The notes under the pieces were generated by a model. It made no database searches and was not told the DNA's origin. It was given only the letters and a program-made list of their open reading frames with translations. Positions 1-64,000 of a stretch of 64,000 nt of DNA are shown piece by piece. The first letter of the stretch is position 1. Each line of letters starts with the position of its first letter. The position numbers and the translations under genes were made by a program. Source of the DNA: Congeria kusceri (lineage: Eukaryota > Mollusca > Bivalvia > Myida > Dreissenidae); contig JAPFQT010000083.1 in assembly GCA_027627225.1 (NCBI GenBank), positions 682,001-746,000 of the forward strand, written 5' to 3'.

Positions 1-2371
1 TGCTTTTGTAACTAATGCATCATGGAAGCAACCTATATCGATACCACGGCGGAGTTCTTTCTGCATGAATTTTTAAAAATGAAATGTTGTGCGAAGTTTC
101 CCTACACTGTCCGAGTTTACACAATGTTGGATGGCCTCAGTAATTGGTGACGTACATGTATTTTCTATTGAAGTAAGCAAAAATATATCATGCAGCAGTC
201 TTCACGAAACTCGGAGGTTCTCAGTCAGACATTGGTCTGACGACAGACAAGAAAATTCCGTCAGACCTGCTACGAAGTTGTCAGACCCAACACAATTTAA
301 CAAATTTTATGTTACTATTTATTCTTTACAATAACAAACAGTATATATGAATTATAACATCAATTATGCTGAAGATGAATCTAACTCTTGTCTTGTTTTC
401 TTTGGGGATTTTTTCGTGACCCTTACATGTTTCAATCACTTTACATTAATCAAATATAAAGAAAACTTACCATTACACAAAAAAAATAATAAAATGAAAT
501 GAAACCACCTGCTATGTTTTTCACTTTGTTGACTTCTACCTTTTTGTGAACCTGGGAGAATACTGAACAGTAACGTTGTATTGCTCTGACTTAAATGCGA
601 CTCGCTTTTGACTCTATAAGCGTTTTAATGCTCACACAAAAAAGGGAACCAGTGTATAGCGAGAATTTCCGGATCAATCGTTACTCCTTGGTTGATCTCG
701 TTAAGCTTGGCGATAGTGGCCGAAACATCTACACACAAAACAAATGGACATGAATCCATCTGTGAATATTAATGGGGATTGGAAAATGCATCGGGTAATT
801 TAGCTGTCATAATTTAAAACAAGACGTAACTCAAGTTATCAGGGGGTTTTTTTATTCATAAAATGGGTCACAACTGGAAGTGTTATAACATTAGAAAAAA
901 GATTAAAGGCGATGCTATAGCAAAAAATGCATCGACGATTAAATGGACTTTTCCACCACAATTTAGATGTTTATGTGCCCGGCATAGAGCAGTCGCACTG
1001 TCCGTCTGTCCGAAGCATTCTTGTCTTTGCTATAACTTTGCCATTTATTGATGGATTTTGAAATAACTTGGCACAAATGTCAACCATCATAAGACGACGT
1101 GTCGCGTGTAAAACCCGTCTCCCTACCTCAAAGGTCAAGGTCACACTTAGAGGTCAAAGGTCAAAGTGGAGTTTTGAGACAAAAGTGGAATGAGGGGGTA
1201 TCTGTACCCTATGGACACATGTCTTGTTGTGCATTGTTTTATGCAATTGCACCGTCAACGGTCAAGTTAGATAAAAAAAATTGATTTAACTCGGCCTTTC
1301 ATTTCATATTATAAATGCACAGTTTTGTTGTTGTTGTTTATTTTAATATTAAACTGCAACATACAGTCTCCGCGAAAGTCTGTCGGCGCTCGGACAATGC
1401 CAGTAAAAATGTATGAGGGCCAGTAAATATTACTAGAATAATGTCCCTCATGGCCGATAAAAATTCTGATAAAGTACCTTATTTGTATTTGACTGGCCAG
1501 TTAAATAAAAGAAGTGGCTGGTAATGGATTTGTGACTTTCGCGGAGAACATAACTGTTGATAAAAAATTATACTTCAGTTAACGTAATTATTCAAATGTT
1601 AATAGACCTGCATAATATGTATTATACTTATATTGTATTTTACTAAAAATAATTCATACTTTTATAATAAAACCATGTGTGAATATAATATATATAAATG
1701 ATTTATGTTGGAAGTTTGTTTTCCCCAAACGGCAAAAAATTCCCCCAGCATCACATTTTTTTTCTTTTTTTATAAGGCAAGGGCTGCTTTCCCGCAGTCC
1801 TAAAAAACCCTGATTATGTTTTACTTTCGATTTGATAGCACTTTTTTCGTCAGACATTTTGGGTCAACGCACATGGAATTTCTATCGGACATTGACAAAT
1901 TTATAGACAGTCAGGTCTGTAGGTCCGACGGACTTTCGTGAAGACTGCATGATGCAATCACCCATAATTTTAAGTCTGCGGAATATAGGGATTTGCAGAT
2001 ATTGTCAATTTGTCATCATTAAATGAGGATTTTGTTCATAGCTATATTGGCCTAACATATTGACAACGGGAGTCCTTGTAAAACTTTCCAAACTTAAACG
2101 GATTCACCATACTTGATCTACTTCCGCTTTTTTCCATGTAAACATAAAAGTTGATGTAAGAATTATAATAAGTTGTAGATAGTTTCAACAGTACACATAG
2201 ACTGAGTGATCCAACGTGGAATACTTTAAAAAGTTTTCAATGAAAAATTGAGTGAACTGTTGTTATGCATTGCTTATTTCTTATAGGTTTGTGCCAATAC
2301 AATTTTTTTCTAGCTTAAATCGATTAAATATATAATTCAATAATATTTATTGAAACTGTTGTTTTGAAGAC
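1..2371. other. Intergenic repeat-rich stretch
   Basis: No supported gene. About 975-1265 holds a degenerate bivalve-type repeat block (CGTCTGTCCG-like start, 'AAGACGACGTGTCGC', 'AGGTCAAGGTCACACTTAGAGG'). A sequence at 186-210 (TCATGCAG..TCTTCACGAAA) recurs inverted at 1933-1953 (TTTCGTGAAGACTGCATGA), so the 1.77 kb between them may be an old inverted-repeat element. The short open frames here lack family resemblance and have no splice context. Confidence 0.5.
1366..1546. mobile_element. Short inverted-repeat element (MITE-like), about 180 bp
   Basis: The ends carry a perfect 14-bp inverted repeat, TCTCCGCGAAAGTC at 1367-1380 and GACTTTCGCGGAGA at 1531-1544. There is no coding potential. It sits inside the larger inverted pair of the first 2 kb. 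No target duplication was identified. Confidence 0.55.
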
Positions 2372-3411
2372 CTCTGGTGCTGCATTGAGTATCAAGAGGA
2401 TGGGATTCTGGAGGTGAAAAGAAAAGAAGATTTGGTTCCCGACAACCAAGAACAATGCGGGACAACTTTAAATATTGGAGAGTCCTGCACTGCTAAATAT
2501 ATTGACAATAATGTTTATCCTGCAATTGTACGCTACCAATCAGGTATAAAAACAAAACAAATTATAACTGTTCACAGTAGCAATATGAAAATATTATCTC
2601 ATAATTTAATGTAATCTACTGAATTATTTTCTTGTCTTTATTTATTGGCAGAAATGAAACACCTAGATACGGTTATATTATAACATTTATACAATTGAAG
2701 TGTGCGTGCATATGAACTCATTGAGCTCATCATTATATAATAAATATTCTTTCCTGAAAAATTTCTAATAAGCAGCACTTTAAATTTTGAACAGGAGCAC
2801 GGACACTTATTTTAAATCTTATTTTAAATCTGAATCTGTTTTTAATTTTTAGAGGAGAAGGATGAGTGTTTGAAGTTTAAGCTTGCCGAAGGAAGGAAAA
2901 CGAAAAGCCTCAGGTCGCAAACGAAAGACTACGGCAAAATCCACAGCTATTCTTGAAGAAAGCAATCTTAAGAAAACTGAAGAAAGTGCCCAGAAAAAAA
3001 AGAATCAAGGTTATCAGCTGAAATCTAATGTTGTTTATTTTTGTCTGCAGCAACATGGTAAACAAACATGGTCACATTATTAGTGGCAACAGCATACTCA
3101 GTAATGCATTAATAACATTTCATTATTCATAAGCCAAATTTATAAAGCCATGCTTAAAAAAAAAATCACTTGAAACGGCTTTTCGTTAAATTACTACATA
3201 ATATCTGAAATTTGAAAGACAATTTGCATTGGATTATTATTTCCGAACCGGGAAAAGCACTCGCCAGGCCGGTCAAGTATTTAACAAACTACTCGCCGGA
3301 CCTTCAACTTCACTCGCAAATTCGAGCTGACGAGTGGATTTTCAATGCCTGAAAGGGCAAATCAATTAGTTGTCATAATTGACGTTTTTTATTTCATTTG
3401 CAGAAATGTCA

Positions 3412-3501
3412 TCGTCAAAATTGAGTGATACTGCTGATGACAAAATACCAAGTGCATCATCAAAATTGAGTGATACTGCTGATGACAAAACACCAAGTGC
3501 A
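3412..3501 (+). repeat. 45-bp in-frame tandem duplication in exon 3
   Basis: Two adjacent copies (3412-3456 and 3457-3501) differ at two bases and each encodes SSKLSDTADDK(I/T)PSA. The copy keeps the reading frame, so it arose as a coding duplication or slipped without harm. Confidence 0.85.
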
Positions 3502-3959
3502 ACAAAGAAAGGTTACACAGTATATATTATACTGAATCTATTTTAAGTGCGAATCAATTAATTATATATACCTATTAAAATGCAGTCTTAGTGCTGGATA
3601 TGTCCGTTTGAGCTATGGTTCAAAGCTCAAACAATGTAACTTCTATTACAATTTGAGCACCTGTTGAACTATTAGAGTGCCCATTCACGTATGTTTTCAG
3701 AATAGCGCATACATCAAAATAATAATGCAAAGACCTGTCCGCTTATGGTTTTCACACAATATTGAACAATAGTATTTAATTTACATTCTCTATGTTTTTG
3801 AAGCCCTTGAAACAAAAACATAATGGTTTATATTTTCAGTGTTAAAAGACCAAGAAAAGAAGAAGTCGGTTGCACGAACAAAATCAGCGCAGGAGCATGC
3901 AGCCAAACTATTCTCGAAAATGCTTGCCGAGACAAAAAAAGATGCATGCCACACAGTAA

Positions 3960-4300
3960 GCGAAACGTCCACTGTGTCTCCAAATGAACCTCCAAGCGTC
4001 CCAAATGTTAATCCTAGTCCAACTGTGTATGTCCCTCAGAATGAACCTCCTTGTGCCCAAAATGTTAACCCTGGCCCAACTTGTCTGCCCCATTGCATGA
4101 TCCTTTGTCAGTTCCATCGCATGATCCTCCTTGTGTCCAAAATGATCACCCTGGCCCAACTGTGCATGTTCCATCGCATGACCCTCCTTGTGTCCAAAAT
4201 GTTAACCCTCCCATAACTGTGTCTGTCCCATCACATGACCCTCCTTGTGTTCAAAATGCTAACCCTGGCCCAACTGTGGCCCAATTGCATGACCTTCCTA
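3960..4300 (+). repeat. Degenerate coding repeat, Pro/Asn/Cys-rich unit
   Basis: Units of about 54-63 bp with the shared DNA core CCTCCTTGTGTCCAAAATG repeat about five times and encode VPSHDPPCVQNVNPGPT-like peptides. Copies differ in length and include the 1-base deletion near 4080 that shifts the frame, which slippage within such a tract could explain. Confidence 0.75.
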
Positions 4301-5580
4301 CATGTGTTCACCCTTACAACACCAGCAACTGTCCATGGACCTTCCAAAGGCAGACCCACGAGGTTGACCGTTGTTCAGCCTTCACAGCAATGCCACTTTC
4401 CAACTTCACATATAACTTTCCTTATAATCAAGGATTCCCTCAGACTCACACAAACTTTCCTTTCTCCCACCCTTACTGCAACCCCACATCGCATTTAAGT
4501 CCAAATCAATCAAACAACTGTACATCCGTTACCACTGCTGTGTTCCAAAACGATGCTAACTTTCCTGGATCTTCATCTAACATTGCCTCCTCAACTGACT
4601 TCAATACCAATTCTCATGTCACTGGTGTGTCATCAAACTTTTCTGCATCAAGATTCATGTCATCTTCATTGGCCTTGCTTGAAGACACAAGTGATATTGA
4701 TGTAGAGACAGAGTTAGATGACACCACAGACACAGAAACCCAACTTAACTGTTCTGAAACTAACACAGAAACCACCAAAACTAACACTAAAAATCAATGC
4801 CCCGACTGCATTAAAAAAGATGCTGAGATCGCAGACCTACGGATGAGGCTGTATAAAGCAGGAATATGGAATAACAAATGCTATTGGAATAATGTCAATC
4901 TTGACATTTTTGTAAGGCCAAGAAAACAAGACTTAACCAACCAATTATATTATACATGTAATTCCCTATTCTAATCATTTCTGCATTTGAATAATATTGT
5001 TGTAAAAAACAATCTTTAAATAAATTATGGACTTATTATACCCCCGTAAGCCACTCTGTCGGTTGGTCAGTTTGTTTGCTATTAAGGATAGTTTGTGGAG
5101 CGAACTACTTTCACATTTGTCAAGCCTTTAAATTGAAACTTCAAATGTGTTGTCACCATGAAGTGTAGCTGTGCGAGACACTTCAATCCATGTTTTCCAC
5201 TATTCTGTGGTATTTAATTGCTATGAACATAAGTGACAAAGCTGTTTGTGGGTATTAGTGACACTTGTGACAACGCTCTGTTTTATTTAAAATACTTAAT
5301 TTGACACATTACTTTAAGTCTAAATAAAATACTACAGTGTATATTTTAATATTTTCTTTAAGTGAGGATTTTTTTCACTTCTTCATAATGTGAGAAAAAA
5401 CTGTCATCAGGAATGTTGATCTTAAACTTCGATTGACCTTCTTTGCATTCAAAGATCTTATTTAGGATGCATCATGTCACTTTACTTTTTACAGGTGCAT
5501 CTCGTTCCCAGGGTGAAGTTTTGACTAAAACCAGGACCTACAAGCCTAAAACAAGACCAGACTTGAAGATGGGAGAATAC

Positions 5581-6414
5581 GTAAGATATTATTTCTAGAG
5601 AAATATTTGATAAACTGCAGTCCTTTTTCAGTCAGGGGTTTCATTAAGTTTTACATTAGGCGGATGCTTTCCTATGGTGGCATAGAACTGCCATACGATA
5701 ACCACATAAGTTTCGCGATAATTATCACGTTAACCACTTAAGTATCGTGTTATTTATCTTGTATCTTGTTAGTGTTCGCGATAGTTTTCTTTGTCATTTA
5801 TTTTCTGCTTAACTGAAATCTGGCCTGAAAGTGCCCCAAACTGACATCAGGATTTCAGTTAACAAAAACATTACATTAAGTGGTAACAGGAATATTAACG
5901 TGTTATGATTTACGTTACTAGATAATTATCACGAAAAATTTCGCGATATTCAGATACTGCGGAAGACCTCGAAAACAAATTAAGTAGTATCAGGAATATT
6001 ATCGTGTTAAGATTTACATTGCCAGATAATAATTATCGTAATATTTATATGGTGATACGAATTTTTTCGCGAACGCTAAGTAGTTAACGCGAAAATTATC
6101 GCGAACCTTAACTGGTAACAGGAATTTTATCGTGTTAAGGTTTACGTTAGCAAGATATTGCGGAAGACCTCGGGCGCAATCCAACATTTGGCGGTAAAGT
6201 GGAAAATGCAGTACCTAACAAAATGACTCCGTATGATACTGTCAATAATTGACATTAACATCGAGCGTAAATTCTAAACATAGCGTAAATAGTGTTACAA
6301 AGTTCTTTGGTGTAAATACTACTCATGGTGACGAATTAAACCACCTAGTGTGTAGACTACCGCCATTATTTGCGGTAAAGATTAAGAAGAATTAGAAGAA
6401 GAAGACGAAGAAGA
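5581..6414. repeat. Intergenic repeat of 'CACGTTAACCACTTAAG / GGTAACAGGAATATT' units
   Basis: About 5690-6175 is built from related units rich in TTATCACG, TCGCGATA and GGTAACAGGAATATTATCGTGTTAA-like words; three copies start near 5880, 5980 and 6111, and two end in GCGGAAGACCTCG. The block lies just upstream of the CIDE-N gene start. No ORF. Confidence 0.6.
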
Positions 6415-9400
6415 ATGGCGGAGAGTGTGAGTAACAACAATTTTACTCTAATTAGTGAAATTACTAAACATTGTTTAATGAGGTTAAACAAGTAAAGCTC
6501 TATATTGTCTTTCGAAATAGAAATTGATGCGTATGAAGGTTATTTTACGTTATTACCTAGTTACTTTTTAATTTGGATTAATATCAGTTGAGATTTGTGA
6601 CTGTCAAAAAAACTTATACTGTTAATCTGTATTCTCGCGGTAGTTAACCATTAAACACACATTTAAGGCAAATGCAACTAACCAAACACTTTGTTACAAT
6701 AATATGCAAATAGTTGAACCTTTTCAAGAAAGTGACAAGTGAAAATTTGTTTTAAAGTTAATTATTTGTTATTGAATTATTTATGTTTTTCAAATTGCGT
6801 CATTGGTAATCTCGCGGTAAATTGTTTGTCGTTCATTGAGATTGCTTTTAATGTATAAACAAACTCAAATAAGTATTGTTTGATGGTAACTGTAGGGGCA
6901 AAATGCTTTATATGTTTTGTATTCTTAATGCTCAGGTCGCTGTGGCATTTAAGGTTATCACGGGCGATCGAAGTGTCAGAAAGGGCGTGGTTGCCAGTAA
7001 TTTTCATGAATTTCAGCAGAAATGTGAGTTCCATCATGTTTATATTTCATCAGGGATTTCAATAGATTTTAAAAACCAGAAAACAGGAGTCAATGACCAC
7101 TGGACTGAAATTTTGAGGAGTCAAATTGAAAATTGCTGGGGTCAATCAATGTTACCAATAAGTTTATCAATGACAACAATCAATTATAAATAACATTTTT
7201 AATGTCAAACCAACAACTTGTAAAAAAAATTCCTATATCTGATTTAGAATTCCAAATGACATAATTTCCATACAAAATGATTAATATAAAGGAACACAAG
7301 TAATATCATAGTCTTTTTATGAATAGTCTGTTAATACTGACAACAATTATTAGTTACTATTATACATGCATAGCCATTTGTGCAGAACTCATTGTCTTAA
7401 ATTTTTTTAAATTATTGTGAACTATACAAATATTAATAATCCATATTGTCTTTTACAATGACAAATTCACATTTGATAAACACCAACAATAAGTCCGATC
7501 TGATTTAACGCAGTTCACAAACGTTACTGATTGTGTACACTTAAACAATGAACTTTCCAAGACAATGACGTCACATAGGTTAAATTTACAGTTCTCAACA
7601 ATTACTCGCTAGACGGTACCCGCTATTCGGCGCCACTTCTAACGGATGCTTTCTACCTTTATGACCACGTGTTTTGTTGTGTAATCTTTATTGCGCAAAA
7701 TGAGTCGCCAAGAAACGCGGCCTACCGTCTTGTGTTTGTTGTCAATTAATATTTGTTAATTGTTCTCTCTGAGTGAAACAATTGGTGTTCTCGCAGTTTG
7801 GATTAAAGTGTAGAAAATTGATAAGACGAGTCGACAAGAACCGTAGTGTCGTGTTTGTGTCAATTAATATGTGATAATTGTGTTTACAAAGCAACTAAGC
7901 ATAGGTGTTTTCGCAGTTTGGATTTTATATTGGATTATGCGCCATTATTCAAAGGTAGTGTTTTAACGCCATATGCATGTGCTGCTAATCGCCCAATTAG
8001 TGCACACGCGCTCTGTAGTCGGTGACATGTTTATTGAATGATATTGAGATAAGATAAACGATGCCTGGGACATCCCTTCGATCGATAGACCGTGTTTTCA
8101 ATACTGGGGCGTGAATGTCAATTAGGAGCATTACCGGATTTATTACCATGGAACTCGCGATGTTGATTTACTGACGCGCGGGTCAAAATTTCATTGCGTC
8201 AAAATGACGCAAAGCAGAAAATATGGTCGGGTCAAAAACGAGTCATTTTCAATTTGCTCGCGTCAAAACGCAGGATTCTGCGTCTATTGAAATCCCTGTT
8301 AATCATGTATATTATAATTTACATAATACTTTTTAAATGGTTGCTTATTTAATATATATACTTTTGTCTAGGTTCTGGCCATGCATCAATTACAAAAATG
8401 CTCATTAATTTTCCCATAAAATCACAAACAGACCTTAACACTTTCTTTGCCGATTGCGACTATTGTCGAATTACCCACACACTGCCGATAGCGACTTTAG
8501 TCGAATTTCACACCTCTGCACCTGTTTGTTTTCAAGCTGGTTTAAACTCTTATGAATTGATTTTAAGGAAAGCAAATCTAGTTAGTACTTATCTTTATAC
8601 ATTGTAAGAGTTATCCTATGTTAAAAGGACTAGTATTTATCAACAACTTATCTTTTTAAAATAATCAGGTGATGAAGGCATATTGCAAAAAGGATGCAAA
8701 TTTTGTGATTTGACTTATTATTTATTTATTAACTTATACACTTTTTCAATATCTTATAATTGGAGTGCGGAAGAAAGTGTTAATCAGTGGCTTCTAATTG
8801 CGTCGCATAGCAACTAGTCCGATATCATGTGATCGTTAGTCTCTTATCATTGATTGCGATAAACCGCTGTTACATTGTCACCCAACCCGTTAATTGTTTA
8901 ATGTAATCCCTAATGCTACTACGTTCCCACTATCACGATTGGCGCCACAATTGAAATCGTTGTCTTAATCGGGAACTAATTGTGATGATCTTATCATATC
9001 TTATCAGGTTTTATCCGATCTTGAAGTCAATCGTGTTAATCGTTGAAAAAATTTGAACGGTTCCAAAATTTTCTACGATTAACACGATCAACTGCGATAA
9101 ATTGTTAATCGGGATCATCGTATCAGATCGTATTGTATCCTAAGAAAGCGCGGCAAATCTTATCGATTCGTATTTCCGAATCGTGGTGATTGCAGTCGAT
9201 CTTATGCAAGAAAAACGTCACGTTCTGTTGCGATCTGTTGCGATCTAAAAAATAAATGAAGTTAATAGTCTGTCGGTCTGTATTTATGTCATTCAAGTCC
9301 AGTCGTGGCTCTTATAATTAATACCATTTATTACATCGTGAAAGATATCTCAACCACAATCATATCGTATTGTAACGGAGCGTATTGATTCTAGATAAAC

Positions 9401-9957
9401 GTATGGTAAAATGTCACCTCGTACAAGAACGTACTAATTCGGTGATGATCGTGTTGGATCGAAACCAAATCGTGGACTCATTCGAAGCGGTCCCAAAATT
9501 TGTTCAAATACTTCCACTTGTGCCAAAATTGGCCAAACCCTCTGGGTCAAATAGGTAATGCATATTACCGAAATGACTACTTTTGTTTTCTTTTAATCCA
9601 TATTTAAAATATAAGGTCGGCCTCATTGACCCTTTTGTTAAATAGTAAACCACTTCGATCTCCTAAGAAATATTGTGTGTAGGCTTACTGACCAACCTGA
9701 CCAACCATTTACTTCAGAAATACATTCTTTAGTGGTATACCACAACTTTGAATATTGCAATTTTAACTGTATATATCTGATTTGTGTATGAACCTTGTTT
9801 TCAGGCAAAGAAAAGTTTGGAATTTCAAATGATTTAATTATAAGAATTGTAACAGATGAAGATGGTTTCGAAGTAGACGCTGAATTTTTCAGGACATTAA
9901 CACCAATGACTCAACTTATGATACTTCTTCCCCTAGAGAATTGGTCAAGAAGAACAG
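6415..9957 (+). CDS. CIDE-N domain protein, 5' exons (partial gene)
   Basis: Exons 6415-6426, 6936-7023 and 9805-9957. They join in frame (phase 0, then phase 1), with GT donors after 6426, 7023 and 9957 and AG acceptors before 6936 and 9805. ATG at 6415 gives MAES, then exon 2. The 84 visible residues form a full CIDE-N fold: the basic patch GDRSVRKGVVAS at about 15-25, the acidic patch DEDGFEVDAEFF at about 51-62, and the closing LMILLPLENW at about 71-80. In DFF40/DFF45, CIDEs and Drosophila Drep proteins this domain mediates homo- or heterotypic binding, in apoptotic DNA fragmentation or lipid-droplet control. Which subfamily this is cannot be said, because the C-terminal part is not found. 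The last donor (phase 1) lies only 494 bp before the left end of the large transposon, so later exons may lie beyond it or be lost. The domain is confidently recognised; the complete gene is not shown. Confidence 0.8.
7024..9804. other. Large intron of the CIDE-N gene with degenerate repeats
   Basis: 2.8 kb, no supported exon. 7690-7925 contains two diverged tandem copies of about 125 bp (GTCAATTAATAT.., ..TCGCAGTTTGGATT). Around 9030-9100 an inverted pair, TCGTGTTAATCGT and ACGATTAACACGA, is set in TTATC/GATCG-rich sequence (8820-9480) that looks like an old palindromic element. 8440-8520 holds a short duplication GCCGAT(T/A)GCGACT. Confidence 0.5.
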
Positions 9958-10188
9958 GTAAATTGTTACATGTAAGGGTTTTTATAAGGCTCGTAATAGA
10001 TACCCTAGCCTTCAAATATGGGAAAAAATAGCATATGAAAACCAAATTTGGGGATAACTTTCACACGATGTAACTGTCAGGGGTAAGTTTCATTTTGGGA
10101 GAAAACTGAATGAATTTAAAGAATTTTTCTTAGGAAATGTAGCCTATATTCAGCTATAGAATAAAAAAAAAGCCCTGCATGTATTCAG

Positions 10189-10385
10189 GCCGGCTAGCTC
10201 AGTTTGTAGACAGATGGACAAATCCGATGATCGTGGGTTTAATTCCTGGCCCGGCCACATAACTTGTGTGTACCTCTGAATCAAGTAGGACAGTTGTCAG
10301 TTACTGGCATAAGTATGTGAATTTAGTACTTTTAAACCAGCTAATCCAGGAAAAGTGTGAGTATGTTAACTGACCGCTGTGATTT
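10189..10385 (+). mobile_element. tRNA-headed SINE
   Basis: The head at about 10189-10260 has A-box-like TAGCTCAGTTTGT and B-box-like GGGTTTAATTCC. The body (TGAATCAAGTAGGACAGTTG, then CAGTTACTGGCATAAGTA) is repeated inverted at 44641-44830, which shows it is a dispersed family. It lies just outside the left end of the large transposon. Confidence 0.7.
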
Positions 10386-10450
10386 GACTGAAATACTGTT
10401 GAAAATTGCGAAAACAAATATATAAACAAAAGTCACATGTATGTATTCAG

Positions 10451-10531
10451 CATCGTCGGATACCCACGACTAATCAGTCCGTTACACTCCAGTATTAGCC
10501 GTGGGTTAATACGAACAATAAGCGCCGTTTT
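10451..10531. repeat. Left terminal inverted repeat
   Basis: The 18-bp perfect terminal block, then imperfect pairing in constant register with 27555-27637. The exact outer end is uncertain by a few bases because flanking bases show no pairing and no duplication. Confidence 0.75.
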
Positions 10532-10626
10532 GACATGTAATGTAACCTTTCCATCGGCCAATGAAATTGCTGCTTACAAAATGAATACTCTTCGCTTTAG
10601 AGGAGTGAACGGATAACATCAATAAT

Positions 10627-11099
10627 GGTCACAATATACTAAAAGATTTCCTTAACAAATTCAATGTAAAAGCAATAAATTCAACAAAAAATAAACTCAA
10701 CATTTTGCGCGTAGAGACCCTCATAACCATACCTTTTCTTAAAGAGCATTCCGAGCCGAATTGATTTAGACAATAAAAAAGATAGGTCATGTGATATGTA
10801 AGAAAGAACTCGACGCGAATCAAAGTTCACTGTTTTAGGGCCATCTTTTTACCGGCTACTCTCCAGTTGAAGGTATACTGCCAACTGTCAAAGTCTCGTC
10901 ATGTAGTCTCCAACCTTCAAGCGAAACAGTGAATTTTTAGTACACAACAATGTTTTTCCTACCACACGTACAAAGAAATATTCAAAAATAAAGTCATGGC
11001 AAGTGACTATACAGAACATTGTGTCTTCAAATAAATGGTGTTGATTTATTTAGAGAGTATAGCATTGCACACCTGAAATATTTAGTATACTGTAACCTA
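10627..11099. repeat. 473-bp direct repeat, copy 1
   Basis: Matches 14421-14893 over its whole length with two differences seen (C/T at 10708 / 14502 and C/A at 11017 / 14811). Copy 2 ends directly before the ATG of the DUF6589 gene, so this unit is the leader and probable promoter region of that gene. Copy 1 is separated from its gene by the nested insertion. Confidence 0.95.
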
Positions 11100-11815
11100 T
11101 AAGAGAAATTTGTTCTCATTAAAATTAGTTTTTATTGCATATAATTATCTTCCCATGCATATTGCACCAATATATTAAGTTTGGCTTGTATATCTGTCCA
11201 TTTGGCCATTTTATTTCATATTTTCAAACACAGGTGATTTTGGTCGGAAGCCGGTGATTTCAAGCGTCTTGAAGCTTAAATGTCCCTCTAACAATTAAAG
11301 CTGATATTTGCTATATTTGTGACAAAATACCCAAACAAACCAAACAAACATGTATGGGGGGCTTATGTGGGGTGAGGAGAGAATGACTTTGTTAGATATT
11401 TTTACTCTAAGCCATTTTGATAATATATTTTTTGTGTATTTTTTTAAAAAAATCACCCCAAAAATGTAAATTTAATAGAAAAAAAATTCCAATTTCATCC
11501 AAGACAATTAACAAATTAGTCAAAATGGGAGATCAAAGATACTTTGAAGTGTAGAAATCAATCAGCTTCCTGTAATTGCTTGTTTCAAAGCAATAAAGTG
11601 TAAAATCTTTAAAGCACCTTGTTTGTCGCAGCCTCTTTAATTACAGGCCACCAATTATATATTCTAGTATATAATGTCATGAGTGCCTTTAAACTGCAGC
11701 AGGTGGTCAATTTGCATTGCCTGCTCACATTTAGAGGTTTAAGGGAATACAAAATTGCATATTTTGGGCACAAAATAAGTACTTTGACTTCTTTTAAGGT
11801 GGCAATCTGGTCAAA

Positions 11816-13774
11816 ATGGGGTTCATAACCAAGCAAAAGAAAAAGTTGCTCAATGTTGGTTTTAAACGAGGTGGGACTAGTCCGGTGAAGGGGAAAAAAC
11901 ATAATTATGAAAGAAGGTCAAATTCCAACACAACCTATGTAAGGTTAGAAAGGTCATCCTTTGAAGCACGGGTAGCTTACAATGACAAGGTTCTTACTTT
12001 TCGGGATGTAGACGGCTCTCAAACCCCAGCTAAGCCCTTGCGTCCGAGAGCGAACAAGATTCGCTATGTAGACCTGTTACGGGTTCCTGCTCCATCAAAA
12101 GTCCATCCCGATTTACTTACGAACAAGGTCTATGTCCCCGCCCTACTCCAGTCTATGATGTCCTCTGAAAATAGAAAGCATAGGTTAAGAAGTGATAAAT
12201 GTAGGGGCGACTTGGTAATTGACGGCAGTGCTTCCATAAAGTGGGGCTTAGGCTGGGAGGAAAGGTTAAAATGTACAAGATGCAGATATGTAGGCAAGCA
12301 TTATAAGCTTTACAATGAGGTTCCATCAAGTACCAGGGGCAGAAAGGCAGCTCAGATCAATGTAGGGTTCCAAATAGGTGTTGCAAGTACTTCTATTGGG
12401 AACACAGGTTCCCGCAGAATTCTCAACACAACCAATATCATTGCTCCCTCTCCACTTGCTATGCAAAAACAAGCAAATAAGGTCAATACTGCCCTTAAAT
12501 CCCTAAATGAGAGAAGCATGTACCAGATTAGAGAAAACTTAGTTGCTGAAAATGCCAAAATTGGTCAAAAAGATCCCTCTAAGGTAAATGTTGAAGGGGA
12601 CACTTGCTACAACAATCCAATTTTTAACTCTGACGCGACACCCTTTCAAGCCGGAACTATTGCCATAAGCACTATGTGTGAAAACAATACCAGAAACAAG
12701 CAAATTGTAGGGGTACAAGTAGCAAATAAACTATGCAGGACTGCATCAATGCTTAGGAATAAGGGTAAACCTGTTCAGTGCCCCAATCATAGGGGGCATT
12801 GTTCCGCAAATGTTTCAGAGAGGGAACCAATAGGTGATGAAGGCAAATGGAATAGGTTGTTAGGTGACCAGATCTCTAAGGACATCAAAATAGCAAATTT
12901 CGCTTGTGATGGGGACAGTAGGGCATTCCAAGGTGTTCGTAACTCTCACGGTCACAATGTGGGTCATCTTAAGGATCTGAGGCACCTAGGCAACTCGCTG
13001 AAGCGCGAGCTCAACAAAGCGCCTTTCTCAAAGGGCATGCTCAAGGGTCATTCCAAGTCTAATATCAGGAGTCGTTTCGCTCTCTCGGTCAAAGCTAGGT
13101 GTATGGCTGAGCTTAAAGCTGCCCACAATAAACACCAGGGTGACATCAAGGTTCTAAAGAAGGTCATGGTTGATGTAATCGCAACCATTGTTCTATGCTT
13201 CAGTGGTTACTGCGGTACTCATTGTGCAAAGTACAGTTATGTCTGTGCTGGTACAAATAGGCAAGCTAAGAATTTCATGCCAGACAATGTCAAGGTTAAA
13301 ATGGTTGACAGTGACCAACAAGTCCTTAAAAAATGCATTGAAATGGTTTTAGGTCCAGCTGCTCTTGACGCTACCAAACTTTTAACCACAACCCAAAAAA
13401 GTGAAGCAGTAAACAGGTCGTACCAAGCTGTCAATCCTAAAACTGTGACTTTCTCACGCAACTGTGTAGGTCGAATTCACGGGCAGGTTCACAAATTAAA
13501 CAATGGCTATGCTGACTCTGTAATTGCAAAAACCACTGAACTAAATGCTAACCTTACCCAGGGGTCAAAGATTATTAAGCAGATAGCATATGAGGACCGC
13601 AACGACCTTAACCGAAAGCAAACATCCGCTACCAACAAAGCACGAGCTTTACGTGCCAGGACGCGGAATTATCGATACAAACTGCATGAGGAATTACACT
13701 ACGGCAAGGGCATGAGTGACCCCAAACCTGATTATGACAGTCTTCCACACCTTAAGCATCATAAATATGCTTAG
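11816..13774 (+). CDS. Mutator-like transposase domain protein (652 aa)
   Basis: One uninterrupted ORF. Basic N-terminus (1-50), a zinc-ribbon-like pair CTRC at 153-156 in LKCTRCRYVGKHYKLY, then RGRKAAQINVGFQIG at about 174-188 and SIGNTGSRRIL at 193-203, which I recognise from the metazoan 'Mutator-like transposase' proteins (Pfam Mutator-like domain). Likely DDE residues are D262 (GDTCYNN), D365/D367 (CDGDS) and E530 (TQKSEAVNRS), with the family's CTRHL-like motif as KDLRHL at 386-391 and RSRFALSVKARC at 418-429. Its expected job is cutting and joining transposon ends in the nucleus. The reading frame is intact, unlike the host element's genes, which fits a younger insertion. The family is clear to me; the catalytic residues are inferred by position only. 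Confidence 0.82.
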   Translation: MGFITKQKKKLLNVGFKRGGTSPVKGKKHNYERRSNSNTTYVRLERSSFEARVAYNDKVLTFRDVDGSQTPAKPLRPRANKIRYVDLLRVPAPSKVHPDLLTNKVYVPALLQSMMSSENRKHRLRSDKCRGDLVIDGSASIKWGLGWEERLKCTRCRYVGKHYKLYNEVPSSTRGRKAAQINVGFQIGVASTSIGNTGSRRILNTTNIIAPSPLAMQKQANKVNTALKSLNERSMYQIRENLVAENAKIGQKDPSKVNVEGDTCYNNPIFNSDATPFQAGTIAISTMCENNTRNKQIVGVQVANKLCRTASMLRNKGKPVQCPNHRGHCSANVSEREPIGDEGKWNRLLGDQISKDIKIANFACDGDSRAFQGVRNSHGHNVGHLKDLRHLGNSLKRELNKAPFSKGMLKGHSKSNIRSRFALSVKARCMAELKAAHNKHQGDIKVLKKVMVDVIATIVLCFSGYCGTHCAKYSYVCAGTNRQAKNFMPDNVKVKMVDSDQQVLKKCIEMVLGPAALDATKLLTTTQKSEAVNRSYQAVNPKTVTFSRNCVGRIHGQVHKLNNGYADSVIAKTTELNANLTQGSKIIKQIAYEDRNDLNRKQTSATNKARALRARTRNYRYKLHEELHYGKGMSDPKPDYDSLPHLKHHKYA

Positions 13775-13950
13775 TTGATTGTGTACCTGATAATAAATTG
13801 TTATTATTACCTGTTTTGGCATAAGAGACCTCTAACAAGTGGCCCTCGCGTCAGCATCAGGCGTTCCTCTACCTGAAAAAGGCAAAAATACCCAATAGAA
13901 ATAGATATAAAATGAAAAAAAACATGCATTTATGTATTTTAAGTGTATTT

Positions 13951-14382
13951 CTATGAATAAAAGGAAGTGATAAAGCTTGTTGTATTCATGTTTTTACCAA
14001 ATATGCAGGCTGGCTCAGTTCCATGCCCGCTGCACTGTCCGAACTGTAAACATGTCCGCCGTTCCATGTTGGTGGAATGGGGCTCTATGTTTAAATGTTC
14101 AGGCTTAACACACAAGCTATTGTTGCATAAGTGGCTCACAGAGTCCCTGGCGTTCAATTCTGACTTCATGTAGCACATTAACGCTACACGGTGAACCAAG
14201 TATGTCTCTGATTTTATGTCCGAAGGCAATTTAGCCCTCATTCGGCCATAATAGGGTAAGGAACTATTTGAAATACAACCATTCCAGATCAAACAATCTG
14301 AATTGATGCATTTAATGCACTTATTTTCTACTCTTTTGCTCAGAAATGACCAAAAATCTGCTTTCTCATCCATATTTTGCAC
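13951..14382 (-). CDS. I-PpoI-like His-Cys-box (His-Me finger) endonuclease, 143 aa
   Basis: Intact ORF. The N-terminal FWSFLSKRV and CLIWNG segments, YYGRMRA at 44-50 and YLVHRVALMCYM at 61-72 lead to the signature VSHLCNNSLCVKPEHLNIEP at 82-101 and CLQFGQCSGHGTEPAC at 111-126. Compared with the rDNA intron endonuclease I-PpoI, H84 would be the general base and N105 the metal ligand, with C86, C91, H96 and C111, C117, H120, C126 as zinc ligands. It belongs to the zinc-binding-loop homing endonuclease family (zf-His_Me_endon). It converges on the transposase ORF with 176 bp between stops. Inferred role: DNA cleavage helping the element move or spread; alternatively a passenger gene. Confidence 0.8.
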   Translation of the reverse strand: MQNMDEKADFWSFLSKRVENKCIKCINSDCLIWNGCISNSSLPYYGRMRAKLPSDIKSETYLVHRVALMCYMKSELNARDSVSHLCNNSLCVKPEHLNIEPHSTNMERRTCLQFGQCSGHGTEPACIFGKNMNTTSFITSFYS

Positions 14383-14420
14383 TTGCAGACGATATTTTAT
14401 TTTAACCCAAAGTCAGTTTA

Positions 14421-14893
14421 GGTCACAATATACTAAAAGATTTCCTTAACAAATTCAATGTAAAAGCAATAAATTCAACAAAAAATAAACTCAACATTTT
14501 GTGCGTAGAGACCCTCATAACCATACCTTTTCTTAAAGAGCATTCCGAGCCGAATTGATTTAGACAATAAAAAAGATAGGTCATGTGATATGTAAGAAAG
14601 AACTCGACGCGAATCAAAGTTCACTGTTTTAGGGCCATCTTTTTACCGGCTACTCTCCAGTTGAAGGTATACTGCCAACTGTCAAAGTCTCGTCATGTAG
14701 TCTCCAACCTTCAAGCGAAACAGTGAATTTTTAGTACACAACAATGTTTTTCCTACCACACGTACAAAGAAATATTCAAAAATAAAGTCATGGCAAGTGA
14801 CTATACAGAAAATTGTGTCTTCAAATAAATGGTGTTGATTTATTTAGAGAGTATAGCATTGCACACCTGAAATATTTAGTATACTGTAACCTA
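14421..14893. repeat. 473-bp direct repeat, copy 2 (leader of the DUF6589 gene)
   Basis: Copy 2 of 10627-11099, about 99.6% identical by eye. Its last base precedes the ATG at 14894, so the gene keeps its own upstream region despite the insertion. Confidence 0.95.
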
Positions 14894-15188
14894 ATGGCGG
14901 CGGCCATAGAAAATAAATGCGTATTATGTTTCGATTTAATTAAGGGCAAAACTTACAGAAATATCAACTCAATAACCAGTTTAAATGAATACGGACATAT
15001 TTTCAATCAAATAAAGATAACTGCTTCTGGAAATGCGTGCAATATTTGTGTAAATAAGTTTAACAGAATAAACGCGTTGGATCGCAAATTACAGTGCATC
15101 GAATTGGAAAAGAATGAACTGTTGACAAAATTAAAGACCCTGCCTGGGGCAGTTGAGACCAACAAATGTGGCACTGTAACGCCACATG

Positions 15189-15791
15189 GTAAGTTAAATT
15201 ATTTTGATAAAAAATTTGAGGACTTAGTCGCCGCTCATTGCCATTTTAGATTAGCTTTTCAGATTCAGGTTCATGTAATATTGAAACTGTTATTCTGATA
15301 TAATTGAACAATTACAATACAATTTACAATAAGTTATGGTGTACCTAATGATCTTAACAGAAAGTTCATTAGTTTTGCCCTCAGAAATTATACTTGTCCT
15401 ATTGGGCAAGTTAAGTCTAATTCTAAATGTGCAGACTTTAATATCAACAGTTAATAATGAGCCCTGGGTCAAAGTTGTTATGTTTTTTTGCCATAATTGC
15501 CAGTCCTGACTGATAAAAAATAAGTTAAATCTACAGAAATGTGTAGGTTGTCATTTCTTGCTGTTAAATGCTCAAGGAAAATCACTGTTCAAACTGACAC
15601 TATGTTTTTCAGTCTGACAAAGTTTCCAGGGTCGTCAGTTCTTACAGGCACTTATTTTAGAGTGTCTGCATATCTGTCCCCATTAGCTCCCCATTCTCTG
15701 AAAAAAAAACACCAGAAAAAACTAGTATGCTGTATACAATCTTTGTAATGTTTAAAAAAGGTGGCATATAGTCTTGTAAAAAATATTTCAG
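15189..15791. other. Intron 1 of the DUF6589 gene
   Basis: 603 bp, AT-rich. I see no gene or classed repeat; 15390-15420 has the short inverted word ACTTGTCC..GGGCAAGT. Confidence 0.6.
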
Positions 15792-16370
15792 GTGGAAAGA
15801 ATGTAAAACGCGCTCTTGACCATTCTTCACCTACCGGTGTAACTCCCAAAAGTAAGAAGTCCCTGTTTAGGAGTCCAATAAAAACCACACCAGGGAAACC
15901 GACGGTACCTGCGACCAAGCCTGGTGAAACAACTCTAAAGATTGACCCATCAACAAGTGCGGACACACAACAGACACAATTTAATAGAAAGCACTTCCAT
16001 GTGAAGGTATTTAGAAAAGCTTTGCTGTTATAGTGAAATGTCATAGAGTTCTTTTTACCTTATTTTTTTTTATTTCATCATAAGTTAAGTATAAATAAAA
16101 GAGTTCTGGCATTTTGATGATGAAAACTGACCTCTTATAATGTATTCATGAGTTGAAGTACGTTGCCTATAGTATAACCTTGTCAAAATATGTCAATAAT
16201 GCTTATTTCTAAAATCAAATCTCAAGTTAAAAAAACAACACAAAAAAACAACAAACAAACATTAGACATAACTCCACATAAGGTTTAGATAAATTAGTAC
16301 TGTCAATAAAACAAACCTGTTTTTTTTCTCATATTGATGTGGCCAATATTAATACTATTATATTCAGTCC

Positions 16371-16688
16371 TTAAAGGGACTTGTTCACGTTTTGCAAAAT
16401 GACAATTTTAAAAAACCTTTTCGTCAATATTTTGGAAAATATGTGTTTAAAGTATGTGAATAACTAACATAGCGTTTAAATACACTGTTAATTTCAAATG
16501 CCTGAGTGGTGCAGTGGTAGGGTGTTCGCTTTTGCTCCTAAAGGTCCCGGGTTCGAATGCCAGGCGAGGCAAACTTTTTTCTTGCTATTACAATTATTTT
16601 AAACTGTTCCAAATATTATGGTTTTGTTTGTAACTACATTTAATGACATTTTTACAAAATACGAAAATCTGTGAACAAGTCCCTTTAA
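16371..16688. mobile_element. Inverted-repeat element with an embedded tRNA-like module (intron 2)
   Basis: The ends pair: TTAAAGGGACTTGTTCAC at 16371-16388 against GTGAACAAGTCCCTTTAA at 16671-16688. In the middle, 16498-16572 reads like a tRNA gene with A-box TGCCTGAGTGGTGCAGTGG and B-box GGTTCGAATGCC. A relative at 50204-50713 has the same ends and also carries a tRNA-like module. Confidence 0.75.
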
Positions 16689-18019
16689 ACCTTATTGTAT
16701 TTAAAACAGCCCTTATCTGAAGCTATCTAACTGCCTTAAGACCTATGTTTCACTGCACAGAAGACAAACAATTTTATATGCTTAAATGTTGGCCAAATCT
16801 CTGTGTGATTATCTGTAATTTTAATGGTGGTTTCTTTTGTCCCTTAGGTGACATTGATGCATAATGAAACGGAGAGATCGAGAATCATAACTGATCACGT
16901 GGAACAAACTGCCATTAAAGCACTGATGAATAGGAAAGGACCAGAAACAGTAATGAAACATCTGTCAAAATCTAGTACATACAGATCAGCAATGACACAA
17001 TGTGTAACTAAAGACATAATACAGGAAGTGTCAAAGTTTTCAAAGCGCTCGGAAACTGAATTTAAAGTGAAGCATGATGACGATTTAATGAACTTTAAGT
17101 GGGACGAACAAGCTAAAATTATTAAAACAAAAGTGCCAACACTTGCAGCTATCATCAGCTGTGTTATGGGTGAAAAACAAAAAACCATGGCCCGATTAGT
17201 TGTTGCTGTCAGTGTCATGTTGTATGCCAGATGCCAGTTGCTGAATCTTCCTCAGTTCATTCTTGGTATAGTGTTAGACAGTTGTGGCTTGAATAAAGAG
17301 GTAAGAATGCAATAATAGGTTTACATCATTGTATATTCACTTTTTACTGCATACTAAACACATAAATGTCGAATGCATTAGATGTTATATACCAGGGCTC
17401 TTTCAAGTCAAAGTTTTATCTGGTCAAGTTCTTTTTTAACAATTGCCCAATTGGGCAAGTAGAAATAGCAATTCTACAACATGGAATTATGGGTTTAAAC
17501 TGAAATCTAAACAAAAAGTGGTGTATTATATGTTCTGTTTGTCCGATGCTGACAATTCATTTTGTTATCGGAAAACAGAATCACATACCAGAGATGCATG
17601 TCAAGTCTGAGAATTCCAAATTTACTTTTAAATATTCCATTTTAAAAATACAGTTTTGAGAACCGATATACTAAAATTGTATTGTACCCTGGGGCCAGAA
17701 AAGAACACAGTTCACAGAAATTGCAGAGGACTTTGAGTAATATTGAATATTTGTAGGGTATATGATCTGTTTAAAATAAATACAATTAATTTTATTTGTT
17801 GTATTGAACGGTTTAAGCAGTAAATATGGTATGTTATGCACAGGCTAGTAAATTTAAGGTCAATTACATTATCAAAGTACTTGCCTGTCAGGACAAGTTG
17901 GTTTGAAAGATAATATAGAGTCCTGTATAATATTTTTCCATGTTATTTATTAAACAGTTAAAAATAAATCTTATGAAATGAAATTAATTTCAAAACCTAC
18001 AGCAAATAACTATCATTAT

Positions 18020-18790
18020 TATGCCCCGCCATGATAATGGCAGAAGGGCATATAGTGTTACCCCTGTCCGTGTGTTAGTGCGTGTGTGTGTATGTATGCA
18101 ACAACCATGTCGCTCGCTTCAAGGTTAAGGTCACAGCGGACACTTGAAGTTTTCACTTATTCCTTATATGGATATAGTGAAAGCCCATAACTTTGTAGTG
18201 CAATATGTGATTCCAAAATAAATTGGCACAAATGATCATCATATCAAGACAACGTGTCGCATGCAACAACCATGTAACTTGCCTAAAGGTCAAGGTCAGG
18301 GTGGACACTTGAAGTTTTTGCATATTCCTCATATGTATATAGTGAAAGTACATGTTCGTGCCTGGCCCATAACTTTGACGTGCATCATGGGGTTTTGAAA
18401 TAAATTTGCATAAATAATCATCAGATCAAGAGGACTTGTTGCATGCAACAACCATGTTTCTCGCTTAAGGGTCAAGGTCGCATTGGTCACTTGAAGTTTG
18501 TGCATAGTCTTTTATATGGTAATAGTAATAGAAGATGTTAGTGTGACTGTCAGTTCTATTACTTTATTGTGCTTTGGCAAAAGTTTTCATCATTTTAAGA
18601 CGACATGTTACATGTGTATATGCACCAACTATGGTGCTCGCTTAAAGGTAAATGTCACAATTGTGAAATAGGCTTTATGTGTAGCAACAGTTACAAAGGA
18701 CTGGTACATACATGCTGTGTTAAATGTTCACATTATGTCTGTCACACAACATTCGTTTCTGTGTCCAGTGACATATAGCGGGGGCATCTG
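18020..18790. repeat. Bivalve-type tandem repeat, about 175-bp units
   Basis: Starts TATGCCCCGCCATGATAATGG and repeats the core 'GCAACAACCATGT..CGCTTAAAGGTCAAGGTCACA..GGACACTTGAAGTTT' about four times (near 18095, 18265, 18440 and 18610), increasingly degenerate. Confidence 0.7.
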
Positions 18791-18954
18791 TGTCCAAATC
18801 ATACACATTTATAGGATCATAATCATTTTATTCTTGCTGTATTGAAAAGGGTAAGAGGAGCTTTTATCATGTACATGTATTTGCCTTTGTCTGTACATAA
18901 CTTTATGTCCAGTCTGTATATCCAGAATAGTGTGTGACACTAGAGTATTATATA

Positions 18955-19303
18955 CAGTGCTCCAGCTAGGATTTGAAAAGGGCAGGGTGCTCTTTTGTCA
19001 AAAGGGCACTTTAGTGCGTGCGGTCATATTATCCCTGTGGCATATTTTCAATATAGCATGTGTTATATATATATATATGTATTTCATATTACATGTATTT
19101 TCATTTAAAACATTGTTTCTATAATCAATAAAACTAGTTTCACTGTGAAAATTAAGTTAATTTAATGAAACTTCAAATAAAATTTGCTGTATAATAATGT
19201 GATCAGATCAAAAAAGAGCATGGCGGGGGCCCAAGAGGGCAGGGTGGGACCTTGGGGCAGCAGGGTGCTGCGCCCTTCCGTTTAGGCCTAGCTGGAGCAC
19301 TGC
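18955..19303. mobile_element. MITE-like element, 349 bp
   Basis: Terminal inverted repeat CAGTGCTCCAGCTAGG / CCTAGCTGGAGCACTG, followed by further pairing of GGGCAGGGTGCTC-like sequence. No ORF; it sits in intron 3 of the DUF6589 gene. No clear target duplication. Confidence 0.75.
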
Positions 19304-20133
19304 TGAGTAATGACCCTTGAATAAGTCCATTTTTCGTCTTCTGTGGTATTTGTTAGAAATCGGAAGATACATATGTCGAGTTATAATTATTTCTTTGCCA
19401 TTTTGATATGAATGTGTTATTTATTTCATTTCCAGGGTTTGAATATTGTGCATGACTTGGGTTTGGCTGTTTCCTACACAAGCGTTCACAAGCAAAGGAA
19501 GGACCTAATGAAAAAACAGAAAGCAAACATCGACCATGTAGTAACAAACTTTATTGGACAGGATCACCTGGAAGGGTCAGAGACCAGACACAAGACAATT
19601 AAGGTACTTGGGGACAATTTAGATGTTACTATATCACCCACACATATGATCAAGGACAAACAAAGAAAGAGTCTTCACTGGTTTTTAACCATGGTAAAAC
19701 AACGAAGGGTAACATATGAAGATCTACATATGCCAGGACCAGTACCTGAACAGCCTAGTGTCATTGAAATACCATCACATAAATGGCTTCCATCTGAGGA
19801 GCAGGTGAAAAGTGTTCTGCATGACTTCAAGTTTCACATTTCTCGTGTGTTATTAAAGTACATTGAGTTTCTGAAACCGCTGACAGATTCTTATCCCGAG
19901 TACATTTCACATCCCTTCTTGGAGTTCACAAAAAGAAAATCTGTGATTCTCAATACAAATCTCATAAATGAGAGTGAAAACTCGTCCCAAGGCATGATTA
20001 AAATTCTACAGGATGTGCAAGACATGTCAGTGCCTAGAGTAAATGATGATATTTTACAAAGGGTGGTATTTGGGGGAGATGTCCTCACAAATGAGAGGGC
20101 TTTTTCTGCTCAACAAGCCATGCAGAACAACTT

Positions 20134-21109
20134 AACTGGTCGTGATCGCTTGTTTGGTGTGATTCATAGGCCAGAGGGACTCCACCGGCAGTTCAACTGG
20201 TCGTGATCGCTTGTTTGGTGTGATACATAGGCCAGAGGGACTCCACCGGCAGTTCAACTGGTCGTGATCGCTTGTTTGGTGTGATACATAGGCTAGAGGG
20301 ACTCCACCGGCTGTTCAACTGGTCGTGATCGCTTGTTTGGTGTGATACATAGGCTAGAGGGACTCCACCGGCTGTTCAACTGGTCGTGATCGCTTGTTTG
20401 GTGTGATACATAGGCTAGAGGGACTCCACCGGCTGTTCAACTGGTCGTGATCGCTTGTTTGGTGTGATTCATAGGCTAGAGGGACTCCACCGGCTGTTCA
20501 ACTGGTCGTGATCGCTTGTTTGGTGTGATTCATAGGCTAGAGGGACTCCACCGGCTGTTCAACTGGTCGTGATCGCTTGTTTGGTGTGATTCATAGGCTA
20601 GAGGGACTCCACCGGCAGTTCAACTGGTCGTGATCGCTTGTTTGGTGTGATACATAGGCTAGAGGGACTCCACCGGCTGTTCAACTGGTCGTGATCGCTT
20701 GTTTGGTGTGATACATAGGCTAGAGGGACTCCACCGGCTGTTCAACTGGTCGTGATCGCTTGTTTGGTGTGATACATAGGCTAGAGGGACTCCACCGGCT
20801 GTTCAACTGGTCGTGATCGCTTGTTTGGTGTGATTCATAGGCTAGAGGGACTCCACCGGCTGTTCAACTGGTCGTGATCGCTTGTTTGGTGTGATTCATA
20901 GGCTAGAGGGACTCCACCGGCTGTTCAACTGGTCGTGATCGCTTGTTTGGTGTGATTCATAGGCTAGAGGGACTCCACCGGCTGTTCAACTGGTCGTGAT
21001 CGCTTGTTTGGTGTGATTCATAGGCCAGAGGGACTCCACCGGCAGTTCAACTGGTCGTGATCGCTTGTTTGGTGTGATACATAGGCCAGAGGGACTCCAC
21101 CGGCAGTTC
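20134..21109 (+). repeat. 61-bp coding minisatellite, 16 copies
   Basis: Starts at 20134, 20195, 20256 and so on every 61 bp give exactly 16 units before the sequence resumes at 21110 with ..TTCAACTTCCTACTT. Unit 1 is normal exon 4 coding sequence (AACTGGTCGTGATCGCTTGT.. encodes LTGRDRLFGVIHRPEGLHRQF). Copies vary at three sites: ATTC/ATAC, GGCCAG/GGCTAG, GGCAG/GGCTG. The 15 extra copies add 915 bp, a multiple of three, but each junction shifts the frame, so TGA appears at 20204-20206. The first and last copies share the GGCCAG/GGCAG variants. Confidence 0.95.
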
Positions 21110-21121
21110 AACTTCCTACTT

Positions 21122-22496
21122 GTAACTCTACAGTTTTGGAGTTCAAGAGTTCTTGTTTTAGAGTTCACATTTTGATGCATGTAAGTTGGTTCCTGTTCTT
21201 TAGAAAAATGATATTTTCTGCTTAATCCAATGTCATTCCAGTTGTATATCAGAGATTTGTTCCTGAGTTAATCATAATCTGTGTCTAAAAACGATGTTGG
21301 ATTAAGCAAACAAATATCAAACTGTCCTTTTTGTTGTTGCGCTGTAAAGTTACTCATTCATGTTGTATGTGGTCTGTTATTTACAAATATGATTGATATG
21401 TTTGTAATCATTATTTGAATAAGGAAATATTTGAATTAAATTAAGAAATTGCTTGCATCAATTTTAAATGACAGTCAAATCCATAAAAGTGGTGAATGAG
21501 TTCCTTTAAAAGACTTGCTTTTTTGTCTGTGGTTTGTTTTGCTTCATGTTTTTTTTTTCTTCAAAGTTAAGATGATATAAAGAGTGAGTTTTATACTTTC
21601 ACAAAAGTTCACACATGAGAGACATGTTTGTCAATATTTCAGTTATTCTTTAAATTTATGTACAGATCAGAGACTATAAATTAGCTTATAAAATATATTC
21701 TGGCACTGCTTGTACATGTATTTTTAATGAAGGGACTATAAGTCATTTTGTAACTGTATTAGAAGTTTCAGTAAGTTTGTAATAATCTTATGATTTTTAA
21801 AAAACTTTATTTGTCGTTTTTAGCTCACCAGAGCACGAAGAGCTCAATTGTGAGCTATTGACATATTATATTGTGGTTTTCTTTTTTCCGTCGTCCGTTT
21901 TCCAACTACATTTGGTTTGTGAACAGAATAGCGTCTTTGTCTCTTAGCCGTTCTTAACGAAACTTGCACAGATTGTATATGACCATGGGATGTCGGACAA
22001 TTTCAATTATGGGCTAGATCGAACTAGTTACACCAGAACTCCTTTTGATAAAAACAGACATCATGGCCCTCTTGTTAAGAAAGTGTGTTAAACTTCAACC
22101 TAGTTTTCTGTCCTACCTGATATCTATAATTTTAATTTGGCATGATTGAAATACATGCATCTTCACAATTTGATTTAAACACCGAATTAGACCCATTTAT
22201 ATCACTAAATTAAAAACTGGCCTGGATGATCACCATTGAGTTCATGTCTAGTGGGGTTAAAATTAAAACTTTCAATAAAGTCTTCAATAAACACTAAATA
22301 TTCATAGCATTACTGTTTTAAGAAGTAAAAGCCTGAATACAAATTAGTTATTTTCAATCATAGAATTAAAACAGAACAATCATTCAGTCATTGTCGGGAG
22401 TATTTTAAAAAGGACGATCTATGTAAATGTTACAATTTGTTTTTATTAAGATTTTTTTCAGTGCATTAATCAATGAATTGGTCACTTTATTTTCAG
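21122..22496. other. Intron 4 of the DUF6589 gene
   Basis: AT-rich. 21826-22095 is a bivalve interspersed repeat (AGCTCACCAGAGCACGAAG.., CGTCGTCCG.., CTTAACGAAACTTGCACAGA). No supported exon. Confidence 0.6.
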
Positions 22497-22618
22497 TGCA
22501 TTTATCAGCTCTTCTACAAGGCGAGCAGCTCTATGGACGCAGGCTCCCTATACCAAGTACGGAACCTGATCAACAGAAGAGACGTCACAGGACCAGAAGA
22601 TGTTGTACAAAAATTTCG

Positions 22619-23103
22619 GTATTATTCTCAAAACTTTCTTCTGAAACCATCCTAAGGGTCTGATATTGATAGAAATGTACAATAATGTAACATGCCTGAT
22701 AGGGGCTATAATTATTATAACAGGATAGCCTGTATTGCAAATAAAGTTCATTTGACTTGGCTCATTCTTTATGGCGACAAACTGTATTGAAATTATGACA
22801 GTTCTTACTAACTTAGTAAAGTTGAAAAATGGAACACACATTTTAAGAAAAAAAAAAATTTTGTTTGTAGTTTTGGTTGTGTCTGGGCTGTAACTTGATC
22901 ATTGATGGTGGAAATATAGAACTACTTCGCACAAGTGTTAATTATCCTTGAACGACATATCCTGTGTTTCAACCTTCAAGGTGAAGTTCCCACTTAATTG
23001 GTTTTAATAGGTTTTATAGAACTTAATTGTTCTCAAAATCTACAACACATAAAATTGTATGGTTGGCGCTATTTGAACTATATTTCTGTTTGTATATTTG
23101 CAG
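22619..23103. other. Intron 5 of the DUF6589 gene
   Basis: 485 bp of AT-rich sequence; nothing else recognised. Confidence 0.6.
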
Positions 23104-24109
23104 GCCTCATCAGCAGTTCCTTGAGGACGTCACTGACAGCTACATTGTTGCAGCCTGCCTCGATGTCATGGAAGACTCAAACTTGATCCCAAAGCAGCCA
23201 CTACATTTACTTAGCAAAGAACAACAAATTGAGTTTGTGGACGATATGTCTCAGAAGGTGATGGATTGTTTTAATCTAGGTGACACTGAGAGCGAGAATA
23301 TGACAATTCTAAGAAATGACATTAAAGCCATCCATACTGATGATGAGCAGCTATATGCAATGAAAGTGAATGATCAGTTCCAATGTGCACTGTGTGGAAA
23401 ATCGTACACATCACTTGTCTGGTTCAAGAAACATTTAACAAATAAGCATCATTGGAACTTTCATCGAGCGAATATCAATGCCAATGGAAGCAACGCAGTC
23501 AGACAATTTCTATTCATATCCCTTCTTTTTAGAGACACTTTTGACTGATATAAAATGTGTGATGGTGAAAGATCGTTATGTAATGCTCATTTTGAATGGT
23601 TGTATGACTCTGCATTGAAACATTCTAAGTATAAGATTTCGTTGTGGCGCATGATATCTTATACAATGTCAATTTTAGGTTTCAGGGTAAGTTTTGAATA
23701 CAAATGGAATATAAGTGTAAATTTGAATGAGGGGGTTCGCAACGACATCCCTAATGACAATGCTGTTGAAATACGGGTCAATAATATTAAAAGAGAGCTA
23801 AATACACAAGGGGCAAACAAATCCTACGAATCTGCCAAACAGATATGTATGACGACCCAAGTTGTTGAAACTATTAAGCAGAATCTTATAAGAACTTCAA
23901 GGACAGCCAGATCTAAAACAAACGGGCCTGAAGTTGACAAAAGTGGGGATATTATGAAAATAGTTGAGTTCCTTAGACAAAGAAGTGCCATGAAAAATGT
24001 GTGCTGGAATAGTTTTCAAACCTTCAAAGACCCTTTGAGTGGTATTGATGCTGAGGACCTTCACATCTGGATCAATGATCAGAAAAAAATCGCACAAAAG
24101 TATATGTAA

Positions 24110-25778
24110 AAATGGAAAACCATGTTTCAGTGAGCTATAGTTTACAGATCCCCTTGACAAGTTGTTACACTAACTTCTATGCCAACTATTTAATCATTTA
24201 ACCACATACTCAGAAAGTATCAACTCAATTTCATCCAGGCATTTCTGCCCCTATATAATTAGGGTTGCGTTTTTAATTTTATGTACACACAAGAACACTA
24301 TAGTATTTCAACAGCATATTCATTAGGAATTTGTACTCTGAACTTGAAATTATTCAGTGTACAATGTAGCTGTCAATGAAATCATAGAGATAACCATTGT
24401 GTTTCTTTTTATAACAATTGCCAAATTACTATAAGAATTGTAATAATGTTACTATATATGTACAGAGCTTTCACTAGCCTCCAAAAACAAGGAGTCAAAA
24501 TACTGCTTATGAACATTTTCTGACAGTAATAATCATATGAAATTTATACTATCATCAGTGTATGTATAGATTTAAGTCCTGTGTGATGATTGATTGTTGA
24601 CACTTTTACAGAATTCTCTGTGGGTCAAAACATGTTTCAATAGTCAAATGAAAACACTGATGTATTTTGATAATTCTCATTTATTATGGTAATATAAATT
24701 TTTGTTGATATTGGCACAATATGCATGTACTTATGGGCTCCTAGTGATTGCTATTTTATGGTTGCCATAGGTAATAAATGATATACTTTTATATACCGGC
24801 ATTTTAACAATTGACTCGTTATTAATTTACACATTATTAAATCTATCACTGATTACATGGTTGTGTTTTTTTTTACATGTATAAAGATCATGTTGAGATA
24901 TGAAAAAAATCAGGCTCCAATATTCCAAAAACTATTATGTCTATTAATACATTTTTTTGCTATATATAGTCCATTATTCTCATTTCATATGTACAATACA
25001 TGTGCTATTAAAACAAAATTGTGATTTAGATGCTCAATCCTTCTCATTATGCTTCTAATGTCAGAAAGAACCTACGGTATATAAACATTGGGCCTGATTT
25101 GAGTTCATGTCACAACTGAATGTACTTGGTCAAGAAACAACCACTGAGTCCTGTTGATGAGAATAATCCTGGGTACGTATTCACCAACCCATTCTAAGAC
25201 TTAAGACTAAAGAATAGACTTAAACTCTGGAAATAATACATGTTCATTTGTAAATATAATTGATACAAATTTTGCCAACGTCCTAGTTAATTATTCTAAA
25301 TAAAAAATGCTGTAATTTGAGTGGGTGAATGCCTTGTAAGATTTAAATTTACAGCATATGAAGAAAAAATCAGTTTCAAGAATATTCTTTATTCTGAGAC
25401 TTAAGTCTAAGAATTGGTTGGTGAATACGGGTCCTTGATAATGGCCCAATATACGTGTATATAACTGAATAACTTGTGGTTGCCGTGTCCTCTAGACATT
25501 CAAGGGGTTTAATTCACACAAAGGATTTATATTTGCTGCCTCAAGATATCCACATCAGTGCTGGTTTCTAATCAGGAAACGGACTAAAGTTTGTGTTTAG
25601 CTCGACCATTTATAGAATAATGGGGGCTTTTGCAGTTTCCCTTGTGACCACATTGCATGTTTGCATGTATGCAACTTAAACCTTTATAACTAAATGTTGT
25701 AAGTTTCCTTAGACATAATACGAAGAACATTTCAGAATTTAATAGCTCAATATTTACAAAACGGTATTTAATGATCAT
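24110..25778. other. Spacer between the two convergent genes of the large element
   Basis: AT-rich, no ORF of interest. Contains the MITE-like element at 25171-25434. Confidence 0.6.
25171..25434. mobile_element. MITE-like element of the GTATTCAC family
   Basis: Ends pair as inverted repeats: GTATTCACCAACCCATTCTAAGACTTAAG at the left and the complement of CTTAAGTCTAAGAATTGGTTGGTGAATAC at the right. Related copies lie at 37978-38242, 48637-48886 and 51744-52010. Confidence 0.8.
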
Positions 25779-27448
25779 TCAATCACTAAAATCACTAAAG
25801 TTGTTGGAAATGTCTGAACTTCCAGAGCTTGTTTCAATATCTGATAGATCTAGGTCTCCTGTCAAAGCTTCTGAAAATGGATGCCTGTAAGAATCACAGT
25901 CGTGATCACCACAATCACATTGTTGTTTACAAATATCACAACACAAATGCTTTGCCAGGCAATTTCCAGCATCAGTATTATAGGCATTTAACAAAACATT
26001 CCTGCGGCAGTCTGAATCATTACTTATGTAACTTTTCATATCACTGTCAATGCCTTTACAATGCCTCCCACAAAATAACAAAAGTGCGAATGCCTGACTT
26101 CCATCTCTACCTGCTCTACCGAACTGCTGTACAAAACTGTCCATGTTTTTCGGAACTCCATAGTTTATGACATGGTTCACACCCTTAAAATTCACGCCCA
26201 TGCCAGCAGCACTAGTTGCAACTAGCACTCTTATCATCCCATCATAGATTCCCATGTCTTTCTTTATTTCTTCCTTTACATTTTCCGCAGTCTGAGAATG
26301 ATACATATGCACATATTTAATGTCATTATCCAGTTCCATCCTAAACATTGTAAACAGGTCACTACAATTTTTTTATTGATGTACAAAATATGAGGTATCT
26401 TTCACATTTTGCTTTCTTGTCTTTGATCAAAGTTACTAAATACTTGAAAACTAAACAAAGAGGAATGCTACTTTTATACTTGCGACAAAATAATTTTATA
26501 TTTTGACGGTCTGGACTTTCAACAATTTCAAAACACTTTTGCATACAAAAAAGTTGTTTCACTTTTGTTCGAGAAGCTTTATTTGCTGTGGCGGTGATTA
26601 ATAGAATGGGACACTGGACCAAGGAACGAACTTCTCCTAACTTCCCAAACCACTCTCTAAATGGCTTATGCTCCTGTTCACTGTCAGACTCTCCCCTAAA
26701 TTTAATAAAATAAGTGCATGTATTAAAATATCTTAAAATTTTCTACAATATAACACACGACAATAACGACCAAACATTTACTTCCACATAAAATTACAAT
26801 TGGACTTTTTCGTATTTAAGCTGTTGTTTTCTATACAACATAGCGGAAAACATTTGATGACAAATATTTACTTTTTTAGACAATTTTTAAGCTAAATCTG
26901 GTCTTATAATACTGGAGTGTAACAGAATGGTTGTTGTGGGGTCCGACAATAATGTTATTATTATTATCATCAACGATAACTAAATATACTCATTGTAAGA
27001 ACATTAATTACCAGTGTATAATTGTATGAGCTTCATCAACAACTATTAGGTTAATTGAGGTGCTGGTCCTCATCATGTCCCGCCACTTCAGAACACCAAG
27101 TAGACTTTCTGGTGAAGAATATATAAAGTCATGCACTCCTGATAAAATGTCTGATTCTTCAGCAGGATCTCTAGCATTGAACACTAAGGACGTCAAGTAT
27201 TCACATTGTTCCTTCATGATTGACAAGAGTGGTGTAATGACAAGAACTTGACAGGCAGTGCACTGATCACGTTTAATAAACTGAAAGATTTGATAAACCA
27301 GGCTTTTCCCTCCACCTGTCCTGGTGCTTAAAAACACATCACGTCCATCTAAGAGATTAACGATACTTCTTGTTTGAAAGTCACTTAATTTATCAATTTT
27401 AAAATGTTCGAATGCTTGCTGAAAAACTAATGGTATGGACGTCGCCAT
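25779..27448 (-). pseudogene. RecQ-like ATP-dependent DNA helicase of the large element (one frameshift)
   Basis: Two exons on the minus strand: 27448-27012 and 26695-25779. The join is phase 2 and restores a Trp codon after DEAHTIIH. Start MATSIPLVFQQAFEHF. Walker A TRTGGGKS at 42-49, DEAH at 138-141, then LLITATANKASR (motif III), YLIFCTSIKK (IV), VLVATSAAGMGVNFKGVNHVI (V) and QQFGRAGRDG (VI). The C-terminus has a Cys-rich zinc segment (CLAKHLCCDICKQQCDCGDHDC) and an acidic Ser-rich tail. At about 450 aa it has the helicase core and zinc region and lacks RQC/HRDC-like extensions. Within 26368-26374 the run of seven A (coding strand) puts the frame into TAG; six A would read straight through. 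The gene starts about 110 bp inside the right terminal repeat. Likely role: strand separation during transposition or repair (inferred from context). Confidence 0.85.
26696..27011 (-). other. Intron of the RecQ-like gene
   Basis: 316 bp with GTAATT at the donor and TTTAG at the acceptor on the minus strand; AT-rich, contains an ATT run. Confidence 0.75.
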
Positions 27449-27554
27449 TTTGAAAAGAAACCCAAAGTGCAGACAGTACGGGCGGTATCATTGGTCCAAA
27501 TATCTTCATAAAACCATGAAGCGTCCAATGAAATCGCCGCATTTGACACACCCT

Positions 27555-27637
27555 AAAACGGCAAAAAGTGCTCGTAATGTCCCACGGTCGATGAATGGAG
27601 AGGAGCGGAATGGGTCGAACGTGGGTATCCGACGATG
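27555..27637. repeat. Right terminal inverted repeat
   Basis: Complement of the left end, 18 bp perfect at 27620-27637 and in constant register for about 80 bp. It forms the upstream region of the RecQ-like gene. Confidence 0.75.
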
Positions 27638-28430
27638 ACTTACCGGAGGCTACGAACTTACCAGATTAGATGCTAAAATAGAAAGAATTCGGAAACGTGT
27701 TATTTTCAGCACTGACAATTCCCTTAGCGGTATTCTGCTACCAAGTTTTTTGATTTTTTTTTTAACACATAATTATTCATACCCAATATCCGACGAGAGA
27801 TCAGTTTCACAAAGGTTAATTCATTCTTTTGAAAAAAGTTAACAAAATTAATAAAGGCCCTGAGTCGAAAATTAAGAAAAAAAATCCGAAATTTTATAAC
27901 TGGATTTTCTGACCAAGAAATGCATAGTTTCAACATTTTGACACGGGAGTTGCGATATACCGGTAATGCCAATTGTATTAATGTGCACACTATTCATTGT
28001 GCACACTTTCCAATTTTAGCATTTTAATAGTTTTAACTTATATTCGTTGTTAACCAGGCTCCATCATTAACCAAATTTCATATTTTTCTCATCCATGTAT
28101 AGCAATTGTGTCAATTTGTACATATGGCTAAAAGTCAAGTGTATGCTTAAGAGCTAATAAATGGTTGTTGTAGCTGTTGTTGTTGTTGTTATTGTTGTGT
28201 TTCAAATACATACTATAATTTTGACTTATTTTTAACTTAGTTAAGAGCAACTTAAGAATATTTTTAAATATTGGCCTTTGAATAGTGTAAGCTGTAATAT
28301 TAATGATCATGAGATTGTGCGGAGACGGAAATAAAAAACAATACTGTTCGTAATGTGCGAAAATCAACTACACAAGTAGCCAATCGTATTCTTCTCCTAC
28401 GTCGAAAAACAGGGTGCACGTGTACCAGTC
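27638..28430. other. Intergenic sequence right of the large element
   Basis: 27652-27675 (ACGAACTTACCAGATTAGAT..) recurs at 45853-45876, so a dispersed repeat lies just outside the right end. 27725-27830 resembles 35770-35880 (CGGTATTCTGCTA.., CAGTTTCACAA-like). A (TTG)n run lies at about 28159-28195. No gene. Confidence 0.5.
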
Positions 28431-28691
28431 AATATGGAGGAAGACATATATGGACATAGGTCAAGACGGTCCGTAGGAGTCACGTGCTTCCGGTTTGTTA
28501 CCTTCCGGTTTACGCGTCAGCACGACATGTTCATTCAAAACTTGCTACATGTGGCATGTAGCAGACGTCGACTATTCGTGCAGACGACAGTTGCACGTAT
28601 CCAGATCGAGGCCGCAATGAAAGACGAGTCTATGTACCATCATTCAAGCGGAACTTTGACACGTCTGATGCGAACGCGCTATATATGTTAG
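28431..28691 (+). mobile_element. Tc1-like transposase relic (N-terminal region), copy 1
   Basis: The open stretch reads ..FRFTRQHDMFIQNLLHVAC.. and ..TTVARIQIEAAMKDES.., resembling the second helix-turn-helix of Tc1-like transposases (TRxQDRxIRxxxLRxR). Upstream in-frame sequence is degenerate. Related pieces follow the arrays at 31860 and 39880. Family call is tentative. Confidence 0.4.
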
Positions 28692-30600
28692 ACCTTCGGA
28701 AAATATAGTTATACATTTGTTCTGAAATTTGTATTTTTAATTTTTAATTTAATGATTCTCAACCATTGATATATATTCGAAAACACGCAATCTGTCGGGC
28801 GAAGCTATGATATTTATTATCAAAACACTGACGCGGACTGGGTCTATATAACTGGCATCATTCTTAATAGTCAATGTATTGAAACTGTTCAAAAGGAATT
28901 ACTTTAATTGTAGTCATTTTGTCTTTTAAGGAAAACATATACGTCACTTGTCGCACTTGGAGAAGGAAGACCTCCGCCATGGCAGCTCGATCACTCATAA
29001 AGTATACAGCATCATGTAAAAATGATCATCCATTAATAATAAAGAATCTTTCAAAAACATATCATGGATCCAGACAGTGATTCGGATCACAAACAAAATC
29101 CAAACATCTGTTGATTTGCAAATTATCAACTTTTCTGAAAAAAAAATCCAAATCCGTCCATAACGTTTTGAGTAAAGCTGCGAACAAACAAACAAACAAA
29201 CAAATGGACGGACGGACGGACGGACGGACAGACCGACAGACAAAAACAAACGCTGGCACAAAAAGAACATGACACGTTTGTTATATCATAGATTTGGAAT
29301 CACACCGGTCTCGATGAATCAAAAGCATTCAAAGAACGGAGTTTTGAGAGAATTTGTCAAATGTAGCTTTTTGTCCGAAAAATATGTACAGATAAATCTT
29401 TTTAAGTTGTGGCTGTTTACTACACTGTGCAATGCAATGTTTGACAAATCCATTTATGTTGTCTAAAACCTTTGCACGGCCTGTATGTGACTGCATATCA
29501 AAAACATTAAACAATATTTTTCTAGACTTATAATATAATATACTATAACTTACAGACAAACGCTGTATTTCAATGCTGTTAGCAAATCAGTTATCCATTT
29601 TTGTATTTTAAGTTAATATTACCATAGAAACATGTGGCACTGCGTCGTAAGAATAGTGTGCAGAAATAAGTTCATTCTACTGTATGATTACACTGCACTG
29701 AAAGGAATTAATTTCATTCCCATCCATTTTTGACAGATAAAATAAAGTAATTCAAAACGCCGAAAATAAATTACGACTTTTCTTGTTATAGCAATAATTT
29801 TCACCAACAATCAATTTTGTTTGCTACTGAAACCTGTTAACGACGTAAGCATCACTTGTGAGGGTGGGGAGGCCAAAACTTATGATTGTGAAGAGCGAAA
29901 ATCAACCACAAAATCCGAGCAAGAGCTGTCAGAGGACAGCGCGCTCGACTAATTCGAAGTATTTTAGTTGGTACATATTTTGGAAAGTGGATAGGGCATA
30001 ACTTCTTGAAATACAAATTTAGTGATTATATTCCAAGTTTCAAGTGAAATTTATAAGACTTTGAAACAGAATTTTTAACTCCAAAATATATCTTACAAGT
30101 GGGCATTCCTCTGTAAAAATACAAAATAGAGTTATGGGGTTTGTTGCACCTGATGCTGGAATTAATTTCACATGCAGTGCATGTCCCTGTTTAGTGTTCA
30201 CAATTTAAGTTTCATAAATTGTCGTTTGTAAAGTGTACCATATAAAGGGACCTAAAATAGCAAAAGTTGTCTCTGTAAGTGACAACTGCCCCCGAAGGTG
30301 TGTTTTGACAAAAGCAAGAGTTATGGTCCTTACACTCTGCACTTCCTCTCAGAGACCTCTATCATTATACATGTAGTATCATTTGAATTTATTCAATACT
30401 TTTCGGGTTATACTCCGCACAAGAAGCGTATGCGAAACATTGGCATAGCGATGATAACAATATAATATGTCCTATATAATTCCGTGCAGTATGTAGAAGT
30501 ACACACATTAAGGTGGTTCTCATGCTGAAAAAAGCCAGTAATGTGACGATACCATTCAATTCAGCCTGGCAACACAAACATGTCTAACAACCAAAAAGAT
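28692..30600. other. Non-coding stretch with dispersed repeats
   Basis: 29050-29240 is a common interspersed repeat tail (TGGATCCAGACAGTGATTCGG.., AATCCGTCCATAACGTTTTGAG.., then (AAAC)n and (GGAC)n runs at 29186-29228). A shorter copy is at 42965-43075. 29920-30330 is another bivalve-type block (CTGTCAGAGGACAGCGCGCTC.., TGCCCCCGAAGG). Nothing else recognised. Confidence 0.5.
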
Positions 30601-30616
30601 CATGCATATCTCACAA

Positions 30617-31862
30617 CCAGGCTACAAAACGACAACTAAACGATGCAATGAATTCACACCACCGAACGACGCAAAAACGTGACACAACCAAACGATGCAA
30701 CAAAGTGACACAACAAAACGATGCAACAAAATGACACAACCAAACGATGCAACACAGTGACACAACCAACCGATGCAACACAATGACACAACCAAACGAT
30801 GCACAACTTGAAAAAACCAAACGATGCAACGACGTGACACAACCAAACGATGCAACGCATTCAGAAACCAAAATAAACAACGATGTGACACAGCTAATGA
30901 CGCAACTACGTGACACAATCAAACGATACAATGAAGTGGCACAACCGACCGATGAAACAGCGTTCAGAAAACCAAACGAAGCAACGACGTGAAACAACGA
31001 AATGATGCAACGACGTGAAATAACAAAATGATGCAACGACGTGAAACAACAAAATGTTGCAACGACGACACACAATCAAACGATGCTACGATGACACACA
31101 ACCTAACGATGCAACGACGACACACAACAAAACGATGCAACAAAGTGACACAACTAAACCGTGCAACGACGTGAAACAACAAACTGATGCAACGACGACT
31201 CACAACCAAACGATGCAAGGAAGTGACACAACCAAACGATGCAACGACGTGACGCAACCAAGCGACGCAACAACTTGTCACAAGCAAACGACGCAACGAC
31301 GTGACACAACCAAGTGACGCAATAACTTGACACAACCAAGCGACGCAACAACTTTACACAACCAAGGGACACAACGACGTGTCACAACCAAGCGACGCCA
31401 ACAATTTTACACAACCAAGCGACGCAACGACGTTACACAACCAAGCGACGCAACGACGTGACACAACCAAACGACACAACGGTCTGACACAAGCAAGCGA
31501 CGCAACGAGATGACACAACAAAGCGACGCAACGATTTGACACAACGAAGAGAAGCAACGATCTGACACAACCAAGCCACGCAACGAGATGACATAACCAA
31601 GTGATTCAACGACGTGAAACAACCAAACGATGCAACGAGGTTACACAACTAAGCGATGCAACGACGTGATGCAACAACGTGACACAACCAAGCGACGCAA
31701 CGACTTGACACAATCAAGCGACGCAACGACGTGACACAGCAAAGCGACACAATAACGTGCCAAAACCAAGCGAATCAACGAAGTGGCACAACCAAGCGAC
31801 GCAACGACTTTACACAACAAAGTAACGCAACGACGTGACACAACCAAGCGACGCAAATGGGA
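30617..31862. repeat. Minisatellite, period about 26 bp, about 48 degenerate units
   Basis: Units of the form GACACAACCAAGCGACGCAA CGACGT with many substitutions; the left part has ACGATG and the right part GCGACG variants. Several long frames run through it on both strands (RLVVSRRCVAWLCHVVAS-like); these are by-products of the repeat. Confidence 0.9.
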
Positions 31863-31990
31863 CACGTGACACGGTGAAGACGAAAAGTAAGCAGAAATGA
31901 AATTATGCAGACACCAGTGGCACGTGTCCAGCACGAGGCTGGAAGGATGGACTGGACTATTTATCGCCAAACACACGGACAGGAGGCGCT
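31863..31990 (+). mobile_element. Tc1-like transposase relic, copy 2 (fragment)
   Basis: Reads QTPVARVQHEAGRMDWTIYRQ-like, matching the segment TTVARIQIEAAMKDES of the relic at 28431. It abuts the end of the 26-bp array. Short and degenerate. Confidence 0.35.
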
Positions 31991-31998
31991 CTAAGACC

Positions 31999-32312
31999 TC
32001 TGTAGGACTGTATTTTTCACAAATAATATTGTTCATATTTGTGAAAAATAGGATCTAATTCTTCACAGGTGTGAACATTGAGATCGTATTCTTCACACAT
32101 CACAGTCTTATTATTCACAAGTTCTGTGAAGTTTGTGATCGCATCCAGGTTTTGATATGCAATGAAACCATATTCTTCTGTAATCCTCAATCCTCATGCA
32201 TACCCCGTTTAAGGCAACGTGCATTCTTCACACTTACAAATGTGACAAATGAATTCCTATTCTTATTAGGTGAGTGAACAATATGATTTGTGAAAAATAT
32301 GATCCTACAAAC
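31999..32312 (+). mobile_element. MITE-like element of the TTTGTAGGATCATATTTTTCAC family, copy 1
   Basis: Inverted ends TGTAGGACTGTATTTTTCAC / GTGAAAAATATGATCCTACA. The inner sequence is rich in TTCACA words and matches copy 2 in reverse orientation (e.g. TTTGATATGCAATGAAA against TTTCATTGCATATCAAA). Confidence 0.85.
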
Positions 32313-32811
32313 CTCCAACTTGCAGCACCACTGTAGCGATGGTTGTTCTTTTACATCAATACAACTATAATTATTGTAAATCTATTGAAACGCTTTCCAT
32401 GATTTCTGGCGAAACTGCTAAAATAAGTAAACGACTTTTAATTTTAATAATGGTACGAAGAGCATAGTTTTTAATAAACCAAACGAACAATAATTTATGG
32501 GAATTTTTTAATTATGAAGCAATCAAAAGAAAGCGGATAACCTTGCGTATTACCACATCACGTTTACTCAACCAAAAATGAAATCTGACACTTCATAATT
32601 TGATACATCCTTTTTTTTTTTTTATAGTTAAAACCGATTTTAACCAAACCCAGTAAAGAGAAACATAACTAATGTTGCATCTGATACTGGAGTTGGTCGC
32701 TAATGTATAGTCCAAATGTCAAATGAATAACTTGTAGATTCAAGTCATTAGACTGTAACCAAAACATTGACGTTTTTAGTTAAGACGCAGTAGCTGGGGC
32801 GAGTTGGAAAG
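32313..32811. other. Spacer between the inverted MITE pair
   Basis: 500 bp AT-rich, T-run at about 32611; nothing recognised. Confidence 0.6.
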
Positions 32812-33119
32812 CTTTGTAGGATCATATTTTTCACAAATCATATTGTTCACAAACCTGTGAAGAATACGATCTCCCGTTTTTCACATTTATACGTATGAAG
32901 AATGCGATTGGCCCAAAACGGTGTATTCGCGAGGATCACAGAAGCTTATGATTTCATTGCATATCAAAAACTGGATGGGATCACAAACTTCACAGAAAAT
33001 GTGAAGAATAAGACTGTGATGTGTAAAGAATAAGATCTCAATTTTACACCTGTGAAGAATGAGAACCTCTTTTTCACAGATGTAAAAATATTATTTGTGC
33101 AAAATATGGTCCTACAAAG
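32812..33119 (-). mobile_element. MITE-like element of the TTTGTAGGATCATATTTTTCAC family, copy 2
   Basis: Ends CTTTGTAGGATCATATTTTT / complement at ATATGGTCCTACAAAG. Inverted relative to copy 1, 500 bp away, so the two could form a long hairpin if transcribed together. Confidence 0.85.
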
Positions 33120-33492
33120 CTCACATATTCTTCAAATATTCGAGCTATAACAATAATAGAACTGTTTATGAAAGATGATATGAAAGCACTTTAAAAACTA
33201 TACCTCTTGGTAGCGAAATATTACAGAAATATTTGATATAATAAACGCATGTTTTTACGTTGAGCTCAAATTTTATCTGTAATATACATGAATGATCATA
33301 AGCCATACGAAAGTATGTTGGTAAAGTATTATTAAACTCAATAACTTATTTAATTAAGTTTTTATTCGCTGCCAAAACAATACAACTATATACATTTTAT
33401 ATCGCGACAGGTGACATTGTAATAAAACAAACACTTTACTTTACTATACTTTAAAGACGTCAACATAACAGGTAACATGCGCACAATGACAG

Positions 33493-34005
33493 TTAATCCA
33501 ACCAGGCGACACAACAGTGTAAGACAACCAGGCGACACAACAACGTAACACAACCAGGCGACACAACAGCGTAACACAACCAAGCGATACAACAGTGTAA
33601 GACAACTAGGCGACACAACAGCCAAACAAAACCAGGCGACACAATAGCGTAACACAAACAGGCGATGCAACAGCGTAACACAACCAGGCGACACAACAGC
33701 GTAACACAACCAGACCACACAAAAGCGTAAGACAACCAGGCGACAGAACAGCGTAACACAACCAGGCGACAAAACAGCGTAAGACAACCAGGCGACACAA
33801 AAGCGTAAGACAACCAGGCGACACAAAAGCGTAAGACAACCAGGCGACACAACAGCGTAACACAATTAGACGACACAACAACGTAACACAACCAGGCGAC
33901 ACAACAGCGTAACACAACCAAGCAACACAACCAAGAACACAACCAGGCGACGCAACAGCGTAACACAACCAGGCGACACAACAGCGTTACCCAACTAGGC
34001 AACAT
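33493..34005. repeat. Minisatellite, period about 26 bp, about 20 units
   Basis: Units like GCGTAACACAACCAGGCGAC ACAACA. More uniform than the array at 30.6 kb but with the same period and an ACACAACCA(A/G)GCGAC core. Minus-strand frames (CYAVVSPGCVTLLCRLVVLR) are repeat by-products. Confidence 0.9.
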
Positions 34006-36096
34006 CTCTTAGTTAAAACTTTACATATTTACCGTTCCACACATGGAATCTTCTGAACATAAAATATAATTAACGAACAAATTACGAAGAAACTGTTGTA
34101 ATTATGATCTGGAGCAACATTTCTTGTAATTTTTCAATAATTTCGAACTTTTGTAACCATCACAAGACAGGGATCTATAGTGTTTGTGTGGTTGCTGAAC
34201 GTGTCAATAATAAGCAATCTGATTTGTACCTTTTCAATTGCCCAGTCCGTTAGTAGGATAATGCAGTTTACCAACGGTATTCACAAAACCTGTTGTATAC
34301 TTCTTTCCGTCATAATTGCTATATAAATCATACGCATATTCATTACCAAACCAAATAAAACAATGTAAATGATTGAAACACTGCAGACTAGCCCTTCTTT
34401 AATTTACTTTCAAGAATCCTGATTAATCGGTTATTTAGTCAGAACTTGTTGATGATTAATCGACTTAAATTTTCAATTTTGGACGCCGATAAACAGCACA
34501 AGTAGTGGTGGAGTAGGGTGGTTGCGTTAAACTGTGACACTATTTAACTGTGACACCATAGCATTCCCAAAGCAAATAACACAATACTATTACATGGGGG
34601 GGGGGGGGGGATAGCGATATTAAGCAGAAATATGGACAGCTTTTAAAACGTGGACAAAGAAGCACCGTAAGAATATGTCTGTGAAATTATTCTGAAATCG
34701 AACCAGTGACTAGTGACAAGGAAATGTTCAAAGCTTTCAATATAGGCATATAAACAATAGGCCTCGTACCCATATTTTAATGAATCGTAATACTGTGATG
34801 GAATTTGGTTAATGGTCACCCAAGGAACATTTCTGTGAAATTATTTCAAAAATCCAACAATTGGTGTCTAACAAGAAGTTCGTTTATTTGCGGCTTTCAG
34901 TGTTGCTATTGCAACAAGATTGTCGACATATTCCAATGAATTGAGTGAATTTGGCAGAAAACAAATTCCACCGGGCGGAAGAAGAGAAGTTTGTTGACTA
35001 CGCATGACGACGGACGACGCAACCCATCCCGATCACAATAGTTAGTACTACGCAACGTAAGCGCTTTGTGCTCCGGTGAGCTACTTAAGCTCAGGTGAGC
35101 TAAATGCATTCGAATTATGAATAACAAATACGCTCTTGTACTCATAAGTCATGTTACAAGCATGATAAAATACACGTATATTTACGGGCAAATTTAGGTA
35201 GATTCGGACAAGTGCAAGTTTCAAGCTTCGAAAATACATGTAAGAAATGTTACACGTACATTTACGTGAATGAGAACATTCACCTTTATGTTGTGATAAA
35301 TAATACAAATCTTGTGCACCCAAATATCATGGATCGACATCCGCTACACTCATCACAGTTCAAAGTGATCGTCACAAATTACGACCATACAGTATGTGAT
35401 CATAAATAGACGAAGTGACCCTTCACAAAACTGCATCTTACACTAAACGGCTATCGATAATAAAATACATTATGTGATCATGGGGATTTAAGAACGTATA
35501 GTTTGGAATCATAGATAATAAAGATCGTGCGCTTAGAGATTATCAGTAATAAAGAGCGTACGTATGTGTTGTCACAAATAAAGATCGTTTAATCAGTAAT
35601 AACCCCGAATAAAGAAAATTAATTTATTAACCATCACGAAAAAAGACAAAGTAATTTCTACGGCAGAAACACGTTGGTATACATGTTACAGGCATACACT
35701 GGGTGATCTGCAGAAACATAATACTATAAGTGGCAAACCTATTTGTGAGGTTAGATACAGTTCTGAAATTTCAGTCAACGGTATTCTGCTATAAATAGGT
35801 TTACACATTTTGAAATATTATATATTATAATAATTATTTAAATCCATTATCTGATTAGTTTTCGCAGGTCAGGTTTCACAATTGTTCATTCACATGCATG
35901 ATGTCAACAATAATTTGAGTCGTTGTCATTAATTTTATTTGGTGGCGGGCGGGAAAACTAGCAATATTTAAGTTTGGCCTACGTTTACAATGCTAAATGC
36001 AAATCTAGAGTCATAGTGTCGTTTATATTGTGTTATAATACACATGTCAAAGAGTAAATTGCTGGAGCGGGGTGGTCAATCACTACGTTGCTCGAC
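34006..36096. other. Non-coding stretch
   Basis: Contains a run of 15 G at about 34596-34610; a bivalve repeat piece ending GCTCCGGTGAGCTACTTAAG CTCAGGTGAGCT at about 34985-35102; and at 35770-35900 a relative of 27725-27830. No gene seen. Confidence 0.5.
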
Positions 36097-36220
36097 ATGA
36101 ATATGATGAATATGATAATGAATGATAATGATGATGATGATAATGAATTACCATGATGATGATGAAGATAGACAATGATGATAGACAATGATGATGATGA
36201 ATGACAATGATAATGATGAG
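36097..36220. repeat. ATG/ATA microsatellite-like tract
   Basis: Imperfect (GATGAT/AATGAT)n run. Confidence 0.85.
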
Positions 36221-36325
36221 GAGTCCAGACACGTCTTAGGTAGAATCTTATCTTTATATCACCACTTTTCGTTAACATTTAATTCCATTTTTAAATCACA
36301 GTGGGCTTGGTATTTATTAATTTTC

Positions 36326-36584
36326 GGCTAATAAACAACGATTTGGAGTTATGATCCGTGTGAATTAAACCACGCGTTAGCCCTCGATTTTAATAGCCAC
36401 GCATCAGAACAACAAAGAGTTGTATATTGGCCGATAAACAACGATAATGCGTAAATTATATATTCATCTTTTTACTATGCTCCGCTCAGAATCCGGACTA
36501 CTTTTTGCGTTGTTTATTGGGTAGTTTAACAACGATAATTGTGTTGTTTGTCTATAGAACACTTGGCGAGTATCATATTAGAAT
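36326..36584 (+). mobile_element. Palindromic element, AACAACGATTTGGAGTT family, copy 1
   Basis: First half GGCTAATAAACAACGATTTG G..TTAGCCC.. and CACGCATCAGAAC..GTTGTATATTGGCCGATAAACAACG, which pair with each other; second half ACTACTTTTTGCGTTGTTTATTGG..GTCTATAG. Same order at 42185, 47971 and 53438; a second-half-only copy at 37074-37192. Confidence 0.75.
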
Positions 36585-37977
36585 ATTGTTTTCACAACTG
36601 TTAAGGAATTTATAAATTTAAATGATGCATATAAAATAACAGCTTTCAAAATTTGGAACTAAATATTTTAATGAAAACGTACAATGTTTCTGGAATAGGG
36701 CCACAGATTCTCTGTATACATTGTAGACTATATTCATGAATGATTTACCAAATCATTACTACGATGATGATGATCGTACAATAACAACGGATTGGTAATG
36801 AATAAAAAACAATTATTATTATTATTATTATTATTACCGATGATTGTACTAATAAACGTTCATTCCGTGTCGTAGAGACTGTCCTGCAACTTCACGATTT
36901 CCTCGTGCACAGTGTACATGTACGGTCATTGAACGTTTTCTACGTCGATCGATGACAGCAGAGCACGAGGAAATCATGATATTCGCGTGTCATATAGAGA
37001 AGCTTATTTTGGCTTCCGCTAGACTGTTGTTTTAGAGATAATGCTAGAGTTATCGTTATTCTAATTGTAACTACTTTTTACTATGCTCCGCTCAGAATCG
37101 GGACTTCTTTTTACGTTGTTTATTGTGTAGTTTAACAACGATGAATTGTGTTCTTTGTCTATAGAAAAATTAGCGAGTGTCATGGTAGAATTATTCACTA
37201 AGTACGAATTCGTATGTGGCTGTGTCAAGTATATGTATTTCTACATTAAATTATTGCAGACTATTACATGTTGCTTGTATATTTTGTATTTTACTCTTTC
37301 GTGAATAGAGATCACTGTATTTCACATAGAAAATTCGACCTGAAATTTTCACTTCAGTAAAACTAAAATTTACAGCGGCATAGAGGGGACATGAGAAATA
37401 TTTTATTTATCACGTGTCCACGTGATAACTATTACTAACCAATGAGAACACGTGAACTATGTGTCATAATTTCAAAATGGAGGTCGGGAATCAGTAATGA
37501 ACAGTTTATTATGAATAGTGGCTTCATATTGTACTAGAGAAGTAAATCGCCAAGGACCTTGTGTGTTCCAAAGTCAAAGTTACTTCTCTTGGCCTGATAC
37601 GATTGCTGTTTCTCTATGGGTGCTGAGGACATAACGATTTCTAACATTTAATTTAGATGGGTCAATATTCTTAAACGTTCTGTAAATTAAAAAAATAAGT
37701 TTGTGTCTCGAATGTATATTAATCTTTCTTTTCTTTGTCATTTTCAACTCAAAATCATGGTCAAGATTTCTGAGCGAAAAGTCGGCGAACCATATCAATT
37801 TATTTGCGTGCTAATATTCTTCGATCCAATTGTCTTTGTTACGTTTTTCGACGCCAGTCCCATAATTAACACTGCATTAATGCATTTTATGTGAAAGAAA
37901 ATGAATAACAGAATTTTACTTTAGCAGTTCATATTGGTAAGTATGGTATTTACATTTACACTATTTGATTATAGCCA
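36585..37977. other. Non-coding stretch
   Basis: (ATT)n at about 36811-36837. 36895-36985 (ACTTCACGATTTCCTCGTGC ACAG.., CGTCGATCGATGA.., GAGGAAATCATGA) is repeated in part near 42715 and at 47020-47125. 37074-37192 is the second half of the palindromic family. No gene supported. Confidence 0.5.
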
Positions 37978-38242
37978 GGGCCGGTATTCACAAAGCTCCT
38001 AAGGGAAATCTTAACTTAAGTTGTACTTAAGTGAATATTTCAGTTATAATTTTCTATGTTAAATCCAATAAGTATCGTTTACAAAAGGGTAAAATATGAA
38101 CCATCGAAGCAATATTTATTATTTTTTAACATTTTAATGTACAATGATCTATAAATGAAACTGCCACAGACTTAAGGAATTTTGTGAATTTAAGAAATTT
38201 ACTTAAGTTTTCCCTTAGGAGCTTTTTGAATACGGGCCCCGG
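37978..38242. mobile_element. MITE-like element of the GTATTCAC family, copy 2
   Basis: Long inverted ends: GGTATTCACAAAGCTCCTAA GGGAAA.. and ..CCCTTAGGAGCTTTTTGAAT ACGGGCCCCGG. About 265 bp, no ORF. Confidence 0.85.
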
Positions 38243-39100
38243 TCGATTCACCCAAAGGGAAGCAACTGCTGCCCGGAATTTGCTCAGGAGTAACATCGAG
38301 TTGTCTCTCTTGCTATCAACCGGATTTATTGTTGATCATACTTAATTTTCAAAGTATCTGCATGTTGGGCATTAGTTCGATTACAATGACATAAAACTCT
38401 GTTGATATCTCTACTTGAATACATGAAAGAAATGACGTAAAGTTTTTAATTTGTTCGCAAACGCCGATGAAATAAACGTATCCATGTAGATCTACATGTA
38501 AAAAGTTTACTCCATTGGAAAATACATGTCATAATTGTTTGTTCTCGGATTTAACTGCCTAAGAAGAAAGGACCTCAAGATGAAAACATGTCTGAAGCAT
38601 GACACAAAAACAGCAAGACATTTTTACAGTACATGTGCAAGTATGAGAAACCAACCACCTCTGTCGCCTTTGAAAAACATCAGAGTAAAACGAAACATGT
38701 TTTGCGCCTAAATAAAGCTGGTTAACAATAATCAGTGCTCTAATAACTGATAAATAACATGATTTCGCGAGTGTTCATTCTACATCAATTGTATTACTGT
38801 TAACTCATAAGCAGTCAATGTATTTTTATAAAGGAACATGTCCACTTCGAAAATTAGACTTCGACGCTCAAACTGATTTTAATTTATTTTCCGAAAATCC
38901 ACCAAGAAAACTGTTTCTCAATTTGTTTCTCATCGTGAACTCCTGACACAACATATGATACGTGAAAATAGTCCAGTAATTGCTGCCGCAGTGTAACACT
39001 GGAGTTTGTTTTAATTTACTTACGTTCCACGCAGATATTGCTGAGTATTAATAATCGACAAGCATTTTTGGTTGTGCGTGTAATAAAGTAGAAACTCTTA
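38243..39100. other. Non-coding stretch
   Basis: AT-rich sequence, no gene and no repeat recognised. Confidence 0.5.
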
Positions 39101-39109
39101 TCAAATGTT

Positions 39110-39870
39110 AGCACGATCATATGCGGGCACATACACGTTCATATGCGGACACATACACGTTCATTGGCGGACACATACACGTTCATAGGAGGACACATAC
39201 ACGTTCATAGGAGGACACATATACGTTCATAGGAGGACACATACACGTTCATAGGCTGCCACATACACGTTAACAGGCAGACACATACACGTTCATAGGC
39301 GGACACATATACATTCATAGGAGGACACATATACGTTCATAGGAGGACACATATACGTTCATAAGAGGACACATACACGTTCATATGAGGACACATATGC
39401 GTTCATAGGAGGACACATATACGTTCATAGGAGGACACATACACGTTCGTAAGAGGACACATATACGTTCATAAGCGGACACATACAAGTTTATAGGCGA
39501 ACACATAATACTTTCATAGGACACATACACGTTCATAAGTGGACACATACACATTCATAGGAGGACACATACACGTTTATAGGCGTACACATAAACGTTC
39601 ATAGGCGGACAATCACATCTTCATATATGCTCATCGGCGAAAACATACACGATCACAGGCGCACACATACACGATCTTAGGCGAACACATACACGTTCAC
39701 AGGCAGAAACATACACGATCATAGGCGCACACACATACACGATCATCGGCGGACATATACACGTTCATCGGCGGACACCTATACGATCATCGTTGGTCAA
39801 ATAAACGATCATCGGCGGACACATACTAGTACACGATCATCGGCGGACAGATGTACACACATTTATATCT
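39110..39870. repeat. Minisatellite, period about 22-24 bp
   Basis: Units ACACATACACGTTCATAGGC GGAC with GGAGGAC and ATCATCGGCGGAC variants; about 33 units, degenerating to the right. The TTCATCGGCGGACACA form resembles the array at 49.2-49.6 kb. Confidence 0.9.
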
Positions 39871-39914
39871 TCATCAGCGGACGCACGCACAGTTTTTTCT
39901 TCGTCACGCAGTAA

Positions 39915-40145
39915 CTGCAACAATGGTACACGTGTACCAGTATATACGGAGGAGGACGATGATGTAGATGGCAGGAGGGTCAATAGGCGTCACTCGTTTC
40001 CAGTTTGTAGACTTGCAATCGAACGCGTGACAAGGAGCTCTGCAGAGATGCAAACTACAATTCCACGTGTTCAGAACGAGGCAGGAATGACAGACCTGGT
40101 GGATTTGTGGACGTAAGATGACCTGGACAGACCGCGCTATAAGAA
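39915..40145 (+). mobile_element. Tc1-like transposase relic, copy 3 (fragment)
   Basis: Shares GTACACGTGTACCAGTATAT ACGGAGGA and the ..CACGTGTTCAGAACGAGGCAGG.. part with 28410-28690 and 31900-31960; one frame reads TTIPRVQNEAGMTDLVDLW, like TTVARIQIEAAMKDES of copy 1. Frames are broken. It directly follows the 22-24-bp array. Confidence 0.4.
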
Positions 40146-40296
40146 CGCTAGCACTTACATTTGCACGGGAATGTTGTTTACGAATGAACGCTAATTGAAA
40201 ATGTAAAATTATCAAGCACGTATACGGCTTTTCGTCGATATGTTTTAAAGTGTATCACTTACAGTGATAAAAATACACGTGAAAATAAGCATACGT

Positions 40297-40367
40297 GCAT
40301 CTGGTTGAGTTGTTAGCGCAGCAGAATTTTGATTTGTAGGTCAGAGGTTCGAGACCGGTGGAGGCAT
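40297..40367 (+). mobile_element. tRNA-like SINE head
   Basis: A-box-like TGGTTGAGTTGTTAGCGC and B-box AGGTTCGAGACC at tRNA spacing; no stable cloverleaf could be drawn, so a functional tRNA is unlikely. Confidence 0.5.
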
Positions 40368-40429
40368 TTTGATTTTTTATGCTTTTCATGATTGAATGTT
40401 AGATCCGATCCTTTAATTTTTGCAGATAA

Positions 40430-41500
40430 GTCATTGGATGACATTTTAAAACTAGATGCCTGTTTGCAACACGTCGAGTCCGTTCTCAAGAAAGCAACCT
40501 GTGTTGTAATTATTTTAAAATCTCATTTTCTAACGAGCAGATCTATTCCTTTGACCTCTAAGTGTTACCTCGACCTTTGAGCTACAGACACATGTCTCGC
40601 GTGCAATACGCCGTCTCCACGTGCTGAACATTCGTGGCTAGTTATTTTTAAATTGCCTGATGAATGATGAAGTTACAGTCCGGACAAGCTACATTATGTC
40701 TATATTTGATATTTGACCTCTAAGTGTGACCTTGACATTTCAGCCAGGAAAACTGGTTTTGCGTTCAACACGCCGTCTCCACGCGCTGAACATATGTGGC
40801 AATTTATATTAAAATTGCATGATGAATTATGAAGTTCAAGTCCGGGCAAGCTGTATTATGCCCGTATTTGACCTCTGACCTCTACGTGTAACCTTGACAT
40901 TTGAGGTAAGGGACACAGGTCTTGCGCGCGACACTCTGTCTCCACATGGTGAACATTTGTGGCAAAATTGTTAAAATTGCCTAATGAATGATGAAGTTAC
41001 ATTCCGGACAAGATGTATTACGCCCATATTTGACCTTTGACCTCTAAGTGTGACCTTGACAATTGAGCTAGGGACACAGGTCATGCGCGCGACATGCTGT
41101 ATTCACAAGGTGAACAATTGTGGCAAGTTATTTAAAAATATCTTGTAAATGGGGAAGTTACAATCCGGACAAGATCGGACGGACGCACGCACGGACGCAC
41201 AAACACCAAACCGCCATTGTGACAACTAAGGCGAGCTGACCGCAGGCCGGCTTGACAAAAACTTGAAAAAGGGGCATAAATCTGTCAAAATACAAAACAG
41301 AGGTATGGGGTTTCTTTCCCTGGTGGAGACATTGAAAGTAAAGAAGTATTTAAAGTTTCAAGTAAATACCTTTGATAGTATTCACGATATTTAACATGAT
41401 AAAAAACTTTAACCTTGGCCGGACGGCCTTGCAGACGGACGCACTGACGGCCGGACAGACGGACAGTTCGATTTTAATATGCTCTCCCTCGGGGGGCATA
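40430..41500. repeat. Bivalve-type tandem repeat, about 165-175-bp units
   Basis: About four units with TTGACCTCTAAGTGTGACCT TGACATTTGAGC.., GCGCGACACGCTGTCTCCAC-like and GTCCGGACAAGCTGTATTAT GCCC-like segments (near 40550, 40715, 40880 and 41035), followed by GGACGGACGCACGCACGGAC runs and a block ending CTCCCTCGGGGGGCATA at 41501. Confidence 0.75.
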
Positions 41501-42184
41501 CAAATTAACAAAGGGCAATAGCTCCAGAATTATGAAGTGCAGAGTAACGGTTCTTGTGCAATGCACTTCTATTCAAGGAGATATATCCACCTTTGAAGTT
41601 TCAAGTTAATAACGGTATCTGATAGAATTATGAAGCGCAGAGATATGGTTGTTATGCCATACACTTCTCCTCAATGAGACCTTTAGTTTCAAGTTAATTG
41701 CTTTAACGCTTTTGAAGTTAACGTGCGAGTTTACGTACGGCAAACGAAATACCGCCGTCGAAAAAAAACCCTGAGTAAAACGGAACATAATCGTATACGC
41801 TGAAATAAAGTAATGTCAATGAAATAGCTAATTTATCAAGGTCAGATTTTTTCCCCATGAACAAGGAGAAATATTGTTGGTGTTTCAGATCCGTTTCTAC
41901 AATCTTGACTTTCTTCATGAATGTCTTATCCCATCGAAATCAGCCCAGCAAAAACGGGTAGCATCATTCTTGTTGATGTGCGATATTAAATTATTTAGTT
42001 GCCATAGCAACCACAATTGTGTAAGACAAACAAACAGCAATGTGAATTATCACCTCATTGCTCTCTATAACCATATTAAGTTTAATGAACCTAGTTTGTT
42101 TAGATTGTTTACTTTTCGACTTAAGATTCCGACAATGTTGACTATATTAATTTAAGAAATAAATTTCCATATTGAGTTGTTCAT
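41501..42184. other. Non-coding stretch
   Basis: 41510-41700 repeats 'ATTATGAAG(T/C)GCAGAG' twice, the tail of the same bivalve repeat. The short frames at 41.7-42.1 kb have no resemblance to known families. Confidence 0.5.
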
Positions 42185-42492
42185 CTGTAAATAAACAACG
42201 ATTTTGTGTTCTGATGTGTAGGAATTAAACAACGAGCGCTTTAGCCCGATTGGTTTAATACTTTTAATATACACGCATCAGAACGAAAAAAAAACGTTGT
42301 TGATTCACAGATAAACAGCGATAAAGTGAAAATTATTTCGATTCTAACATAACCTGAAAATCTTTTCTTAAATTACAATGAAACTATATTTTACAGCTAC
42401 TGAACTACTATTTTGAGTTGTTTATTGGCCATTTAAGAACGGAAATTGTCTTTTTTGTCTATAGCAAACTCTTCGCGTGTCATGTTAGAATT
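42185..42492 (+). mobile_element. Palindromic element, AACAACGATTTGGAGTT family, copy 2
   Basis: Same order of blocks as copy 1: AATAAACAACGATTTTGTGTT.., ACACGCATCAGAACG.., AAACAGCGATAAAGTG.., and GTTGTTTATTGGCC..GTCTATAGC..CATGTTAGAAT. Confidence 0.7.
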
Positions 42493-43820
42493 ACCACATT
42501 TTTTACCACATCAAAAAGAAACTACGTTGATAAAGTAAGAAAATAATGGAAAATGATGAGTGCAATTATAATGTATTGTTAATGAATTCATATCGTAGTA
42601 GCAGCATCAGCAGTAGTAGTAGTACTAGCAGCAGTAGCAGTAGTATTGTTAATAATACATGTACTAAGCAGAAAAACGCTAGGGAAAGTTTTCTGATCGA
42701 TATTATCATAGTACGAGGAAATCATGAAACGCGTGTGACACACGAATGCTTCCTAGATTCCGGTGGTCTTTGTTTAAATTACTAGCACGGCGAATGGAAT
42801 GCAGATTAAAACCACCACCAGCAAGAGCAACAAGAACATCGACAACAACAACAACAACAACAATTCTTCAAGATGTTTTACAAACGTATGATGTTTAACA
42901 CAGCATAATTTGCAATTTAACGTATCTCCCTTTAATTAGGCATTGATTGAGAATGCCTAATACAAATTCCTGGATCCATACGGTGATCCGGATCTAATAT
43001 TTTGTTCAACATTCGCAGAAAATTGTATGCAAACGCGTTCATAACTTTTTGCGAACAGTTGCTAAGAAACAGACATACCGTACGACAAAAACACAATTAT
43101 TATTATTATTATTATTATTATTAGCATCGTCATATTTCCAGAGGATCAAACTGTTGTACGATGTATGAAATACGTTACATTTCGTAACAATCCACGAAAT
43201 CATCATCTTGATTAAATTACATTTGTGCTGGTGAATGCTGCAGCAGATATCAATGTCTAACTTACATGAACTCTCAACGAACATTCTTCTTTATGCCTGA
43301 CTTTTAAATAGTACTAGTATCTGTTTTTTAAGAAATAATTTCCAATTTATCGTTGTATATCGGCAAATAAGCAACGATTTGGAGTTCTGATAGGAAGGAA
43401 GTAAATAACGAGTGCTATTTTATTTATCGAAAAATGCAAATATATATTTTCTGTCAATATAGACCCGTTTATCCTTCAGCAACGGCTACATTCGTTGAAT
43501 TAGAATTAGAAAACAAGAACTGCGCATATATTTTTTAAATATACTGACACCACACGAATAAATGGATGGTTAAACGTTATAATGTTCGTACAAAATCGTA
43601 CTGTCCCTTTTGAACATCTAAATACAGATTAATTTTACTTTGTTGATTTTAAACGCATTATATGGAGAGGATTGAATAGAGCAGACAAGTACATTCTACA
43701 GTAAAATATATTTTATATGTATAAAGACTGTTGATGTTTTTTTTTTATCTGTGAACACAGAATTATACGGTAGGATAAAATCTTAAAGCTGTAAATACAC
43801 ACTGTACTATTGATCATTAT
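42493..43820. other. Non-coding stretch with microsatellites
   Basis: (AGT/AGC)n at 42596-42648, (AAC)n at 42846-42863, (ATT)n at 43097-43122. 42965-43075 is the short copy of the GGATCC..GATCCGGATC interspersed repeat tail. 43363-43422 is the first quarter of the palindromic family. No gene. Confidence 0.55.
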
Positions 43821-43974
43821 ACGCTTTATTCTACATTTAATCAGAAATACGCGCAGATTTCAACTAGATATAATAATACAACAATAACGAAACAAACACA
43901 CAGAGCATAGCATAGTATCATAACTATGAAGTTTTCTATAACAAGAAGACTTGCTAGTTTGAGTAATTGGTGAA

Positions 43975-44122
43975 CGTGGAAGACACAGGAGACGCCCCGT
44001 TCAAGGGGAGACCCTGGGTCTTCGAGTGCCCGGTATGAAACACCTTGTACTGCACTTCGGGGCTCGAATCTGGGATACTGGGTTTTTGAAGTCAGTGTGT
44101 TACCGCTAGACCACGGACCCGC
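43975..44122 (-). mobile_element. tRNA-headed SINE, minus strand
   Basis: On the minus strand from 44122: GTCCGTGGTCTAGCGGTAAC (A-box) and GATTCGAGCCCC (B-box), then a body with CTCCCCTTGAACGGGG. Single copy in the window. Confidence 0.55.
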
Positions 44123-44640
44123 TATGAATGGTATCTCTGTACGTAAAAATAATGTTATGTCTCTAATTACGTGTTTAGGAAGATGGGTCACATTCATCAA
44201 AAAGGTTATGACCATGAACATATTATATATGCAAATATAGCAAATGGAATTTCCATGCACGAGTCATTAAAATGTTCAATACTTCGCTGAGCAAACAACC
44301 ATCACTGTCAATACGCATATTATTCATTCGTTTATAATCGTTCAAACGCATATTTCTTACGGTCTCTTTCATTTCCGGTATATATAACGTATAAATGCTC
44401 ATAAAATATTTGGTACACAATGTGTTGAATGAATTTGTCTTTACCAGTGACGAATTCGGTCTTAACAGTTTATCCGCAACAAAAGCAATGTTTAACAGCA
44501 TTTGTATCAGCTTTTGATAGTATTATCATAAAACTATTGAAACATTCTGACTTTGTCTCAGTTCCTAATCAAGATGGCTTCTACAGAGTTGTTTTTTTGT
44601 TTGGATTTTTCGCCGTATTCAACAGTATTTCAGTCATATA

Positions 44641-44830
44641 ACGGCAGTCAGTAAACCTACTCACACTTTTCCTGGGTAAGCTGGTTTACCAGTACTAAGT
44701 GCACATACATATGCCAGTAACTGACAACTGCCCTACTTGAATCAGAGGTAGGGGGGAGAAAGGCCGTTGAAATAATTTCATGACCAATCCCCACACAAGT
44801 TATGTGGCCGCGCTTGGTCATGAAATTATT
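44641..44830 (-). mobile_element. tRNA-headed SINE, minus strand (same family as 10189)
   Basis: Reverse copy of the SINE at 10189-10385: GCCACATAACTTGTGTG, CTCTGATTCAAGTAGGGCAG, CAGTTACTGGCATATGTATG and CAGGAAAAGTGTGAGTAGG are all shared in the same order. Confidence 0.75.
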
Positions 44831-44954
44831 TCTACGGCCATTCTACCTCTAGTTGTGGTTGTTGTAATAAATTTGGGTATTTCCAACAGACAACGGCTTT
44901 GTTAAATGGACGAACATTATTTTACGTACACAATTCTATCATTTATAACCAGCA

Positions 44955-45350
44955 ACATATCGCTAAGGCCGCTTTTCCATAATCGCACTGCGCAAATCCG
45001 CATTGGCAAAAAATCAAACAAGTTGAAAACAGTTGGACCGATTCCATAAGTCCGCAGTCCGTATCCGCAAAGCGCATCCGCAAAAAATCGCTCGTTGAGC
45101 AATTTTATGCGGATGCGGACGCCATGGTATCTAGCTTTGGCCGCTTTTCCATGTGCGCGTGATCCGTGATCCGTGTCCGTGATCCGCGTCCGTAAATAAA
45201 ATATCGCTCCAGTTGAAATACGCAGTGTCGTTCCCATTTGTCCGTTTCCGTGTCCGTATACCTCCGTATCCTTGTCCGCATCCGTGACGAATCGCGCAGT
45301 GAGCGATTTTTACGGACACGGACACATTCACGGACGAGTTGTCGAGTATC
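44955..45350. repeat. Inverted-repeat-rich 'GGCCGCTTTTCCAT / GGATCCGTGTCCG' element
   Basis: GGCCGCTTTTCCAT occurs at about 44967 and 45139. Arms made of CCGTGTCCGTATCCG words and their complements (45160-45200 against 45310-45340) pair. Related units in the opposite sense form 46405-46640 and 46865-46920 (GGATACGGATACG.., CATATGGAAAAGCGG). Confidence 0.6.
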
Positions 45351-46404
45351 CAGGGCCAATATTGTTGAAGAATGTCGTATATTTATGAAGAATATTACAT
45401 ATTTGCATGTTACATGTAGGCGCTGAAACGAGTTGTCATTTCATATAATATTTTATTTAACGAGTTCAGGAATTTCGTTAGTAAGCGAGCTTTTGGCCTT
45501 TATTCGGAAATCCGTAATCTTACTTGAAAATAAACATTACATAACAACGATCTTGATCTTTTTCAACTTCCTGTAAGTTCGTGGGCAACTTTTCATGACG
45601 TCATACGCGGAGGCCCTTCCACTGATATTTTGTGTTTTGATATAAATAGTTTTTAATGTGTCCTCGTTTATTTCCATTGATTTGCGTTGGATTTAAATGA
45701 AATTAATTCGTATAAAATGTTTATTAACAACACGAGGGGTTGATCTTTTTTAACAATTAATTAGTTTTAACTGTTCTTCGGCTCACACTTGCATAGAATT
45801 CTGGCACGCGACGTTACGTCCTTGAAGAGAAAATTACGTCATAATTTCGTCCACGAACTTACCAGATTAGATGCTATATTGACATTAATAATTCGACAAT
45901 GATCTACTGCACTTGCATTTATCAAGCTAAACAGCTTTCAAAAACATGAACTACTCCCTCAAACAACAATATATGTTGTTGTTTTTGAAGCACAATTCTA
46001 ATGGTTTGCAAGATGAGTATAATGCTGTGTTTTACTATACATTTATCGAATGTATATATATTCATGCACATAGTACACAGATTCGTTTTTAACACACATA
46101 CTTTTTTTTAGTACAAAAATTTGTTTTTAACACACAGACAAAGAACAAAATTCCGTTGTAAAACCAACCATAAACAACGCAAAAATGTAGTTCAGATTAT
46201 GACATCATTCGTTCAGCGTTTATCAATGAAAGTAACGTCACAATGAATACGTGGTTTAATTCCTACGCATCAGAACTTCAAATCGTTGTTTATTAGCCCA
46301 TAAAGAATGCTAAATCGAAGATTATTTCGTAAATCATAATTATTTTACCGTCTTTGAATAATAAATAGTATAAAAGACTGTATACATAATATCATATTAC
46401 GCAC
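45351..46404. other. Non-coding stretch
   Basis: 45853-45876 repeats 27652-27675. 46130-46305 is a shortened minus-strand copy of the palindromic family (GTTTAATTCCTACGCATCAG AACTTCAAATCGTTGTTTAT TAG). Confidence 0.5.
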
Positions 46405-46640
46405 TATGGATACGCGCACATGGAAAAGTTACATGCGGACGACGGATACGGATACGATCACCGACACGGATAACAGATCACGCGCACATGGAAAAGCTAC
46501 ATGCGGACGAAGAATACGGATACGGTCACGGATAACGGATCACGCGCACATGGAAAAGCTACATGCAGACGACGGATACGGATACGATCACGGACATGGA
46601 TACGATCACGGACACGGATACCGGATCACGCGCATGTTAA
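46405..46640. repeat. Tandem repeat, about 65-72-bp units, three copies
   Basis: Unit CGCGCACATGGAAAAG(T/C)TAC ATGC.GACGACGGATACGGATA CGATCACGGACACGGATA. It belongs to the same family as 44955-45350. Confidence 0.8.
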
Positions 46641-47970
46641 ACGGAAGGAAGTTATACATAAAACATTGGAAAAGTAGCAGAAATAGTCTAGAGACACATG
46701 AATAACTTCACCTTAGACTCACCGAGTACAATAGCTTGGTTATTAGTATATAACGGGTAACCTTTGAATGAGTTATGACTGACGCTGTAGATAACTGTTG
46801 GATGATTTATTTTGTTCAAATGTTTTTGCATACTGCGATACAATATTTGCAGCGCCTTCCGCATATAATAATGTGGATACGGATACGCTTGCGGATGCGG
46901 ACATATGGAAAAGCGGTCTAATACAAAAATCTGGAAAAATCCTTATAATGTTCCTCTTGGGCTGTGTCTGTGACGCAACATCTATTTATAGAACGGGTCA
47001 AAGCGCTTGTTTACGTCCGAGACTACCATGGAATTCACGATATCCTCGTGCACAGGGTACATGTACATTCAGCGTCAGCTTGCATCATCGATCGATAAAT
47101 TACGATTAGCTAGAGGAAACCGTGAAACGCGTGGGTTACAATTAATGCAATTTGAACATCGAAAAGCCGGGGCGGGATTCACAAAGCACCTGAAATATAT
47201 CATAATTTAATCAGAGAAGCTGGGGCGGAATTCATTAAGCTCCTGAGGAAGATAATAATTAAGGATACAAACAAGTAAAAATTTAAGAATAAGTTTTATG
47301 TGAAATGAAAATAAAGAAGAAGCATTTGTCAGTTTTACTAGAATAAACATCTTTTTTTTTTATCCAACTCGAGCTATAATTGAAATGGTCCCAGACTTTA
47401 CGGTTAACGGGTTGATCTTACGATTTTAAGACATTGACTTACGTGTCTACTAAAAAGCTGTATGGGTACATGCCCAGACACATAAGGCCAAACAAACAAA
47501 CGCTTGGTTTCCGCTGAAATCTCTAACAAAATCTAGGAGGGGAGGTAAAATATAGCCATTTTTTTCTTTAACTTTTTTTTATTTCGCCGCATATTCAACA
47601 AGCAGTTTAAGTATATCGGAATGCATATAAAATGTTTAAAGGTTTCACAACAAAGAAACTGTACCTTAACTATAAATAAGGTCATAGAAAAAGAGATTTC
47701 TGGCAAGAAACTTCTAATATAAGCGAAAAGTGCCGATATCAGAAAAACTTAATGATTGATAGGCAAAAAACTTAGGGTCGGCAGAAAATATTAGGGTGGG
47801 TGAGGGTCGGGTAAGCGGAAACTAACAACAACTGTTTTACGCCTTATACTTACTCAAATATGGCTGTGACCTGTGATGTTTTTGTTATTGTTTCACATAG
47901 ATTCATGTTTACGCCTATGCTACAATTACTCGTTCAGTTGGTAAGCTTTTATATTAGAAAATTAATGTTC
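46641..47970. other. Non-coding stretch
   Basis: 46865-46920 is another piece of the GGATACGGATACG family. 47020-47125 repeats parts of 36895-36985. 47170-47440 contains one-ended pieces of the GTATTCAC family (GGGATTCACAAAGCACC, GGAATTCATTAAGCTCCTGA). No gene. Confidence 0.5.
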
Positions 47971-48275
47971 GACTAATAAACAACGATTTGGAGTTCTGAT
48001 CCATAGGAATTTAACCACGATGGCGTTAGCCCGAGTTGTTTAATAGCCACGCATCAGAAAGACAAAGAGTTGTTTATTGGCCAATAAAAAACGATAATGC
48101 AAAAATTATTTAGATTCTAACATGATATAACAAATATTCTTGCAAATGTAATGAAAACTACAGTTTACTAAATTGCGCTCACTATCGGGACTACTTTTTG
48201 CGTTGTTTAGTGGGTAGTTTAACAACGATAATTTTGTTCTTTGTGTATAGAAAAAATCAGCAAGTATCATGTAAG
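47971..48275 (+). mobile_element. Palindromic element, AACAACGATTTGGAGTT family, copy 3
   Basis: Best preserved copy: AATAAACAACGATTTGGAGT TCTGAT.., GTTAGCCCGAGTTGTTTAAT AGCCACGCATCAGAA.., AGAGTTGTTTATTGGCC.., ACTACTTTTTGCGTTGTTTA.., GTGTATAG. Confidence 0.8.
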
Positions 48276-48636
48276 CATTCAATGTTAAAATAGCACACAA
48301 GTCAGTGAATGACATGCTTTGTAAAATCGCATCTATTACACATGGTGCAGTTAAATGAAAAATTATAAAGTCAACGTTAATTATTCCTGTAAGAATAATG
48401 CAGTCTGCTGGATTATTGTCGTTATACTAATAACATTAAGGCTACTACTGATTGATTTGTAAAATGTTGGTAGATGTTTCCGTGTGCCGGATTTTCGACA
48501 TTTTCAAGTGGAATGAACTGTCTTGAACACCAATATCACTTTGAAATACGTTACACGTTACAACATTTTTCGAAACATAGAAACAGCGCAAATGCCAGCA
48601 CGCAAATTTAACATAACCCAAACACGACTGGAAATA

Positions 48637-48886
48637 CCAATCCTTTCTTAGTCTTAAGAATAACGAGCAGACTTAGACTCAAGAAAATATACTTCTGCGT
48701 GTGCAAATATTCTGGGTTCCAATGTTGCTTATGTGCTAACAAATCGTTCTAAATAAAGAATGACGTAATTAGAGTCGATGGATACCAAGTAAGTTTCACA
48801 TTTACGCGCTCTTAGAACAGAACAGCTTCAAGGATATTCTTTATTGTAAGTCTAAAGTCTAAGAATAGGTTGGTGAATACGGGCCC
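48637..48886. mobile_element. MITE-like element of the GTATTCAC family, copy 3
   Basis: Ends CCAATCCTTTCTTAGTCTTA AG and complement TAAGTCTAAAGTCTAAGAAT AGGTTGGTGAATACGGGCCC; closest to the copy at 25171. Confidence 0.75.
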
Positions 48887-49170
48887 AAATCTGATGTCAA
48901 TGTTTACAGCATTTGCACTTTGTTGCGTTTCAATTTAGCAACGTCTGGATCATAATCGACATCTGTTCCAAATATCGTGCAATCATAGTCCTAGTATATT
49001 ATTGTTGTTATAAAATAATCTACATTTCTATTAAAACAAAAGAAAAAAGTCCCTCAACAACTGATGCGTGCCTCAGCAAATTCCAAAAAAAAAATCCGCT
49101 ATGAATATGACCAGCCTTTCAATGCTGCTATTTACAATGACCGTCATGATTTCAGCGCATATTATTGCCG
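48887..49170. other. Non-coding stretch
   Basis: AT-rich, nothing recognised. Confidence 0.5.
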
Positions 49171-49625
49171 TATTTCACGAGCACGCGTTTTGTCTTAATT
49201 GGCGGGCACACGTTTTTGCCCTCATCGACGGACACATTGTTGCCGTTATTGACGGCCACGGTTGCCTTTCATCGGCGAACACATGGTTGCCTTGATCGGC
49301 CGACACACGGTTGATTTCATCGACAAACACACGGTTGCGCTCATCGGCGGGCACACGGTTATCTGTGTCGGCCTACACACGAATGCCTTCATCGGCCGTC
49401 ACACGGTTGCCTTCATCGGCGGACACGCGGGTAGCCCCATCGGCGGAAACACGATTGCCTTCATCGGCGGAACACGGGTGCCCTTATCGGCGGAAACACG
49501 GTTGCTTTCATCGGCGGACATACGGTAACCTACATTGGCGGACACTGTGTTTGCCTCATCGGTTAACACACGGTTGCCTTTATCGATCGACACACGATTG
49601 CGCTCATCGGCGGACAAACGTCGCG
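49171..49625. repeat. Minisatellite, period about 24 bp, about 19 units
   Basis: Unit GGCGGACACACGGTTGCCTTCATC with many variants. Long frames through it are by-products. Confidence 0.9.
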
Positions 49626-50203
49626 TTCATGGACAACAAATAAACATCTGTAAGTCCAAATACTAATTTTTATTAAGATATTGATAGGTGTACTCGTATT
49701 TATGTATATCCGTGTAAATGATGTGTTGCAGGTTAAAAAAGACTGAATGTCTAAAAAGTAAATGCAAATCGTAACTATAAGGCTGTAAATATCCTACATT
49801 TATGATTTTATAAAACACAAACATAGTTGCCCTTCCATGTTACATAAACGGCCTTTAAGTCATTCCGACTACCAAACAGTCCATATTCACTCACTTCATT
49901 GCACAAACAACTGTATGGAGAGATTAAAATGTTGAACTTATTTTTAGTCTGTAAGAGATTAAAAAGTTGAACTTATTTTTAGTCTGTAGAACTTTTCTTT
50001 TGAAATAAAATGATCATAGTGTTGTTCATGTCGTTGTTGCAGCTTCTCTGATGATGATGATAGTGACGTGCAATTAATTACAACTATGCCATTACACATT
50101 GCAATCATTATAAATAACCAACATCGCGTTTGCGTTAATCTGGAAAAAAATACGTTGTTAAACATTTTGTATAAAGTATTAAAATGTCCAAAGAGATGAA
50201 TCT
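49626..50203. other. Non-coding stretch
   Basis: A 33-bp direct duplication at about 49920-49987 (AGAGATTAAAA(T/A)GTTGAAC TTATTTTTAGTCTGTA). Nothing else recognised. Confidence 0.55.
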
Positions 50204-50713
50204 TTAAAGGGACCTGTTCACAGATTGACGAATTGACAATTTTTCAACTTTTTGTCACTGATTCCAAAACTAAAAGAAAAGTGTATACAAGGGAGCAAAA
50301 TAACACTACGGACCTAGACATATACAGCAAAAACCGTTTCGTTCATGAGTAATAATCAGTTCAAATTTATAAAATGATATGGCGTTTGTAACGCTAAACG
50401 ATGGAATAATTTGAAATGTTTCTGTTGTTTTCGTTCAAACGTTTGACATACCGTGGAACACTTACATAAAGTAAATAATGCAGGATGATAATATACATAG
50501 AAGTCGGAATGGCTGAGTGGTAAAGGCGATACCCTTTTAATCCGGAGGTCCCGGGTTCAAACCCAGGTGGGACCATATGTTAGTGTTCTTTTTTCTATTA
50601 TACTTTTCTTGTTATTATACTTGTGCTTTTTAGTTCCGATGCTAAATCTGTCAAGTTAAATCATTTATGGCATACTTCAAAAATTGCGAAAATCTGTGAA
50701 AAAGTCCCTTTAA
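50204..50713. mobile_element. Inverted-repeat element with embedded tRNA-like module, second copy
   Basis: Ends TTAAAGGGACCTGTTCACAG against CTGTGAAAAAGTCCCTTTAA. The module at 50503-50575 has A-box TGGCTGAGTGG and B-box GGTTCAAACCC and tRNA length, but its acceptor arms pair poorly. Same design as 16371-16688, with a longer left arm. Confidence 0.75.
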
Positions 50714-51743
50714 CATGAACATGACTACATTGTAGATCTATGAATCAGTTCTAGCCTTCTCATTAGAGTGGTCATCGTGCGAACAACATATATAACATAC
50801 GAGTACACGAATAATGGCGGCGGTCTGGTGACTTTTCGTATTATCGCGATTCGACTGTAATTTATTTGGTGCAGCTCGAACCTTTATTCTATATGAAGCT
50901 AAAAAGTTAACAAAATGCTATTTTAACACAGCAAACCACCGCAGCAACAACACCAGCCCGAACGTCTGGATACAAAACCAGTATCTGAGCACATGCAGCT
51001 TCTCTTTCACGTGCAATTAGTACATAAATGATTACAAGACGAAACGATACAAAATTGTATTGATTCAGATCGTACACACACATCAGGAAAAAAACAGAGA
51101 CATTGCTATCTGCAACTATATAAGTCTGAGAAACGGTGAAAAGTTGACACACAATTTAATGGCCCGTGCGTCTGTCGTACGTATTTCAAATGATACATAC
51201 TTTAATACTACAACCAATGTTTTCACCACGTATGAACTGTCAATTAATTTAATTGCGTACTATTAACTAAATATACGACACTCGTCTAAATTAAGAATAC
51301 AATTTTGTTCACGTGTTTATCAATGAAAGGGTACAATTCCACAATGATTGGATACCGACTGTTTACGGTATCCAACGACGAGTCGTTTACTTTTGCAACT
51401 GGATACAAATTCAATGCCATACTTACACGCCCACTTTAGGAAGCACGAGCGTTTTATCGACAGTCAAGGACGACAGCAATGATGTTTGACAAATAACACC
51501 CTACCGGAAGTGTAACATACTGACGCAGACGACATAGCAGCATCTGACAATAACTTAACAAAACAAATTACAAACCGAATCTTTAAAAAAAATCACGCAA
51601 AACAATGAGTCACATTCAACAAGCATCCCGGGGCCATCAGGAACACGACGGTATGAAGACGATGGCGTGAATATTCAATTTAGCTTGTGACGTAGACGTA
51701 ATGTAAATTTGGAGTTACATTTACGTCGAGACACCGTGCATAG
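50714..51743. other. Non-coding stretch
   Basis: No gene or classed repeat recognised; the frames at 50.9-51.3 kb resemble nothing known to me. Confidence 0.5.
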
Positions 51744-52010
51744 CGGTGGATTTCCACAGAGATCCTAAGAAAAATCTTAACTGAGTCATATATAATTAAA
51801 CATTTTAAATACAATATTGAAAAGCAAGAATTTTATTGTAAATATGTATATGGTACTATTGTATTATTAGACATCTATTGATTCTTAACCGGAATAACAC
51901 CATTTTAGTCAAAATACTAATTAAGTGATCCAGCCAAAGACCTATAAGGAATGTTATGATTTTAAGATATTTACTTAAGTTTTTACTAAGAAACTTTGAG
52001 GATACGGGCA
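51744..52010. mobile_element. MITE-like element of the GTATTCAC family, copy 4 (diverged)
   Basis: TTTCCACAGAGATCCTAAGA AAAATCTTAACT at the left and ACTTAAGTTTTTACTAAGAA ACTTTGAGGATACGGGCAC at the right; ends resemble copy 2 with substitutions. Confidence 0.6.
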
Positions 52011-52129
52011 CAGGCAGACGACATGCTCGACGTTAACTAACGTATTCGCTGCGGGGTCCCGAAACAATGTAAACGGAAATTACGACAGAGCGCGCGTGTA
52101 CCGGTGTAATGGAAAACGGCTTACCGGAT

Positions 52130-52645
52130 ATCGTGTGTACCATGGTCTGGGATAACATTAATACAATCGAGAATGTCTGGGACGAGTTGTGAAGGCGTGT
52201 TCGGTCAATGTGACAATATAACAACTTGCAACAACCGGAAGCCGACTGCCTAAAACGGAACATCCTCACAACGCGATGTATCCAGAATTCAATGTATTTC
52301 GTTCGCAAGATATTCAAAATTGTATACACTGAAATTTAAAAACGTTAACATTTCATTTCTGCTACTGTTGCTAGATTTCTTAGGGACGGTAGAGTAAGGC
52401 AAAGTTAAAGGGACATAAACCAGGTCAATGTTTTGGATGAGTATGGAAGGCGTGGTCGATCAGTGCGACACCAGAACAACGTTCAAGAACCGGAAGCCGA
52501 TCGTCTGCAAGCACGGAACACACAGTGGTGTTTCCAGAATTCAATGAATTTCGTTCGCAAAGCAATTAAAAATAAATACACTAATAATTAAACACGTAAA
52601 AATTGCATTTGCGACTGTTGCAAGATGTCTAAGGACAACAGTGTT
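52130..52645 (+). mobile_element. Tc1/mariner transposase relic, C-terminal end, duplicated
   Basis: About 52150-52335 reads NTIENVWDEL, stop, RRVRSM.., the 'NPIE-VWDEL-RRVR' motif of Tc1-like transposases, followed by an open QYNNLQQPEADCLK.. frame. A diverged second copy at 52430-52640 (VLDEYGRRGRSVRHQNN.. EPEADRLQ) lies about 265 bp further on. Both have stops, so this is non-functional. Confidence 0.6.
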
Positions 52646-53437
52646 CGGGTGATATTGGTACAGTTAATGAGACAAATTCCAATACAGTAGGGTTTATTAG
52701 TTTTTTGTTTCTCTACATAGTGAAATTCTCTATTCCTGAGTAGGGCGAAAGTTGCAATAATGTCCATATATTTGAGGAAACGTCACATTAACTTACATAC
52801 GAGTACAATCAAATATAGGCAGTATTATTTAAAAATCGCGTATATTTCGATTTCCATCAAATAAAGAATTCATCAGATACATGTTTTTGTCATAATTTAT
52901 ACAACATGCCAATACATGACATTTTGATTTGTGCAAATCAGTATATCCCATTGCACACACAATTTGACAGACAAATGATGCAATACTTACTTATACGTAC
53001 TTAGACATCTATATTTTTCAATTGACCTTCAATTACATATAACTTTAATTCAAATGCTGAATTAGAAACACACAGCCAAATTCAGAAACTATATGAAGAA
53101 CGTTTGACAACTTTTTCAACTGTCTTTTTTCGTTTAGGGGAAGTCATTAGGTCAAATAAATATACATAACATGCGTCAACTTTCTCTCAGAAAAGTAACA
53201 TTTTAATTACGACAAATTTAATTATTTCGGTCAAAACTGAACCTATTTACAAATGTATTTTGTATAATAAAATTAATATCCATATAAACTAGACATTAAA
53301 TGTATGTCCAATACTCTTTTTAAATCTTTGCAAATACATTTTGCGTAAATACACTATAAAGTCATTAAGATATACATGTGTGAACTATCTTTTTTATCTT
53401 TAAGTTAAGAAATAATTATTGAGTTATCGTTGTCTAT
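52646..53437. other. Non-coding stretch
   Basis: AT-rich, nothing recognised. Confidence 0.5.
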
Positions 53438-53720
53438 CGGCCAATCAACAACGATTTGGAGTTCTTATGCGTAGAAATCAAACCACGAGGGCGTTAGCAT
53501 AAGAACTGCAAATAGTTGTTTAAAGGCCGAAAAACAACAAAAACTAGAAAATGTTAATACGATTCTAGCATAATTATACAAATATTTTTGCATTCGTTAT
53601 CAGAACTACAATTCCGTATTTATGCTCTGCCTTGAATCAGGACTACTGTTTGTATGGTTTATTGGGTATTAACGATTAGTTTGTTCTTTGTCTATAGAAA
53701 AATTAGTATCATGTTAGAAT
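53438..53720 (+). mobile_element. Palindromic element, AACAACGATTTGGAGTT family, copy 4
   Basis: CAATCAACAACGATTTGGAG TTCTTATGCGTAG.., GGCGTTAGC.., GTTGTTTAAAGGCCG.., GTCTATAG..CATGTTAGAAT; same order as the other copies, more diverged. Confidence 0.7.
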
Positions 53721-53829
53721 AACTAATAAGGTTATTTTATTCACTATACGTGGTATACTGTTTACTTCGCGCAAATGGAAAATACCAGGCAGACACACAT
53801 GTCCATATTGAATGCAACCCTTGTAACAT

Positions 53830-54184
53830 CAGGGGCGTAGCTTGGGTTAAAAAAATGTATACGCACAATAGGTGGTATCTACAAAATGACGCTGTACGCG
53901 ATAATTTGGGCCAGGAGTGTTTATACTCGTATGTGGCTACAAACAACTAACTTCAGCTAAACCTCGACTGTACAAAATAATTGTAAAATAAGCGTGTGTT
54001 TCATAAAATGTATTTCATATTAACGTAATCGACTCGTTAAACAATGACGTATCAACACAGCCAAGAAAGATCCCCTCAACCCGCCTCTTGTTTTTATTGC
54101 GTTTTTGGAATATTTAAATTTTTCATCTCTGGAAAAAAATGTATAGGCACGTGCCTATAGTGCCCAAAGGAAGCTACGCCACTG
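53830..54184. mobile_element. MITE with CAGGGGCGTAGCTT / AAGCTACGCCACTG ends
   Basis: 355 bp. The ends are an imperfect inverted repeat of the widespread CAG(G/T)GGCGTAGC type usually linked to hAT-like elements. The inner part pairs again (AAAAAAATGTATACGCAC, AAAAAATGTATAGGCACGTG). AACAT flanks both sides (53825-53829 and 54185-54189), a possible 5-bp target duplication; hAT elements normally make 8 bp, so the superfamily is open. Confidence 0.75.
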
Positions 54185-54840
54185 AACATACAATTAAAAC
54201 ATAACTTATCTTTGCTGACTTCAACTTCCCGACAACAGCGCCGCCGAGTTGCACAGCTTACGTTCTTGTTTGCAGTTTAGTTCCACCAGCCACAAAATGT
54301 TCACAAATAATAATGGAAAGAATAAAGAAATATTCATATACCACCATGAGTCCAAAACGTCATTCGCATTTTAAACACGTTCCGTACAGGTTTATAAAAT
54401 TAAATTCCACTATACGTTAACATCCCAAACAGATCTATGACATGTCTTCATTTTTTATGGAAGAATTACTCAACACGTATACACTGTCTAAAATGTTATA
54501 ATCTTTACCTACACTTGTGTGTTCATACAACACAAGGCGTACACAAAACTAGTCTACCGTTACTTGAACGATTGCTGTCCTGTAAAAACTCGTGTATTCC
54601 CATACGGAGATTCTGTAACAATGCACCAGTAGAATGTAATCCCCTATAACAAACTTTAAAGGCGCTTTTTCGTGAGTTCTAATTATTTTGTCGTAAATCC
54701 AATAAGAGTTCCAGGGCCCATATTTATAAGGATTTTTATATCAATCTTAACTTAATTTGAAGATAACATAACGATTGTGCATTAAAACACTGTGCTTAGG
54801 AACATGTGCATGGCAAATCCTCTATATTAATATAATGGCA
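54185..54840. other. Non-coding stretch
   Basis: 54710-54760 (AGGGCCCATATTTATAAGGA TTTTT.., ATCTTAACTTA) looks like one end of the GTATTCAC family. No gene. Confidence 0.45.
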
Positions 54841-55345
54841 AATCACACGTCACACTCAAGCAACACTGCCACGTGTCACATCCACGTGATACAACCAGGC
54901 TTGACACTCAAACAACACAACCACGTGTCACATCCACGCAACACAACCACGTGTCACATCCACGCGTCACATACACGTAACACAACTACACATCACACCC
55001 AAGCAACACAGCCACGGGTCACATCCACGCAACACAACCACGTTTCACATCCAAGCAACACAACCACGTGTCACTTGTACGCAACACAACCACATGTCAC
55101 ATTCACGCAACAAAACCACGCGTCACAACCACGTAAACACAAACCCTCGTCACATCCGTGCAACACAACCACGTGTCACGTACACGCAACACAACCACGT
55201 GTCACATCTACGCAACACAACGGCGTGTCACATACACGCAACACAACCACGCATCACATACTCGCATCAGAAACACATGTCACATAAGCAACACAACCAC
55301 GCGCCACTAGCACAAGTCACAGGCACGTAACACAATCACGCGTGG
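54841..55345. repeat. Minisatellite, period about 26 bp, about 19 units
   Basis: Unit CACGTGTCACATCCACGCAA CACAAC. Same period and ACACAACCA core as the arrays at 30.6 and 33.5 kb. The frame rich in SNTATCHIHVIQPG-like peptides is a by-product. Confidence 0.9.
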
Positions 55346-56075
55346 AACGCAGCAAAATAACACTATAAGAGAGAATTAAACTACATGTTTTGTTTACTTT
55401 TAAAATATTAAAAAGGAAATAGAAAATACGTCAGAAGGCGTTGTTTACACAGTGCTAGATGTTTATTATTTTGACAAAACAGTTCCATTAAATGAAACGA
55501 TTGTATCGATTAAAAATTATCATATACTCAATGTAACAAAACTTCGTGCATAGTTTTTTAAAAGAAGAATTTAAAAGGTGACAATGTCAAAATGTGCAAC
55601 AACCTGCGTGTTACGACGTCTCAAAGAACTTTAAACGCTTTAGAAACTGCCGTAAATTCCCTTTTAATTGTGATTTTGTGCAAAATCAGAGCAAATTTAC
55701 ACACCTGATATGGTTCCTTATTATAACACACGTACAATGTGGAACGTTTTATTTTCTGTATCGCGGTACTAAATGTTAAGGCTTCTGACTCTGGAAAACC
55801 AACGTGGCACCGTCATGACGAGAGCCCGTACGAGTCGTTAGTCTATCAAGGTGCCTTCGCGCTGCGCTAACCCCCGGCATGGCGGACCGTGGACGGCATT
55901 CCTCCTTGAACAACTTCTGAAAAGCAAAGGGGATCCGATCGGAATAGTGGATGTCATTGGTAATCAGTTTAAGTAGCATCGTTATTTACGGAGCAATCGT
56001 GTACTATTCACATTTAGCCGCAAGTTCTCCGAACCCAACAATAACCCTTGGTACCTGGTATAACCATGTGTCGCA
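55346..56075. other. Non-coding stretch
   Basis: 55790-55930 contains TCATGACGAGAGCCCGTACG-type sequence with GC-richer composition than its surroundings; unclassified. No gene. Confidence 0.45.
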
Positions 56076-56215
56076 TCTTATTCATCATCATCATTGTCGT
56101 CGTCGTCATAATCATCATTGTCGTCGTTGTCATCAGCATCATTGTCATCGTTGTCATCAGCATCATTGTCGTCATTATCATCATCAGCATCAACACCATC
56201 ATCCACATAATCGTT
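56076..56215. repeat. TCA/TCG trinucleotide tract
   Basis: Imperfect (ATCATC/GTCGTC)n with a longer unit ATTGTC(A/G)TC(G/A)TTGTC ATCAGCATC repeated about three times. Confidence 0.85.
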
Positions 56216-57269
56216 GTGCTCATCTCGTGCATGTACAAGTTCTGTGGTGTGCACACTGTTTTCAAAGAACTGGTCTTCTTAGCACGCAAACTAGAAAATA
56301 CAAATACGTATTAAACCAAACAATCGCCATCAGCCTACTACAAGAATTTTCACAGACGAACAGTAAATAACAGTAAATAACGATTCTAACGTCATGCATG
56401 GCATAGGTGAGCGATCATAGTGTAGTACACTTCATCTGACGTGTTACATTAATTTCTAGTAAATGACATTATACAAATAATCAGTATTTTAAATGGAAAA
56501 CATTTTAAACATAAATAACATAAGTGCAACAAACTCTTACAGTCACATACGATAGCTATTTCGGTTGTTCGTAAGCTATTTTGGGGGTAGCTTGCACGTG
56601 ATGCACGTGCATTGTAAACTCGGCAGAATTTGTGCACAATTTAAGCATCGTTCTTAACAAAACTTTATGACAAATGAAAGGGGCTTATTCGCGATATTTC
56701 ACAGAAATACAGTCATGAATATTTCCCGTTGATCTAAAAATTTTATTCGAAAAGCAGCATATTATTGTTTTAGGAAAAATATACAAATAATTTTATTTTG
56801 GAGGGATACCGTAGAATTTAAACTCACGACTACAAAATAAAGCTTAATTATTGATGGTCTATAAAAGAAATTAAAACTCAGATATGCACCTTAAAAACAT
56901 GCATTTTAATACGTGTAAAATTACACAAATGCACTGATTATCCGCAAATGACTGCAATCTGTCTCTCGGCATGCCCACCATCAACACAAATTTGGTCGTT
57001 CTTATTGCAAACGAAAAACTGAGGGTTACAACAGAAACATGGATTCTGCTGTCTGCTATTGTAGCTTTCCCGCTTTACAACTTCCCAAGAACCGAGGAAT
57101 GCTGTGTAGTTGCAGATTGGGAAACTACGAGGCTATTAACCCCTTGACATGTTTATAGTTAAATACCGTTTATTTCAGCGAATTGTACATCATAACCAAC
57201 AGGAATTAGGAATTACAAAAGGAATATGTGTTCTAAGTTTTATAAGAAACATTATAGTTGGGCAGAAGA
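56216..57269. other. Non-coding stretch
   Basis: AT-rich, nothing recognised apart from CAGTAAATAACAGTAAATAA at 56361. Confidence 0.5.
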
Positions 57270-57551
57270 GTAACAGTCATAAACGAGGTACTAACCCACT
57301 ATCACTCCACGGTACGGTAACAGTCATAAACGAGGTACTAACCCACTATCACCCCAAGGTACGGTAACAGTCATAAACGAGGTACTAACCCACTATCACC
57401 CCACGGTACGGTAGCAGTCATAAACGAGGTACTAACCCACTATCACCCCACGGTACGGTAACAGTCATAAACGAGGTACTAACCCACTATCACCCCACGG
57501 TACGGTAACAGTCATAAACGAGGTACTAACCCACTATCACCTATCGGTACG
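57270..57551. repeat. 47-bp tandem repeat, six copies
   Basis: Units start at 57270, 57317, 57364, 57411, 57458 and 57505: GTAACAGTCATAAACGAGGT ACTAACCCACTATCACCCCA CGGTACG. Near-identical copies suggest recent expansion; unit 4 has GTAGCAG and unit 6 ends CTATCGGTACG. Confidence 0.95.
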
Positions 57552-58290
57552 GTTGCTATTATTACGTTGTCACTTTTTGACATGTATAACACGTATAGAG
57601 CATAACATTTTAATTTATTTTTACCATATTTTTTCTTACATGCGTCGTCTGCGATGTTGCAATGCTGGACTTTTTCTCAGATGCTTCCGATTTCATGCGT
57701 CGCTGAACGCATTAAATGTATAACACGCTATTTATATATGGATTTAATGTTACAACTTTATCTGTGCCGGCAACAAAGTTTAATGATTTTTAATGCTAAA
57801 ACAGTATCGTTAGCAACGCTGTTACATCCACCTGGCGAACGCCAAAATCATGACAATTTAAATCACAAAATGCATTCATTCATTTATAAAAATGCACGAA
57901 TTTATCACTTCATTTCGTATGCCTGTAAGAGTGCCCTCTGAACGTGCTCAAAACGTTGGAAATCTCTTGTTGGCAACCAGGCGAATTGTGTCGCAAATGA
58001 ACAAAGGCTAGTACACAGAAGCATACAACAGGTTGGTTTTAGATGCCAGAAGTGTGTTGCCCATGACGGGAGACCATGTGGAGATGCTGCGTCGATAACT
58101 CCGTCTGACGACGTTTGACATGTCTGTGAGGTCATACTGGCTGACTGTGTGCGCCGGGAAGCATGTACTGTTTTTAAAGTGTTGTAACTTTATTAAGTTA
58201 ACATGGATGTTATCGATATTTGCCAATGACCATAGCTGAAAATAAAATTTATTGTGACGTCACTTTTACTACGTTATCATTAAAAGTAAC
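57552..58290. other. Non-coding stretch
   Basis: 57938-58140 has GC-richer sequence with an open minus frame of 76 codons but no family resemblance I can defend. Nothing else recognised. Confidence 0.45.
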
Positions 58291-58299
58291 AAAAAATAA

Positions 58300-58745
58300 G
58301 AGGGCTGTAAAGCACTAGGTCGCTCACCTGAGGGGCTAAGCAAGTTTCATGTAGGTTTGGCAACTAATGTGGCCTCTAGAGTGTTCACAAGCTTTTTATT
58401 TAATTTACCCTGGTGAGCTAGTTTTTGATCCCACATGAACCAGTTTTGAACTCGATCGAGATATAATTAAAGCAAATGTTCTGAGCAAGTTTCACGTTGA
58501 CGGGACAAAGAATGTGGCCTCTAGAGTGTTTACAAGCTTTTTCTTCAATTTGACATATCGATCTAGCTGTTGAAACCACATGACCCAGTTTCAAAATATA
58601 ATTGGGACCAATGATTTGAGCAAGTTTCATTAAGTTTGTGCAATAAATGTGGTCTTGTTAATGAGGAACGATTAACGCCAGACAACAGACAAAAGGCGAT
58701 CACAAAAGCTCACAATGAGCATGTTGTGCTCAGGTGAGCTAGAAA
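58300..58745. repeat. Bivalve-type interspersed repeat, about 160-bp units
   Basis: Starts AGGTCGCTCACCTGAGG and ends GTGCTCAGGTGAGCTAG, an inverted end pair. Between them three degenerate units carry GAGCAAGTTTCA.., AATGTGGCCTCTAGAGTGTT ..AACAAGCTTTTT and TTTTGAACTCGATCGAGATA TAATT. A related end lies at 35065-35102. Confidence 0.8.
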
Positions 58746-61480
58746 GGCACATAACATGAACTTCTGAACAACCCTGGTATATAACGGTTATAAGTTAGGA
58801 CACTTCGGTCACAGGACAAATAGGTCTTAGATACTTAGACCACAGAAAAATTTAGTCACAATACAGATTGTTTACAAAAAAACAACAACGGTTCCAATAC
58901 AAATCGATCATAAAAAACAAGTGATTGACAAGAAAAATCGCTTCCAAGACAAAACGATTCTATTACAAACAATTAACAAGACTGTTTGGTCACAAGACAC
59001 ATCAAATTCAATTAACATAGATTTAAAGAAATTAATTCAAGGAGACGAATTGGTCCCAAAACAATAGGCGAATTAAAACTTTGTCACAAATCAATTTCCT
59101 GACAAGTTAAATTGGACAAAACATTTTTATTTCATGAAGATTCACACAGCTGTGTTAACTTAAGCCAAAAAGTTAAAACAAATTGTAAATATGCTTATGG
59201 TACTTTATTATTTGAAACATAAGTTGAAGTATTTCGACAGATAAAATGTATTAGCTTTCAGTGAAGGCATTTACTGACCAACAACAGTATTTAGGACAAA
59301 TGTAACTGCTGACCTTTAAAGTGGGTCTTTAAGATGCAGAAATAATACATTCAGGAAATTGTGATAAACTGATCCATAAATGAAATAATGGCACTCGCAA
59401 GGAGATTTACTTAGAAGATAAATGAACACAGCCCCTGTACAATGCAGTCCGTCGCGAGCATAGTCTGCAAACGTCTACTATAAATTATGGAGCAGAACAA
59501 ACACATGTGTTTATAGATCTCTGAATAGAATTTCACATCTAATAAAAGATAAAAACATTATTCATCAAACCTGTTCTTAAACAACTGAAATGGCAACTTA
59601 CAACATAATAAAGCAAATAGTAGTTTGCAATGGACACAATCCAGTAATTACTTGTCACTGTATAACATGTATCTCATAGATACTATAAATATTGTGCCCA
59701 ATCTTTTCCCAATCACAAAACTGCTACATATCTGTCTGCCTTAATGACCACTCTAATTTCAGTTTCCATCCACTATTCAATAAAGTTTATACTATTTCTT
59801 CAGCATCAGCTGTAGCAGAACTGTTTACAGAAACTAGTTTATTCACATGCAACAAATAATTTATTTCAAATTTATATATTTTTACAATATTGTTATATGA
59901 AACCAAAAGCATTTTGAAATTATTAATACCCACAGCAATGTGTGTAGCAATTGAAAGAAGAACAAACTGTACAATGTGTGTAGCAATTGAAAGAAGAACA
60001 AACTGTACATGGAAAAAGTTTTGTGTAGAACATAACGATTATATAATTTATCAAACAAGCGTAAACTTAAGGTTTTCTCAATGTGTGCCTACTAATCAAA
60101 TGTATGCATGACTTATACACAACATATTATGCTGTATAGGTACACATAATGCCCAATGTATCACACATAGTGGAAATACTGCACCCTAACTTTGTTGGTC
60201 ACAATACTGCCACAAAATGTATTGTTATATGTCAGCATTATTTTGCAAACAGTTTTTTTTCCATAACAACAAATCTCAGACAACTTTGTGATACATAATT
60301 ATCCAATCAAATATATGTGAAAATACCCAGAAAATAGTCCCAATTATTTAAATGATTTATTTTTATACTTGGTTACAAATGCGTAACTGTTCAAAATTCA
60401 ATTATATATGATGTAGTAGGACAGCTTGTAGATTTCTTTCAAGCATGGTTTCTTTCAATAACATGCACTTTGATTTCTCTGTAAAAAAAATGCTCATTAA
60501 TTGAGACACAAAACCTATCCAAAGTCACCGAATGCTATGCGAAAGAAGGCCGACAGTTCAGGAATTAGCTCCCAAATGTTTCCTGATCATGCCGAAAGGT
60601 TGTGGTAACATCGCAGAACATGCTTAATAGTTGCCTTTTTTTTTTCGACAGAATGCTAAAATGTTGCCGATTTGAAGTTCGGGGTATATGAACGACGCCA
60701 AATTACAATCTGATAATCAGTTGCTAGCCCGACAATGGATCTTTAGGTGCATTCACATTGCCCTTGATGTCATGCTTTTCTTGGTATTTCACCGGACACG
60801 GAGAAGAAGACATCTTCGATTGTGGATCAAGCAGTATTTGAGGATCACGCCAACAGTTTAAGATGACAAACCCCAGTGTCCAACGCCTCGCATTCAGAAA
60901 AAAACAAGGTTCCGTAACGCCCTTCAAGCTGGACAAAGCTCGCAAAGGCACGGAGTTACATGACATCGGTTAAAAAACCGATTACAAAGCCTCACTCAAG
61001 GCTTTTCAAAAGATGCCGTCTATAGTGATGGGTTCCCAAACATCCAGAATGGTTGCCGATAGCTTGCCGAAGACTCCAAAGCTGTCACAAATAAAACATT
61101 CGGCATCCAAATTTTGAAACTTTTAAAATTTGGATGCTGAAATGTTTTCAATCCAGATCAGGCCTGGAAGTGCCAAGAAGATTCCAGAATTGTTCAGGAA
61201 GGACACTGATGGGTTCCAGAACATAGCAAAGACATGCCGAAACACCCCGATTTCTCCTAATTCGCTTGTGGGAAACCTTCAGGGCCTAGTGGAAGGCAGG
61301 TATTGTATTTAGTTTCTGGTTTGAGCTCTGCTGCAGCTAATGCTAGAGAGTGCTGACAGTGTTCATGAGTGACACGCTTTGCTATAACTGCAAGAGGACT
61401 ATGTCTATTGCACCCAGACTGCTATTTGCAAATGAATATGGTGCTGCGTCTGACTTAAATCAAATTTAAAAAGAGATGTT
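58746..61480. other. Non-coding stretch
   Basis: 59941-60012 is a 36-bp tandem duplication (TGTGTAGCAATTGAAAGAAG..). 60724-60966 (minus) is an open frame starting at a Met with no recognised family. 61099-61147 is a long hairpin, listed separately. Mostly AT-rich. Confidence 0.45.
61099..61147. repeat. Near-perfect hairpin, about 20-bp stem
   Basis: ACATTCGGCATCCAAATTTT and AAAATTTGGATGCTGAAATGT face each other across a 9-base loop with few mismatches. A possible short palindromic element or its centre; flanks (GATGGGTTCC, CCAGAA, TTGCCGA words) repeat on both sides. Confidence 0.75.
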
Positions 61481-61489
61481 TGTAAAACA

Positions 61490-62170
61490 TGTATGCCCCC
61501 CCCCGACATGCAGCCAAGTTGTGAATATGTGCAATTGTTAAGAATTTTTTTTAATATGCAATCCCAAGCGAGGTCTTGATATATGGTATCTATTTATGAA
61601 GTTTCATTAAAATATCTCAATGCATTCTCAAGTTATTGAGCAGAAACCGTTTTTTCTATTTTTAGTAATGGTGACCTTGACCCCACCCCCCATATGAAAT
61701 CCCAAGAGAGGTCTCAATAAAAGGTATCTATGTATGAAGTATCATTAAAATATCTCGATGCGTTCTCAAGTTATTGAGCGGAAACCGTTTTTCTATTTTT
61801 AGCAATGGTGACCTTGACCTCACCCACCCCATATGTAATCCCAAGCAAGATATCGATATAAGGTATCTATGTATGAAGTTTCAATTAAATATCTGGATGC
61901 GTTCTCAAGTTATTGAGTGGAAACCGTTTTTTCTATTTTTAGCAAAGGTGACCTTGACCTTTAACCTGTTGACCTCAAAATGTAAAGGCCTCTTCCTTTC
62001 CACCCAAGTAACCAGCATACCAACTTTCAAGACCGTAGGTCAAAGAGTTCTTTAGATATCGTGCGGAAACCAAATGGTCTATGGACAGACTGACAATCCT
62101 ACCGACTGACCGACCGATCGACGGACAGGTGCAAAGCAAGATACCCCCACTTATTTGAAGGAGGGCATAA
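61490..62170. repeat. Bivalve-type tandem repeat, about 130-bp units
   Basis: Three to four units with AAGTTATTGAG.GGAAACCGTT TTT..CTATTTTTAG.AATGGT GACCTTGACC and AATCCCAAG..AGGTCT.GATA; it opens with GTATGCCCCCCCCCGAC and ends with GACAGACTGACAATCCTACC ..CTTATTTGAAGGAGGGCATAA. Confidence 0.8.
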
Positions 62171-62620
62171 TAGAGTTGTTTTATGTTCAAAACACATGTC
62201 ATCTTAGAAAATATCCCACATGAACAGTACAGAGTAAAATTCTTACAATAAAACTTTAATAATCACCCAGAATGAGTTGCACAGTAAAGTACAAAATACT
62301 ACATAAAATTGGCTGTTAGCTCATTCAAACAGGTCTATCAAGACAATGAATTAGATAATGCTTACAGAGCACAATCAACAAAGCTTTGATAGTTTTGCAA
62401 GCAGTACAGGAGTCCCCTACCATTGAAAACCCCTACTAATTAAACATTGTGCAATACCGTCAAATCGCCCTTTATCTGTAGATGTACAAAGTTTCATACT
62501 CAAATCCCATTTGTCACTGCAATATTAAGTTGTTGTTTTTTCTATTTTAATAACATTGACCAGGTATTCGATTTACTTTTTGAGTTATTGCCGTACTAAA
62601 CTGACAGAGGGCAATCATAT
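62171..62620. other. Non-coding stretch
   Basis: AT-rich; nothing recognised before the next repeat block. Confidence 0.5.
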
Positions 62621-63620
62621 AGTCCATTCTGCGTACCAAGTTTCATGATCATATGTTATGTTCTTTTCGAAATATTACAGTATTAAGTTTATTTCTATTT
62701 GAAGTAACAGTCAGGTGACCTTTGACCCCCAGATGAAAAATAAAATGTACAATCCTTACCTTGCTCTTTCTATGTATACAAAGTTTAATCAAAGTATCTG
62801 CAGTACTTTTTGAGTTATCGCAGGATCCAGGTTTTGAGGATGGGACAGACAGACAGAGTGAGACCGATAGACGAACAGAGAGACCGACACACACAGACGG
62901 AGGGCAAACCCTTAGTCCAATCTGTGTACCAAGTTTCATGAAGTTTCATGATCATATCTTATGCACTTTTCAAAATATCACAATATTAAGTTTATTTCTA
63001 TTTTTAGTAACAGTCACGTGACCTTTGACCTGTGGTGAAAAATAAAAGATTGTGCATAGTTCTCACATTGCTTTTGCTACATATACAAAATTCATCGAAG
63101 TGTCTTCAGTACTTTCCGAGTTATCACAGGATCCAGGTTTTGGGGACAGACGAACAGACAGAACGGCACACAGACAGATGGCCAACCTATCGTTCAATCT
63201 CTGTACAAAGTTTCTTGGGCATATCTTATGTCCATTTCGAATTATTACAGTATCTAGTTTTTTCTATTTTTAGTAACAGTCACGTGACCTTTGACCTCTG
63301 GTAAAAAAAAAAATAGTCCTCACATTGCCACATTGCTGTTCATATGTATACCCAGTTTCATTGAAATAAGTTCAGTACTTTTTGAGTTATTGAAGGAACC
63401 AGGTTTTGAGGATGGACAGACAAACACATGGACGAACAGATAGAGATACACAGAAGGATGGCAAACCTATAGTTCAATCTTTGTGCCAAGTTTCATGGTC
63501 ATATCTTTTGCACTTTTCAAATTATAACAGTATTTAGTTTGTTTCTATTTTTAGTAACAGTCACGTGACCTTTGACCTCTGGTGTAAAATAAAAGGTTTT
63601 GCATAATCCTCACATTGCCG
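62621..63620. repeat. Tandem repeat, about 275-295-bp units, four copies
   Basis: Each unit has TACCAAGTTTCATGATCATA TCTTATGC.., CTATTTTTAGTAACAGTCAC GTGACCTTTGACC.., CACATTGC.., GAGTTAT..AGGATCCAGGTT TTG and a purine-rich GACAGACAGA stretch. Unit starts lie near 62632, 62925, 63200 and 63480. Frames here are by-products. Confidence 0.85.
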
Positions 63621-64000
63621 TTTATATGTACACCAAAACCCCGCTTTATGACCACCTCGATTTTACGACCACCCTGCTAAAGCAGACACTTTTTTAAGAC
63701 CCGATTGTTTTCCTATATATTTATACGGGCACCCCGCTATTCCGTATTACGACCACTTATCACAGACTGACAGTACCAAATAATGCTCAAAATAACCCCC
63801 TAATTGCGACCAGTGTCATTTGGCTGCTGACACTTAACATCATCAAATAACAAAATATGCATTGGAAATAATACAATGCTTTGTCGTATAAACGGTGTGT
63901 ATGAAAAACAATGTTACACGTGTTTTGATAAGGGATAAGCACATCGACTGTGTATCAGATTATGTTAATTGACACTAGCTGGAAGTTAGTGGGTAGCACT
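63621..64000. other. Non-coding end of the window with an unclassified repeat
   Basis: 63635-63780 holds repeated 'CCCCGCTTTATGACCACC', 'TTTTACGACCACC' and 'CCCCGCTATTCCGTATTACG ACCAC' words, probably the terminal repeat of a DNA transposon cut by the window edge. No gene. Confidence 0.4.

Follow-up and report, generated by a model that had tools for sequence, protein, structure and literature searches.

A probable AcademH-like transposon of Congeria kusceri that pairs a predicted DUF6589 transposase with a RecQ-like helicase

The window, i.e. the whole 64,000-nucleotide stretch of Congeria kusceri DNA under analysis, quite likely contains a decayed copy of an AcademH-like DNA transposon 11-12 kb in length, in which a DUF6589 protein would be the transposase and a RecQ-like helicase its dedicated partner. 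The assignment to AcademH is probable and is judged by published traits. Elements of this type have defined ends, 9-bp target duplications and miniature derivatives, their two genes converge even in divergent families, and both genes bear the mark of selection. A helicase-bearing kind of transposon has already been described; what looks new is DUF6589 as a probable transposase that regularly travels with the helicase. DUF6589 (PF20231) is still labelled only as of 'unknown function', and a limited literature search for the two names returned no relevant paper, its one match being unrelated.

Results

Ends, copies and target duplications

The element is bounded by CATCGTCGGATACCCACG, which is exactly inverted at the opposite end (Table 1), just as the first-pass annotation had it, and has only these two exact places within the window. 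Three inner blocks, CCGTGGG, TACGA and GCCGTTTT, had been said to match at identical internal spacing. This holds for their mutual distances, but relative to the terminal block they are shifted by 2 bp, with offsets of 49/60/74 at the left terminus and 51/62/76 at the right one. Beyond the 18 bp the two ends differ and are not copies of one another: in the copies read, the transposase-side end continues as ACTAATCATTCCGTTACACTCC or a near variant and the helicase-side end as TTCGACCCATTCCGCTCCTCTCC or a near variant. The termini are 5'-CA.

That chance would not give such a match cannot be concluded from the window alone, in which several other 18-bp sequences have exact inverted matches at distances of 1-30 kb. 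Genome counts, on the other hand, do exclude chance, since the 18-mer is found at 326 exact places in the 1.55-Gb assembly, as opposed to 0 for the reversed control, and forms head-to-head pairs only. Pairs were analysed for 58 of 100 listed places, the remaining 42, located in two 55-bp tandem arrays on C3, being left out. Among neighbours less than 30 kb apart there are 17 head-to-head ('+ then -') and 0 tail-to-tail ('- then +') pairs, with lengths of 89-96 bp (n=8), 288 bp, 1.5 kb and 6.6 kb (n=1 each), 11.2-11.7 kb (n=4) and 26-29 kb (n=2). Such transposons should have terminal inverted repeats, and these are present both as the exact 18-bp repeat and in the 17 head-to-head pairs.

Duplications were scored in 16 pairs, i.e. 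the window pair and 15 of the 17 (the two longest left out), which comprise nine miniatures of 89-288 bp and six pairs of 1.5-11.7 kb. A 9-bp target duplication with at least 7/9 identity flanks 11 of the 16 (8 perfect, 2 at 8/9, 1 at 7/9), the best of 236 mismatched left/right combinations being 6/9, and the duplicated sequences are variable 9-mers. It is absent in five: L016 and L017, which have common flanks, E2 and E3, which likewise have common flanks, and the window copy. P and hAT transposons make 8-bp duplications; as the duplications here are 9 bp long and the best 8-bp score in the same 16 pairs is only 5/8, membership in either was rejected. The proposed mobility is thus borne out by the 326 exact places and the 15 other pairs that share these ends. 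Moreover, the ~90-bp miniatures retain ~45 bp from each end, one of each kind, and thereby suggest that ~45 bp of each end may be sufficient for movement.

The genes of the element

Both predicted genes are present. The DUF6589 gene has a PF20231 match at 19412-20206 (E 1e-8) and converges with the RecQ-like helicase gene, which matches DEAD (1.8e-16) and Helicase_C (2.8e-17). Against PDB, the family-A helicase, which has GGGKS and DEAH motifs, finds E. coli RecQ (1oyw; E 8e-37) over residues 19-358 and WRN (E 4e-36) over residues 15-358. The RecQ zinc-binding profile stays below its threshold in the window copy (E 3e-4) and exceeds it in family C. Among the 25 matches listed, the closest named relatives of the window DUF6589 are mostly bivalve proteins, along with proteins of lancelets and of one hemichordate.

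Table 1. Features of the element, with positions in the window
Feature	Position	Strand	Basis or remark
Left terminal inverted repeat CATCGTCGGATACCCACG, transposase-side end	10451..10468	+	exact match and genome-wide copies
Left-end block: CCGTGGG (10499), TACGA (10510), GCCGTTTT (10524)	10451..10531	+	
Nested KolobokP-like element, 4,265 bp	10627..14891	+	at start codon of DUF6589 gene
Direct repeats of nested element, 471 bp	10627-11097 and 14421-14891		differ at 2 positions
PF20700 transposase in nested element	11798-13774	+	E 2.9e-42
His-Me endonuclease-like ORF in nested element	13951-14412	-	E 1.1e-10
DUF6589 exon 1 MAAAIENKCVLC...	14894..15188	+	similarity to E4 exon 1 and P0001-P0003; splice site by eye
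DUF6589 probable exon 2, basic linker	15792..16006	+	sequence, similarity to relatives' linker; by eye
DUF6589 exon 3	16848..17300	+	borders by eye
DUF6589 exon 4, GDNLD (first D), FGGDVLTNERA (second D)	19436..20195	+	PF20231 E 1e-8; alignment A1
61-bp minisatellite, 16.1 copies, 98% matches	20134..21113	+	end of exon 4; disrupts frame in window copy
DUF6589 probable exon 5	22498..22618	+	sequence and relatives; by eye
DUF6589 last exon: C2H2 finger, PNDNxVE (candidate catalytic E)	23102..24108	+	
RecQ-like helicase second part, Helicase_C and RecQ zinc-binding	25779..26742	-	two overlapping frames
RecQ-like helicase first part, GGGKS and DEAH, ATG at 27448	27008..27448	-	
Right terminal inverted repeat, helicase-side end	27620..27637	-	exact match and genome-wide copies

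The matches of the DUF6589 ORFs and of the relatives P0002 and P0010 are to PF20231, to zinc fingers or, weakly, to unrelated profiles; a MULE-type transposase is not among these matches, and MuDR was set aside. A RecQ helicase partner would also be found in a Kolobok element of the KolobokH-like type, as KolobokH has such a partner according to the passages on Kolobok in PMC9587614, where the duplicated target is given as TTAA. This identity was rejected because of the 9-bp duplications, which are variable here; moreover, the DUF6589 ORFs match PF20231 but neither Kolobok nor Mutator profiles, and the termini are 5'-CA rather than 5'-RR. We thus consider a KolobokH-like element highly improbable. 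The two systems have the RecQ helicase partner in common, but differ in the TTAA duplications and in the transposase.

The window copy and two other copies

The claim that only two genes fit within the element did not stand, as a PF20700 transposase and a His-Me endonuclease-like ORF lie inside as well. They belong to a nested element that resembles KolobokP, for which the abstract of PMC9587614 gives an internal DDE transposase and a His-Me nuclease between ~450-bp direct repeats; the likeness comprises the PF20700 transposase, the His-Me ORF and the 471-bp direct repeats. Kolobok elements duplicate TTAA, whereas TAAT is found on both sides here (10623-10626 and 14892-14895), and we therefore name the nested element KolobokP-like. 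The first-pass annotation had passed over this insertion, the decay of the window copy and the duplication of its segment.

In part because of the nested element, the window copy (contig C83) is 17,187 bp long. It carries an in-frame stop in the last DUF6589 exon (23546-23548) and a break in the helicase frame, the second part of the gene lying in two overlapping frames and hence being frameshifted; judged by its sequence, this copy is dead. It has no target duplication, its flanks matching at 3/9 positions only. The right flank recurs unchanged at C83:331 kb, on C16 and on C22 (40 bp compared), as does the left flank at C83:314 kb. The copy thus looks like a single insertion that was duplicated along with its surroundings, i.e. 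it appears to sit in a segmental duplication.

Copy E4 (C4:16118729-16129976, 11,248 bp) retains both ends and is flanked by a perfect duplication, with DUF6589 exons on the plus and helicase exons on the minus strand. It is decayed too, exon 4 being split into two overlapping frames and the helicase containing a stop. Copy E1, also with a perfect duplication, contains helicase fragments in both orientations and a reverse-transcriptase-like ORF, and of its DUF6589 gene no more than 219 bp of the last exon are left.

Pairing of the two genes and selection

PF20231 has at least 105 matches in the genome, forming 95 clusters (102 of 270 candidates scored), and is found in 0 of 14 control genomes; the family-A helicase has at least 112 matches in 51 clusters (94 of 443 candidates scored). 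In 22 cases, involving 22 of the 95 DUF6589 clusters and 22 of the 51 helicase clusters, the two lie no more than 15 kb apart, and 21 of these 22 pairings are convergent. No listed family-A helicase stands beside the other 73 DUF6589 clusters (within 15 kb), and no listed DUF6589 beside the other 29 helicase clusters, among them E2, E3, E4 and L019. As E2-E4 do contain DUF6589 exons and L019 contains exon 3 (DNA match), the profile search overlooked them. For five of these 73 DUF6589 clusters the downstream side was read. In four (C10:41944051, C2:42299422, C13:7761864 and C4:9971869), a RecQ-like helicase, divergent in sequence, faces the DUF6589 gene; the fifth, C8:65497358, has only a weak helicase match of 28 residues (E 2e-4). 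The expectation that the two genes stay paired is thus supported both by the 21 convergent pairings and by four of the five further loci.

The helicases of family A and family C (C10:41944051) share 26% identity across 427 aligned columns (E 1.4e-32). In family B, the helicase is 51-69% identical by exon, the convergent layout is the same and the ends are related, with no clear duplication in the single copy read on both sides. The right end of family C, CAATCTCCCAGCAGAGTTGTCG, has 261 places at up to 1 mismatch (control 0), without close head-to-head pairs among the places listed; the left end was not found within 6.1 kb upstream. The nuclease of AcademX is XPG. None of the 6 genome matches to XPG (PF00867, XPG_I) lies within 2 Mb of a listed DUF6589 match, a result that a strongly diverged XPG could escape. 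AcademX was rejected on this count, and Academ as a whole is therefore neither proven nor disproven by the lack of XPG near DUF6589.

When subfamilies are compared with each other, the helicase has a dN/dS of 0.10-0.23, and the two transposase exons have values of 0.12 and 0.30. Against family B, synonymous sites have reached saturation: helicase part 2 has a dS of 1.8-2.0 and a ratio of 0.18-0.21, and the ratio is undefined elsewhere. Within subfamilies the ratio, where defined, is 0.72-1.89, based on few differences. L047, located on C16, is a duplicate of the window copy, and the two comparisons made with these copies are therefore not independent. Both genes are thus under purifying selection between but not within subfamilies, which we read as maintenance of both while the element was active, followed by decay.

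As RecQ-like genes are normally cellular, a host gene might have been caught between unrelated repeats, its pairing with DUF6589 being accidental; the lack of a target duplication at the window copy and the repetition of its segment on C83, C16 and C22 would fit this idea. Yet there are 51 helicase clusters in the genome, nearly all pairings are convergent, the arrangement recurs in divergent families, and purifying selection acts between subfamilies but not within them. Pairing and selection together led us to reject an accidental host gene, which is scarcely credible.

Predicted fold of DUF6589

The suggestion that DUF6589 is the transposase gains support from structure models of two relatives, P0002 and P0004, for which DDE recombinases rank first among the fold matches. 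The catalytic part is best matched by the transposases of the P element (6pe2) and of Hermes/hAT (4d1q), and RAG1 is also among the matches. With either model, plain Foldseek against PDB found nothing that reached E 0.001, and the best 60 of 148 matches of the DUF6589 profile to PDB sequences all fall on the C2H2 finger (profile 578-649). On the strength of these models, DUF6589 is a predicted DDD/E transposase with an RNase H fold. The protein would begin with a ZAD-like zinc finger, for which the exon 1 region of a modelled relative has a ZAD fold match, followed by a DDE core of RNase H fold, interrupted by a long helical stretch in which the C2H2 finger would lie; this layout would be comparable with the P, hAT and RAG1 enzymes.

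Discussion

The two genes begin near opposite ends of the element and converge. In our reading, the predicted DUF6589 transposase would bind both non-identical ~45-bp ends, excise the element and insert it by 9-bp staggered strand transfer. The RecQ-like helicase would open the duplex, either at the element's ends or at the gap left by integration, or would help to restore the donor site. The predicted DDE fold and the convergent helicase make a set of uncharacterised proteins likely transposases and raise the question why a cut-and-paste element would keep a RecQ helicase; the ~90-bp miniatures point to minimal end sequences.

It is conceivable, if rather doubtful, that DUF6589 forms a DDE superfamily of its own, structurally a sister of P, hAT and RAG1, whose co-evolution with a convergent RecQ-type helicase began before the families diverged. 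The transposition mechanism would then include dedicated unwinding as a conserved requirement, and the transposases of this superfamily would comprise many proteins of bivalves, lancelets and hemichordates now called 'uncharacterized'. In a related version, which we regard as unlikely, DUF6589 and the RecQ helicase constitute a separate DDE superfamily, sister of P/hAT/RAG, that resembles AcademH only in the helicase and the 9-bp duplications. The P element and Hermes as best fold matches and the absence of an XPG match near the listed DUF6589 matches favour such a separation, but AcademH is described with exactly a helicase and such duplications, by title in animals and fungi, and amplification of Academ in bivalves is reported in a passage of PMC10294476.

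AcademH remains the probable assignment. According to the Academ passages of PMC10045372 and PMC10799480, this lineage of the Academ superfamily (Kojima 2020) is helicase-encoding and occurs in animals and fungi; the former gives its duplications as 9 or 10 bp and those of AcademX, whose partner is a nuclease, as 3 or 4 bp, relating this contrast to the presence of a helicase or of a nuclease. Academ is placed among the DDD/E superfamilies in a passage of PMC9587614, and the passages on Academ in PMC8290104 and PMC12210899 name no DUF.

Compared with these descriptions, the present element has a helicase beside the transposase (DEAD and Helicase_C, RecQ-like by PDB search) and duplications of the length typical of AcademH in 11 of the 16 pairs, with the window copy at 3/9; the DDD/E transposase with RNase H fold is found in the predicted models of P0002 and P0004. 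P element and Hermes transposases have an RNase H fold in which a long stretch of helices is inserted ahead of the last acidic residue, a feature shared by the predicted DUF6589 models. RAG-like transposons also carry a convergent gene pair, RAG1L and RAG2L, as described in a passage of PMC7204232, but here the partner of the predicted transposase is a helicase and not RAG2.

Copies, duplications and repeats associated with the element

The flanks of the window element are common to other loci, i.e. C83:314005-331186, a C16 locus (to about 330232) and a C22 locus (from about 288880), and, judged from these common flanks, the element looks as if it was segmentally duplicated. Another copy, E1 (L020-L021, C1:45395422-45406881), has an end pair with a perfect target duplication and contains helicase fragments in both orientations and a reverse-transcriptase-like ORF of 755 aa; of its DUF6589 gene, no more than 219 bp is left.

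Minisatellites occur in the transposase exon of both the window copy and copy E2. The E2 unit ends in ...RDRLFGTIHRPEGLH, and its repeat is located at the conserved HRPEG motif. The long low-complexity ORFs elsewhere in the window look like minisatellite-type repeats.

Repeat and repeat-like features in the window and in copy E2
Feature	Location	Position	Properties
KolobokP-like nested element	window	10627-14891	direct repeats of 471 bp, 2 differences between them
Minisatellite, transposase (DUF6589) exon	window	20134-21113	61-bp units, break frame
Minisatellite, transposase exon	E2 (L022)	about 5204-5669	19-residue unit x8, in frame
Long low-complexity ORFs	window	30614-34008, 54772-55327	

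The terminal 18-mer is also amplified in 55-bp tandem arrays, L028 (C3:91915900-91917900) and C3:100250218-100251335, with 23 and 19 exact places among those listed; L028, the one array read of the two, corresponds to the helicase-side end.

Family C, the divergent DUF6589 and helicase family, has a common sharp right end, CAATCTCCCAGCAGAGTTGTCG (at about 3620 in L066), with 261 places genome-wide at ≤1 mismatch, and no close head-to-head pairs among the places listed in this search.

The nested KolobokP-like element sits where the DUF6589 gene of the window has its start codon, and is flanked on both sides by TAAT, not TTAA.
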